From positions 1-47,576 of the forward strand of contig NZ_JAEPQA010000010.1 in the NCBI RefSeq assembly GCF_017640745.1: a stretch of DNA of 47,576 nucleotides, given 5' to 3'. Shown piece by piece: positions 1-47,576 of this stretch (position 1 is its first letter; each line of letters starts with the position of its first letter). This stretch comes from Nisaea sp. GTDB taxonomy: Bacteria > Pseudomonadota > Alphaproteobacteria > Thalassobaculales > Thalassobaculaceae. The translations under genes were made by a program, and so were the position numbers. The notes under the pieces are model-generated. The model was given only the letters and a program-made list of their open reading frames with translations. It was not told the DNA's origin and did no database searches.

Positions 1-205
1 ACTGCTTCTCGCCGATATTGCCGTAATAGCCCTTCAGCTTCTGCTTCGCCATGAGCTGAATGCCGTAGTCGGACGGCTTGCGGCGGCGCTGACCGTGCTG
101 GCCCGGGCCATATTCACGATCGTTGAACGGGGACTTCGCACGGCCCCAGAGGTTGACGCCAAGGCGCCGGTCAATTTTATGTTTGGAGCTAAGGCGCTTG
201 CCCAT
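1..205 (-). CDS. rpsD: 30S ribosomal protein S4, N-terminal part (cut by window edge)
   Basis: This is the start of ribosomal protein S4, a primary 16S rRNA-binding protein of the small subunit. The 68 visible residues start [12 protein letters not shown] and contain the family's diagnostic [10 protein letters not shown] segment followed by [13 protein letters not shown], which match the N-terminus of S4 closely. The ATG at 203-205 follows a strong Shine-Dalgarno sequence (AGGAGATGAG). The remaining two thirds of the gene lie off the left edge. The gene is divergent from the TerC gene, with about 250 bp between them holding no other gene. Confidence 0.97.
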
Positions 206-458
206 AACTCATCTCCTTCGAGTTCTTTGCATTTGTCCCGATAGGGCGTCCGGCCTTGCGGCCCTGGCCGGGGACAGGAGGCTGATCCGCCTGCCCCGCG
301 TTCTCGGGAATTGAGGCGCGCACTATACGGATCGAAGACATGAAGTCAAGCCGTGCAGCGGCTTTCCGGCCGAGCGGTGCAAATTACCCTGGGACCGGAT
401 AAAACACGGACCGTTATAAGCTTCATCGACACACACCGGCAAGCGAGGAGCATCGCAG

Positions 459-1184
459 ATGGACTGGATCCTGGACCCGACACTCTGGGCGAGCCTCGCC
501 ACGCTGACCGCTCTCGAGATCATTCTCGGGATCGACAACATCATTTTCGTCTCGATCGTCGCCGAGAGCCTGCCGGAGGAGAAGCGGGCCATGGCCCGCC
601 GGGTCGGCCTCGGGCTGGCGCTGATCCTGCGCCTGCTGATGCTCTCCGCCCTCGCCTGGATCGTCGGACTGACCGCACCGCTGGCGGAGATCTTCGGCTA
701 CACCCTCTCCTGGCGCGACCTGATCCTGCTGCTGGGCGGGCTCTTCCTGCTCTACAAAGGCACGCACGAGATCCACAATTCGGTCGAGGGCGAGCATGAA
801 GGCACAAAGGCGAAGACAGGCGCCACCTTCGCCGCCGTCATCGGACAGATCATCGTGCTCGACCTCGTCTTCTCGATCGACAGCGTGATCACCGCGGTCG
901 GCATGGTGCAGGATCTCGGCGTCATGGTCGCCGCCGTGGTGATTGCGATGATCGTGATGATCGCGGCCGCCGGACCGATCGCGAGCTTCATCGGCAAACA
1001 CCCGACGACGAAGATGCTGGCGCTCAGCTTCCTGATGCTGGTCGGCGTCGCGCTGGTGGCCGACGGGCTGCATTTCCACATCCCGCGCGGCTACATCTAT
1101 TTCGCCGTGTTCTTCTCCGCCGCAGTCGAAGTGCTGAACCTGGTGGCCAGCAACCGGAAGAGGAAGGCACGGGAGGCGGCCTAG
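459..1184 (+). CDS. TerC family integral membrane protein
   Basis: A 241-residue polytopic membrane protein of the TerC/YkoY family, which is linked to metal-ion (often manganese) export and to loading of exoenzymes. The family signature is clear: an early acidic motif ALEIILGIDNIIF at about residues 18-30, and a second LDLVFSIDSVITAVGM at about 138-153. The two intramembrane Asp motifs are thought to bind metal. About seven hydrophobic segments are visible, and the C-terminal tail is short and basic. The start follows a GAGGAG ribosome-binding site. The stop is 4 bp from the stop of the convergent trmJ gene. The exact substrate cannot be told from sequence. Confidence 0.93.
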   Translation: MDWILDPTLWASLATLTALEIILGIDNIIFVSIVAESLPEEKRAMARRVGLGLALILRLLMLSALAWIVGLTAPLAEIFGYTLSWRDLILLLGGLFLLYKGTHEIHNSVEGEHEGTKAKTGATFAAVIGQIIVLDLVFSIDSVITAVGMVQDLGVMVAAVVIAMIVMIAAAGPIASFIGKHPTTKMLALSFLMLVGVALVADGLHFHIPRGYIYFAVFFSAAVEVLNLVASNRKRKAREAA

Positions 1185-1188
1185 GCGC

Positions 1189-1965
1189 TCAACCGTCGCT
1201 GCGGCCGTCCTTGTCGAGAAGCGCACTCACCACGCCGTGGAGCGTGCGCACGTCCTGGTCGGTCATCCGGGCACGATTGAAGAAATTGCGCAGGTTGCGC
1301 TTGATCGTCGGCGCAAGATGCTCCGGATAGAGGAAACCGCCGTCCTGAAGCTCGCGTTCCAGGCGGGAGAGGAAATACTCGCGGTCCTTGACGCTGGCCG
1401 GCTCGCCGCTCCCGCTCAGGCTCTGCTCCGGCGTGGCATCGCCCGCCTGATACCATTCGTAGCCCAGAAGCAGCACCGCCTGCGCGAGGTTGAGCGAGGC
1501 AAAGGCGGGATTCAACGGCACATGAACGATGGCATCGGCGAGCGCGACCTCGTCATTCTCTAGGCCCGCCCGCTCCGGACCAAAGAGGATCCCGCCGCGA
1601 TGTCCTGCGGCGAGATGCGCCTTCATGACCGACGCCGCCTCACGCGGGACATAGGCGTCCTTCACCTGATCCCGGCTACGCGCCGTCGTGGCGAGCACGA
1701 GGCTGAGATCGGCGATCGCGTCCTGCGTCGTCTCGTAGACCTTGGCGTTCTCGAGCACCGACACGGCGCCGGAGGCCATCGCTTCGGCCGCCGGATTGGG
1801 CCAGCCATCGCGCGGGGCGACCAGCCGCATCTCGCCGAGCGCACAGTTCAGCATGGCGCGCGCGCAGGCGCCGATATTCTCGCCGAGTTGCGGACGCACC
1901 AGAATGACGACGGGCGCCGCCCCGCCGGGCTGCGCGGCGGCCTTGCTTTTGTCCGTTCCCGCCAT
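1189..1965 (-). CDS. trmJ: tRNA (cytidine/uridine-32-2'-O-)-methyltransferase TrmJ-like
   Basis: A SPOUT-superfamily RNA 2'-O-methyltransferase of 258 residues. It probably modifies position 32 of the tRNA anticodon loop, using S-adenosylmethionine. The N-terminal half carries the family motif NIGACARAMLNCALGEMRLVAPRDGWPN (about residues 29-56). The trefoil-knot SAM site is visible around ILFGPERAGLENDEVALAD and VPLNPAFASLNLAQAVLL (about 125-170). The C-terminal 90 residues form the helical extension typical of TrmJ. The gene starts 3 bp after the stop of cimA, so the two are very likely cotranscribed. The methylated position is inferred from the family; the subgroup was not tested. Confidence 0.9.
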   Translation of the reverse strand: MAGTDKSKAAAQPGGAAPVVILVRPQLGENIGACARAMLNCALGEMRLVAPRDGWPNPAAEAMASGAVSVLENAKVYETTQDAIADLSLVLATTARSRDQVKDAYVPREAASVMKAHLAAGHRGGILFGPERAGLENDEVALADAIVHVPLNPAFASLNLAQAVLLLGYEWYQAGDATPEQSLSGSGEPASVKDREYFLSRLERELQDGGFLYPEHLAPTIKRNLRNFFNRARMTDQDVRTLHGVVSALLDKDGRSDG

Positions 1966-1968
1966 GGC

Positions 1969-3582
1969 TCAGGCGTCGACCTTCGCTTTGGTGCCCGCCT
2001 TCAGCAGGCAATAGGTCAGGCTGTCGGAGAGCGCCATGATCGAGGCGTCGATGATGTTGGCCGAGACCCCGACCGTACGCCACATGCTCCCGTCCGGCCC
2101 CGCGCTTTCAATCATCACCCGCGTCACCGCGTCGGTGCCGTCGCTGTTCGGCGGCGGCGGCAGGATGCGGACCTTGTAGTCCATCAGCTTGACCCCGTCG
2201 ATGTTCGGATAGGCGGTGCTGAGCGCCTTGCGGATCGCGAGGTCGAGCGCGTTGACCGGACCGTTGCCGACCGCGACCTCGTGCAGCCGCTGCCCCGCCA
2301 CCACGACGGTGGCGGTCGCCTCGGACTCGATGACGAACTGTCCGCGCGCGTTGAAGCGGCGCTCGTCCATCACGCGGAAGCGCTCGATAGAGAAGTAATC
2401 CGGTACGGAATCGATGGTCCGGCGGGCGAGCAGTTCGAAACTCGCCTCGGCGGTATCGTAGGAATAACCGAGGAATTCCTTCTCCTTCACGTCGTCGACG
2501 AGGCGCTGGATCTTCGGATGCTTCGGGTCGATCTCAACGCCGATCTCGGCGAAACGGGCGAGGATGTTGGACCGGCCGGCCTGGTCGGACACCAGAATGT
2601 GGCGCTGGTTGCCGACGAGCTCCGGGTCGACATGCTCGTAGGTCTTCGGATCCTTCTGCACCGCCGAGACATGCAGCCCGCCCTTGTGGGCGAAGGCCGC
2701 GTCGCCGACAAAGGCCGCATGCGGGTTCGGCGCCCGGTTGAGGCGGTCGTCCAGCATGCGCGAGAGCTTCTTCAGCTGCTTCATGCCCTTCTCGTCGACG
2801 CCGGTCCCGTAGCCCATCTTGAGGCCGAGGATCGCGGTCAGGGTGACGATGTTCGCATTACCGCAGCGCTCGCCGAGCCCGTTGATCGTGCCCTGGACCT
2901 GGCGCGCACCCGCGCGGACGGCGGCCAGCGTGTTGGCGACCGCGTTCTCCGTGTCGTTATGAGTGTGGATGCCGACATGATCGCCCGGCACCACCTTTAC
3001 GACCTCGCCGACGATCTGCTCGACCTCGTGTGGCAGGGTTCCTCCGTTGGTGTCGCAGAGCACGACCCAGCGCGCGCCGGACTCATAGGCTGCCCTGGCA
3101 CAGGCCAGCGCATAGTCAGGGTTCGCCTTGTAGCCGTCGAAGAAATGCTCGCAATCGAACATCGGCTCGAACCCGCGCTTGGCAGAGAGCTTCATGCTGT
3201 CGCGGATCATCTGGATGTTCTCGTCGCGGTCGATCTCCAGCGCGACATCGACATGGAAGTCCCAGGTCTTGCCGACAAGGCAAGTCGCCGTTGCTTTGGA
3301 ATCGAGGACACCGGCCAGTCCCGGATCGTTCTCGGCGCTGCGTCCGGGCCGGCGCGTCATGCCGAAGGCGACCAGTTTGGCGCGCTTGAGCCTCGGCGGC
3401 TCCGAAAAGAAGCGGTCGTCCGTCGGGTTCGCCCCGGGCCAGCCGCCTTCCACGTAATCGATCCCGATCTCGTCGAGCGCGCGCGCGATGGCGATCTTGT
3501 CCGCCGGCGTGAAATCGACGCCGCGGGTCTGCTGACCGTCGCGGAGTGTGGTATCGAATAGATAGACGCGGTTATCCGTCAT
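1969..3582 (-). CDS. cimA: (R)-citramalate synthase (2-isopropylmalate synthase family)
   Basis: A 537-residue enzyme that condenses acetyl-CoA with pyruvate to (R)-citramalate, the first step of the threonine-independent isoleucine route. The N-terminal TIM barrel shows LFDTTLRDGQQT at about residues 8-19 and the metal-binding GIHTHNDTENAVANT at about 210. The C-terminal third (DYKVRILPPPPNSDGTDAVTRV) is the LeuA dimer/allosteric domain. The length and the WPGANPTDDRFF segment fit the long citramalate synthases rather than LeuA or homocitrate synthase. The ATG at 3580-3582 is chosen because an AAGGA sequence sits at good spacing and the family begins here. An in-frame ATG 36 bp upstream (and another possible start further up) would only add an unconserved leader. 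Confidence 0.93.
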   Translation of the reverse strand: MTDNRVYLFDTTLRDGQQTRGVDFTPADKIAIARALDEIGIDYVEGGWPGANPTDDRFFSEPPRLKRAKLVAFGMTRRPGRSAENDPGLAGVLDSKATATCLVGKTWDFHVDVALEIDRDENIQMIRDSMKLSAKRGFEPMFDCEHFFDGYKANPDYALACARAAYESGARWVVLCDTNGGTLPHEVEQIVGEVVKVVPGDHVGIHTHNDTENAVANTLAAVRAGARQVQGTINGLGERCGNANIVTLTAILGLKMGYGTGVDEKGMKQLKKLSRMLDDRLNRAPNPHAAFVGDAAFAHKGGLHVSAVQKDPKTYEHVDPELVGNQRHILVSDQAGRSNILARFAEIGVEIDPKHPKIQRLVDDVKEKEFLGYSYDTAEASFELLARRTIDSVPDYFSIERFRVMDERRFNARGQFVIESEATATVVVAGQRLHEVAVGNGPVNALDLAIRKALSTAYPNIDGVKLMDYKVRILPPPPNSDGTDAVTRVMIESAGPDGSMWRTVGVSANIIDASIMALSDSLTYCLLKAGTKAKVDA

Positions 3583-3807
3583 TGCCCGTTCCTTCATTGC
3601 GAGGCCGTGTTTTAGCACCGCGCGGGCGCAAGAGACAAAGGCAATAGGGTGTCGTCAGGACTGAGGCGGCGTCTGGCGGCACGAACTCGGGCCGCCCCCC
3701 GAAACTCTGACACCAGCATTGCAAATACCTGATTTCACCCTGGGTTGGTTTTAATATAGTTTTCCGCCGCAATTCCGCCGAAATGACTGTGCTTTGCCAA
3801 AGACCCG

Positions 3808-4437
3808 ATGAGCCCTGCGACTGAACCGAGCCATTTTATCTACGCGTCCGTCCCGGAGAGCGATCCGGCGATCCGGAATCTCGTACCGGACCCCAGCCAG
3901 TACAGTCTGCGGAACTACGCGATTTGCGGCTTCCGGAACTCGGAACTCGACAGCAACCGGTTCATTCACATGCAGCACCGCTGCCTGATCGACTGGTTCA
4001 ATCAGAAATACAGGAACGAGTTCGACGGCGTCCTTTTCACAGAATTCGATCCGATCGACGTGAAGCCGGCGCTCGGCTCCATCGTCGTTCTCGAGCCGAC
4101 GGACAATTACGAGGCCTATCGCTACCGTCTCTACGGCTCACAGGTCGTCGACACCTATGGATCCGATCTGACCGGCCGGACAAGCACCCAGCTCAACACG
4201 GAATCGACCCGCAACGTGCGGCCGCAATATCAGGCGGCAGCCCGGAACAACATCACGGTCTATACAGAGCATGACCTGCGCCGCCGGAAAGAGCCCGACA
4301 TCATCGAGCGCTGGGACCGCTGGTCGCGGCTGATCCTGCCACTGGTGGATGACAACAAGACCGTCAGGCGGCTCCTGGTCAGCATGGTGCCGACGGAGAT
4401 CCCGTTCAACAGCGCCTATAGCGGTCCCGCCTCCTAG
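3808..4437 (+). CDS. PAS_5-family PAS domain protein
   Basis: A 209-residue protein that looks like the alphaproteobacterial PAS_5 family: single-PAS-domain proteins of mostly unknown role, thought to be sensory or regulatory. The core runs from about residue 45 to 200. It includes a [41 protein letters not shown] stretch that fits the PAS beta-sheet and the typical Y/F-R-hydrophobic-G pattern. No transmembrane segment or output domain is seen. The first 45 residues are poorly conserved in appearance. Its TAG stop shares the palindrome CTAG with the stop of the convergent cysS. A second PAS_5 gene lies at 40705-41160. Confidence 0.75.
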
Positions 4438-5825
4438 GCCCGGCGCCAGGCCGTTCCGCCGGCCCCGTCCTCCAGCACGATCCCTGCCGCGGCGAGCTCG
4501 TCGCGGATACGGTCCGCCTCGGCGAAGTCCTTCGCCTTGCGCGCGGCCAGACGCCGCTCGACCAGATCGTCGATCTCCGCATCTTCAAGGCCGCCTTCTC
4601 CGCCCGGGGTCCATTTGAACCAGGCTTCCGGATCGCTGCCGAAGAGCCCCATCAGAGCGCCCGACGCCTTCATGCTGGCCTGCAGCGCGGCTTTCTTCTT
4701 CGGATCCGTCGCCTTGTTCGCCTCGGTCGCCAGCGCATGCAGCCGCGCGATCGCGAGCGGCGTGTTGAGATCGTCGGCCAGCGCCGCGACGAGTTCGGCA
4801 TCCGGTTTCGCATCCGGCAGATCGTCGCCCGCGTCGCGCAGGACCAGATAGAAGCGGTCGAGCGCGGCCTTGGCTTCCTTCAACCCGTCCTTGGAGAAAT
4901 CGAGCGGCGCCCGGTAATGAGTGGAGAGCAGGTGAAAGCGGATGGTCTCGCCCTGCCATTCCTTCAGCAGATCGTGGACGGTGTAGAAGTTGCCGAGCGA
5001 CTTCGACATCTTCTCGCCCTCGACCGTGACGAAGCCGTTATGCAGCCAGGTCCGCGCCATGCGCTCGGTGCCATGGGCGCAGCAGCTCTGGGCGATCTCG
5101 TTCTCATGGTGCGGGAAGATCAGGTCCAGCCCGCCGGCATGGATGTCGAACTCCTCGCCGAGATAACGCGCGCTCATCGCCGAGCATTCGATATGCCAGC
5201 CCGGACGGCCGAAGCCCCAGGGACTTTCCCATCCCGGCGTCTCGGCATCCGACGGCTTCCAGAGCACGAAATCGGCCGGATCGCGCTTGTAGGGCGCGAC
5301 CTCGACACGGGCGCCGGCGACCAGCTCGTCCCGGTTGCGCCGCGAGAGACCGCCGTAGTTCGGCATGGAGGGGACGCTGAACAGCACATGGCCCTCCGCC
5401 TCATAGGCGTGGCCCTTCTCGATCAGGCTCTCGATCATGGCGATCATGCCCGCGACATGCTCGGTCGCGCGGGGCTCCTCCGAAGGCGGGAGGGCGCCGA
5501 GCGCCGCCATGTCGGCGCGGTAGATCTCGGCCGTGCCGTCCGTCAGCTCGCGGATGGTAATCCCGCTCTCTTTCGCCCGCGCGTTGATCTTGTCGTCGAT
5601 GTCCGTGATGTTGCGGACATAGGTCACGTGATCCGCTCCATAGACCAGACGCAACAGCCGGAAGAGCACGTCGAAGGCGACCACCGGGCGGGCATTGCCG
5701 ATATGGGCGTAGTCGTAGACGGTCGGCCCGCACGCATACATGCGGACATTCGACGGATCGATCGGCGAGAAGACTTCCTTCTCGCGGGTAAGCGTGTTCT
5801 GGAATTTCAGGGTCGTGGCGGACAT
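4434..5825 (-). CDS. cysS: Cysteinyl-tRNA synthetase
   Basis: A class I aminoacyl-tRNA synthetase of 463 residues that charges tRNA-Cys. The HIGH-type motif is [11 protein letters not shown] (about residues 40-50). The KMSKS loop is [11 protein letters not shown] (about 268-278). Zinc-ligand cysteines and histidines occur around [25 protein letters not shown] and [14 protein letters not shown]. The C-terminal anticodon-binding region ends at [13 protein letters not shown]. The length is normal for the family. It lies downstream of gltX on the same strand with 156 bp between them, so joint transcription with nadE-gltX is possible but not shown. Confidence 0.97.
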
Positions 5826-5981
5826 CGCGCAGACTTTCGGTTCGCGTGGAATAGAGAAATGTTCGGGGTGAGCCGTCAGCGCGGCCCGGATCGCCTAGGC
5901 GCGACAGAGATCCCCGGCGAGGAAGGCCGGAACAGAGATCACGTCCTGCAGCTTGCGCGAAAACATCTTGTCTCTTTTTCC

Positions 5982-7331
5982 TTAGGCGCGATGGCCCTGA
6001 AGCCGCGCGAGCACTTTCTCACGCGGGATCAAAGGTAGCAGGTCGGCCATGTCCGGTCCACGGCTTTGCCCTGTCACCGCCTCGCGCAGGGGCATGAAGA
6101 GCTGCTTGCCCTTGCGTCCGGTCTCCGCCTTCACGGCATCGGCCCAGGAGCTCCATGTATCCTTGTCCCAAGGGGTCTCAGGCAGGTGTCTTGCCGCGGC
6201 GGCCGCATAATCCGCATCCTCGATCAGCGGATCGATCTCCGCGCTGCAGACCTGCCACCAGAGCTTCGCGTCCGCGAGCTTCTCGAGATTGCCGCGGACG
6301 GCCATCCAGAACGGCGCTCCGCCGCCGATGCCCAGCCCGAGAAGCCGCTCGGCCACGACGGTATAATCGGTTTCATGCAGGATCTTCGCGTTCAGCGCTT
6401 CCAGTTCCGCCGGATCGAAGCGCGGGGTCGCGCGGGAGAACTTGGAGATGTCGAATTCCTCTACCAGCTGGCCGATCCGCTGGCGCGGCTCGACCGGGTC
6501 GGAGGTCCCGAGCTTGGCGAGCAGGGTGTTGATCGCCATGGCTTCCAGACCGTCCTCCCGGAGTTGTTCCAGGCTGAGCGAGCCGAGGCGTTTCGAAAGC
6601 CCCTGCCCTTCGGCGTCAGTCAGCAGCGAGAGATGACCCATCTCGGGCGGCTCCGCGCCGAGCGCCTTGAAGAGCTGGATCTGCGCCGCCGAATTGGTGA
6701 GGTGATCCTCGCCGCGCAGGATATGCGTCACGCCAAGTTCGATATCGTCGACCACCGAGGCAAGCGTGTAGATCGGCCTCCCGTCCGCACGCAGCAGCAC
6801 CGGATCGCTCAGGCTCGCCATGTGGTAGCGGGATTCGCCGCGCACCAGATCGGTCCAGCGTTCCTCCTCGTGCAGCAGGAGGAAGCGCCAGTGCGGCGCG
6901 ATCCCCGCGGCTTCCTTCTCTGCCTTTTCCGCGTCCGTCAGCTTCAGGGCCGCACGGTCGTAGACCGGCGGGCGGCCCGCCGAGAGTTGCGCCTTGCGCT
7001 TCAGACCGAGCTCGTCCTGGGTCTCGTAACAGGGATAGAGCCGTCCCCCCGCCTTCAGCTTTTCGACGGCCGCGTCATAGTGTTCGAGCCGGTCTGACTG
7101 GCGCGCGAACCGGTCCCAGGCGAGGCCGAGCCAGGTCAGATCCTCCTTGATCCCTTCGGCGAAGGCCTCGGTCGAGCGCTCGTCGTCGGTATCGTCCATC
7201 CGCAGGAGAAAGGTGCCGCCGGCCTTTCGGGCGAAGAGCCAGTTGACCAGTGCGGTCCGCGTATTGCCGACATGCAGCCGGCCGGTCGGACTTGGTGCGA
7301 ACCGGACGACGACATCTTTTGATTGGGTCAT
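5982..7331 (-). CDS. gltX: Glutamyl-tRNA synthetase (second-type, GltX2-like)
   Basis: A class I synthetase of 449 residues charging tRNA with glutamate. The HIGH-type motif is SPTGRLHVGNTRTALVNWLFA (about residues 13-33). The KMSKS-type loop is LSKRLGSLSLEQL (about 244-256). The alpha-helical anticodon-binding half follows. Its short form, VNWLFARKAGG and LSKRLGS resemble the second GluRS found in many alphaproteobacteria, which carry two copies. Such enzymes can differ in whether they charge tRNA-Glu only or also mischarge tRNA-Gln. Its start codon overlaps the stop of nadE by the sequence ATGA, showing translational coupling. Confidence 0.94.
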   Translation of the reverse strand: MTQSKDVVVRFAPSPTGRLHVGNTRTALVNWLFARKAGGTFLLRMDDTDDERSTEAFAEGIKEDLTWLGLAWDRFARQSDRLEHYDAAVEKLKAGGRLYPCYETQDELGLKRKAQLSAGRPPVYDRAALKLTDAEKAEKEAAGIAPHWRFLLLHEEERWTDLVRGESRYHMASLSDPVLLRADGRPIYTLASVVDDIELGVTHILRGEDHLTNSAAQIQLFKALGAEPPEMGHLSLLTDAEGQGLSKRLGSLSLEQLREDGLEAMAINTLLAKLGTSDPVEPRQRIGQLVEEFDISKFSRATPRFDPAELEALNAKILHETDYTVVAERLLGLGIGGGAPFWMAVRGNLEKLADAKLWWQVCSAEIDPLIEDADYAAAAARHLPETPWDKDTWSSWADAVKAETGRKGKQLFMPLREAVTGQSRGPDMADLLPLIPREKVLARLQGHRA

Positions 7332-9022
7332 TCTGCAGCCTTGGAGGACGGCGACGCCGAGTAGGCGCCGAGAAATGCGTTGGTCAGCGGATAGCGGCGA
7401 TCGCGGCCGAAGGCCTTCAGCGTGACCTTCACGCCGGGAGGCGCCTGCCGGCGCTTGTACTCCGCCCTGTCGAGCAGGCGCCAGACCTTCAGCACCGTCT
7501 CCGGCTCGTAGCCCATCGCGACGATATCGGCGATCGGCGTCTCGTTCTCGATCAGCTCTTCCAGGATCGCGTCCAGCACCGGATAGGGCGGCAGCGAGTC
7601 CTCGTCCTTCTGGTCGGGCCTCAGTTCCGCCGACGGCGGTTTGGTGATGATCCGCTCCGGCATTACCGGCCCGTTAGGCCCGAGCGCGCCGGCGGGCTTG
7701 TTCTCGTTGCGCCAGCGGCAGAGCGCGAAGACGGACATCTTGTAGACGTCCTTCAGCACATTGTAGCCGCCGCACATGTCGCCGTAGAGCGTAGCGTAGC
7801 CGACGGACATCTCAGACTTGTTGCCGGTCGATAGCACCATGTAGCCGAACTTGTTGGAGAGCGCCATCAGGGTCATACCGCGCGAGCGCGACTGGATGTT
7901 TTCCTCGGTGATGTCGCTATTCGTGCCTTCGAAGAACGGCGCCAGCATCTCCGAGAAGGCGCCCATGGCCGGACCGATATTGATCTCGTCCAGCTTCACG
8001 CCAAGCAGGCGAGAGGCCTCCGCGGCATCCTCCAGGCTTTCCCGGCTGGTGTAGGGAGACGGCATCATCACGCAATGGACCCGGTCCGGTCCGAGGGCAT
8101 CCACCGCGACGGCGGCGCTGAGCGCGGAATCGATGCCGCCCGACATGCCGATCAGCACGCCCTTGAAGCCGTTCTTGTTCACGTAATCGCGCACACCGCA
8201 GATCAGCGCCTGGTAGAGCGAGGCTTCGCCGGTCTCAACCTGTACCGTCTCTCCCGGCGCGCAAACCCAGCCGTCGTCGCCCTTGGTCCAGTTCGTGATC
8301 GCGACCTTCTCCTGCCATGCCGGGAACTGCCAGGCCAGAGAGCGATCGGCGTTCAGCACGAAGGAGGCACCGTCGAAAACAAGTTCGTCCTGACCGCCGA
8401 GCTGGTTCAGATAGACCAGCGGCAAGCCGCTCTCGACCACGCGGGCGACGCCGAGCTGCTGGCGCTGGTCCGTCTTTCCGAGTTCGAAGGGAGACCCGTT
8501 CGGCACCAGAAGAATCTCGCCGCCGGTCTCCGCCACGCACTCGACCACGTCAGGGGTCCAGATATCCTCGCAGATCGGAATGCCGATCCTGACACCCTTG
8601 AAGGCGATCGGTCCTGGCATCTCGCCCGCCGCGAAAACGCGCTTCTCGTCGAACACGCCGTAATTCGGCAAGTCGACCTTGTAGCGTTCGGCGGTCACCG
8701 CACCGTCCTCGATGAGCAGCATCGCGTTGTAAACACGCCCGTCCTCACCGCGCCACGGCGCGCCGAGCAGCACCGCCGGCCCTCCGTCCGCCGTCTCCTT
8801 GGCGAAAGCGAGGACAGCCGTACGGACGCTATCGATGAACATCGGTTTCAGTATGAGATCTTCGGGCGGATAGCCGCAGACATAGAGCTCGCTGGTCAGC
8901 AACAGATCGGCGTCTTCGCCGGCAGCGAACGCACGGGCCTCGCGAAGGCGGTCGAGATTGCCCTGGAAGTCCCCGACGGTCGGGTTCAACTGGGCCAACG
9001 CTATCGTAAGAGTGTCGGTCAT
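7328..9022 (-). CDS. nadE: Glutamine-dependent NAD+ synthetase
   Basis: A 564-residue two-domain enzyme that makes NAD+ from deamido-NAD+, ATP and glutamine. The N-terminal nitrilase-type glutaminase domain (residues 1-270) shows the expected triad: E45 in LLTSELYVCGYPPEDL, K115 in ERYKVDLPN and C151 in GIPICEDIW. The C-terminal synthetase domain has the ATP P-loop SGGIDS at 294-299, followed by STGNKSEMSVGYATLYGD. The protein is therefore independent of external ammonia. Its last bases overlap the gltX start by 4 bp, so the two are an operon. Confidence 0.96.
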   Translation of the reverse strand: MTDTLTIALAQLNPTVGDFQGNLDRLREARAFAAGEDADLLLTSELYVCGYPPEDLILKPMFIDSVRTAVLAFAKETADGGPAVLLGAPWRGEDGRVYNAMLLIEDGAVTAERYKVDLPNYGVFDEKRVFAAGEMPGPIAFKGVRIGIPICEDIWTPDVVECVAETGGEILLVPNGSPFELGKTDQRQQLGVARVVESGLPLVYLNQLGGQDELVFDGASFVLNADRSLAWQFPAWQEKVAITNWTKGDDGWVCAPGETVQVETGEASLYQALICGVRDYVNKNGFKGVLIGMSGGIDSALSAAVAVDALGPDRVHCVMMPSPYTSRESLEDAAEASRLLGVKLDEINIGPAMGAFSEMLAPFFEGTNSDITEENIQSRSRGMTLMALSNKFGYMVLSTGNKSEMSVGYATLYGDMCGGYNVLKDVYKMSVFALCRWRNENKPAGALGPNGPVMPERIITKPPSAELRPDQKDEDSLPPYPVLDAILEELIENETPIADIVAMGYEPETVLKVWRLLDRAEYKRRQAPPGVKVTLKAFGRDRRYPLTNAFLGAYSASPSSKAAE

Positions 9023-9081
9023 GAAGCCTCTCTTAGCGCGGCGCGGGCAGGCTCACAAAGCGAAAACGGCGCCTGCGCGGC

Positions 9082-9405
9082 TCACATTTCGATACCGTGC
9101 TGCGCCTTGATGCTCTTCAGCACCGGCATGAAGTCGTAGGTCGGGTAGAACTCCGTATCGAACGCGCCCCAGGCACTCTTCTCGATCGCGAGATTGACCT
9201 CGCGCAGCCGATGCCCGGGGACTTTCAGGATCGCAACCTGACCGATGCCCATCATCACGAACCAGTTCACCACCTCGATTCCCTCGGGCGGGAACATCTT
9301 CCAGAACTCGGCCTTTTCCAGCTTCGCATTGATTTCCTGAAGGTTCTTGTCCTTCTGATGCTTCAGAAACACCGTAAGCAGGATCTCTCCTTCGCCAGCA
9401 CTCAT
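9082..9405 (-). CDS. Small hypothetical protein
   Basis: A 107-residue soluble protein that I do not recognise. It starts MSAGEGEILLTVFLKHQ at an ATG preceded by GGGAGG; a longer frame upstream exists but lacks such a site. The pattern of two short strands and a helix (EILLTVFLKH, QEINAKLEKAEFWKMF, IEVVNWFVMMGIGQVAILKV, LREVNLAIEKSAW) would fit a ferredoxin-like dimeric alpha/beta-barrel fold. That is an impression from pattern only. It is divergent from the DUF1330 gene, which is of the same general fold class, with a 125-bp shared upstream region. Confidence 0.75.
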   Translation of the reverse strand: MSAGEGEILLTVFLKHQKDKNLQEINAKLEKAEFWKMFPPEGIEVVNWFVMMGIGQVAILKVPGHRLREVNLAIEKSAWGAFDTEFYPTYDFMPVLKSIKAQHGIEM

Positions 9406-9530
9406 CTCGGCCTCCCTCGTCCAATGACTGATGCGGAAGCGGAACTGAAGCATTCACCTCCTTGATTGGCAACAGGCGGGGAGATGCGGCTACAGTGATT
9501 TCAACGAGGCAAAACGAATGGGAGGAAATC

Positions 9531-9818
9531 ATGCCGGCAGGATACATCATCGCGCAGATCGACGTCTCCGATCCCACCGCGTTCGAGGAATACCGCAAGC
9601 TGGTCCCCGCCACGATCGCCAAGTTCGGCGGCGAGTATCTGGTTCGCGGCGGTAAACAGGAACAGCTCGAAGGCAGCAACAACCCGCGCACAGTCGTGCT
9701 CCATTTCGAAAGCTTCGACAAAGCGCGGGAATGGTACCATTCTTCGGACTACGAAAAGCCCAAAGCCATGCGACAGGCCGCGTCTAAAGGAAATGTCGTT
9801 CTGGTCGAAGGCGTCTGA
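9531..9818 (+). CDS. DUF1330 family protein
   Basis: A 95-residue protein of the DUF1330 family, small ferredoxin-like proteins related to the dimeric alpha/beta barrel superfamily, with no settled function. Characteristic stretches are GYIIAQIDVSDPTAFEEYRKLVP at the N-terminus, GGEYLVRGG in the middle, and VVLHFESFDKAREWYHSSDY near the end. The ATG at 9531 has an excellent GGGAGGAAATC ribosome-binding site, so the upstream ATG of the open frame at 9462 is not used. A nested hairpin lies just downstream. Confidence 0.9.
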   Translation: MPAGYIIAQIDVSDPTAFEEYRKLVPATIAKFGGEYLVRGGKQEQLEGSNNPRTVVLHFESFDKAREWYHSSDYEKPKAMRQAASKGNVVLVEGV

Positions 9819-9834
9819 CCTCGCACTGATCGCC

Positions 9835-9872
9835 GGCGCACAGGAAGCTTTCCTGACGCATTTTTGTGCGCC
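9835..9872 (+). terminator. Nested inverted repeat after the DUF1330 gene
   Basis: Outer arms GGCGCACA (9835-9842) and TGTGCGCC (9865-9872) are perfectly complementary. Between them a second hairpin CAGGAA / TTCCTG (9841-9846 / 9850-9855) forms over a 3-nt loop, followed by a T5 run at 9861-9865. The inner hairpin plus T-run could serve as a Rho-independent terminator for the DUF1330 gene. The outer pairing would make a branched structure. The role is inferred. Confidence 0.5.
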
Positions 9873-10001
9873 ACAATCTTTCACCCGCCTATTTTTTCGG
9901 CATAGCCGGAAACCTGACTGACCTGTCTCCTACGCGCTGCACAGCGTGTCTTGCCCGATAATCCGCATAGTCCCGCGGATCCCTCTCCCCGACGCATCGG
10001 G

Positions 10002-10016
10002 TGGCACATGTGTTGC
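10002..10016 (+). promoter_or_regulatory. Sigma-54 (RpoN) promoter, -24/-12 elements
   Basis: The sequence TGGCACATGTGTTGC matches the sigma-54 consensus TGGCAC-N5-TTGC exactly. GG at 10003-10004 and GC at 10015-10016 are separated by the required 10 bases. Transcription would start near 10028, about 30 bp before the permease ATG at 10058. This also rules out the earlier in-frame start at 10001, which lies upstream of the promoter. Sigma-54 control implies an enhancer-binding activator, for example one responding to nitrogen status; its site was not identified. Confidence 0.75.
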
Positions 10017-10057
10017 GTTGCAACGTGCTCCTTCCTGCGACCTCAGATCGCGACGCC

Positions 10058-10999
10058 ATGCTCAGACACGCTATCAAACGACTGCTCGTTTCCATCCCCG
10101 TATTGCTCGGGGTGCTCTTCATCGGCTTCATGCTGATGCAGATCGTTCCCACCGACCCCGCAACCGTCCTTGCAGGACCGACCGCGAGCGCTGCCGACAT
10201 CGAGGCAATCCGGGAGTCGATGGGGCTAAACGAGCCCGTCATCGTCCAGTTCGGGATCTATCTCGGCCGCGTTCTGCAGGGCGATCTCGGACGCTCCCTC
10301 ATCTCCAACAGCTCGGTCGTCGATGAGCTGGCAAACACGATCGGCCCGACGATCGAACTGATGTGCGCCAGCCTGATCTGGGCGATACCGCTCGGTATTC
10401 TTTTCGGCACCCTGGCCGCCGTCCGGCGCGGAAAGGCCTCTGACCGCATCATCATGGCCGCCTCGGTCGCCGGCGTCTCGATGCCGATCTTCTGGTTCGG
10501 CCTGATGCTGATCCAGTATGTCGGCTTCAAGTGGCAGATCCTGCCCTTCCAGGGCCGCGCCGGACCGCTCTGGACGATCGAGGGCCTCCGCCACATCATC
10601 CTGCCGGCGATCACGCTCGGCGGCGTCTTCGTCGGGCCTGTCGCGCGCATGACGCGGACCTCGCTGCTTGAGGTGCTGAGCAGCGACTTCGTCCGCACCG
10701 CCCGTGCCAAGGGCGTCTCGGAACGGGTCATCGTGCTGAAGCATGCGCTGCGCAATTCGCTGATCCCGGTGGTGACGCTGATCGGCCTGCAGATCGGCTT
10801 CCTGCTCGGCGGTGCCGTGGTGACCGAAACCATGTTCGCCTGGCCCGGGGTCGGACGGCTTGCGGTCGGCGCCATCGTCTCTGCTGATTACGCGCTCAGC
10901 CAGGGAGCGATCCTGGTGCTCGCGCTTTCCTTCATCATCGTCAATATCATCGTCGACCTGCTCTATGCCGTGCTCGACCCGCGCCTGAGGGTGTCATGA
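10058..10999 (+). CDS. ABC transporter permease, DppB/OppB type
   Basis: The first inner-membrane subunit of a peptide/opine/nickel-type ABC importer, 313 residues. It opens with the family's N-terminal helix RHAIKRLLVSIPVLLGVLFIGFML and the IVPTDPATVLAGP loop. The cytoplasmic EAA loop is visible as DFVRTARAKGVSERVIVLKHALRNSLIPVV (about residues 207-236), and the protein ends LLYAVLDPRLRVS, as DppB proteins do. The ATG at 10058 is chosen because it lies just after the sigma-54 promoter. The site before it is a poor Shine-Dalgarno match. It overlaps the next permease by ATGA. Confidence 0.93.
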   Translation: MLRHAIKRLLVSIPVLLGVLFIGFMLMQIVPTDPATVLAGPTASAADIEAIRESMGLNEPVIVQFGIYLGRVLQGDLGRSLISNSSVVDELANTIGPTIELMCASLIWAIPLGILFGTLAAVRRGKASDRIIMAASVAGVSMPIFWFGLMLIQYVGFKWQILPFQGRAGPLWTIEGLRHIILPAITLGGVFVGPVARMTRTSLLEVLSSDFVRTARAKGVSERVIVLKHALRNSLIPVVTLIGLQIGFLLGGAVVTETMFAWPGVGRLAVGAIVSADYALSQGAILVLALSFIIVNIIVDLLYAVLDPRLRVS

Positions 11000-11904
11000 C
11001 CGAGATTCACGTTTCCATGAACCCGGTCGACGAGGCGCCGGCCACCGCCGTGACCGCGCGGCGGACCGCCCTAAAGAAATTGATGCGGGACAAGGGAGCG
11101 GTGGTCTCCTTCGTGATCCTCACCATCATCGTCACGCTCGCGCTGGCGGCGCCGCTGATCGCACCGCACGACCCCTACGACAACAATCTGCGCAACATGC
11201 TGAAACCTCCGGCCTGGGCCGACGCCGCTCTGCCGGAGCATCTGCTCGGCACCGACGGCCTCGGGCGGGACATCGTCAGCCGCCTGCTCTACGGCACCCG
11301 AACCACTCTGATGATGGGTGTGATGGCGGTTCTGGCCGGAGGGATCATCGGATCTTTCATGGGGCTGATGGCGGCCTACTACAAATGGCTCGAGGGGCCG
11401 GTGATGCGCATTGTCGACATCCTGCTCTCCTTCCCCTCGATCCTCTTCGGTCTCGCCATCGCCGCCGTTCTTGGTGCCGGCATTTTCTCGATCACCATCG
11501 CCCTCACGGTTTCGGCCATTCCGACGATCGCCCGGATCACGCGCGGCGCTGCCGTCGTGCAGATGCAGATGGAATACATCACCGCGAGCCGCGCCGTCGG
11601 CATGAGCGACGCGCGCATCATCTGGCTGCATCTGCTGCCGAACAGCGCCTCGACGATCTTCGTCTACCTGACGCTCCAGCTCGGCCAGACGATCCTGCTC
11701 GGCGCGGCGCTCAGCTTCATCGGCCTCGGTGCCCAGCCGCCGACGGCCGAACTCGGAACCATGGCCTCGGAAGGCCGGAACTTTCTCTTCTTCGCACCGC
11801 ACGTCTCGACGATCCCGAGCCTGGTGATCTTCCTGATCGTGCTGTGTTTCAACGTTTTGGGCGATGCCTTGCGGGACGTTCTGGACCCGCGGCTGCGCCA
11901 GTAG
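10996..11904 (+). CDS. ABC transporter permease, DppC/OppC type
   Basis: The second membrane subunit of the same importer, 302 residues, partner of the gene it overlaps by 4 bp. Family marks are APHDPYDNNLRNMLKPP and LLGTDGLGRDIVSRLLYGTRTTLMMGV near the N-terminus, the EAA loop EYITASRAVGMSDARIIWLHLLPNS (about 193-217), and the closing FNVLGDALRDVLDPRLRQ. About six transmembrane segments are seen. No nucleotide-binding subunit gene (dppD/dppF type) is present in the window. The ATPases must therefore be encoded elsewhere or shared with another system. Confidence 0.94.
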   Translation: MTEIHVSMNPVDEAPATAVTARRTALKKLMRDKGAVVSFVILTIIVTLALAAPLIAPHDPYDNNLRNMLKPPAWADAALPEHLLGTDGLGRDIVSRLLYGTRTTLMMGVMAVLAGGIIGSFMGLMAAYYKWLEGPVMRIVDILLSFPSILFGLAIAAVLGAGIFSITIALTVSAIPTIARITRGAAVVQMQMEYITASRAVGMSDARIIWLHLLPNSASTIFVYLTLQLGQTILLGAALSFIGLGAQPPTAELGTMASEGRNFLFFAPHVSTIPSLVIFLIVLCFNVLGDALRDVLDPRLRQ

Positions 11905-11977
11905 GAACGCGCCCGGGTCCGTCCTGGGCCGGAAAGGAGTGCCGCCCGGCACTCCGAATAAAAAAGGAGGCTTACAC

Positions 11978-13567
11978 ATGGAACTCAGCAAGTTGTTGCT
12001 GCGGGCGGGGGCAATTGCCCTCACCGCGGCCCTGCCGCTGGCGGCGCCCGCCGTCGCGGAGACATCGGTCAGCGTGCTCCGGACCATCGACACGGACCGG
12101 TACGATCCCCATACCTCCACCTCGCGCGCGACAGCCGAGGTCATGTTCATGATGGGCGACACGCTGGTTTCGCTTGCCCCGGACATGAAGACCATCCGGC
12201 CGCTGCTCGCCAAATCCTGGACCGTATCCGACGACGGCAAGCTCTACACCTTCAAGCTGCGCGACGACGTCACGTTCTGCAGCGGCAAGAAGCTGACGGC
12301 AAAGGACGTCAAGGCCACCATCGACCGATGGATCGCCCATCCGAAAGGCGTGGTGAAGAACCGCATGGGCGACGTCAAGGAAGTCCGCGCGGTCGACGAC
12401 TACACGGTCGAGTATGAGCTGACGCAGCCCTATTCCGAGCTGCTCTATCAAATGACGCAGCATTTCCACACCATCCTCAACGTCGAGGATGTCGAGAAGC
12501 TGGGCGACGATTTCGGCGTGAAGGGCTTCGACGGCTCAGGTCCCTACTGCTTCGAAAGCTGGGAGCCGCGCAACGAGCTCGTTTTGAAGAAGCATGAAGG
12601 CTACAACTGGGGCCCCGACTTCTACGCCAATGTAGGCCCGGCCAAGGTCGACAAGGTGATCTGGAAGATCGTTCCGGAAGACAACAACCGGGTCGCCGGC
12701 ATCCAGACAGGTCAGGGTGACGCGACCCAGTACCTGCCCTACTGGGCGATCGACCAGCTGCAGGCCAACCCGCAGATCTCGGTCACCTCGCCGCCGTTCT
12801 ATTTCTGGACCTATTATGTCGGCTTCAAGATCACCCGCGACATCGTGAACGATCTCGAAGTGCGCAAGGCGATCAACCTCGCGGTCGACCAGAAGGCGAT
12901 GGCCGAGGGTCCGTTCTTCGGCAAGGCGGCTCCGGCCTACGCCTACACCCATTCGGGCACGCTGGATTACGCCGCGGACGTGATCGACGAAAGCCTGTTT
13001 GGTTATGACCCGGTGAAGGCCGCCGCGATCCTCGATGCCGACGGCTGGAAAATGGGCGACGACGGCTTCCGCCACAAGGACGGCAAGAAGCTCGAACTGG
13101 TGGCCTACAGCTTCTCCAACATCTGGCGTCAGGTGATGGAAGCCCTGCAGGGCGACCTGCGGAAGGTCGGCATCGACCTCAAGGTCGAGGTCTTCGACGC
13201 GACCGTGATCTGGGGCAAGCTGAAGACACAGGATTTCGACCTCTACACCATGAGCTACCCGTACGTCTCCGCGGGTGACGCCCTCAACCTCTACTTCCCG
13301 TCGGGCAACATGCCGACGCCGAACCGGATGAACTGGGACAACGCGCAGACGGACGAATGGCTGAAAGAGGGCCGCGGCGCCCTGACCGACGCCGATCGTG
13401 CGGCAGCCTATGCGAAGGTCCAGAAGCAGGTGCACGACGCCGCGGTCTGGATCCCGATCGTGCATGAGCCGATGTTTGTCGCGGCGGGTCCGCGACTGAA
13501 GCCGGTCGAGGCCCACGGCATCTACGGTGCCGGTTTCTACAAGGGGCTCAGCCTCGAGCTGAAGTAA
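11978..13567 (+). CDS. ABC transporter periplasmic substrate-binding protein (SBP family 5)
   Basis: A 529-residue family-5 solute-binding protein. A signal peptide is obvious: MELSKLLLRAG, a hydrophobic stretch, then APAVAETS with likely cleavage after AVA (about residue 26). The mature part has the family's LAKSWTVSDDGKLYTFKLRDDVTFCSGKKLTAKDV region (about residues 75-110) and a VRKAINLAVDQKAMAEGPFFGKAAPA-type segment (about 298-323). The ATG has a very strong AAGGAGG site. Coming third after two permeases is the reverse of the usual dpp order. The 73-bp gap before it and the strong site would allow higher output than from the permeases. The ligand (peptide, opine or other nitrogen compound) cannot be read from sequence. 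Confidence 0.93.
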   Translation: MELSKLLLRAGAIALTAALPLAAPAVAETSVSVLRTIDTDRYDPHTSTSRATAEVMFMMGDTLVSLAPDMKTIRPLLAKSWTVSDDGKLYTFKLRDDVTFCSGKKLTAKDVKATIDRWIAHPKGVVKNRMGDVKEVRAVDDYTVEYELTQPYSELLYQMTQHFHTILNVEDVEKLGDDFGVKGFDGSGPYCFESWEPRNELVLKKHEGYNWGPDFYANVGPAKVDKVIWKIVPEDNNRVAGIQTGQGDATQYLPYWAIDQLQANPQISVTSPPFYFWTYYVGFKITRDIVNDLEVRKAINLAVDQKAMAEGPFFGKAAPAYAYTHSGTLDYAADVIDESLFGYDPVKAAAILDADGWKMGDDGFRHKDGKKLELVAYSFSNIWRQVMEALQGDLRKVGIDLKVEVFDATVIWGKLKTQDFDLYTMSYPYVSAGDALNLYFPSGNMPTPNRMNWDNAQTDEWLKEGRGALTDADRAAAYAKVQKQVHDAAVWIPIVHEPMFVAAGPRLKPVEAHGIYGAGFYKGLSLELK

Positions 13568-13585
13568 ATGCCCTGAAACCTTTTC

Positions 13586-13614
13586 CTCGCGGGGCCGATC
13601 TCTGGCCCCGCGAG
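13586..13614. terminator. GC-rich hairpin between convergent genes
   Basis: An 11-bp perfect inverted repeat, CTCGCGGGGCC (13586-13596) and GGCCCCGCGAG (13604-13614), over a 7-nt loop. It lies between the end of the binding-protein gene and the convergent hypothetical gene. It is strong enough to stop transcription in either direction, but no clear T-run follows on either strand. A terminator role is therefore inferred from position. Confidence 0.6.
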
Positions 13615-13621
13615 CGTTCGC

Positions 13622-14116
13622 CTACTTGTCGAGATTGTTGAAGAAATCGGCCGACAGATCTTCGTCGATCGCGACGTCGCCCCGGTCGTCCCGCTTCCGC
13701 TCGTCGGGGGCATGCACGGGAGCCGGAGCGGCCGCGGCTTCTGGTTCCGGCTTTTTCTCGCCCGTCTCAGGTCCGACCCGCCGACGGTTTGTGGCCGCGG
13801 CACCGCTCGACGACTGCTCGCCCTCCTGGGTCATCGACGCCTCGTCCAGCACTTTGCGCTGCTTCGCGACGGCGGCATATTCCTGAAGATTGATGAACAG
13901 CTCGAACAGTTCCGCGAGCTCCCCGGTGTTCGAGATCGCGCGCCGCGCGCTTCGCGCCATTACACTGAAGGTTCCGGGCCGGATCTGGTACTTGACCAGC
14001 ATCATCCGGGTGCGCTGCTGCAGATCCAGCAGACGGGCCAAGAGCTGATCATCGGACAAATCCGACGGAGCCGGGGAATCGGCCCCCGAACGGCTTGGGT
14101 TTCCTCGGTTTCCCAT
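13622..14116 (-). CDS. Hypothetical protein with acidic, low-complexity tail
   Basis: A 164-residue protein that I do not recognise. Residues about 20-100 look folded and helical (SDDQLLARLLDLQQRTRMMLVKYQIR, RRAISNTGELAELFELFINLQEYAAVAKQRKVLDEA). Residues 100-164 are a low-complexity linker rich in Ala, Pro, Glu and Arg, ending in an acidic motif VAIDEDLSADFFNNLDK. The short conserved-looking acidic end after a disordered linker suggests a docking peptide for a partner, but this is inference. No signal peptide or membrane segment is seen. It stands alone, convergent with the ABC operon. Confidence 0.7.
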   Translation of the reverse strand: MGNRGNPSRSGADSPAPSDLSDDQLLARLLDLQQRTRMMLVKYQIRPGTFSVMARSARRAISNTGELAELFELFINLQEYAAVAKQRKVLDEASMTQEGEQSSSGAAATNRRRVGPETGEKKPEPEAAAAPAPVHAPDERKRDDRGDVAIDEDLSADFFNNLDK

Positions 14117-14211
14117 CGCAATGACCTATTCAGAGAAAAAGATAATTTCAAGCCGCCCTAAGAGAGGCGCCGGGCCGCACAACCGCTCCAAGACAAATTC
14201 GCAAACAGGTA

Positions 14212-14934
14212 TCAGTCCGCCGCGTCGGCCATCGCCGGCGCGGTGCCCGGCAGGCCGAGCCAGTCGAGCGTCGCCCTGCCCCAGCGGTCGATCGCCGCGC
14301 CGAACAGTTCGAAGCCCTTCACATGCGCTTCCTTGGGCTGCGCGCCGGGCAGCTCCATGCGATGTGCCGCACCGCCCGTCCAGCGCTGGATCATTTCCAG
14401 CGTGATTTCGGGATGGAACTGGATGCCGAGCTTGTTCTCTCCGAAGAGATAGGCCTGGTTCGGAAAACGCTCGCCTTCCGCCAGCAACTGCGCCCCGTCC
14501 GGCAGGTCGAAGCCTTCCTTGTGCCACTGGTAGAAGTGCTCGGAATGGGTAAAGTACGGACGGCCTTCCTCGGTCGGGCACACCTTCGTGTAACCGACCT
14601 CGACATGGCCCTCGTCATGCAGATAGACCCTCGCGCCGAGCGCGCGGGCAAGCAACTGGCCGCCGAGACAGATCCCGAAAAACGGCTTCTCCTCGCGCAG
14701 CACGACGTCCATGAAGTCCAGCTCGGCCCGGATCCCCTCGAGATGATCGTCGTTCGCGCTCATCGGGCCGCCGAACACCACCACGCCGGCGTGATCGTCG
14801 AGATGCTCCGGTAAATCGTCGCCGATGCAGGGGCACCGCCGGTCGAGCGCATAACCGCGCTCTTCGAGCAGCACGCCGACATGCCCCGGGACAGAGGTCT
14901 TCTGATGAACGACGATAAGGACTTTAGGCTTCAC
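14212..14934 (-). CDS. Class I glutamine amidotransferase-like protein
   Basis: A GMP-synthase-like glutaminase domain of about 240 residues. The nucleophile elbow is PFFGICLGGQLLA with Cys at about residue 89. The catalytic His-Glu pair is in LGIQFHPEITLE (His about 174, Glu about 176). VVVFGGPMSAND supplies the oxyanion strand. No synthase domain is attached, as in the stand-alone family members that hydrolyse gamma-glutamyl compounds or pair with an amide ligase. The start is taken as GTG at 14932-14934 because the folded domain begins at KPKVLIVVHQ and no ATG fits. This start lies 8 bp inside the upstream phosphoribosyltransferase gene, so the two are probably translationally coupled. Confidence 0.85.
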   Translation of the reverse strand: MKPKVLIVVHQKTSVPGHVGVLLEERGYALDRRCPCIGDDLPEHLDDHAGVVVFGGPMSANDDHLEGIRAELDFMDVVLREEKPFFGICLGGQLLARALGARVYLHDEGHVEVGYTKVCPTEEGRPYFTHSEHFYQWHKEGFDLPDGAQLLAEGERFPNQAYLFGENKLGIQFHPEITLEMIQRWTGGAAHRMELPGAQPKEAHVKGFELFGAAIDRWGRATLDWLGLPGTAPAMADAAD

Positions 14935-16123
14935 GATGATCTGTTCGGGTCTTTTCCAGCAGAAACTCGCGTCCGACCTTAACACGTTCCTCGTCACCGT
15001 ACTTGACGATATCCGCGGTCGCGTAGGTCTCGCTCCACTTCTCAGGGAGATAGGAGCCCGTCCCGATAATATCAATCGGCGCGTTGGCAAGCGCCATCAC
15101 CCGGCATTTCTCCGGCGAGAACCCGCTGGAGGCGACGATCTTGACGGCCTTGAACCCGGCCCGGTCGAGCCGCTCTCGCATATGCCAGATCGCGGCTGCG
15201 GAAACGCCCGTGCCGATCAGGTAGCTGAGCTCCTTGTCGGAGCGGTATCCACGGATTGCCTGCGGGGCGTTCCGGTCCAGCACCTCATAGGACATGCCGA
15301 TATCCATGCCCTCGACATAGCGCCCGCCATGGGTGTCGAGCCGGACCGCAACCCGTCCCTCGGCAGCGAGCTCCGGAAAACGCCGGCAGACCGCCAGCGC
15401 GTCGGTGATCTCCTGGCCGAAATAGTCGACGAGGACCGTCAGATTCTCTTCCGGATGGACCTCGTGAAACATTTCCGCCGCGCGCACCGTCGAGCCGGCA
15501 TAGCCGATCAGGGCGTGCGGCATGGTGCCGTAGCCGCGGTCCCGGTTGAAGAAGTGCGCGGTCTCGTCGGAGGCGTTCCCGATGAAGCCGACGGCGCCGA
15601 GCTTGCGCTGCGCCTTGGCGGAGCCGACGCTGGCGCCATAGGCCATCATCTCGGCCATCTCGGTGCCGGCACAGTGCCTGGCATCCATCGCGAGAAAGGC
15701 CGTCTTCTGCATTTCCGCGCACATCACATACGCATTGTAGGCCGCGACGCAGCAGGCACCGAGCTTCTGCAGGAACTGCGTCTCGAGATCGATCAGGTGA
15801 TAGAGCGAGCCGGAGACATACATGATCGGCTCGCCGGCACCGACCCATGAGCCTTCCTTCTGCCGGAGGTCCACGCGGATCTCGACCTTTCGAGCCTTCG
15901 CCATCCGCTCGAGCCATTGCATGGCAAGACGCGGCGCGGAGGTTACCGGGCGGCGCATGAAGACCGCGTAGGTCACATCGACATCGCCGAACTTCGCGAC
16001 CACGTCCTTGGTGCGCAGGAAGTACTTGTCGACGAAGCGCGGCAGATCGCTCTCCGCCGGATGACTTACCGTGCGCGGTGTCTCATCGGGCCGCAGCGAC
16101 GCAATACCCTCGGAGCCGTCCAT
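14924..16123 (-). CDS. Nicotinate phosphoribosyltransferase-like protein
   Basis: A 399-residue protein resembling nicotinate phosphoribosyltransferase (PncB family), which makes nicotinate mononucleotide for NAD salvage. Visible family features are FVDKYFLRTKDVV near the N-terminus and a barrel with GFIGNASDETAHFFNRDRGYGTMPHALIGYAG. Late segments VRLDTHGGRYVEG and VKIVASSGFSPEKCRVM correspond to the usual phosphate-binding loops, though VRLDTHGG departs from the common VRLDSGD. It may therefore be a divergent member with another base as substrate. The ATG at 16123 has a GGGGAG site; a TTG 15 bp upstream is less likely. It is followed by the overlapping amidotransferase gene. Confidence 0.78.
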   Translation of the reverse strand: MDGSEGIASLRPDETPRTVSHPAESDLPRFVDKYFLRTKDVVAKFGDVDVTYAVFMRRPVTSAPRLAMQWLERMAKARKVEIRVDLRQKEGSWVGAGEPIMYVSGSLYHLIDLETQFLQKLGACCVAAYNAYVMCAEMQKTAFLAMDARHCAGTEMAEMMAYGASVGSAKAQRKLGAVGFIGNASDETAHFFNRDRGYGTMPHALIGYAGSTVRAAEMFHEVHPEENLTVLVDYFGQEITDALAVCRRFPELAAEGRVAVRLDTHGGRYVEGMDIGMSYEVLDRNAPQAIRGYRSDKELSYLIGTGVSAAAIWHMRERLDRAGFKAVKIVASSGFSPEKCRVMALANAPIDIIGTGSYLPEKWSETYATADIVKYGDEERVKVGREFLLEKTRTDHREA

Positions 16124-16150
16124 GGGCTCACTCCCCAAGTCAGAGTCCGC

Positions 16151-17542
16151 TCAGGACGCCGCCGCCATGGAGCCGGCCGCGTTGCTCACCCGGCGCTTCT
16201 TCATCATGTCGGCGATCAGGAAAGCAAGTTCCAGCGACTGGCTGGCATTCAGACGCGGGTCGCAATGGGTGTGGTACCGGTCCGCCAGCGCCTCGTCAGT
16301 GATCGCCTGGGCGCCGCCGATGCATTCGGTGACATCCTGGCCGGTCAGCTCGAAATGCACGCCGCCCGCATGGGTTCCCTCGGCCTGGTGCACGTCGAAG
16401 AACTCCCGCACCTCGGAGAGGATGCGGTCGAACGGGCGCGTCTTGTAGCCGCTGGAGGCCTTGATCGTGTTGCCGTGCATCGGATCGCAGGACCAGACGA
16501 CGTTCTTGCCTTCCTTCTGCACGGCGCGGATGAAGCGCGGAAGATGCTTATCGACCTCGCCCGCACCGACGCGCACGATCAGGGTCAGGCGCCCCGCTTC
16601 GTTCTTCGGGTTGAGGATGTCGATCAGCCTCAGCATGTCGTCGGTATCGAGGCTCGGCCCGCATTTCATGCCGATCGGGTTCTGGATGCCGCGCAGATAC
16701 TCGATATGCGCGCCGTCCGCCTGCCGCGTGCGGTCGCCGACCCAAAGCATGTGGGCCGAGGTGCTGTACCAGCCGCCCTCGCCTGTGATGGTGTCCTTGC
16801 GGGTCATCGCCTGCTCGTAACCGAGCAGCAGGGCTTCGTGGCTCGTGTAGAACTCGGTCTCGCGGAGCTGCTGGTTGTTCTCCGGCGTGATGCCGCAGGC
16901 ACGCATGAATTCGAGCGCCTCGTCGATGCGCTGCACCACGTGCTCGAAACGCTCGCCCTGCGGGGACTTCTCGACGAAGCCGAGGGTCCAGCGATGGATC
17001 TGCTCGAGATTGGCGAACCCGCCCTGCGCGAAGGCGCGCAGCAGGTTCAGGGTGGAGGCAGACTGGTTGTAGACCTTCAGCAGCCGGTCCGGATCGGGAA
17101 TGCGGGAGCCTTCGTCGAACTCGATCGCATTCACCATGTCGCCGCGATAACTCGGCAGCTCGACGCCGCCGATCGTTTCCGTATCGGAGGACCGCGGCTT
17201 GGCGAACTGACCGGCGAGACGGCCGACCTTCACGATCGGCATGGCGGCGCCGAAGGTCAGCACCACCGCCATCTGGAGCAGGACGCGGAAGGTGTCGCGG
17301 ATATTGTTCGGGGAGAATTCGGCAAAGCTCTCGGCGCAATCGCCGCCCTGCAGCAGGAAGGCCTCGCCGCGCGCGACCTTGCCGAGCGACGCCTTCAGGC
17401 GCTGCGCTTCGCCTGCAAAAACGAGCGTCGGATACCCGCTGAGTTCCTTCTCTACCGCCGCCAGACGCTCTGCGTCCGGATAGGCAGGAACCTGCTTGAT
17501 CGGTTTGCCGCGCCAGCTATCGGGGCTCCAGGTGCCGGCCAT
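16151..17542 (-). CDS. aroG: 3-Deoxy-7-phosphoheptulonate synthase, class II
   Basis: The first enzyme of the shikimate pathway, joining phosphoenolpyruvate and erythrose 4-phosphate. The protein of 463 residues belongs to the plant-like class II (AroA-II) family. Signature stretches are [11 protein letters not shown] (about residues 66-76), [45 protein letters not shown], and [11 protein letters not shown] near residue 350. The metal-binding Cys, His, Glu and Asp of the class are present in [23 protein letters not shown] and THCDPRLN. The ATG at 17542 has a GGGAGAAG site. The 27-bp gap to the next gene makes readthrough likely. Confidence 0.95.
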
Positions 17543-17754
17543 CGCTCTTCTCCCAGTGTTCGAATCGACCGCTTCCCGCCGTTTCCGGCGAATGCGGACG
17601 AGTTTTGTAACAGTGCAGTTCCGCAAATACCAGCATCTCCGCCATGCATCGAAACAGCTCTTTTATTGGCACAGATCCAATTGGACGCCGTACACGCGTC
17701 CATTTATCGTCGAGCACCAAGTAAAAACAAAAAATCCAAGGTGGAACGCCTCAA

Positions 17755-18603
17755 ATGCAGATCCTGCTTCTGGCCGCAGCCATTCTGGCGGCAACATTCA
17801 GCCATTCCTCGGCCGAAACGCTCCTGGAACGCGGCGCCTATCTCGTGAACGGCATCGTCGCCTGCGGCAACTGCCACACGCCCCAGACGCCGCAAGGACC
17901 GGCGCAGGGCAAGGAGTTCGCCGGGACGATCATCGCCGACACGCCGGAATTCACCGCATTCGCCCCCAACATCACGCCGGACAAGGCAACCGGGATCGGA
18001 AGCTGGAGCAAAACGGAGCTGATCCGCGCAATCCGCGACGGCGTCCGACCCGATGGCAGCCTGATCGGACCGCCGATGCCGTTCTCCATGTACCGCCATC
18101 TGTCCGACAGGGACGTCGAAGCGATCGCGACCTACGTTATGCAGGTCCCGGCGGTCTCGAACGCGGTGCCGAAATCCGAATACCGCATCCCGCTGCCACC
18201 GGCCTACGGCCCGCCCGTAGCCGGGGTCCCGGAGCCGCGTCCGGAGAACATTCTCGACTACGGGGCCTATCTCGCCGGACCGGCCGGGCATTGCCTTGAA
18301 TGCCACACGCCGATGGTCGCCGGACATTTCGACTACGACAACCAGACCGGCGCCGGTGGACTGAAATTCGAGGGCCCGTGGGGCATTTCCGTCGCCAGCA
18401 ATATCACGCCGCATTCCGACGGGCGCGTGGCGGAGTATAGCGACGCGGAACTCGCCACGGTGATCCGCAGCGGTATCCGGCCCGACGGCTCCCGGCTCTT
18501 CCCGCCGATGGGCGTGCATTACTACGCCTCGATCAACGACAGGGACATGGCCGCGCTCGTCGCCTTCATCCGCACGCTCAAGCCGAAACCCAACGGCGGA
18601 TAA
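17755..18603 (+). CDS. Secreted diheme cytochrome c
   Basis: A 282-residue periplasmic c-type cytochrome. A signal peptide covers about residues 1-20 (hydrophobic stretch, then SHSSAET). Two class I heme c domains follow. The first has CGNCH at about 37-41 with a Met ligand candidate in PPMPFSMYRHLSDRD. The second has CLECH at about 180-184 with a Met candidate in LFPPMGVHYYASINDRD. Such two-domain proteins act as electron carriers or as the cytochrome subunit of membrane-bound dehydrogenases (alcohol, aldehyde, gluconate). No partner dehydrogenase is beside it. It is divergent from the DAHP synthase gene and preceded by an AAGGTGG site. Confidence 0.92.
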   Translation: MQILLLAAAILAATFSHSSAETLLERGAYLVNGIVACGNCHTPQTPQGPAQGKEFAGTIIADTPEFTAFAPNITPDKATGIGSWSKTELIRAIRDGVRPDGSLIGPPMPFSMYRHLSDRDVEAIATYVMQVPAVSNAVPKSEYRIPLPPAYGPPVAGVPEPRPENILDYGAYLAGPAGHCLECHTPMVAGHFDYDNQTGAGGLKFEGPWGISVASNITPHSDGRVAEYSDAELATVIRSGIRPDGSRLFPPMGVHYYASINDRDMAALVAFIRTLKPKPNGG

Positions 18604-18611
18604 AGCGCTGC

Positions 18612-19994
18612 CTATTCGGCGGCCTGCCGCTCTTCCGGGTCCGGGCGCTTGGTGCGCATGGTCACGAACTCCTCGGCCGCTGTCGGATGGATACCGATGG
18701 TGGCGTCGAACTCCGCCTTGGTCGCGCCCGCCTTGATGGCGATGCCGATGCCCTGGATGATCTCCGGGGCGTCGAGCCCGACCATGTGCGCGCCGACCAC
18801 CCGGTCCGAGGCGCGGTCCACGATCAGCTTCTGCATGCCGCGCTCCGGATTATCCGTCAGCGTGTATTTCATCGGCCGGAAGCCGGCGACATAGACGTCG
18901 ATCGCACCGTAGATCTCACGGGCCTCGGCTTCCGTCAGCCCGACCGTGCCGATAGGCGGCTGGCTGAACACGGCACTCGGCACGTCGCTGTGATCGGCCT
19001 GCCGTGGATTGTTGTTGAACTGGGTCTCGGCGAAGCAATGGCCCTCGGCGATGGCGACCGGCGTCAGGTTGATCCGGTTGGTCACATCCCCGACCGCGAA
19101 GATGCTCGGCACCGACGTCTGGGACCATTCGTTCACCTTGATCGCGCCGTTGCGGTCGAGCTCGACGCCCGCTTCGGCGAGGCCGAGGCCCTTGGTGTTC
19201 GGATGCCGTCCGGTCGCGTACATGACCTGATCCGCCTCGATCACGGAACCGTCGTTCATGTGCACTTTGTAGGCATCGCCCACCTTCTCGATCCGATCCG
19301 GCAGCACGCCCGAATGGAGATGCATGCCCTTCTTGGTCAGTTCCTCGGTCAGAGTGTTCCGCACATCCTCGTCGAAGCCGCGCAACACCTTGTCGGCGCG
19401 GTAGACGAGATGGGTCTCGGACCCGAACGAGTTGAAGATCCCGGCGAACTCGACGGCGATGAAGCCGGAGCCGACGATGACGATGCGGTCCGGACGCTCC
19501 GGCAGCTCCAGCGCCTCGTTCGAGGTGATGACATGCTCCTTGCCCTCGACGCTCTCCGGAATGCTCGGCCAGCCGCCGACGGCTATCAGGATCTTCTCCG
19601 CCGTGTAACGCTTGTCGCCGACTGCGACCGTGTGCGCGTCCACTACGGTGCCGCGGCCGTGGATCCGGGTCGCGCCGGCATTCTCCAGCAGGTTCACATA
19701 GATCCCGTGCAGCCGGTCGAGTTCCTTTTCCTTGGCGGCGATCATCTTCGGCCAGTCGTGGCGAACATTATCCGCCGACCAGCCGTAACCGGCGCCGTCC
19801 TCGAGGTCATGGCCGAAATGGGAGCCGTAAACGAAGAGCTTCTTCGGGACGCAGCCGCGCAAGACGCATGTTCCGCCCTCGCGCATTTCCTCGATGACGG
19901 CGACCTTCGCACCGAAAGAGGCTGCGAGACGGCTCGCGCGCACGCCGCCGGAACCGGCGCCAATGGTGATGAGGTCGAAATCGTAATCGGACAC
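18612..19994 (-). CDS. gor: Glutathione reductase (NADPH)
   Basis: A flavoprotein disulfide reductase of about 460 residues that keeps glutathione reduced. The FAD-binding GAGSGG is at about residues 12-17. The redox-active disulfide is GGTCVLRGCVPKKL (Cys about 43 and 48). The NAD(P)H-binding GSGFIAVEFAGIF is near 170. The interface His-Glu pair is in IGIHPTAAEEFVTMR near the C-terminus. The GTG at 19992-19994 is preferred because the family begins with a short YDFDL leader. An ATG at 20048 with its own AAGGA site would add 18 residues and cannot be excluded. The gene is convergent with the cytochrome gene, 8 bp apart. Confidence 0.93.
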   Translation of the reverse strand: MSDYDFDLITIGAGSGGVRASRLAASFGAKVAVIEEMREGGTCVLRGCVPKKLFVYGSHFGHDLEDGAGYGWSADNVRHDWPKMIAAKEKELDRLHGIYVNLLENAGATRIHGRGTVVDAHTVAVGDKRYTAEKILIAVGGWPSIPESVEGKEHVITSNEALELPERPDRIVIVGSGFIAVEFAGIFNSFGSETHLVYRADKVLRGFDEDVRNTLTEELTKKGMHLHSGVLPDRIEKVGDAYKVHMNDGSVIEADQVMYATGRHPNTKGLGLAEAGVELDRNGAIKVNEWSQTSVPSIFAVGDVTNRINLTPVAIAEGHCFAETQFNNNPRQADHSDVPSAVFSQPPIGTVGLTEAEAREIYGAIDVYVAGFRPMKYTLTDNPERGMQKLIVDRASDRVVGAHMVGLDAPEIIQGIGIAIKAGATKAEFDATIGIHPTAAEEFVTMRTKRPDPEERQAAE

Positions 19995-20100
19995 GGGATC
20001 GGTTCCTTGCTCTGTTCGGATCTGGCGCACTCTAGATAGGTACGCCATTCGTGCCTGTCCTTCACAAGTCAGTCAACGGACCGGCGTCGGCACGAAACAG

Positions 20101-20125
20101 AAAAGGCGGCATGACGCCGCCTTTT
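20101..20125 (-). terminator. Rho-independent terminator after the aldehyde dehydrogenase gene
   Basis: A perfect 10-bp stem, AAAAGGCGGC (20101-20110) against GCCGCCTTTT (20116-20125), over a 5-nt loop. On the minus strand it is followed by TTTTCTGTTTC. It sits 20 bp after the stop of the gene at 20145-21617. This is a convincing intrinsic terminator, and it separates that gene from gor. Confidence 0.85.
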
Positions 20126-20144
20126 CCGCTTATCGCGCTAGGGA

Positions 20145-21617
20145 TCAGCCGTTCAGGCCGCCCATCAGCATGTATTTGATCTCGAGATAATCATCCATGC
20201 CATATTTCGAGCCCTCGCGGCCGAGGCCGGATTCCTTCACGCCGCCGAAGGGCGCCAGCTCGGAGGAGAGGATGCCCTCGTTGATCGCGACCATGCCGTA
20301 TTCGAGCGCCTCGGCGACGCGCCAGACGCGGCCGAGATCGCGGGCATAGAAGTAGGAGGCCAGACCGAACTCGGTGTCGTTTGCCATCTCGATCACCTCT
20401 TCCTCGGTCTTGAAGCGGAAGAGCGGGGCGACCGGGCCGAAGGTCTCCTCGCGGAAGATCGCCATGTCGCGGGTGGCATTGGTCAGCACGGTCGGCTCAT
20501 AGAACAGCGCGCCGATATTGCTTCGGGAGCCGCCCGTGGCCACCTTGGCGCCCTTGGCGACGGCGTCCTGCACATGCTCCTCGACCTTGTCGACCGCGGC
20601 GGCCTCGACCAGCGGGCCGAGCACCACACCCTCATCGAAGCCGTTGCCCATCTTCATCGAGGAAGCAGCGGCGGCAAAGCGCTTGGCGAACTCGTCATAG
20701 ATGCCGTCCTGGACAAAGATGCGGTTGGCGCAGACGCAGGTCTGCCCGGCATTTCGGTACTTGGAGGCGATGGCGCCCTTCACCGCTTCGTCGATATTGG
20801 CATCGTCGAAAATGATCAGCGGGGCGTTGCCGCCGAGCTCCATCGAGACCTTCTTCACCGTCGAGGCGGACTGCGCGATCAGCTTCTTGCCGACCTCGGT
20901 CGAGCCGGTGAAGGTGATCTTGCGGACGATCGGGCTGTGGGTCAGCTCGTTGCCGATGGCGGACGAGCTGGCGCCGCAGACCACGTTGAAGACGCCCTTC
21001 GGCACGCCTGCGCGCTCCGCCAGCACGGCGATGGCGATGGCCGAGAACGGCGTCATCTTGGCCGGCTTGGAGACGAAGGTGCAGCCCGCCGCGAGCGCCG
21101 GAGCCGCCTTGCGGGTGATCATCGCGTTCGGGAAGTTCCACGGCGTGATCGATCCAACGACGCCGACCGGCTGTTTGATGACGACGATGCGCTTGTCGGC
21201 CGCCATCGCCGGGATCACGTCGCCGGTGATGCGTTTGGCTTCCTCGGCGTAATACTCGATGTAGGAGGCGCCGTAGGCGATCTCGCCCATGGCTTCCGCC
21301 ACCGGCTTGCCCTGCTCGGCGGTCATGATGATCGCGAGGTCCTTCTGGTTCGCCATCATCAGGTCGAACCATTTGCGCAGGATCGCGGAGCGCTCCTTGG
21401 CGGTCTTCTTGCGCCAGGCCGGCCAGGCCGCGTTCGCCGCCTCGATCGCGCGCCGGGTCTCGTCGGCGCCCATGTCGGGAATGGTGCCGACCAGCTCGCC
21501 GGTCGCCGGATCCGTGACCTCGACCTTGCCGCCCTTGTCGGCATCGACCCATTCGCCGTCGATATAGCACTGCTCCCGGAACAGCGACGGATCCGCGAGT
21601 TTGCTTCTGATATCCAT
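20145..21617 (-). CDS. gabD: NAD(P)-dependent succinate-semialdehyde dehydrogenase type
   Basis: An aldehyde dehydrogenase superfamily enzyme of 490 residues, closest in pattern to GabD, which oxidises succinate semialdehyde from GABA breakdown. The motifs are PWNFP (159-163), FVSKPAKMTPFSA, FTGSTEVGK, the general base in MELGGNAP (Glu 260), and the nucleophile in GQTCVCANR (Cys 294, with the neighbouring Cys 296 typical of redox-regulated GabD). The C-terminal GREGSKYGMDDYLEIKYM is also GabD-like. The ATG at 21617 has an AGGGAG site. A related semialdehyde remains possible as substrate. Confidence 0.9.
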   Translation of the reverse strand: MDIRSKLADPSLFREQCYIDGEWVDADKGGKVEVTDPATGELVGTIPDMGADETRRAIEAANAAWPAWRKKTAKERSAILRKWFDLMMANQKDLAIIMTAEQGKPVAEAMGEIAYGASYIEYYAEEAKRITGDVIPAMAADKRIVVIKQPVGVVGSITPWNFPNAMITRKAAPALAAGCTFVSKPAKMTPFSAIAIAVLAERAGVPKGVFNVVCGASSSAIGNELTHSPIVRKITFTGSTEVGKKLIAQSASTVKKVSMELGGNAPLIIFDDANIDEAVKGAIASKYRNAGQTCVCANRIFVQDGIYDEFAKRFAAAASSMKMGNGFDEGVVLGPLVEAAAVDKVEEHVQDAVAKGAKVATGGSRSNIGALFYEPTVLTNATRDMAIFREETFGPVAPLFRFKTEEEVIEMANDTEFGLASYFYARDLGRVWRVAEALEYGMVAINEGILSSELAPFGGVKESGLGREGSKYGMDDYLEIKYMLMGGLNG

Positions 21618-21761
21618 GAGAGTGCTCCCTAGATTTGTCATCCGGCCGCGACCCTCTCCCGGTCACGGCGGCAATTGGCGGATACTAGTCCCCGGCACCT
21701 GGCTTGAGAAGGTGCCGCCGGACAGTGAGTTTCAATCGGAAGGCAGGGTTTTCCCACCAGC

Positions 21762-22544
21762 TCAGGCGACGTGTTCGTGCGCCGCGCCTTCCGGTTCTCT
21801 CAGTTGAACGCTTCCGAGCCGTCCAAGTTCCGGGATCGGCCGTGTGATGCCGGCGAGCCGCATCATATGCCAGGCGAGAACCTGGTTGCTGCAGAGGAAC
21901 GGCTTTCCGGTGCTGCGTTCGATCTCCTGGATCACGCTCGCGGCACGCAGGTTTGTGCAGGACGCGAAGATCGCCTCGACGGCGCCGTCGCGCGCGAGCT
22001 CCTCCGCCGCTTCCCGGATCGAGCCAAGCGCGATCCGGGCGACGACGCGTTCCTCTTCCTGGCCGAACACGGTCGCAGCGACGAACGGCATGCCGCTCTT
22101 CTGCATCTCGGCCTCGAGCGCATCAGTTACCGATCGGATATAGGGGCTGACGAGGCCGAGCCGGGAGACGCCAAGCGCCGTCGCGGCTGCCTTCAATGCC
22201 GAAAGCGGGTTGGTGACGGCGGCATTCGGATGCACGGAGCGGACAAGCTCGGCCACCCGCACCTCGCCCAACACGGTCGAGGCCGAGGTGCAGCCATAGC
22301 CGATCACGGCAAGCGGCGTGTCGTCCGGAAGCAGCGCCGCCGCGCCCGGGATCCGGGCCGCCATCTGGCGCAGCGTCTCCGGCGTCACGTTCGGCGCGCT
22401 CTCGATGCGCGTGTGGTAAAGCGCGATCGAAGGGTCGGCCGCGAAGCGCCGGAAATCCTGCTCGATGGTCTCGTCGGTCTTGAGGACGATCAGGCCGAGG
22501 CGATGGCGCCAGGGAAGGTCCGCGTCGATCTCAAGATCCCTCAT
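21762..22544 (-). CDS. Asp/Glu racemase superfamily enzyme (maleate isomerase / EutA-like)
   Basis: A 260-residue enzyme of the Asp/Glu racemase superfamily, in the branch with maleate isomerase, arylmalonate decarboxylase and the ectoine-utilisation protein EutA. Both catalytic-type cysteines are present, Cys 85 in VIGYGCTSAS and Cys 196 in AIFASCTNLRA. That argues against a decarboxylase, which keeps only one, and fits a racemase or isomerase. RLGLIVLKTDETIEQDFRRF at the start is typical of the branch. It has a GAGGAG ribosome site and follows the M24 gene by 77 bp. It is the third gene of an operon whose substrate is unknown. Confidence 0.82.
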   Translation of the reverse strand: MRDLEIDADLPWRHRLGLIVLKTDETIEQDFRRFAADPSIALYHTRIESAPNVTPETLRQMAARIPGAAALLPDDTPLAVIGYGCTSASTVLGEVRVAELVRSVHPNAAVTNPLSALKAAATALGVSRLGLVSPYIRSVTDALEAEMQKSGMPFVAATVFGQEEERVVARIALGSIREAAEELARDGAVEAIFASCTNLRAASVIQEIERSTGKPFLCSNQVLAWHMMRLAGITRPIPELGRLGSVQLREPEGAAHEHVA

Positions 22545-22621
22545 TTTGCTCTCCTCGCCGCTGGAGCGTTGAACATGGACCTTGCCGGCATTTCGATCAA
22601 TGGCACCGAACCGGCTCCGCT

Positions 22622-23785
22622 TCAGGTCACGACCGGGATATCGCCCGGCGATCGGCGTGTCAGCAGTTCCGCGCCATCCTCGCGAATTACGATATTCTCC
22701 TCATGCACCATCATCTTGCCCGGCGCGTATTCGAGCCCCGGCTCCAGCGTCAGCACCATGCCCGGAACGAGCTCTGTCCGGTCCGTCGCCGTGATCGAGG
22801 GCCATTCGGTCAGCACCGTGCCGAGCCCGTGGCCGATCCGCCCGACATTGCCCGCCCCGGCACCGTCTGCCGAGAGCACGCCCGCCATGGCCTCGAAAAG
22901 ACCGGAACAGGTCGCGCCCGGCCGCGCGGCTTCTAGCCCGGCTTCCGTCGCCGCGAAGACCGTGCGGTAGGCGCGCGCCACCGCTTCCGACGGCGCGCCG
23001 ATGGCGTAATTACGGTCGAAATCGCAGAAATACCCGTCGTGGAGCGTACCGGTATCGAGGATCAGCACATCGCCGTCCTGCACGGGGCGTTCCGAGGGCG
23101 GCGAGATGATGTCACCATAGCCGCCCGGCCCCGCGCCGCCGACGAGATAGGAGACATCGTCCGCCCCCGCCTCGAGGCAGGCGATCTTGAAGCGGCAGAA
23201 AATTTCCCGCTCGCTCATGCCCCGCGCGAGCCAGCCGGACCAGTCCTCGAACACGCCCGAGACAACCTGGCAGGCCGTCCGGATCTTGGCGATTTCGGCC
23301 TCGGATTTGACAACCCGGAGCGCCCGGACGATTCCTGCATCATCGCGGAAGGCTGCCCTGGGAAGCAGGCCCCGCAGCTTGTCATATTCGGCGAGCGGCA
23401 GGCGGAGATGGGTCTCCGGACCGGAAGGAATGCCGATGCGTGGCGCATCGCCGCCAAGCTCCCGCACGGTCTCCGCGAGGAGCGAAAGCCCCTCGTCCGA
23501 AGGGTTCGGCGAGGCCCATGTGCGGATATCCTCGATCCAGGTCCGCTCCATTGCCGGCGCGCCGATGCCGGGAATGACCGCGACCGGCTTCCCCCGGGCA
23601 GGCACAAGCAGAAACCAGGGACGCGTGGGGCTCTGCCAGAACTGCGTCAGGAAGCCGCTGAAATAGCGCACGTCCGGTTCTGTGGTCAGCAGCAGCAGGT
23701 CGAGCCCCTCCGCCGCCATGCGACGCTGAGCGCGCTCCAGCCGCGCCTCGAACTCGGCGGCGGGAAAGCCGCGCGCCATACTCAT
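22622..23785 (-). CDS. M24-family metallohydrolase (Xaa-Pro aminopeptidase / ectoine-hydrolase-like)
   Basis: A 387-residue pita-bread-fold protein with a creatinase-type N-terminal domain (to about residue 160) and an M24 catalytic domain. All five expected metal ligands are readable: Asp 244 and Asp 255 (LDTGTLHDGYFCDFDRN), His 319 (RIGHGLG), Glu 348 (TLEPGLE) and Glu 363 (HEENIVI). It could be a dimetal aminopeptidase or a catabolic hydrolase of the DoeA/EutD kind. Its ATG overlaps the stop of the ammonia-lyase gene as ATGA, so the two are made together. That argues for a catabolic rather than a general peptidase role. Confidence 0.85.
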   Translation of the reverse strand: MSMARGFPAAEFEARLERAQRRMAAEGLDLLLLTTEPDVRYFSGFLTQFWQSPTRPWFLLVPARGKPVAVIPGIGAPAMERTWIEDIRTWASPNPSDEGLSLLAETVRELGGDAPRIGIPSGPETHLRLPLAEYDKLRGLLPRAAFRDDAGIVRALRVVKSEAEIAKIRTACQVVSGVFEDWSGWLARGMSEREIFCRFKIACLEAGADDVSYLVGGAGPGGYGDIISPPSERPVQDGDVLILDTGTLHDGYFCDFDRNYAIGAPSEAVARAYRTVFAATEAGLEAARPGATCSGLFEAMAGVLSADGAGAGNVGRIGHGLGTVLTEWPSITATDRTELVPGMVLTLEPGLEYAPGKMMVHEENIVIREDGAELLTRRSPGDIPVVT

Positions 23786-24990
23786 GCGGCGAGGTCGCCG
23801 ACGATAGCTTTGTAGATCTCGGGATCGGTCGCGCCCTCGCTGCCGATCAGCAGCACCCGGCTCCCGGGACCGAGACCGATCCGCGCTTTCAGCTCCGGGT
23901 TCGCCGCCACCGCCATCAGGCCGAGCAGCCCGGCGACACCGGACTCGCCCGCGGTGATCTTCGCCCCGGCCTCGCCGGAGGCGAGCAGGCGCATGGCCGG
24001 ACCGACGCCCTCCTCGCCGACGGTGACATAGTCGGAGCAGCCGCCGGAGAGGATCGGCCAGGCGACGAGCGACATCTCCCCGCAGGAGAGACCGGCCATC
24101 AGGGTTTCCTCATGGATCGGAACAATCGCCGGCTTGTCCTGCCGCGCGCTCTCGATGGCGCAGGCGGCGAGATCCGGCTCGACGATCACGGTGCACGGCG
24201 CGGCGGTGCCGAGGCGCTGCCAGAAGCGCGCGACCATCGCGGCGGCGAACCCGCCCACGCCGGCCTGCACGAACATGTGGGTCGGCGCGGCGTCCGTCTG
24301 CGCCAGAACCTCGCTCGCAATCACAGTATAGCCCGCCATCACGTCGCGCGGGATGTCCATGTAGCCGGGATAGGAGGCGTCGGAGACCACGAACCAGCCG
24401 CTCGCCTTGGCCTCGCGTTCGCAATGCTTCAGGGATTCGTCGTAGTCGCCGGCGATCCGCCGGACCTCGGCGCCAAACCCCTCCATCGCCGCCTTGCGGC
24501 CCTCGCTGACCTCGGCATGGATAAAGATGACGCAGCGGCAGCCCGCCATCTCAGCGCCCCAGGAGACCGAGCGGCCGTGATTGCCGTCGGTCGCGCAGGT
24601 GACGGTGAGATCCTTCAGCGCGGCGGCGTATTTGCCGGAGCGGATATCGGCGAGCGCCGCATCGCCGTGCCCATGCTCGCCAAGCCATTTCCGCGCCAGC
24701 AACATGACCGCATAGGCCCCGCCCAGCGCCTTGAAGCTGCCGAGCCCGAAGCGCGGTCCCTCGTCCTTGTAGATCACGGAGCCGACGCCGAGATGGGATG
24801 CGAGCCCGTCCAGCTCGACCAGCGGCGTCGCCGCATAACCCGGCCAGGAGGAGATCTCGGCGAGCGCCGCCTCGGCCATGGAGACCGGGAAATCCGCATC
24901 CAGTTCCGCCGGCCAGGCGCCCCCGAGGGTCGCGTGCGATACATGCTGGCGCAGCAGATCCGGCGCCGTCAGTTCCCGTTCGATCTTCAC
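23782..24990 (-). CDS. Diaminopropionate ammonia-lyase-like PLP enzyme
   Basis: A fold-type II pyridoxal-phosphate enzyme of 402 residues, resembling 2,3-diaminopropionate ammonia-lyase, which makes pyruvate and ammonia. The PLP lysine is in YKDEGPRFGLGSFKALGGAYAV (Lys about 87), with the phosphate-binding loop QAGVGGFAAAMVARF. The ATCATDGNHGRSVSWGA-type stretch also marks the family. The frame starts at GTG 24988-24990 behind GAGGGAG. Threonine-dehydratase-like EutB of ectoine operons has the same fold, so the substrate could be another beta-substituted amino acid. It is the first gene of the three-gene operon and begins 40 bp after a relic glmS 3' end. Confidence 0.87.
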   Translation of the reverse strand: MKIERELTAPDLLRQHVSHATLGGAWPAELDADFPVSMAEAALAEISSWPGYAATPLVELDGLASHLGVGSVIYKDEGPRFGLGSFKALGGAYAVMLLARKWLGEHGHGDAALADIRSGKYAAALKDLTVTCATDGNHGRSVSWGAEMAGCRCVIFIHAEVSEGRKAAMEGFGAEVRRIAGDYDESLKHCEREAKASGWFVVSDASYPGYMDIPRDVMAGYTVIASEVLAQTDAAPTHMFVQAGVGGFAAAMVARFWQRLGTAAPCTVIVEPDLAACAIESARQDKPAIVPIHEETLMAGLSCGEMSLVAWPILSGGCSDYVTVGEEGVGPAMRLLASGEAGAKITAGESGVAGLLGLMAVAANPELKARIGLGPGSRVLLIGSEGATDPEIYKAIVGDLAA

Positions 24991-25031
24991 CCTGGCCGCT
25001 CCCTCGTGCCGAAATCCGAGGTTAAGGCCCT

Positions 25032-25057
25032 ACTCCACCGTCACGCTCTTCGCAAGG
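25032..25057 (-). repeat. Relic copy of the glmS 3' end (left direct repeat)
   Basis: Twenty-six bases identical to 27982-28007. Read on the minus strand it encodes LAKSVTVE and is followed by an in-frame TAG stop at 25030-25032, whereas the live glmS ends with TGA. Upstream of the repeat the reading frame no longer resembles glmS. The TAG suggests this is the ancestral end of glmS, left behind when the segment at 25058-27981 was inserted. Confidence 0.85.
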
Positions 25058-25087
25058 ATTGCTGCCGAACCGCTCTTCGGTCTCGGA

Positions 25088-26494
25088 TCAAGCGACCGCC
25101 GCCGTTTCCTCCGGATATCCCTTGGGAGAAGCACCAACCTGGAAGCGAGAATCGAAGCTCAAACGATTACGGTCGAGGTTTCGCTCCGTATAAGTCCTGT
25201 GAATCGAAGTCTTGTCGAACACCAGAATATCGCCAGGCTCGAAAGTCGGTCTGACCATGAAAGGAGCGAAATATTCGACGGCATCTTCAAGAGGAACCGG
25301 GTTGATGTAATGCCCTCGCTCTCTGACGAAATGGATCGGGTGATTGACTCGGACGGGCAGAACTTCAAGTCCCGGGGCGATCCCCGGCCCACACTCAACG
25401 AACGGCATCCAGATCGTGAACCAGTCTGCATTGTCCGCATAGACGGGGTAATCCTGATGCAGCGAGGTCGGCTTGGGATCCGACGGCTCATGCCATTGAA
25501 GCAGCCATTGACCATGTATGTGGGGCTTCCATCCCTTTCCACCCCACCGACCGAGCGCTTGCAGAACATGTCTGCCGATGGGCTCGCCGTTTAAAAGTTC
25601 CAGTAGACGCGCCCGGACCGACTCAGACGCTTTGTTAAAGCCGACCGAACTCCTGTGTTCTTCCGCCATGTACTTGCGGAGCCAGGGTTCGAGATCGGTT
25701 ATCAAACTGTCAAAGCCAGTCTGGGAAATGGCGCCGCGCAAGACAGTACCGCCAAACGACTTGTAAGCGTGGCGCGCGGCGTCGTCCGCGCCGGCGGGGA
25801 CAACAATATCGCCGGCGCGACCATCGACCTGGAGTTCCAGATCCGCGACCCGCCCGTCTCCGCGCGCTTTCCCCATCTGCCAGAGTCGAAAGCGCGCGGC
25901 CACGTGGCCGGGATCGAGTTCAAGAGTTTTTTCGTATTCCCGTACGGCTGACCGAATGTCGCCAAACTGCTGTTCGTACATACCCGCGACATAGTGAGCC
26001 TCAGCAGACAGCGGGCGTATCCGCTTGCACGCATCGGCCGCGGCCTTCAGATCTTCAGCGCGGACATATTCGACAGGGGTGTCCAGCCAGACACCGGCGA
26101 CGTTCAACCATGCATCGAAATCATTCCCGTCCAGCTTGGTCAGAATGGACATGACCGTCGCGGCATTCGCTGCGAGATCGGGGTTTGTCCAAAGTCCGCT
26201 GTAACCGATCAGCGTGTGCCCCAGCGCATATACATCCCCGCGGGTCAAATAAGGTGACTGGATCATCGTCGCAAAGAGCGTGAGCGCCGGTTCCATTCTG
26301 TCCATGTGCAACAAGTGATGGCCAATCGCACGCACTGCGCGTGCGGACGCATCCGACAATCCGCTGGAAACCGCCCCGCCGACCGTCTCCAGAACGGTCT
26401 GGTCGTCTAGAGTGTCGATGCAGGCGCACAACTCAGCCGCTGCACCTTCGGTGAAACCGATGGTCAAATCCTGGACTCGGTTCATGCAATTCAT
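25088..26494 (-). CDS. TPR plus phytanoyl-CoA dioxygenase-like Fe(II)/2OG oxygenase
   Basis: A 468-residue protein in two parts. Residues about 40-215 are helical, with TPR-like repeats best seen at AEAHYVAGMYEQQFGDIRSAVREYEKTLELDPGHVAARF. The C-terminal part (about 240-455) has a double-stranded beta-helix oxygenase pattern: the iron ligands H346-x-D348 in TSLHQDYP, H432 in TSIHRTYTERN, and R444 for 2-oxoglutarate. It probably hydroxylates a small molecule or a sugar or peptide. Its ATG at 26494 overlaps the stop of the methyltransferase gene as ATGA, with GAGG upstream, so the two genes form a cassette. Codon and base use are less GC-rich than in surrounding genes. Confidence 0.8.
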   Translation of the reverse strand: MNCMNRVQDLTIGFTEGAAAELCACIDTLDDQTVLETVGGAVSSGLSDASARAVRAIGHHLLHMDRMEPALTLFATMIQSPYLTRGDVYALGHTLIGYSGLWTNPDLAANAATVMSILTKLDGNDFDAWLNVAGVWLDTPVEYVRAEDLKAAADACKRIRPLSAEAHYVAGMYEQQFGDIRSAVREYEKTLELDPGHVAARFRLWQMGKARGDGRVADLELQVDGRAGDIVVPAGADDAARHAYKSFGGTVLRGAISQTGFDSLITDLEPWLRKYMAEEHRSSVGFNKASESVRARLLELLNGEPIGRHVLQALGRWGGKGWKPHIHGQWLLQWHEPSDPKPTSLHQDYPVYADNADWFTIWMPFVECGPGIAPGLEVLPVRVNHPIHFVRERGHYINPVPLEDAVEYFAPFMVRPTFEPGDILVFDKTSIHRTYTERNLDRNRLSFDSRFQVGASPKGYPEETAAVA

Positions 26495-27900
26495 CCTGTT
26501 GCCTCGCTCTGATGCGCCCGCCACGCTCCCGAGAGAAAAATTTCCGAATTGCGCCGGTGCCCTGGTGCAAGTTGGGCGCCGGCTGCTTCGACGGATCTCT
26601 TCAGATAGGAGAGGTAGAAATCCATGACCTGGTCGCGGCGAACACGCAATTTCACGGTCATCGTGCAGAGATAGAGCAGAATTTCCGTCAATAAGGGCGC
26701 AAGGTCCGATCTGGACGTTAGGCATGCTTCCAGTAACGGCGCCGGACTGGAATATCTCTGCAGAAGGTAGCATGCCGAGAAAGCACGGCGCATGGCGTCC
26801 TGCAGCCGGGCTTCCGATCCGGCTTCCCGAGCCGTGCCGGCCGACACTCTGACCGCATCGGCCACCGCCGCCACGACATCCGTAATCAGCGCATCGCTCC
26901 TTTCCAGGATTTCGATCCTGTCGAGCAGCAAGCCGAGATTATGCGCATCCGAGACCTGCGCCCGGTCGATCCGCGCCTCGGCGACGTCATGAAACCCGCC
27001 AGCACTCGCCGCCATTGCCACCGGCCAGTCGATGGCCGGGCCCTTTTCCCCTGCAAGCTCGCGGTTCAAGGCATCTAGTCCCGCCGCCAGGACCGGATCT
27101 TCGCTAACGGTCCCACCCGAGACGAGCCCGCGAACGCAATCCGGGGAATGGGGCGGGAGCAGCGCGAGCGCAACAGACGCCTCTCGCTGAAGCGCTTCGT
27201 CGCCGGTTTGCTCGGCCAGAGCCTTCAGCGCTTCCCAGGATTTGAGGCGGTAGCAGTCGTTCTTCAGGATACGCCGGAAATCCTCGACCTGACCGCGCCC
27301 GGCCTTAAGCGCCTGAAGCGCTCCCGCTTCAAAAGCGTCGACGGTGACAGAGGTTTTCTGCCAGACACCATACCCATTATTGTAGGGCTGGGCATAGACC
27401 TCGAAAGATCCCAGCAATTTCCTTCGGAAATCTCGATACCAGACCTGCTTGATCCCCTCGCCCGCGTCGAGGCGAACGTCATGCCAAACCACCAGACCGC
27501 CCTCCCGCAGGAGCGGAAGGTACATTTCCGTATCTTGCAGGACACCGTCGACGCTGTGATCGCCGTCGATCAACATGAAATCATATTCGGGCGAGGCCGC
27601 GCGGACGGCTTCCAGCATTGCCGGATCGTGCGAATCGCCTATCAGAAAACTGATATTTTCCAGGGACCGTACCCGCGGGTCGACGAGATCGTCTGTGATA
27701 TCGAGCGCGACCACGAGGCCGTCAGGACCGACGATCCGGCTGAACAATCCGGTTGTGCCGCCTTGGGCAACGCCGATCTCCAGCACCCGCTTTGGCTGTA
27801 GGGCGATCAATTGCTCGATGAGCCAATGTATTTCCGACGTCGTTTGCCAACTGACATCAAGAATATCTTTGAACTCGGAGATATCGACCTGCATTGGCAT
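26491..27900 (-). CDS. SAM-dependent methyltransferase with unknown C-terminal half
   Basis: A protein of 469 residues. The first 190 form a class I methyltransferase domain of the Methyltransf_24 / cephalosporin-hydroxylase-like kind: motif I RVLEIGVAQGGTTGLF (about 38-53), the acidic strand VVALDI, the FMLIDGDHS strand (about 108-116) and VVWHDVR (about 138-143). The remaining 280 residues are helical with no recognised motif. The ATG at 27900 is chosen, but there is no good Shine-Dalgarno site; GTG 27903 and ATG 27894 are alternatives. It is the first gene of the cassette between the glmS repeats and is coupled to the oxygenase gene. Confidence 0.8.
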   Translation of the reverse strand: MPMQVDISEFKDILDVSWQTTSEIHWLIEQLIALQPKRVLEIGVAQGGTTGLFSRIVGPDGLVVALDITDDLVDPRVRSLENISFLIGDSHDPAMLEAVRAASPEYDFMLIDGDHSVDGVLQDTEMYLPLLREGGLVVWHDVRLDAGEGIKQVWYRDFRRKLLGSFEVYAQPYNNGYGVWQKTSVTVDAFEAGALQALKAGRGQVEDFRRILKNDCYRLKSWEALKALAEQTGDEALQREASVALALLPPHSPDCVRGLVSGGTVSEDPVLAAGLDALNRELAGEKGPAIDWPVAMAASAGGFHDVAEARIDRAQVSDAHNLGLLLDRIEILERSDALITDVVAAVADAVRVSAGTAREAGSEARLQDAMRRAFSACYLLQRYSSPAPLLEACLTSRSDLAPLLTEILLYLCTMTVKLRVRRDQVMDFYLSYLKRSVEAAGAQLAPGHRRNSEIFLSGAWRAHQSEATG

Positions 27901-27979
27901 CACAAATATTGGTTAAAAAGCCAAAGCGACCCTATCACACGAGCAAATAGCGTTCCCGCAATAAAGTTCCGCCCTCAGG

Positions 27980-29803
<1,824 letters not shown>

Positions 29804-29822
29804 GCGCGGGTGGTCCCTTCTT

Positions 29823-31181
29823 CTAGCTGTCTTTCTTCTTCGCGGCCTTGCGCGCCGCCCGCGTCTCGCGGTAGCGCACGGCCGCGCCCGGCACGACCTT
29901 GCGCGCGCCACGCACCGCCACGATGTCGTTCGCGCCGACATCTTCCGTAACCGTGCTGCCGGCGCCGACCAGCGCCCCCTCGCCAATCCGGACCGGTGCC
30001 ACCAGCGCCGTATTCGAGCCGATGAAGGCGCCCGCGCCGATCTCCGTCAGATGCTTCTCGAAGCCGTCATAGTTGCAGGTGATCGTGCCCGCGCCGATAT
30101 TCGCGCCCGCGCCGACCTCCGCATCGCCGACATAGCTCAGGTGATTGGCCTTCGCTCCGTCGCCGAACCGCGCATTCTTCACCTCGACGAAATTGCCGAC
30201 ATGGACCCGCTCGCCAAGCTCAGCGCCCGGCCGGAGCCGCGCATAGGGACCGACGCGCGCGCCGAGGCCGACCGTCGCGCCTTCCAGATGCGAGAAGCTC
30301 TTGATCTCGACCTTGGGGCCGATTTTCACGCCGGGGCCGAAGACGCAGTGCGGCTGCACCACGCTGTCCTGCCCGATCACCGTGTCGAAGCTGAGAAAGA
30401 CCGTTTCCGGCGCGACCAGCGTCACACCCTCGTCCATCACCCGGCGGCGCAGGCGCTCCTGCATCTTCGCCTCGGCAGCGGCCAGTCCCGCGCGGGAATC
30501 GACGCCCATGGTCTCGACCGGATCGATCCAGACGACGCCCGCCTTGCGGCCCTCCTCATGCACAAAATCGAGCAGGTCGAAGAGATAGAACTCGCCCTGC
30601 GCATTGTGCGGTTCCAGCCGCTCCAGCCAGTCGAAGAGCCGGCTGCCGTCGACCGCGAGCGCGCCACCATTGCAGAGCTTGATATCGACCTCGTCGCCCT
30701 TGAGGTCCGGTGCCTCGATGATCTTCCTGAGCCCACCCGCCTCGTCCAGCACCAGCCGCGCGTAGCGCCCCGGGCTGTCGAGCTCAAAACCGAGAATGAC
30801 GAAGGCCGCGCCGTCCGGGCCCTCCGTCATCGCCACCATCTGGGAAAGCGTCTCCGGCGTCAGCAGCGGCGTGTCGCCGAACAGCACCAGCACGGTGCCG
30901 GTGAAGCCCTCGAGCTCCGCCTTCGCCGCGCGCACCGCGTCGCCGGTGCCGCGCGGCGGATGCTGGATCGCGGTCGGGATCGGCGCGATGCTGGCCGCGA
31001 CGGCCTCCTGGCCCGGCGACAGCACGACGACCCGGCGTGCCGGCTGCAGCGGTTCCGTCGCCGCCAGCACATGGTGCAGCATCGGCCGCCCGGCGACGGT
31101 ATGCAGGACCTTCGGCAGGTCCGATTTCATTCTGGTGCCCTTGCCCGCGGCGAGGACGACGACTGCGACGGGATCGTTCAT
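29823..31181 (-). CDS. glmU: Bifunctional GlmU: GlcN-1-P acetyltransferase / GlcNAc-1-P uridylyltransferase
   Basis: A 452-residue bifunctional enzyme that acetylates glucosamine 1-phosphate and then makes UDP-GlcNAc. The N-terminal pyrophosphorylase domain shows the nucleotide loop VVLAAGKGTRMKSDLPKVLH (residues 8-27) and LFGDTPLLTPETL. The C-terminal half is a left-handed beta-helix of hexapeptide repeats (VIGQDSVVQPHCVFGPGVKIG onward) with the acetyltransferase stretch NHLSYVGDAEVGAGANIGAGTITCNYDG. The basic tail RAARKAAKKKDS is usual. It is the promoter-proximal gene of glmU-glmS, divergent from the phosphatase gene at 31406. Confidence 0.97.
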   Translation of the reverse strand: MNDPVAVVVLAAGKGTRMKSDLPKVLHTVAGRPMLHHVLAATEPLQPARRVVVLSPGQEAVAASIAPIPTAIQHPPRGTGDAVRAAKAELEGFTGTVLVLFGDTPLLTPETLSQMVAMTEGPDGAAFVILGFELDSPGRYARLVLDEAGGLRKIIEAPDLKGDEVDIKLCNGGALAVDGSRLFDWLERLEPHNAQGEFYLFDLLDFVHEEGRKAGVVWIDPVETMGVDSRAGLAAAEAKMQERLRRRVMDEGVTLVAPETVFLSFDTVIGQDSVVQPHCVFGPGVKIGPKVEIKSFSHLEGATVGLGARVGPYARLRPGAELGERVHVGNFVEVKNARFGDGAKANHLSYVGDAEVGAGANIGAGTITCNYDGFEKHLTEIGAGAFIGSNTALVAPVRIGEGALVGAGSTVTEDVGANDIVAVRGARKVVPGAAVRYRETRAARKAAKKKDS

Positions 31182-31405
31182 GACTCAACAATGCTGCAGG
31201 TGACGCAATAGCATTAACGAATGCTGCGAAAATGCCATAACGCCCCCGGCCAAGACAGTCACGATTTCTTACCTTTCACAACAGCTTGCCGCCCGGTCCG
31301 GCGAGGCTCCCTCATCTGGTATTCGTGCCGTGAAAATCGGACACCGCGAAGGCACGGCGCCGTGCTATAGCCGAGATCGTCCCGCAACCGCTCCGGCCGC
31401 CCCTC

Positions 31406-32077
31406 ATGTCCCGTAAACTCTCCGCCATCGTCTTCGATCTCGACGGCACCCTGATCGACTCGGTGCCCGACCTGCAGGCCGCCGGCAACATGCTGCTCGC
31501 CGAACGCGGGCTCGACCCGATCGACCTCGCCACCGCGCGCTCCTTCGTCGGCGATGGCGGCCAGGTCTTCGTCCGGCGCGCGCTGGCGGAACGCGGCGTC
31601 GCGCTGGAGGCGGAGGCCCTCACGGCGGCGACGGAGCGCTTCATCGCGCTCTACGAGGCGCATGCGAGCGACCGAACGGTGCCCTATCCCGACGTGCCGG
31701 AGACGCTGGAAGCGCTGAAGGCCGCCGGCTACCGCCTCGGGATCTGCACCAACAAGCCGGAACGCGCGACCCACAAGGTGCTCGCCCTGCTCGGCCTCGG
31801 CCATCTCTTCGAGGCCATCGTCGGCGGCGATACGCTGCCGGTCAGGAAACCCGATCCGGCGCATCCGTCGGCGGTGCTGGAGCGGCTCGGCGTTCCCCCG
31901 GAGGCGGCCTGCATGGTCGGCGACAACGAGCACGATTCCCACTCCGGCCGCGGCGCCGGCATGCCCTTCATCCTGATGACCTACGGCTATGCGCGGACCC
32001 CGCTCGATGAGATCCCGGCAGCGGCCCGGCTCGACCGTTTCCGCGATTTGCCGGACGCCCTCGCATCGCTTGCTTGA
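31406..32077 (+). CDS. gph: HAD-family phosphoglycolate phosphatase-like
   Basis: A 223-residue haloacid-dehalogenase-superfamily phosphatase, similar to phosphoglycolate phosphatase. Motif I is FDLDGTLIDSVPDL (nucleophile Asp about 11), motif II is ICTNKP (about 113-118), motif III uses the Lys in RKPDPAHPSAVLERLG, and motif IV is MVGDNEHDSHSGRGAG. In motif IV the usual GDSxxD is GDNEHDS, a mild variation. A helical cap lies between motifs I and II. The start ATG lacks a clear ribosome site. The gene is divergent from glmU. Confidence 0.88.
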   Translation: MSRKLSAIVFDLDGTLIDSVPDLQAAGNMLLAERGLDPIDLATARSFVGDGGQVFVRRALAERGVALEAEALTAATERFIALYEAHASDRTVPYPDVPETLEALKAAGYRLGICTNKPERATHKVLALLGLGHLFEAIVGGDTLPVRKPDPAHPSAVLERLGVPPEAACMVGDNEHDSHSGRGAGMPFILMTYGYARTPLDEIPAAARLDRFRDLPDALASLA

Positions 32078-32120
32078 CAGGCGGGAGCGGGCCCCTTAAG
32101 AGAGCCCTCCACCAAGCGAC

Positions 32121-32195
32121 GGGCGCGTAGCTCAGCGGGAGAGCATCGTCTTCACACGGCGAGGGTCGCTGGTTCAATCCCAGCCGCGCCCACCA
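32121..32195 (+). tRNA. tRNA-Val (anticodon CAC)
   Basis: A complete 75-nt cloverleaf with encoded CCA. The acceptor stem GGGCGCG pairs fully with CGCGCCC, the D-arm is GCTCAGCGGGAGAGC, and the anticodon stem TCGTC pairs with GGCGA around the loop TTCACAC, giving anticodon CAC. The T-arm is GCTGG-TTCAATC-CCAGC. The 3' end is ACCA. It stands alone after the phosphatase gene, and the scrambled accessory patch begins immediately downstream. No second copy of its 3' end was seen within the window. Confidence 0.97.
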
Positions 32196-32325
32196 CGCAC
32201 TTTCAGATACTTACGTCGCGATGAACAGTGCTCTCCGGTCAGATGCACCAGATGGGGCATTTTCCGCGTCTGGATACCCGCGTTAAGTTAGCCAAATCGT
32301 GCGCAGAATACGAAGAATCCAGCAG

Positions 32326-32366
32326 TCAAGTATCGCGCCCCTTTAATTCCTTTCCCTTTAATTCCC
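32326..32366 (+). repeat. Degenerate RAYT-type end motif, copy 1
   Basis: The stretch contains CCCTTTAATTCC twice in tandem after AAGTATCGCG. It resembles the reverse complement of the tandem motif beside the transposase at 34584-34625, with a few substitutions. It marks the start of the disturbed region downstream of tRNA-Val. Confidence 0.5.
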
Positions 32367-32391
32367 TCGCCCCGCCATCTCCACCATCGTC

Positions 32392-32413
32392 ATCCCGGCC
32401 CACGAGCCGGGAT
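32392..32413. repeat. Small palindrome of a dispersed-repeat type
   Basis: Arms ATCCCGGC (32392-32399) and GCCGGGAT (32406-32413) over a 6-nt loop, within GTCATCCCGGCC...GCCGGGATCCA. Sequences of this form are common dispersed extragenic repeats in alphaproteobacteria. It sits where the missing 5' part of hlyD would be expected. Confidence 0.55.
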
Positions 32414-32465
32414 CCACTGGTGACGCGCACGTGCGCACCGCCTAATATTCGCGCTGGGACAATTC

Positions 32466-33887
32466 GTGCGGAGCGATTCTCTTGGGCATTTTCGCAGCGC
32501 CGGGATCTGGGCCTGGTTCGGCCATCTCGACATCGTGGTCGCGGCGCCGGGCAAGATCGTGCCCGGCGGCAAGGTGAAGGTGGTGGAGAGCAGCCTGCCG
32601 GGCATCGTGCGCCAAATCCATGTCGAGGACGGCGCGCTGGTCCGGGCGGGCGATCCGCTGCTCTCGCTCGACCCGACGGAGAGCGGCGCCGATCTCGAGA
32701 AGCTGACCCGCGAATGGACGGCGGCCCGGCTCGATGTCGCCCGGCACGAGGCGCTGATCGGCGCGGCGGCGCTCGTAAGAGCAGATCGTGACCGGATGGA
32801 CGCATCCGGTCACGATCTGCTCGCCCAATTTTCAGGTTTGAGCGTTTCGCGAGCGGAGGAGCTCGCGAAACGCTCGGCCGGCGGCGCGCCGCTGGCGCCG
32901 GAGGAGGTCTTCGCGGCGCCGGAGGGCGCGGCGGAGCACGAAGTGGCGGAAGCGCTCGCGGTGCTGCGCGCGGAATGGGCGGCGCTGGCGGGCGAGCGGG
33001 AGCGGGCGGCGAAGGACGCGGCCCGGGCGCGCGCGACCTTGGCCTCGCTCCGCGCCGAGCAGGCCAAGGTCCGCGCCGTGCTGCCGCTCCTGACCGAACG
33101 GGTCGAGGGCCAGCGCATCCTCTTCGAGAAGCAGCTGACGCAGAAATCCGTCTATCTCGAGCATGAGCAGGTGCTGCTGGAGACGCAGCACCAGGCGCTG
33201 ATCCTGGAAAGCCGGATCGCGGAGGCGACGGCGACGCTGGCGAGCGCGGAGGCGACGGCGGCGAACCTGCTGCTCGCCTTCGAGGCGGAGACGCAGCGGA
33301 AACTGAACGAGGCCCGGCAGCGGGAGAGCGCGGCCGGCCAGGAACATATCAAGGCACGCGACCGGGTCGGCCGCCTGACGCTTGCGGCCCCGGTCGCGGG
33401 AGAGGTGACCGGCCTCGCCGTGCACACGCTCGGCGGCTATGTGCAGCCCGGCACGGCGCTGATGCGCATCGTGCCGGAGGAGGCCCCGCTCACGGTCGAG
33501 GCGACGGTGACCAACCGGGATATCGGCTTCATCGAGATCGGCCAGCGCGCGGCGGTGAAGGTCGATGCCTTCAACTACATGCGCTACGGCAGCATCGAGG
33601 AGCGCGTCGTCGCCCTCAGCGCCGATGCCGTGGTGCCGCAGGATGCAAACAACGCCGCCGGCGCCCCGGGCGCGGCGACCAGCGGCCCGCAGGCGGCGCC
33701 GCAGATGCTGTCCTACACGGCAAGGATCGAGCTGGAGCGCCAGCATCTCCGCGTCGACGGCCGGGACGTCCGCCTGGTGCCGGGCATGTCGGTGACGGCG
33801 GACCTGCTGACGGGGGAAAGACGGGTGCTGGAATACGTGCTGCAGCCGGTGCTGCGCTATGCGAGCGAAGGGATGCGGGAACGATGA
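32466..33887 (+). pseudogene. HlyD-family membrane fusion protein, 5'-truncated
   Basis: A periplasmic adaptor of the type I secretion HlyD/PrtE family, which bridges an inner-membrane ABC exporter to TolC. The open frame of 473 codons begins (GTG) at IWAWFGHLDIVVAAPGKIVPGGKVKVV. The cytoplasmic tail and most of the transmembrane helix, normally 50-80 residues, are therefore missing. The rest is intact: the first lipoyl half GIVRQIHVEDGALVRAGD, a long coiled coil (about 150-290), LAAPVAGEVTGLAVHTLGGYVQPG, and the usual end GMSVTADLLTGERRVLEYVLQPVLRY. A double palindrome interrupts the coiled-coil region in frame at 32779-32875. No exporter ATPase or TolC gene is nearby. Without its anchor it is probably non-functional. 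Confidence 0.75.
32779..32875. repeat. Double-palindrome element lodged in frame inside hlyD
   Basis: The first palindrome has perfect 20-bp arms at 32779-32798 and 32803-32822 over a 4-nt loop. A 17-bp AT-rich spacer (32823-32839) with an ATTTT tract follows. The second palindrome has perfect 15-bp arms, GAGCGTTTCGCGAGC at 32840-32854 and its complement at 32861-32875, over 6 nt. The palindrome-spacer-palindrome layout matches two-palindrome intergenic repeats of alphaproteobacteria. Here it lies within coding sequence, adds about 32 residues (RADRDRMDASGHDLL...EELAKRS) and keeps the frame open. Confidence 0.85.
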
Positions 33888-34564
33888 TCTATTATGGACA
33901 AAAAGGTATTAAACTTTGCGCCATATTAATAGCCATCTTGTATTGTGCTGGAATCGCCAATGCGGCAAGCAAAAAAAATAATGAAAAATACGTACTACTG
34001 AATTGCGGAAATGAATATTTTGTGGATAAAGAGCTGTTTGTAAAAAACTTCAATATTGAAGGTCCAGTTTTTGTGAATCCGATAATCTCAACTAAGAAGT
34101 TGGAAGGTTTGAATAGGTATGAAGCATTAAAGAATATACTGCACGGGGAAGATAAATTTTTCCGTCAATGGACGCATTTTGGAGAATTACATGAGCAATG
34201 TGATGGTTCCTCGTGGTCAATCGTAGAAAATAAAAAGAATAAATTCAAGAAATTCGAAAAATATATATTAAACAATGTCGATTTCTCTATATGTTGCGAA
34301 ATATTAGAAGAAAAAGATGGCAATGGAAGCGGGTCAGTTTATATTATATATAATGACGATTTAATTATTTTGAGATACAGGAATGAGTCTTTGTACAGAA
34401 TTATTTTTACGTTGAAGTTATCTATTTCGACAAATTACACGATAGAAGCAGAAAAAGGTGTTTTTGAGAGGGTCAAAAGCATCGAGGAACTAGCGCGCAT
34501 ATTTGATCTAACTCGAGACTTGATCGACTGTTTGATTCTGGAACATGAGGCGTGTGATGTCTGA
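33884..34564 (+). CDS. AT-rich orphan, predicted secreted protein
   Basis: A 226-residue protein that I do not recognise. It starts MIYYGQKGIKLCAILIAILYCAGIANAAS, a good signal peptide with cleavage probably after ANA (about residue 28). The mature part is rich in Lys, Asn, Ile and Glu, with several Cys (CGNEY, HEQCDGSS, FSICCEI, CLILEHEACDV). Base use is strikingly different from the rest of the window: a typical 60-bp line has about 17 G+C. That marks it as recently acquired. Its ATG overlaps the hlyD stop as ATGA, which may be accidental. Confidence 0.75.
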   Translation: MIYYGQKGIKLCAILIAILYCAGIANAASKKNNEKYVLLNCGNEYFVDKELFVKNFNIEGPVFVNPIISTKKLEGLNRYEALKNILHGEDKFFRQWTHFGELHEQCDGSSWSIVENKKNKFKKFEKYILNNVDFSICCEILEEKDGNGSGSVYIIYNDDLIILRYRNESLYRIIFTLKLSISTNYTIEAEKGVFERVKSIEELARIFDLTRDLIDCLILEHEACDV

Positions 34565-34583
34565 TTTTTGGCAAAACGAAATC

Positions 34584-34625
34584 GGGATTAAGGGGACACG
34601 GGATTAAGGGGACACACTACTTAAT
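34584..34625. repeat. Tandem RAYT end motif, copy 2
   Basis: The 16-bp unit GGGATTAAGGGGACAC occurs twice in direct tandem (34584-34599 and 34600-34615), followed by ACTACTTAATTCC, which runs into the end of the transposase gene. An inverted copy with one mismatch lies on the other side of the gene at 35368-35385. These are the presumed ends or REP partners of the transposase. Confidence 0.8.
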
Positions 34626-35330
34626 TCCGCGCCTGTCCATGGCTTCCTCCGGGGTGTCTTTCGGCTTCGGCCCAGGTTTCCGCTTCGCGAGGACCCGCCC
34701 GAGACACCTTTCCAGCGTCTTCAGAAAGCCATCGCTTCCAAGCGGCCGGCCGGTGCGTTCATGACGCCGGAGTGCGTCCGCCTGCTCCGCCGCCAGGCCG
34801 CCGGCAAGGAACTGCCTCCAGTTTCCGACCGCTTCCGGCAGGCTACCGTCGAGGATCCGGTCCGCCGCCGTTTCCATGCCCGGCGCGGTCAGCCCGAGAT
34901 GGGCTCGGGCGCTCGACCATCGCCAGTCCTCCGGCCGCGCAGCCAGCCGGGCCCGCACCGGGTTCAACTCGACATAGCGCGCCGCCGCGAGCAGATGCGC
35001 ATAGTCGAGCGGAAAGGAGGCGAAGCGGCCCTGCCAGAGATAGCCGCGCCAGCCTTCCCGGAGATTGACCCGCCGGGTGTAGCGCTGGTGCGTCTCGGCA
35101 AGGCCGGCGGCGAGCCCGTCCGGCGCTTCCGGCGCAAGGATCAGATGCACGTGGTTCGGCATCAGGCAATAGCACCAGAGGGCAACCCCGGCACGCGGCA
35201 GGGCGTCCGCCAGTATCTCTAGATACGCCGCATAATCCGCCTCGGTGAAGAATGTAGTCTGCCGCCGGTTGCCCCGCTGCGTGACGTGATGGGGCAGGCC
35301 GGGCACGACCACGCGCGCCAAACGTGCCAT
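34617..35330 (-). CDS. REP-associated tyrosine transposase (RAYT, IS200-like Y1 family)
   Basis: A 237-residue single-strand transposase of the RAYT group, related to IS200/IS605 TnpA. The start MARLARVVVPGLPHHVTQRGNRRQTTFF is diagnostic. The metal-binding HUH motif is LMPNHVHLIL (His 60 and His 62), and the catalytic tyrosine is in ARYVELNPVRARL (Tyr about 119). GYLWQGRFASFPLD is also conserved. RAYTs are linked to REP palindromes and are usually domesticated single-copy genes. The gene is bounded by inverted GGGGACAC motifs and its frame is intact. The last codons (RRGIK) overlap the left end motif. Confidence 0.93.
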   Translation of the reverse strand: MARLARVVVPGLPHHVTQRGNRRQTTFFTEADYAAYLEILADALPRAGVALWCYCLMPNHVHLILAPEAPDGLAAGLAETHQRYTRRVNLREGWRGYLWQGRFASFPLDYAHLLAAARYVELNPVRARLAARPEDWRWSSARAHLGLTAPGMETAADRILDGSLPEAVGNWRQFLAGGLAAEQADALRRHERTGRPLGSDGFLKTLERCLGRVLAKRKPGPKPKDTPEEAMDRRGIK

Positions 35331-35367
35331 GAGGGGAGTATGGGAGGGGCTGAGGGGGAAATGAGTC

Positions 35368-35385
35368 GTGTGTCCCCTTAGTCCC
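35368..35385 (+). repeat. RAYT end motif, copy 3 (inverted relative to copy 2)
   Basis: GTGTGTCCCCTTAGTCCC is the reverse complement of the copy at 34600-34617 with a single mismatch. It lies 37 bp upstream of the transposase start, so the two copies frame the gene as imperfect terminal inverted repeats of about 18 bp. Confidence 0.75.
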
Positions 35386-35523
35386 CAAAGAACGTCCTTT
35401 CGGCGGGGAAAAATAATCCAACTAGACTATGCGAAACGTGATGGACTCTAATTTAAAAAAAATCGCATTAATTGAATTTAATTTCAACTTTTTCTTTTTT
35501 TTAGGGGAATTTCAGCGAGTTAT

Positions 35524-35543
35524 AGGGACACGACGCATAATTC
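35524..35543 (-). repeat. Degenerate RAYT end motif, copy 4
   Basis: AGGGACACGACGCATAATTC resembles AGGGGACACACTACTTAATTC of copy 2, in the same orientation, with several substitutions. It is the outermost copy on the right side and suggests earlier insertions or a REP-like cluster. Confidence 0.5.
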
Positions 35544-35666
35544 ACTCGCTTCAGCCTCTTGCAACCGAAGTTGCCTGACCTGCGTATTTCGGATCAGACT
35601 GAACGGCACGCGCCCGCCCGGCGTGCGCGGCTCCCGTACCCTGCCTCCTCAAAATGAGTCCGTCAA

Positions 35667-36653
35667 ATGCCCCATTCCGTTGCGATCTACGAGAAGACCA
35701 TCGAGAGACTGGCTCCACGCCTGAACGCTCTGGGGCCCGACATCGCGCTCGTCCCCTTCACCGCGGCCGGTGACTACAGGATCGGCGGCAAGACGGTCCG
35801 GCCAGAGGAGGCGGACATCGATTACCTCTGGCTGAGCCCCGACCTCAGTTTCGACAAGCTGGTCGAGCCCGCGCTGAAGATGGCCATGCGCACCCGCTCC
35901 CTCGGCGTGATGCAGACCTTCAATGCCGGGCTCGACAATCCGCTCTACAAGCAGATCGAACAGAGGGGCGTCCAGCTCTGCAATTCGGACGCGCAGGCGA
36001 TCGCGATTTCCGAATATGTCATGGCGAATGTCCTCGCCGCGTTCCACCCGCTGGAGCGGCGCCGGGAACTGCAGGCCGCCAAGACCTGGGAGCGGACGCC
36101 ATTCCGGGAGATCTCGGGCACGAACTGGCTGATCTTCGGCTACGGCCCCATCGGCCGCAATATCGCGCGGCGCGCCCGTGCCTTCGACGCCAGGATCTCC
36201 GTCATCCGCCGCTCGCCGGGCGCGATCGAGGGCATCGAGCGGGTGGGAACGCTCTCCGAGATCCAGGCCTTCCTGCCCGACGCCGATGTCATCGTGCTCG
36301 CCTGCGCCCTCAACGACGAGACCCGCGGCATGGCGGGGGCCCGGTTCTTCGAGGCGGCCAAAGAGGGCAGCCTGCTGGTCAATATCGGGCGCGGCGGCCT
36401 TATCGACGACGCGGCGCTGATCGCGGCGCTCGACAGCGGCCGGCTCTCCGGGGCCGTGCTCGACGTCTTCCATCAGGAGCCGCTGCCGCCGTCCGATCCG
36501 CTCTGGCAGCACCCGAAGATCACCCTGACCGCCCATACCTCCTTCAACGGAAGCGGCGTCCGGGCGCGCTGGGACGAGCTGTTCTTCGACAATCTGCCCC
36601 GCTTCGTGCGTGGCGAAGCCTTGAAGAACGAGGTCTCGCCGGACACTCTCTAG
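35667..36653 (+). CDS. D-isomer-specific 2-hydroxyacid dehydrogenase family protein
   Basis: A 328-residue NAD(P)-dependent dehydrogenase of the D-2-hydroxyacid family. The nucleotide-binding loop is WLIFGYGPIGRNIARRARAF (about 152-171). The substrate-binding Arg is in LVNIGRGGLIDDAAL, the Glu follows in DVFHQEPLPPSDPLW, and the catalytic His is in TAHTSFNGSG near 292. The N-terminal substrate domain is short and unusual (DYLWLSPDLSFDKLVEPALKMAMRTRSLGVMQTFNAG). The substrate cannot be assigned. The ATG lacks a strong ribosome site. It is followed by an SDR gene on the same strand. Confidence 0.85.
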   Translation: MPHSVAIYEKTIERLAPRLNALGPDIALVPFTAAGDYRIGGKTVRPEEADIDYLWLSPDLSFDKLVEPALKMAMRTRSLGVMQTFNAGLDNPLYKQIEQRGVQLCNSDAQAIAISEYVMANVLAAFHPLERRRELQAAKTWERTPFREISGTNWLIFGYGPIGRNIARRARAFDARISVIRRSPGAIEGIERVGTLSEIQAFLPDADVIVLACALNDETRGMAGARFFEAAKEGSLLVNIGRGGLIDDAALIAALDSGRLSGAVLDVFHQEPLPPSDPLWQHPKITLTAHTSFNGSGVRARWDELFFDNLPRFVRGEALKNEVSPDTL

Positions 36654-36739
36654 GTGTCCGGGACCGCACGGCGTTGCGCCGCTGAAACGGGCATGACCGG
36701 CGCGCATGCGCCTGGTCGGGAAAACGGGAGGAAGAGATC

Positions 36740-37447
36740 ATGCTGTCGCCTGAAGGACGGGTCATTCTGGTTACCGGAGCCAACCGGGGCATCGGGCTGG
36801 CGATCGCCAGATGCCTCGCCGCGCGGGGCTACACCCTCAGTCTCGGCGCCCGAAAGCCGGAGACCCTCCCGCTCGCGGAGATCGGCGGCGATCCGATGGT
36901 GCATCACTGGGACGCGGAGGCGCTGGACAGCTCGGCCGCCTGGATCGACGCCACGATGGACCGCTTCGGGCGCATCGACGGCGTCGTGCTGAATGCGGGG
37001 ATCGAGATCGGCGGCTCCCTCGAGCACGGCACGGAAGAGGAATTCGACCGGATGTTCGCGGTCAATTTCAAGGGGCCGCTCTGGCTGGCGCGGGCCGCGC
37101 TGCCGCACCTCCGGGCCTCGGGCGCCGGCCGGGTGATCAATATCGCCTCGCTCGGCGGCAAACGCGTGCTGCGGAACGAGATCCTCGGCTATTCCGCCTC
37201 CAAGTTCGCCGCCATGGCACTGACCCAGGCCATTCGCCAGTCGGGCTGGGACGACGGGGTTCGGGCGACGTCCGTCTGTCCGGGGCTGGTGGAAACCCGG
37301 ATGACGGAACATATCCCGGCGCCGGAGGGGCAGTTCAAGATCGAGCCCGAGACGATCGCAGAAACCGTCGCCTACGCGCTCTCGCTGCCGAACAGCGCGA
37401 CGGTCGCCGAGATCCTGGTGAACAGCCGCTACGAGGCGATGCTCTGA
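36740..37447 (+). CDS. Short-chain dehydrogenase/reductase
   Basis: A classical SDR of 235 residues. The cofactor motif is VTGANRGIGLAIA (about 11-23) and the NAG motif is VVLNAGIEIGG (about 86-96). The catalytic Ser lies in INIASLGGK, and the Tyr-Lys pair in YSASKFAAMA (about 154-163). The start has a GGGAGGAAGAG site. The preceding hydroxyacid dehydrogenase lies 86 bp upstream on the same strand. The pair may act in one oxidation pathway, but no substrate is indicated. Confidence 0.9.
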   Translation: MLSPEGRVILVTGANRGIGLAIARCLAARGYTLSLGARKPETLPLAEIGGDPMVHHWDAEALDSSAAWIDATMDRFGRIDGVVLNAGIEIGGSLEHGTEEEFDRMFAVNFKGPLWLARAALPHLRASGAGRVINIASLGGKRVLRNEILGYSASKFAAMALTQAIRQSGWDDGVRATSVCPGLVETRMTEHIPAPEGQFKIEPETIAETVAYALSLPNSATVAEILVNSRYEAML

Positions 37448-37488
37448 CGCAGCTCTCCGGGGTCAAGGGACCACGCCCCTGAACTCCC

Positions 37489-37809
37489 TCAGCCCTCGTC
37501 GAGATGTGACATGATCCGCGCCCGTACCTCCTCGGGCTGGGCGTTCACCGCGCCGGCAAGGCGATGCAGTTCGCGGCGGAGACCGTGGAGCTGATCAAGC
37601 AGCGGCAGGACCACGTCCAGCGCCTCGTCATCCATCGCGAGCTCCGTGCTGAATTCGAAAATGAGCCGCAGGCGGGCTATGTCGATTTCCCGGAAGCGGT
37701 AGCCGCCGCCGGCGCGCGCCGGGGCGAGCCAGCCGCGTTCGATCCAGAGATGCAGGGTCTCGCGGCGCAGGCCCGAAAAGAGCCCAAGGATCTCTGCTTC
37801 TTCACGCAT
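37489..37809 (-). CDS. cbpM: Chaperone modulator CbpM (MerR-like)
   Basis: A 106-residue small MerR-like protein that follows cbpA. CbpM binds the J domain of CbpA and blocks its co-chaperone activity. The N-terminal winged helix shows RRETLHLWIERGWLAPARAGGGYRFREIDIARLRLI, and a helical C-terminal part follows (LDVVLPLLDQLHGLRRELHRL). It begins 3 bp after cbpA ends, as in other cbpA-cbpM operons. That position is the main reason for this name over a plain MerR regulator. Confidence 0.85.
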   Translation of the reverse strand: MREEAEILGLFSGLRRETLHLWIERGWLAPARAGGGYRFREIDIARLRLIFEFSTELAMDDEALDVVLPLLDQLHGLRRELHRLAGAVNAQPEEVRARIMSHLDEG

Positions 37810-37812
37810 GGC

Positions 37813-38736
37813 TCAGCCCTCCGTCCCTTTGCGCGGATCGTAGGCATGCGTTTTCGCCCAGTCCGCAAGGAAGCTCTTCAGTTCCTCGTCCGGCTTTTCC
37901 GGCAGCCGGACCTGCAGCGTCACCACCTCGTCGCCGGCAGGCCGTCCGGCCGACGCGGGCACGCCCTTGCCCCGCAGCCGGAGCGTATCCCCGGAATTGG
38001 AGCCCGGCGGCACGGTCATGGTGACGGCGCCGGTCACGGTCGGCACGCGGACCTTCGCGCCGAGCACGGCCTCGTGCAGCCCGATCGGCAGCTCGACATG
38101 GATGTTGTTGCCATGGCGGCGGAAGCCCCGGTGCGGCGCGACATGCACTTCGACATAGGCATCGCCCGCCTCGCCGCCGCCATATCCCGGCATGCCCTGG
38201 CTGCGCAGCCGGAGGACCTGCCCGTCATGCAGGCCCGGCGGAATGGTGATCTCCAGTGACTTGCCGTTCGGCATGGTGACGCGCTTCTTCGCGCCGTTCA
38301 CCGCCTCGAGGAACGGCACCTCGATGGAATAGCGCGCATCGCCGCCCCGCATCCGGAACTCGCCCTCCGGACCGCCCCTGCCGCGTGCGCGGGCTTGCGA
38401 CCGGAAGAGATCGGAGAAGACGTCGCTGATATCCTCGTATCCGGCGCTCGAACGATAGGGATGCTCGCCGCCGGCCTCGGCATATTCGCGGTAATAGCGC
38501 CGCGGCGTCTCGTTCCCCTCGGCATCGATCTCGCCCGCGTCGTACTGCTTCCGCTTCTCGGGATCGGAGAGCAGGTTGTTGGCGGCCTGGATCTTCTTGA
38601 AGGTTTCCTCGGCCGCCCGGTCGCCCGGATTGAGGTCGGGATGGTATTTCTTGGCCAGCTTGCGATAGGCCTTCTTGATGTCATCGCCGGACGCGTCCCT
38701 GGAGACGCCCAGCACCGCATACAGATCGTCCGCCAC
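37813..38736 (-). CDS. cbpA: CbpA-type DnaJ co-chaperone
   Basis: A 307-residue J-domain protein of the CbpA group that stimulates DnaK. The J domain (about residues 2-70) reads [37 protein letters not shown], with the HPD motif at about 32-34. A G/F-poor linker and the two DnaJ C-terminal substrate domains ([54 protein letters not shown]) follow, without the zinc-finger of DnaJ proper. The start is taken as GTG at 38734-38736, because the J domain begins there and a GAGAGAG site precedes. The ATG at 38766 is an alternative. Confidence 0.92.
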
Positions 38737-38954
38737 GGCAAAACTCTCTCTCTGGAACCGGGTCATCAGGATACATGATCCGCACGGGCCCGCCACGGAT
38801 CGGCGACGAAGCGACGCACCCTTGCCCGTCATTGGCGATCGGCCGCCGCACTCGTGCCGAATTTTCCGTAGCCCCGGGCCCGATCGGGTTCATACTTCCC
38901 AAAATAAGAATGCGCCGTCCGAAAACAATCGGCGCCCTAAAGGGAGGAAATCCG

Positions 38955-39878
38955 ATGCTGAGCCCGGATCAGATCGCCTTCTACCGCGAGAACGGCTACC
39001 TGATGGTCGAGGACGCGGTGAACGCGGAGCAGCTCGCGCGGCTGCGCGAAATCACCTACGACCTGATCGAGAAATCCCGCGGCGTGACCGAGAGCGGCGA
39101 CGTCTATGATCTCGATGAGGGGCATTCGGCCGAGCGGCCGCGCCTCACCCGGATAAAGCTGCCGCATCTGCAGCATCCCTATTACTGGGAGGTGCTGAAG
39201 ACGTCCCGCATGACGGAAGTGCTGACCGCCCTGCTCGGACCGGACACGGCCTTGCAGACCAGCAAGCTCAACACCAAGGCGCCCGGCGGCGGGGCGGCGG
39301 TGGAGTGGCATCAGGACTGGGCCTTCTATCCGCATAGCAACGACGACATGCTCGCCTTCGGGCTGATGCTGGAAGATGTCGACCAGGCGAACGGGCCGCT
39401 GCAGGTGATCCCCGGCACGCACAAGGGGCCGGTGCTCTCGCACCATGCGCCGGAGACCGGCCGGTTCTGCGGCGCGGTCGATCCGGACGATCCGCTGTTC
39501 GACGTGGACAAGGCGGTGACGCTGACCGGCAAGGCGGGCTCGATGACGGTGCACCATGTCCGCACCCTGCACGGCTCTGCGCCAAATCTCTCGGACCGCA
39601 ACCGGCTGATCCTATTCTACGAGTGCCGCGCCGCCGACGCCTGGCCGCTGGTCGGCTCGGCGAGCTACGCGAAACTCGCACAGGGCGGCGGACAGGCGCT
39701 CTGGGACCATTTTGCCGAGCACATCATCACCGGGAACATGACGATGGAGCCGCGCGCCACGGCGGTACCGATGCGCCTGCCGCTGCCGCCCGCCCCCGAT
39801 GCCGGCTCGATCTTCAAGACGCAGAAGAGCGGCGGTGCCCGCAGCGTCTTCACCCCCCGCGAAAGGGCCCCGGCATGA
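38955..39878 (+). CDS. Phytanoyl-CoA dioxygenase family protein (first of a pair)
   Basis: A Fe(II)/2-oxoglutarate oxygenase of 307 residues. The iron site is readable: His 119 and Asp 121 in VEWHQDWAFYPHS, and His 206 in VRTLHGSAPNLS, with Arg 217 for 2-oxoglutarate. The N-terminal helix LSPDQIAFYRENGYLMVEDAV is typical. The ATG at 38955 has a GGGAGGA site. It overlaps the next gene, which encodes a related oxygenase, by ATGA, so the pair is an operon. The substrate is unknown; bacterial members hydroxylate small metabolites or osmolytes. Confidence 0.92.
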   Translation: MLSPDQIAFYRENGYLMVEDAVNAEQLARLREITYDLIEKSRGVTESGDVYDLDEGHSAERPRLTRIKLPHLQHPYYWEVLKTSRMTEVLTALLGPDTALQTSKLNTKAPGGGAAVEWHQDWAFYPHSNDDMLAFGLMLEDVDQANGPLQVIPGTHKGPVLSHHAPETGRFCGAVDPDDPLFDVDKAVTLTGKAGSMTVHHVRTLHGSAPNLSDRNRLILFYECRAADAWPLVGSASYAKLAQGGGQALWDHFAEHIITGNMTMEPRATAVPMRLPLPPAPDAGSIFKTQKSGGARSVFTPRERAPA

Positions 39879-40708
39879 GCGTCCTGGAAACCGCAGCCGC
39901 CGCGTCCGTCGCCGAGAGTTTCGCGCGCGACGGCTTCGTCTGCCCGATCACCGTGATGTCTCCGGCTGAAGCAGCGGGGTACCGGCGCCAGCTCGAGGCG
40001 TCGGAGGCAGAGTACGGAGCCGACAAGACCTTCCGGAAGATGCTCAGGCGTTATCCGAACCTCGTGCTCCCTTTCATCGACGAGATCACAAGGCGACCGG
40101 AGATCACCGACGTGGTGGCCGAGATCCTCGGCCCCGACCTGCTGGTCCTCGACGCGCCGTTCTTCATCAAGGAGGCGAACACCAAGAGCTTCGTCTCCTG
40201 GCACCAGGACCTGCATTACTGGGGACTGGAGAGCGAGGAGGAAGTGACCGCCTGGGTCGCGCTCTCGCCGGCGACGGCAGAGAGCGGCTGCATGCGTTTC
40301 GTCGCCGGCTCGCAGAACCGCCGGGTCGACCACCGCGACACCTATGCCGAGGACAATCTGCTGACCCGCGGCCAGGAGCTGGCGGTCGAGGTCGACGAGC
40401 GCGAGGCGACGGACGCGGCGCTTGAGCCGGGGCAGATGTCGATCCATCACGGCCGCGTCTTCCACGCCTCGCATCCGAACCGGACGGACGACCGCCGCAT
40501 CGGGCTCGCCATCCGATACATCCCCGCACGCGCCCGACAAACGGAAGGCGGCAACATGGCCGCGATGCTGGTGCGCGGCGAGGACCGCTACGGAAATTTC
40601 CACGCCTGCCGTCCGCCCACCGGCCTGATGACGGAAGCGGATATCGCGCACTGGACAGAGATCGCCGGTGCGCGCAACAAGGTGATGCTGGGCGGAAAGA
40701 CGGGTTAG
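39875..40708 (+). CDS. Phytanoyl-CoA dioxygenase family protein (second of a pair)
   Basis: A 277-residue oxygenase related to its upstream partner, but clearly not a recent duplicate: the two share the fold pattern and little else. The iron ligands are His 110 and Asp 112 in SWHQDLHYWGL, and a distal His in HHGRVFHASHPN (about 197), with the 2-oxoglutarate Arg in DRRIGLAIRY (about 208). The ATG lies inside the stop of the first oxygenase gene (ATGA). Two different oxygenases made from one message suggest consecutive hydroxylations or a heteromeric enzyme; both are inference. Confidence 0.92.
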   Translation: MSVLETAAAASVAESFARDGFVCPITVMSPAEAAGYRRQLEASEAEYGADKTFRKMLRRYPNLVLPFIDEITRRPEITDVVAEILGPDLLVLDAPFFIKEANTKSFVSWHQDLHYWGLESEEEVTAWVALSPATAESGCMRFVAGSQNRRVDHRDTYAEDNLLTRGQELAVEVDEREATDAALEPGQMSIHHGRVFHASHPNRTDDRRIGLAIRYIPARARQTEGGNMAAMLVRGEDRYGNFHACRPPTGLMTEADIAHWTEIAGARNKVMLGGKTG

Positions 40709-41160
40709 TTTCTGCCGGTTCCGGAACGCCGCTGCGCCAGAACGACAATGACCGCGAGATGGGTCACGGCGCCCGCCTTGTTTGCGAAGGGCAGAACGAC
40801 CTCGTCATGCTTCACGACCTCGCTGTCGGGGCCGACATACTCGACCGGCTCGCGCACCGGGGCGCGCGATGCAACCGCTTTTCGGAACGTTCTGACAAGT
40901 GGACCATCCGGTTCGACATGAGCGAGGCTCAATAGCGTCCGCCCTGTATAATTCTCGAAGAAAACCGACCGGACCTTCTCGCCGATCACCCGAAAGCGAA
41001 AGTCGCACCCGCCGTCGAGCACGTCGAAAAACACGATGTAGGGAAGAAGCCGCGGAATATCGACAGGGTCGAACGCCGCGCGCTGCGGCGCCCCGGAACC
41101 GTCGGATAGGCCTTCCCAATAGGCGATCGCTTCGCCGATGAAGTCGTGCAAGCGGGTCAT
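40705..41160 (-). CDS. PAS_5-family PAS domain protein
   Basis: A 151-residue protein of the PAS_5 family, shorter than the one at 3808. AIAYWEGLSDGSGAPQRAAFDPVDIPRLLPYIVFFDVLDGGCDFRFRVIGEKV (about residues 12-64) matches the family's leader and first strands closely. The end carries the usual HDEVVLPFANKAGAVTHLAVIVV strands. No output domain is attached. The ATG at 41160 is chosen because the family starts a few residues before AYW; a GTG at 41193 would add 11 residues. No clear ribosome site is seen at either. Its stop overlaps that of the convergent oxygenase gene by 3 bp. Confidence 0.82.
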   Translation of the reverse strand: MTRLHDFIGEAIAYWEGLSDGSGAPQRAAFDPVDIPRLLPYIVFFDVLDGGCDFRFRVIGEKVRSVFFENYTGRTLLSLAHVEPDGPLVRTFRKAVASRAPVREPVEYVGPDSEVVKHDEVVLPFANKAGAVTHLAVIVVLAQRRSGTGRN

Positions 41161-41258
41161 TTGAAGAATATAGTAAGCGTTAGGGAACGGCACGATAGCG
41201 GCGGCATGTTAAAAAAGCCGTAACGCGCGCAACTGAAGTTGAGGCCGTCCCGAGCACC

Positions 41259-41657
41259 ATGATGGATTTCAGGATCGACCCGGAGCGGCGGTTCATCGAG
41301 ATCCGTCTGGCAGGACTGCTGAAACTCGATCAAACGCTTAAATCTCTAACGGCTTTGCGGACCGACCCGCTTTATGATCCGGGCTACTCCCAGCTTGTTG
41401 ACTGCCGCGAAGCCGAGTTCTCCGAGATAACGCCGGACGCCCTGAGAGCGCTGGCGGACAGGAACCGGAACGCATCCGATCGAGTCGTCGCCTTCGTCTG
41501 CTATGACGACGCCGTAGACAAAATGCTTCGGCTCTACACCGCCTACCTCGGGCTGGAAGGTGGCAAACGACGCGTCAGCATCTTCCGAACTCCCGCTAAA
41601 GCGCTCGCGTGGATCGAAGAGACTCACGCAACCCGGAGATCTTCGTCGGAAGACTGA
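41259..41657 (+). CDS. Small hypothetical protein, possibly STAS/SpoIIAA-like
   Basis: A 132-residue soluble protein. The layout of strands and helices (DFRIDPERRFIEIRLAGLLKLDQTLKSLTALRTDP, YSQLVDCREAEFSEITPDALRALADR, DRVVAFVCYDDAVDKMLRLYTAYLGLEG, RVSIFRTPAKALAWIEE) resembles STAS/SpoIIAA-like domains, which are often seen beside sensory proteins. The likeness is in pattern only. It is divergent from the PAS_5 gene with about 100 bp between, so a regulatory link is possible. The flagellin gene ends 15 bp beyond it on the other strand. Confidence 0.65.
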   Translation: MMDFRIDPERRFIEIRLAGLLKLDQTLKSLTALRTDPLYDPGYSQLVDCREAEFSEITPDALRALADRNRNASDRVVAFVCYDDAVDKMLRLYTAYLGLEGGKRRVSIFRTPAKALAWIEETHATRRSSSED

Positions 41658-41672
41658 AAGGGGTTTCTTGAA

Positions 41673-42503
41673 TCAGAAGAGGCCGAGCAGCGTCTGCGGA
41701 CGCTGGTTCGCGATGCCGAGCGTTTGCACAGAGAGCTGCTGCTGGATCTGGACCGAAGTCAGCTTTGCCGACTCCCGGGCAAGGTCTGCATCGACAATGT
41801 TGCCGAGCCCCTCCTTCGACGCGTCCGTGATTTCCTCGATGAACTGGATCTGGCTCTCGATCCTGCGATAATCGGCGCCGAAGCTGCCCAGAGCATTCGC
41901 GACTAGGCCCTGCGCGGTATCAACGATGCCATCCGCGATCGCCGCATTCGAGAGAGAGGTGAGATCGAGCGCGCCCGCCACGCCGAACTGAAGCGACTGA
42001 CCGTTTATCGATTGCGCCGCCACGGTAAAGCTTCCGCCGTCGATATCCGTCAGAACCGTGTAGTCGGTCGACGTGATCGTCACCAGGTTGAAACCGTTGA
42101 AGGACGCCTGTCTTTCAACCAGGTCCTGAGCCTGATTGTAGAGTTCGATGTAGTCATCGTGGATGATCTGGCGCTGTTCGGTCGTCAGGCCGGCATTGCG
42201 GGCCGCGACGGTCTTCTCCTTCATCGCGATTAGGAGATCCGAAGTGCCTTCCGCGGCCGCAATCGCAACCTTCAGCACACCCTGAGCCTGACGCAAACCC
42301 TGCGTCACCGCGCTCCAGGCCCGCAACTCGGTGCGCACGCCCTGGGCAATGGCAAAGTTCGACGCGTCGTCGACCGCGCCGGCAACCTTCAGGCCCGTCG
42401 ACACCCGGTTCTGGATTTCGTCGGCGTTTCTGTTGATCTCGTTGAGAGTTCGGAGTGCCGTGAGGCTGGACGGATTCGTCCTGATCGAATTGGCTACAGC
42501 CAT
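41673..42503 (-). CDS. Flagellin
   Basis: A flagellar filament protein of 276 residues, short even for alphaproteobacteria. The N-terminal D0/D1 region is readable (SSLTALRTLNEINRNADEIQNRVSTGLKVAGAVDDASNFAIAQGVRTEL), as is the C-terminal D1/D0 region (ADYRRIESQIQFIEEITDASKEGLGNIVDADLARESAKLTSVQIQQQLSVQTLGIANQRPQTLLGLF). The variable middle is only about 100 residues. The ATG at 42503 has a GAGGAGAGC site. The upstream 160 bp is AT-rich, but no sigma-28 or sigma-54 promoter could be recognised. No other flagellar gene is in the window. Confidence 0.94.
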   Translation of the reverse strand: MAVANSIRTNPSSLTALRTLNEINRNADEIQNRVSTGLKVAGAVDDASNFAIAQGVRTELRAWSAVTQGLRQAQGVLKVAIAAAEGTSDLLIAMKEKTVAARNAGLTTEQRQIIHDDYIELYNQAQDLVERQASFNGFNLVTITSTDYTVLTDIDGGSFTVAAQSINGQSLQFGVAGALDLTSLSNAAIADGIVDTAQGLVANALGSFGADYRRIESQIQFIEEITDASKEGLGNIVDADLARESAKLTSVQIQQQLSVQTLGIANQRPQTLLGLF

Positions 42504-42693
42504 TGCTCTCCTCTTTCTAAGGTGCGTCGGACTTTCTGCCCTAGCGGAAGCGTACCTTACTGTGATTTTCCCTAAAAAAAAGAGATAATTTTCTTCGAAG
42601 GTAAAAAATATCAATAAAAACAAATGGGTGCCGCCTACGCACTGGTGACAAGCGAAGCTCTATGTGAACGAGCTAATCAGTCTGGCAACGGCA

Positions 42694-42873
42694 TCACGCC
42701 GCTGGTTTCGGCGCAGTCTTTCGTGCAATGACCCAAACGCCATGGACGATGCCAGGGATATAGCCGCAGATCGTCAGCAGGATATTGAGCCAGAAATGCA
42801 GACCGATGCCGACGGTCAGGAAGACGCCGACAGGCGGCAGCAGAATGGTGAGGATGAGTCGGATGATGGTCAT
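42694..42873 (-). CDS. YqaE/Pmp3 family small membrane protein
   Basis: A tiny 59-residue hydrophobic protein of the YqaE/Pmp3 (UPF0057) family. It has two membrane segments, MTIIRLILTILLPPVGVFLTVGIG and FWLNILLTICGYIPGIVHGVWVIA, which match the family pattern well. Members are induced by salt or cold stress in several organisms and affect membrane potential; the role here is inferred. The ATG at 42873 matches the family start. An ATG 12 bp upstream is possible. Confidence 0.88.
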   Translation of the reverse strand: MTIIRLILTILLPPVGVFLTVGIGLHFWLNILLTICGYIPGIVHGVWVIARKTAPKPAA

Positions 42874-43019
42874 GGCACATCCCATATGGACATTGATCTT
42901 GAGTTGATCATAGCACCGGCGCGGTCGATTGCGTGCCGCCCGGATTACCGTAGGCCCGGCGACGTCCGGGTGTTACCTCTGGCTCTCGTCCATCTTCTGC
43001 CCCGCCGGAGGTCTCTCAC

Positions 43020-43769
43020 ATGTCCGAATTCACCGGAAAATCCGTCCTCATCACCGGCGCGAGCAGCGGGCTCGGAAGGCAGCTCGCCGTGGACTTCGCG
43101 CGCGAGGGCGCGAAGGTCGCGATCAACTACGCCGCCTCGGAACAGGGTGCGCGCGAGACACTCGCCGCGGTCGAGGATACAGGCGGCACCGGCCTGCTCT
43201 GCCGGGCGGACATCGCCTTCAAGGACCAGGTCGAGGCGATGGTGGCTAAGGTCGCCGGGGCTTTCGGCGGCATCGACATCCTGATCAATTCCGCCGGTCT
43301 CAGCATTGACCAGCCGCTGCTGGAGATGACCGAGGAAGCCTTCGACCGGGTCCTGGCGGTCAATCTCAAGGGCCCCTTCCTGCTCGCCCAGGCCGTCGGC
43401 CGTCTGATGGTCGCGGCCGGGCATGGGAGGATCGTCAATATCTCCGCCACCACCGCCATTATGGCGCGGGCGGGCAACGCCAACTACGCCGCCTCGAAAG
43501 GCGGGCTGAACCTCCTTACCCAGAGCATGGCGCTCGAACTCGGCCCGGCGGTGAACGTCAACGGGGTCGCCCTCGGCATGGTCGACAGCGAGATCGTGCG
43601 CAAGCTCTTCACTGCGGACGAGATCCGGCAGTCGGAAGAGAGCGTGCCGCTGAAACGGCTGACGACCTACGAGGAAACCTCGAAGTTCGTCCGCATGCTC
43701 GCCTCCGACGCGGCCGGCTTCATGACCGGCCAGACCGTCCCCTTCGACGGCGGACGGGTGATGCGCTGA
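43020..43769 (+). CDS. Short-chain dehydrogenase/reductase (FabG-like)
   Basis: A classical SDR of 249 residues resembling FabG and glucose dehydrogenases. The cofactor loop is ITGASSGLGRQLAVDFAREGAKVAINY (about 11-37), followed by INSAGLSIDQPLLEM, the catalytic Ser in VNISATTAIMA, and YAASKGGLNLLTQSMALEL with Tyr-Lys at about 157-161. The end TGQTVPFDGGRVMR is family-typical. A GGAGG site precedes the start. It lies upstream of the cyclase-family hydrolase and may share its message. Confidence 0.92.
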   Translation: MSEFTGKSVLITGASSGLGRQLAVDFAREGAKVAINYAASEQGARETLAAVEDTGGTGLLCRADIAFKDQVEAMVAKVAGAFGGIDILINSAGLSIDQPLLEMTEEAFDRVLAVNLKGPFLLAQAVGRLMVAAGHGRIVNISATTAIMARAGNANYAASKGGLNLLTQSMALELGPAVNVNGVALGMVDSEIVRKLFTADEIRQSEESVPLKRLTTYEETSKFVRMLASDAAGFMTGQTVPFDGGRVMR

Positions 43770-43887
43770 CGGCACGAGACTTCCCGCGGCCCGCGCTCTT
43801 GTCAGACGGGCACGCCCGTTGGAGACTTCCGGCCATCGCGCGCCGGTCCGGCGCGGAACAGCAAAGAAACGAAAAGGCGAGGACGCG

Positions 43888-44928
43888 ATGAGCAAGCGGT
43901 GGAAGAACCGTCCCGAGGGATCGACCTGGGGCGATTTCGGTGAGGATGACGAGCGCGGCCGGATCAACCTGCTGACGCCGGAGAAGGTCCGTCAGGGCAT
44001 CGCCGAGGTCCAGACCGGCGAGACCTTCTGCCTCTCCCTGCCGCTCGACTACCCGGGCAAGCGCCTGCTCAACCCGCGGCGCTTCCCGCCCCGCCATTTC
44101 GCCACCTCGCGCGGCGGCCTCGCGAACTTCAACTTCCCGCTCGGCATGAACGACCCGCGCCTGGTCGACGTCGTGTCCGACGATTCCGTGCTGCTCTGCC
44201 TGCAATACTCGACCCAGTGGGACAGCCTCTGCCATATCGGCGCGCGCTTCGATGCCGATGGCGACGGCGAGGCCGAGATTGTCTATTACAACGGCTGGCG
44301 CGGCGGCGAGGACATCGTCGGGCCGACCTCGGAACAGCCCGGTAGCGAGCATACCCGCTACGAGGGCACCGACGCGAAGCGGCTCGGCATCGAGAACATG
44401 GCCGAGACCTGCGTTCAGGGCCGCGGCGTGCTGATCGACATAGAGAAGCATTTCGGCCGCGAGCGCACCTACGTCAATTACGACCAGCTCATGCGCATCA
44501 TGGAGGCCGACAAGGTCACCGTGGAGAAAGGCGACATGGTGCTGCTGCACACCGCCTTCTCCAAGGTCATCATGGATCTCGAGAAAGAACCGGACGAGCA
44601 CACGCTGCACCATGCCTGCTGCGTTCTCGACAGCCGGGACGAGCGGCTGCTGAACTGGATCACGGACAGCGGCCTCGCAGCGCTGATCGCCGACAATTAC
44701 GGGGTCGAGGATCCGCATGCAGAGATCCCCGAAGATGCGACGCTGATGATGCCGCTGCACCATCATTGCATCTTCAAGCTCGGCGTGCCGCTCGGCGAGC
44801 TCTGGTACCTGCACGATCTCGCGCTCTGGCTGCGCAAGGCGGGCCGTTCGCGCTTCCTGCTCACCGCGCCGCCGCTCCGCCTGCCCGGCGTCGTCGGCTC
44901 GCCCGCCACGCCGGTCGCAACGGTCTGA
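43888..44928 (+). CDS. Cyclase family protein (kynurenine-formamidase-like metal hydrolase)
   Basis: A 346-residue member of the cyclase family (PF04199), metal-dependent hydrolases that include bacterial kynurenine formamidase and isatin hydrolase. The metal-site segment normally reading HxGTHxDxPxH is replaced by TQWDSLCHIGARFDADGDG (about residues 110-128). This keeps the Asp and His but lacks the GTH form, as in the longer branch of the family. KGDMVLLHTAF and the late ATLMMPLHHHCIFKLGVPLGELWYLHDLA are further family marks. The ATG at 43888 follows GGCGAGGA. The context, an SDR before and a transporter after, suggests a small-molecule catabolic set. Confidence 0.87.
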   Translation: MSKRWKNRPEGSTWGDFGEDDERGRINLLTPEKVRQGIAEVQTGETFCLSLPLDYPGKRLLNPRRFPPRHFATSRGGLANFNFPLGMNDPRLVDVVSDDSVLLCLQYSTQWDSLCHIGARFDADGDGEAEIVYYNGWRGGEDIVGPTSEQPGSEHTRYEGTDAKRLGIENMAETCVQGRGVLIDIEKHFGRERTYVNYDQLMRIMEADKVTVEKGDMVLLHTAFSKVIMDLEKEPDEHTLHHACCVLDSRDERLLNWITDSGLAALIADNYGVEDPHAEIPEDATLMMPLHHHCIFKLGVPLGELWYLHDLALWLRKAGRSRFLLTAPPLRLPGVVGSPATPVATV

Positions 44929-45038
44929 CGCGGCGCCATTCCGCTGGACATAGGGCGGCGATCGCGATGAAGTGGTCGCCGCCGGAAATTGCGGACCGAT
45001 AACGGACGCCCGGCTTCGGGAGAGGACGTGGCGGGACG

Positions 45039-45935
45039 ATGACGAACGACCGTTTCGGGGCGCGGGAAGACGCCGAAGGCACGCGCGCCGGAATCGGCAT
45101 CATGTTCGTGGTCACCTTCGCCTTCTCGGTGATGGATACCATCACCAAGATGGCGGCGCAGATCTACCCGGCACCGCAGATTCTCTGGATCCGCTATATG
45201 GTGTTCGCGACCGTGACCGTGGCGAACGGCCTCCACAAGCGCGGACGCTATCTCTTCGTCACACGTGCGCCGGTGCTACAGATTTCCCGCGGTCTGCTGC
45301 TCGCCGGCGAGATCCTCGTCTTCATCGTCGCCCTGCGCCATCTGCCGCTGGCCGACGTGCAGGCGATCGCCGCTGCCGGACCGCTGATCACCACGGCGCT
45401 CTCGGTCCCGCTTCTGCGCGAACAGGTCGGCATCCGGCGCTGGAGCGCCATCGGCGTCGGTGCGATCGGGGTCATGATCATCATCCGGCCAGGCTTCGCC
45501 GCCTTCGATCCGATGCATCTGGTTCCGCTCTTCGGCATTGCGCTCTATGCGGTTTATCAGGTGCTGACACGCCGGGCCGCGCGCTATGACGATGCCTCGA
45601 CCACGATCCTCTATACCGGCGTCACCGGTCTGTTCGCGATGACCTGCGTCGGCCCCTTCTTCTGGGTCACGCCCGACTGGTTCGGGCTGCTAATGATGGC
45701 CGGGATCGGTGTCCTCGGACTGACCGGCCACGGCCTTCTGATCAAGGCGCTTTCGCTCGCGCCGGCGAGCGTGCTGCAGCCGCTGAATTACCTGATGCTG
45801 CCCTGGGCGGTGCTCTGGGGCTACCTGATCTACGACCATCTGCCGGACCTCGCGACGGTCATCGGCGCGACCATCGTGGTCGCCAGCGGCATCTATACGT
45901 TCCACCGCGAGCGGGTGGTCCGTCAGGTCGGCTGA
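45039..45935 (+). CDS. EamA family (DMT superfamily) transporter
   Basis: A drug/metabolite-transporter superfamily carrier of 298 residues with ten predicted membrane helices in two EamA halves. AFSVMDTITKMAAQIYPAPQILWIRYMVF lies in the first half. The second half begins near GIALYAVYQVLTRRAARYDDASTTILYTGV and ends YLIYDHLPDLATVIGATIVVASGIYTFHRER. The substrate is unknown. Members commonly export amino acids or metabolites. It follows the cyclase-family gene by 110 bp on the same strand. Confidence 0.9.
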   Translation: MTNDRFGAREDAEGTRAGIGIMFVVTFAFSVMDTITKMAAQIYPAPQILWIRYMVFATVTVANGLHKRGRYLFVTRAPVLQISRGLLLAGEILVFIVALRHLPLADVQAIAAAGPLITTALSVPLLREQVGIRRWSAIGVGAIGVMIIIRPGFAAFDPMHLVPLFGIALYAVYQVLTRRAARYDDASTTILYTGVTGLFAMTCVGPFFWVTPDWFGLLMMAGIGVLGLTGHGLLIKALSLAPASVLQPLNYLMLPWAVLWGYLIYDHLPDLATVIGATIVVASGIYTFHRERVVRQVG

Positions 45936-45951
45936 GCGTCCCGCGGGCCAC

Positions 45952-45986
45952 AAAAAACGCCGGCCCCTTCTGAAGGGACCGGCGTT
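45952..45986 (-). terminator. Rho-independent terminator for cspA (bidirectional)
   Basis: A near-perfect inverted repeat AACGCCGG-CCCCTTC / GAAGGG-ACCGGCGTT (45956-45970 / 45972-45986) with one G.T-type mismatch. On the minus strand it is followed directly by T6 (45952-45957), a classic terminator for the cspA gene. On the plus strand it follows the transporter gene, with a weak T-run, so it may serve both. Confidence 0.8.
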
Positions 45987-46056
45987 CTTCACACCGTCAC
46001 GGACGCCCCTCTCCGGAGAGAAGGAAGCCGTCCGCTAATTCGGTAGATACGGCTGT

Positions 46057-46266
46057 TTACTGCGCCTGCAGATTGACAGCGGAGGACTTGCCGCGCTGGC
46101 GGTCTTCCTCGATCTCGTAGCTGATCTTGTCGCCTTCGTTCAGGCCGTGCAGGCCCGAGCGCTCGACGGCGGTGATGTGCACGAACACGTCCTTCCCGCC
46201 ATCATCCGGCTGGATGAAGCCATAACCTTTGGTGGTGTTGAACCATTTCACTGTACCAGTCGCCAT
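46057..46266 (-). CDS. cspA: Cold-shock domain protein (CspA family)
   Basis: A 69-residue single-stranded nucleic-acid-binding protein. The full cold-shock domain is present: [33 protein letters not shown] includes the RNP1 (KGYGFI) and RNP2 (VFVHI) motifs. The protein ends with AVNLQAQ. The ATG at 46266 is chosen because it gives proper spacing to AAGGAA; an ATG two codons upstream is too close to that site. A DEAD-box helicase relic sits directly upstream, a pairing commonly intact in relatives (cold-shock functions). A terminator lies about 70 bp downstream. Confidence 0.95.
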
Positions 46267-46323
46267 GATCATATTCCTTCGTCTGATCGTTGTGGTCGGG
46301 GTGGAGATCTCTGCGTGCCGCGC

Positions 46324-46683
46324 TCAGGCGGAAGCAGGGAGTTTTACGGCACCGATGTTTCCGAGCATGCGGGCAAGACCCGCAGAGGCCGCATCGGGGC
46401 CGGGTTTGCGTTCGCCCTGGATGTCGGGACGGGGCGCATTCTTTTCAACCGTACGCCGGCTTGATCCGGAGCGTCGGGAACTGGGACCGGAAGACCTGTT
46501 GGCAAAGGTCTTTCCCGAGCCGGTCTGCATGGCGCCAACGGCATCACGCGCTCTCGGCATCGCGGAGATCACTACGCTATGGTCTTGGGTGGGATGGCCT
46601 TCGGCCGACGGGGCCGGAAGGTGGGACTTGGCGGGGCCAAGGTCGTTAAGCTGTCTCAAATAGGCTCTTTCAACGATCACCAT
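46324..46683 (-). pseudogene. Internally deleted DEAD-box RNA helicase relic (RhlE-like)
   Basis: An open frame of 119 codons holds only the two ends of a helicase. The start region NDLGPAKSHLPAPSAEGHPTQDHSVVISAMPRARDAVGAMQTGSGKTFA aligns by eye with the Q-motif and Walker A region of RhlE-type proteins (NDLGLAKPLL...AEGH...IQ...VIPA...GRD..GAMQTGSGKT). Right after motif I it jumps to a basic tail, SSRRSGSSRRTVEKNAPRPDIQGERKPGPD, typical of the far C-terminus. Motifs Ia, DEAD, SAT and HRIGR are all absent, so about 350 residues are missing. The Q-motif is also eroded. It cannot be an active helicase. Confidence 0.72.
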
Positions 46684-46924
46684 CTAATCGCGCCGAACTG
46701 GCTGCGGAGGATGACCCTTTTATCTTCTGGAAGCTAGCGTAGATCAGCTGCCGTATTGTTAATCTGCCCGATTGGGCTTTCTGGCAACGATCGATACGAC
46801 GACTTGCGAGAACTTGGCACTGTTGATGACATAATCACCATCTACGCGCAGTGCACGGACGACAGATGGTCATGTTCTGATAATGAAATCAAGACAATTC
46901 TTTCGGGACCGGACAGACAACGGG

Positions 46925-47576
46925 TCAGGCTGCCGCCTCTTCCTGCAGAGCCGGAGCGAAGATAACCGTGACATCGGTTCCTTCCCCTTTGCTGCTGTCG
47001 ATATGCATCCTGGCGCCATGCCGCTCTACAATGGATAGCACCACAGCAAGGCCCAGACCGGCCCCCTTTTTCTGGCGCACATGCGGATCGGTTCCGCGAC
47101 CGAACGGCTGCAGGCTTTCGGCAATCTCCTCTTCCGTCATCCCGTAGCCGTGATCGATCACCTTGAGAACCGCTCCGTGCTCTAGATCGCGCGAAATCCG
47201 TATTTCCACCGAGCTGTCCTCCGGACTGTATTTCTCGGCATTGTCCAACAGGTTGATCATAAGCTGCTTGATCTGACGGCGATCGCCCTTTACCGGCGGA
47301 GCATCGTCCGCGACCGAGAGCACGTGCCGGCATCGATTCCCATATGCCATGGAAATCATTTCGGACACATCGGCGGCAATCGTCCCGAGGTCGACGAGTT
47401 CCGTCAGCCGGTCCCGGCTCTGCGCATCCTCGGATGCGACCTGCATGATGTCCTCGACCAGCGCCAGGAGATGCTCGCCGCTCTCATTTATCAGCGCCGA
47501 GTATTCGCGGTATCGCTGACTGCCGTGAGGACCGAACAACTCGTCTTTCATCGCGCCGGAGAAACCGATGATCGCA
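46925..47576 (-). CDS. Sensor histidine kinase, C-terminal part (cut by window edge)
   Basis: The last 217 residues of a histidine kinase. The visible part begins AIIGFSGAMKDELFGPHGSQRYREYSALINESGEHLLALVEDIMQVA, the second half of a HisKA dimerisation domain. The phosphorylated His itself lies outside the window. The HATPase_c domain follows with the N box INLLDNAEKYSPED, G1 DHGYGMTEEEI, the F box PFGRGTDP and G2 KGAGLGLAVVLSIVERHG. KDELFGP is the form usual in alphaproteobacterial PAS-type kinases. The frame runs past the edge, so the internal ATG at 47551 is not a true start. The partner regulator and input domain are not visible. Confidence 0.92.
   Translation of the reverse strand, partial: AIIGFSGAMKDELFGPHGSQRYREYSALINESGEHLLALVEDIMQVASEDAQSRDRLTELVDLGTIAADVSEMISMAYGNRCRHVLSVADDAPPVKGDRRQIKQLMINLLDNAEKYSPEDSSVEIRISRDLEHGAVLKVIDHGYGMTEEEIAESLQPFGRGTDPHVRQKKGAGLGLAVVLSIVERHGARMHIDSSKGEGTDVTVIFAPALQEEAAA

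Follow-up and report, generated by a model that had tools for sequence, protein, structure and literature searches.

A two-gene cassette sits at the 3' end of glmS in this Nisaea genome as a real, old and precise insertion, and the mechanism that placed it there was most likely site-specific. The stretch of 47,576 nucleotides analyzed here (the window) contains the live glmS gene, the cassette, and, on the far side of the cassette, a displaced second copy of the glmS end. Below, we combine searches within the window with comparisons to congeneric genomes, to other genomes of the family, class and phylum, and to plasmid and viral sequences.

The insertion and its displaced glmS end

The 26-mer, which reads CCTTGCGAAGAGCGTGACGGTGGAGT on the glmS strand, occurs as two copies that are 100% identical, in direct orientation and 2,950 bp apart (Table 1), so that the exact repeat described in an earlier, sequence-only reading of this DNA was borne out by our sequence search. 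No third site was found at up to three mismatches in the whole 4.5-Mb genome. Across 407,543 bp of the same genome (window included), the 26-mer exceeded every other exact direct repeat with copies no more than 20 kb apart, the runner-up measuring 20 bp; exact repeats of at least 20 bp numbered two, versus 2, 0, 0, 0 and 0 in five Markov-simulated copies of that sequence. The two copies lead into different stop codons, as also described earlier: live glmS ends in TGA, while the distal copy stays in frame to a TAG. The same structure, with the same spacing, was present in the independent congener genome G004, which rules out an assembly error. Between these two genomes the distal repeat differed at 1 of 26 positions and the remainder of its spacer at 6 of 72, and the distal repeat is thus not clearly more conserved than its surroundings.

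Table 1 Features of the glmS region (window positions; all on the minus strand)
Feature	Position	Strand	Remarks
PLP-dependent lyase gene (PF00291)	23782-24990	-	First gene past glmS in empty sites
Ancestral glmS-lyase spacer	24991-25029	-	Now behind the distal copy; from flank alignment
Distal 26-bp repeat	25032-25057	-	Displaced ancestral glmS end; reads LAKSVTVE, then TAG (25030-25032)
Inserted cassette, 2,924 bp between the repeats	25058-27981	-	Missing here in 3 of 4 congeners
TPR and Fe(II)/2-oxoglutarate dioxygenase-like protein	25088-26494	-	Weak TPR matches; 2rdn match
SAM-dependent methyltransferase, 470 aa	26491-27903	-	PF13578 / PF04989 RMNT_CmcI in first ~146 residues
Proximal 26-bp repeat	27982-28007	-	Live glmS 3' end: 25 coding bases and the T of the stop
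glmS, live copy, 607 aa	27980-29803	-	Pfam SIS and GATase domains; stop TGA 27980-27982

Two ORFs with family matches lie between the repeats, both in the orientation of glmS, in agreement with the earlier statement that only a methyltransferase and a TPR-oxygenase gene are found there. Beyond its N-terminal domain (Table 1), the methyltransferase has no clear family match. The dioxygenase-like protein starts at either 26485 (465 aa) or 26494 (468 aa); its best TPR matches (E 5.2e-4 and 5.5e-4) fall below the Pfam cut-offs, and residues 332-458 match 1-deoxypentalenic acid 11-beta hydroxylase (PDB 2rdn, E 3.9e-5). The encoded proteins may hydroxylate and methylate a substrate, in analogy to CmcI and CmcJ in the synthesis of cephamycin. 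The cargo had also been called less GC-rich than its neighbors, which is mostly the case, but the ranges overlap (500-bp windows: 0.55-0.66 in the cassette vs 0.61-0.72 in neighboring sequence, with flanks examined over 20000-33000). The sole tRNA found in the window is a tRNA-Val at 32121-32195, and positions 24500-28500 contained no Rfam match at E 1. Promoter and terminator scans returned 0 and 1 candidates, where shuffled sequences gave 0.8 and 2.9.

Comparison of the five available genomes of the genus (this one and G001, G002, G003 and G004, with glmS of the four congeners 87-98% identical to that of the window) identified an empty site in three of the four congeners (G001, G002 and G003), in which glmS ends in TAA and the lyase gene follows 36-40 bp on. 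The fourth, G004, carries the same two cargo genes at the same place. The empty sites anticipated by the sequence-only reading therefore exist, though with a TAA one base away from the TAG that had been predicted. The 42 bp from the distal stop aligned to the G001 spacer with a score of 17.5, above the maximum of 9.0 among 2,000 shuffles. Their alignment to the G002 spacer, which is shorter, was weaker (score 8.0, reached by 1 of 2,000 shuffles), while the bases behind live glmS did not align with either spacer (359 and 551 of 2,000 shuffles as high, respectively). Because it is the distal flank, and not the live side, that corresponds to the empty site, the distal copy is ancestral and the TGA arrived with the insert. 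The flank alignment thus supports the earlier proposal that glmS took over the stop codon of the element and left its ancestral TAG beside the lyase operon.

In the 14 genomes of the family that we examined, an aldehyde dehydrogenase gene bounds the slot behind glmS. The glmS-to-dehydrogenase interval spans 1.05-3.8 kb across nine genomes of other genera, none of which contained a glmS-end copy at E 1e-5; within the genus it holds either the lyase operon (3.4 kb) or the operon and the cassette (6.3 kb).

Age of the insertion and site of exchange

Synonymous divergence between this genome and G004 was 0.42 and 0.40 for the two cargo genes and 0.39, 0.42 and 0.39 for the next three genes, with lower values for the farther aldehyde dehydrogenase gene (0.21) and for glmS (0.24). 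Cargo dN/dS was 0.12 for the methyltransferase and 0.11 for the dioxygenase. The match in dS between the cargo and the next three genes, together with these low dN/dS ratios, indicates one old insertion kept by selection. The simplest account of these sequences would be a single insertion before the two species split, followed by purifying selection; alternatively, the cassette-free lineages may have lost the element by precise excision. At E 1e-20, the methyltransferase was found only in this genome and G004 among 36 genomes of the family. The dioxygenase, at the same threshold, was found only in this genome among the matches listed for 385 genomes of the class, a search that scored at most four candidates per genome; a 385-genome draw of the same size does not list G004.

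Comparison of glmS with its G001 homolog showed synonymous differences at 22 of 103 codons within the last 107 and at 93 of 476 in the body of the gene. Neither this genome nor G004 showed raised divergence at the glmS 3' end, or a long donor tract, relative to G001. The lack of a long foreign tract in glmS places the exchange in or near the 26 bp, close to the earlier suggestion of a recombination strictly inside the repeat.

glmS ends in other genomes

To place the cassette in a wider context, we assembled 107 glmS regions, starting from the 99 of 385 sampled genomes of the class that matched a degenerate glmS-end pattern. From these 99 we removed G324 and G342 (contig ends) as well as G313, which was rejected as a cassette carrier as it has two glmS genes, and to the remainder we joined three congeners and eight family members. 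Five further genomes of the family (G005, G006, G017, G019 and G021) matched the pattern but are not among the 107 regions, and glmS genes missed by the pattern fall outside the set. A glmS-end copy downstream of glmS was present in four regions: those of this genome, G004, G036 and G344. The expectation that other cargo would be found between glmS ends elsewhere was thus confirmed in two unrelated alphaproteobacteria. In G036, repeats of ~126-129 bp at 93% identity bracket 0.9 kb with a GC content of 0.47 (glmS, 0.66), and the single ORF of this insert belongs to no known family. In G344, three glmS ends (93-98 bp at ~93%, then 33-39 bp) bracket two cassettes in tandem, with a metallo-hydrolase gene in one and a DsbA-like gene in the second. 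Both distal copies in G344 have a Lys-to-Arg change at the lysine that is catalytic in E. coli GlmS, so they would not be working ends. A repeated gene end hence brackets different cargo in this genome and G004, in G036 and in G344, that is, across lineages rather than within a species, and its length varies by lineage (26, ~126-129, 93-98 and 33-39 bp).

As a control for other gene ends, we examined 905 further ORFs of these regions, and 4 of the 905 had their final 26-mer repeated on the same strand with up to four mismatches (one at L101, two forming a single pair at L107, and one at L109), versus 4 of 107 for glmS (p 0.006). Without the lineage of the window the comparison became 2 of 105 versus 4 of 905 (p 0.12, or p 0.16 when counting an L040 ORF that had been dropped from the control because it lies antisense over the glmS repeat). 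Opposite-strand matches (L043, L094 and L101) were uncounted, and the control script covered 92 of the 107 glmS ORFs, missing G036 and G344, which were counted from separate searches. BLAST of glmS end blocks gave five matches from 107 queries (best 1.5e-52), while internal glmS blocks, used as a control, gave four at E <=1e-5 from 427 queries (best 8e-7) and five at a laxer setting. Because the excess loses significance without the window's own lineage, these data are suggestive of the glmS 3' end as an insertion hotspot but do not prove it.

The glmS-end pattern matched 19 of 36 family genomes, and matched twice only in this genome and G004; an order-level search returned the same 36 genomes. 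No further cases were found in the orders of G344 (three genomes) and G036 (one genome). At the phylum level, 13 of 398 genomes had at least two pattern matches, which were close together in this genome and in G609 and far apart or on different contigs in nine others (their places in G547 and G600 are not listed). A scan of genome contigs for ends without Asn before LAKSVTVE yielded 24 stretches, comprising nine ends without a preceding glmS, one ambiguous case (L189) and 14 glmS-like genes with another residue. In three of the nine (L171, L175 and L183), the end copy lies 124-174 bp past live glmS; two 158-bp units are present in L178. The short inserts at these four loci and in G609 contain hairpins and no gene; they were not counted as the same event and may reflect a different process. 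The second copy in G609 begins at an ACAAGC common to glmS and the hairpin end, for which a slippage-type tandem duplication would also fit. Because the search pattern partly dictates both the 5' border of the short inserts and the exclusively synonymous nature of their differences, neither was used as evidence.

A broader reading of these cases would make the glmS 3' end an attachment site in Proteobacteria for small cassettes of an unrecognized family, which a recombinase acting in trans would move and which would stack in tandem. We consider this generalization rather unlikely. Under it, the G344 array would be read as glmS end, metallo-hydrolase, glmS end, DsbA-like gene, glmS end, a stacking that can be likened to SCC elements behind rlmH or to cassettes in an integron.

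Mechanism and comparison with known systems

The explanation we prefer, and hold to be moderately probable, begins with a small circular element that bore the two cargo genes (methyltransferase and TPR-dioxygenase) as well as a 26-bp glmS end of its own. In the ancestor that this species shares with one sister species, one crossover inside these 26 bp would have given glmS the last bases and TGA of the element, with the end of the GlmS protein unchanged, and would have moved the ancestral end, with its TAG, beyond the cassette. The most likely agent would be a site-specific recombinase, either provided in trans or subsequently lost. The comparisons above show the insertion, its polarity, the empty site, an exchange in or near the 26 bp, a single event common to this genome and G004, and purifying selection on the cargo; we infer the circular intermediate, the dedicated recombinase and the chemistry of the cargo. 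The cassette is best read, by analogy, as an integrase-type mini-island at glmS, like the additive islands at tRNA ends.

There is no integrase gene in the cassette, and its two proteins match no recombinase, transposase or Cas1 family, consistent with the earlier statement that the element contains no recombinase gene; with the seeds used, none was found nearby either. An HMM built from 19 tyrosine recombinase ORFs of the genus found no relative behind glmS among 6,403 ORFs of the 107 alphaproteobacterial regions (median 12.5 kb downstream; 10 under 3 kb), though it re-found 18 of its 19 seeds, the miss (L165) probably being a wrong-strand ORF. Serine recombinases were likewise absent from the 107 regions when searched with seven seed ORFs of the genus at five loci, of which two (L217) look out of frame and the other five cross-find partly. 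Both seed sets could miss distant recombinase families. The integrase that had been expected to act on the 26-bp site was thus not found behind these 107 glmS genes with these seeds. No recombinase was shared only by this genome and G004; they have in common only two tyrosine recombinases, both present in all five congeneric genomes and presumably XerC and XerD.

The methyltransferase had three matches in plasmid and two in phage records, limited to the methyltransferase domain at 29-34% identity, and the dioxygenase had none in plasmid records. Viral contigs contained 0 exact matches to the degenerate glmS-end pattern; 82 of their stretches fit a short methyltransferase pattern, and 15 stretches of genome contigs were recovered for the dioxygenase, with none confirmed in either case. 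Plasmid records had no match to the L178 hairpin.

The same final structure would arise, with no need for a dedicated recombinase, if a plasmid or an excised circle had picked up a glmS 3' fragment and recombined through it by a RecA-type homologous single crossover. This route explains why no recombinase was found, and it explains the varying repeat lengths, which count against our preferred explanation because a single recombinase should leave the same core each time. However, 26 bp is near the lower length limit for RecA exchange, the cassette junction has no match in plasmid records at E 0.01, and the route does not account for a captured fragment whose end, in each of the three alphaproteobacterial lineages, coincides with the glmS stop or lies no more than ~8 bp from it; we regard it as possible, if on the doubtful side. 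The three lineages also show the 3' border at or near the stop and the free 5' border predicted by homology-facilitated illegitimate recombination of a linear donor, with glmS homology at one end and microhomology at the other, but this process predicts a donor tract in glmS, and the lack of a visible tract in this genome or G004 relative to G001 leaves it improbable.

The distal 26 bp could also be the remnant of a second full-length glmS behind the cassette, and G002 and G003 do carry an extra glmS-like gene elsewhere (44% identical over the last 100 residues). Yet the flank behind the distal copy is the native glmS flank of G001, no longer remnant was found, and the deletion must have stopped at the same base in this genome and G004 or predate both, which together give this origin little probability. 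In their 25 coding bases both repeat copies equal native G001 sequence, as would be expected from transposition with a 26-bp target-site duplication, of the kind that casposases make at shorter lengths. However, the cargo proteins match no transposase or Cas1 family, and the G036 and G344 repeats are not 26 bp long, so that we consider transposition very improbable.

SCC elements in rlmH resemble the integrase-type mini-island that we favor in using the 3' end of a protein-coding gene as docking site, in their direct repeats, and in the occurrence of tandem elements and of pseudo-elements that lack a recombinase. The mark of SCC is the ccr serine recombinases, and the cassette differs in that none of this type was found at it: no large serine recombinase like our seeds lies near glmS, and G004 has no PF00239 match. 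Tn7 leaves the glmS end single, whereas the cassette duplicates 26 bp of it and has neither a tns nor any other Tn7 gene among its two genes. The earlier description of a different kind of insertion from Tn7 is therefore fair for structure, with a site-specific recombinase as its presumed agent. In placement the two are alike, as Tn7 recognizes the glmS 3' region, spares the gene and inserts downstream of it at attTn7, according to a passage of a source that also gives 3'-end targets for casposons (PMC4046053).

Among the source passages compared, the nearest described case is the additive flexible genomic island fGI-2 of Methylophilaceae, in which repeated copies of the final 20 bp of a tRNA gene flank cargo of 330 bp-42 kb; its target is tRNA-Lys, while the target here is the protein-coding glmS, whose product end is kept (PMC10872708). 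The tRNA-gene integrase islands covered by the Islander passage regenerate their target from island sequence and leave a displaced fragment at the far end (PMC4383910). The cassette shows the same target restoration: a displaced piece of the glmS end lies in direct orientation on its far side, and relatives have an empty site at the same place. It is unlike the islands of that passage in its protein-coding target and in having no integrase inside or found nearby. Integrase-type islands at the glmS end were not found among the best literature matches listed.

Because of Tn7, glmS is a textbook docking site, and the cassette would be a second, non-Tn7 loading route there. Its readable scar would provide a simple genomic signature for small cassettes that are missed by island finders based on integrase genes, and would direct the search for the recombinase to a precise target. 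Here the scar also gives a date, since the cassette is older than the split between two species, and selection has maintained it. The machinery behind it may dock at the same gene end in other bacteria as well.

Short inserts behind glmS

Extra copies of the glmS end, that is, of the last coding bases of the gene, lie downstream of glmS at spacings of 66-174 bp in the contig stretches L171, L175, L178 and L183 and in L195, a stretch of genome G609. The DNA between these ends is hairpin-rich. Besides G609, a member of the same phylum, some contigs of betaproteobacteria show this arrangement. L178, L183 and G609 have in common a motif ending in AGC(C/T)ACAAGC, or a near-identical sequence, immediately before the extra glmS end, and L171 and L175 appear similar when judged by eye.

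Orphan and convergent glmS ends

In L184, an entire contig of 6295 bp, nagB-like and glmM-like genes precede an orphan glmS end, a UvrD-like gene follows it directly, and a glmU-like ORF lies close by (all these genes were named by reading their translations). Possibly glmS itself was replaced here, with its last 25 bases remaining. In contig stretch L194 an orphan glmS end and a live one face each other at a distance of 128 bp, an arrangement that looks like the inversion of one arm.

Surrounding regions and the slot behind glmS

L040, the glmS region of the unrelated alphaproteobacterium G344, continues downstream of its glmS array with a gene for a large protein whose matches to HATPase (E 0.17) and NOV_C (E 0.09) are both very weak; proteins of this type are frequently encoded close to defence genes. 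A direct repeat also lies downstream of the array, and its copies enclose a small gene that was judged SnoaL-like by eye. Within the window, a perfect inverted repeat inside a coding ORF may be either a genuine hairpin or an assembly fold-back.

Coordinates of features in the window and in the compared stretches
Stretch	Position	Feature
Window	32466-33887	coding ORF
Window	32779-32822	inverted repeat, 20 bp, perfect, loop 4 bp
L040 (G344), oriented	6864-10194	1109-aa protein
L040 (G344), oriented	10297-10371 and 10883-10958	direct repeat, 76 nt, 78%
L194, reverse strand	from about 1369	orphan glmS end

Across genomes of the window's family, the interval from glmS to the aldehyde dehydrogenase gene is a variable slot, measuring 1.05-3.8 kb and holding differing ORFs in nine family genomes from other genera.
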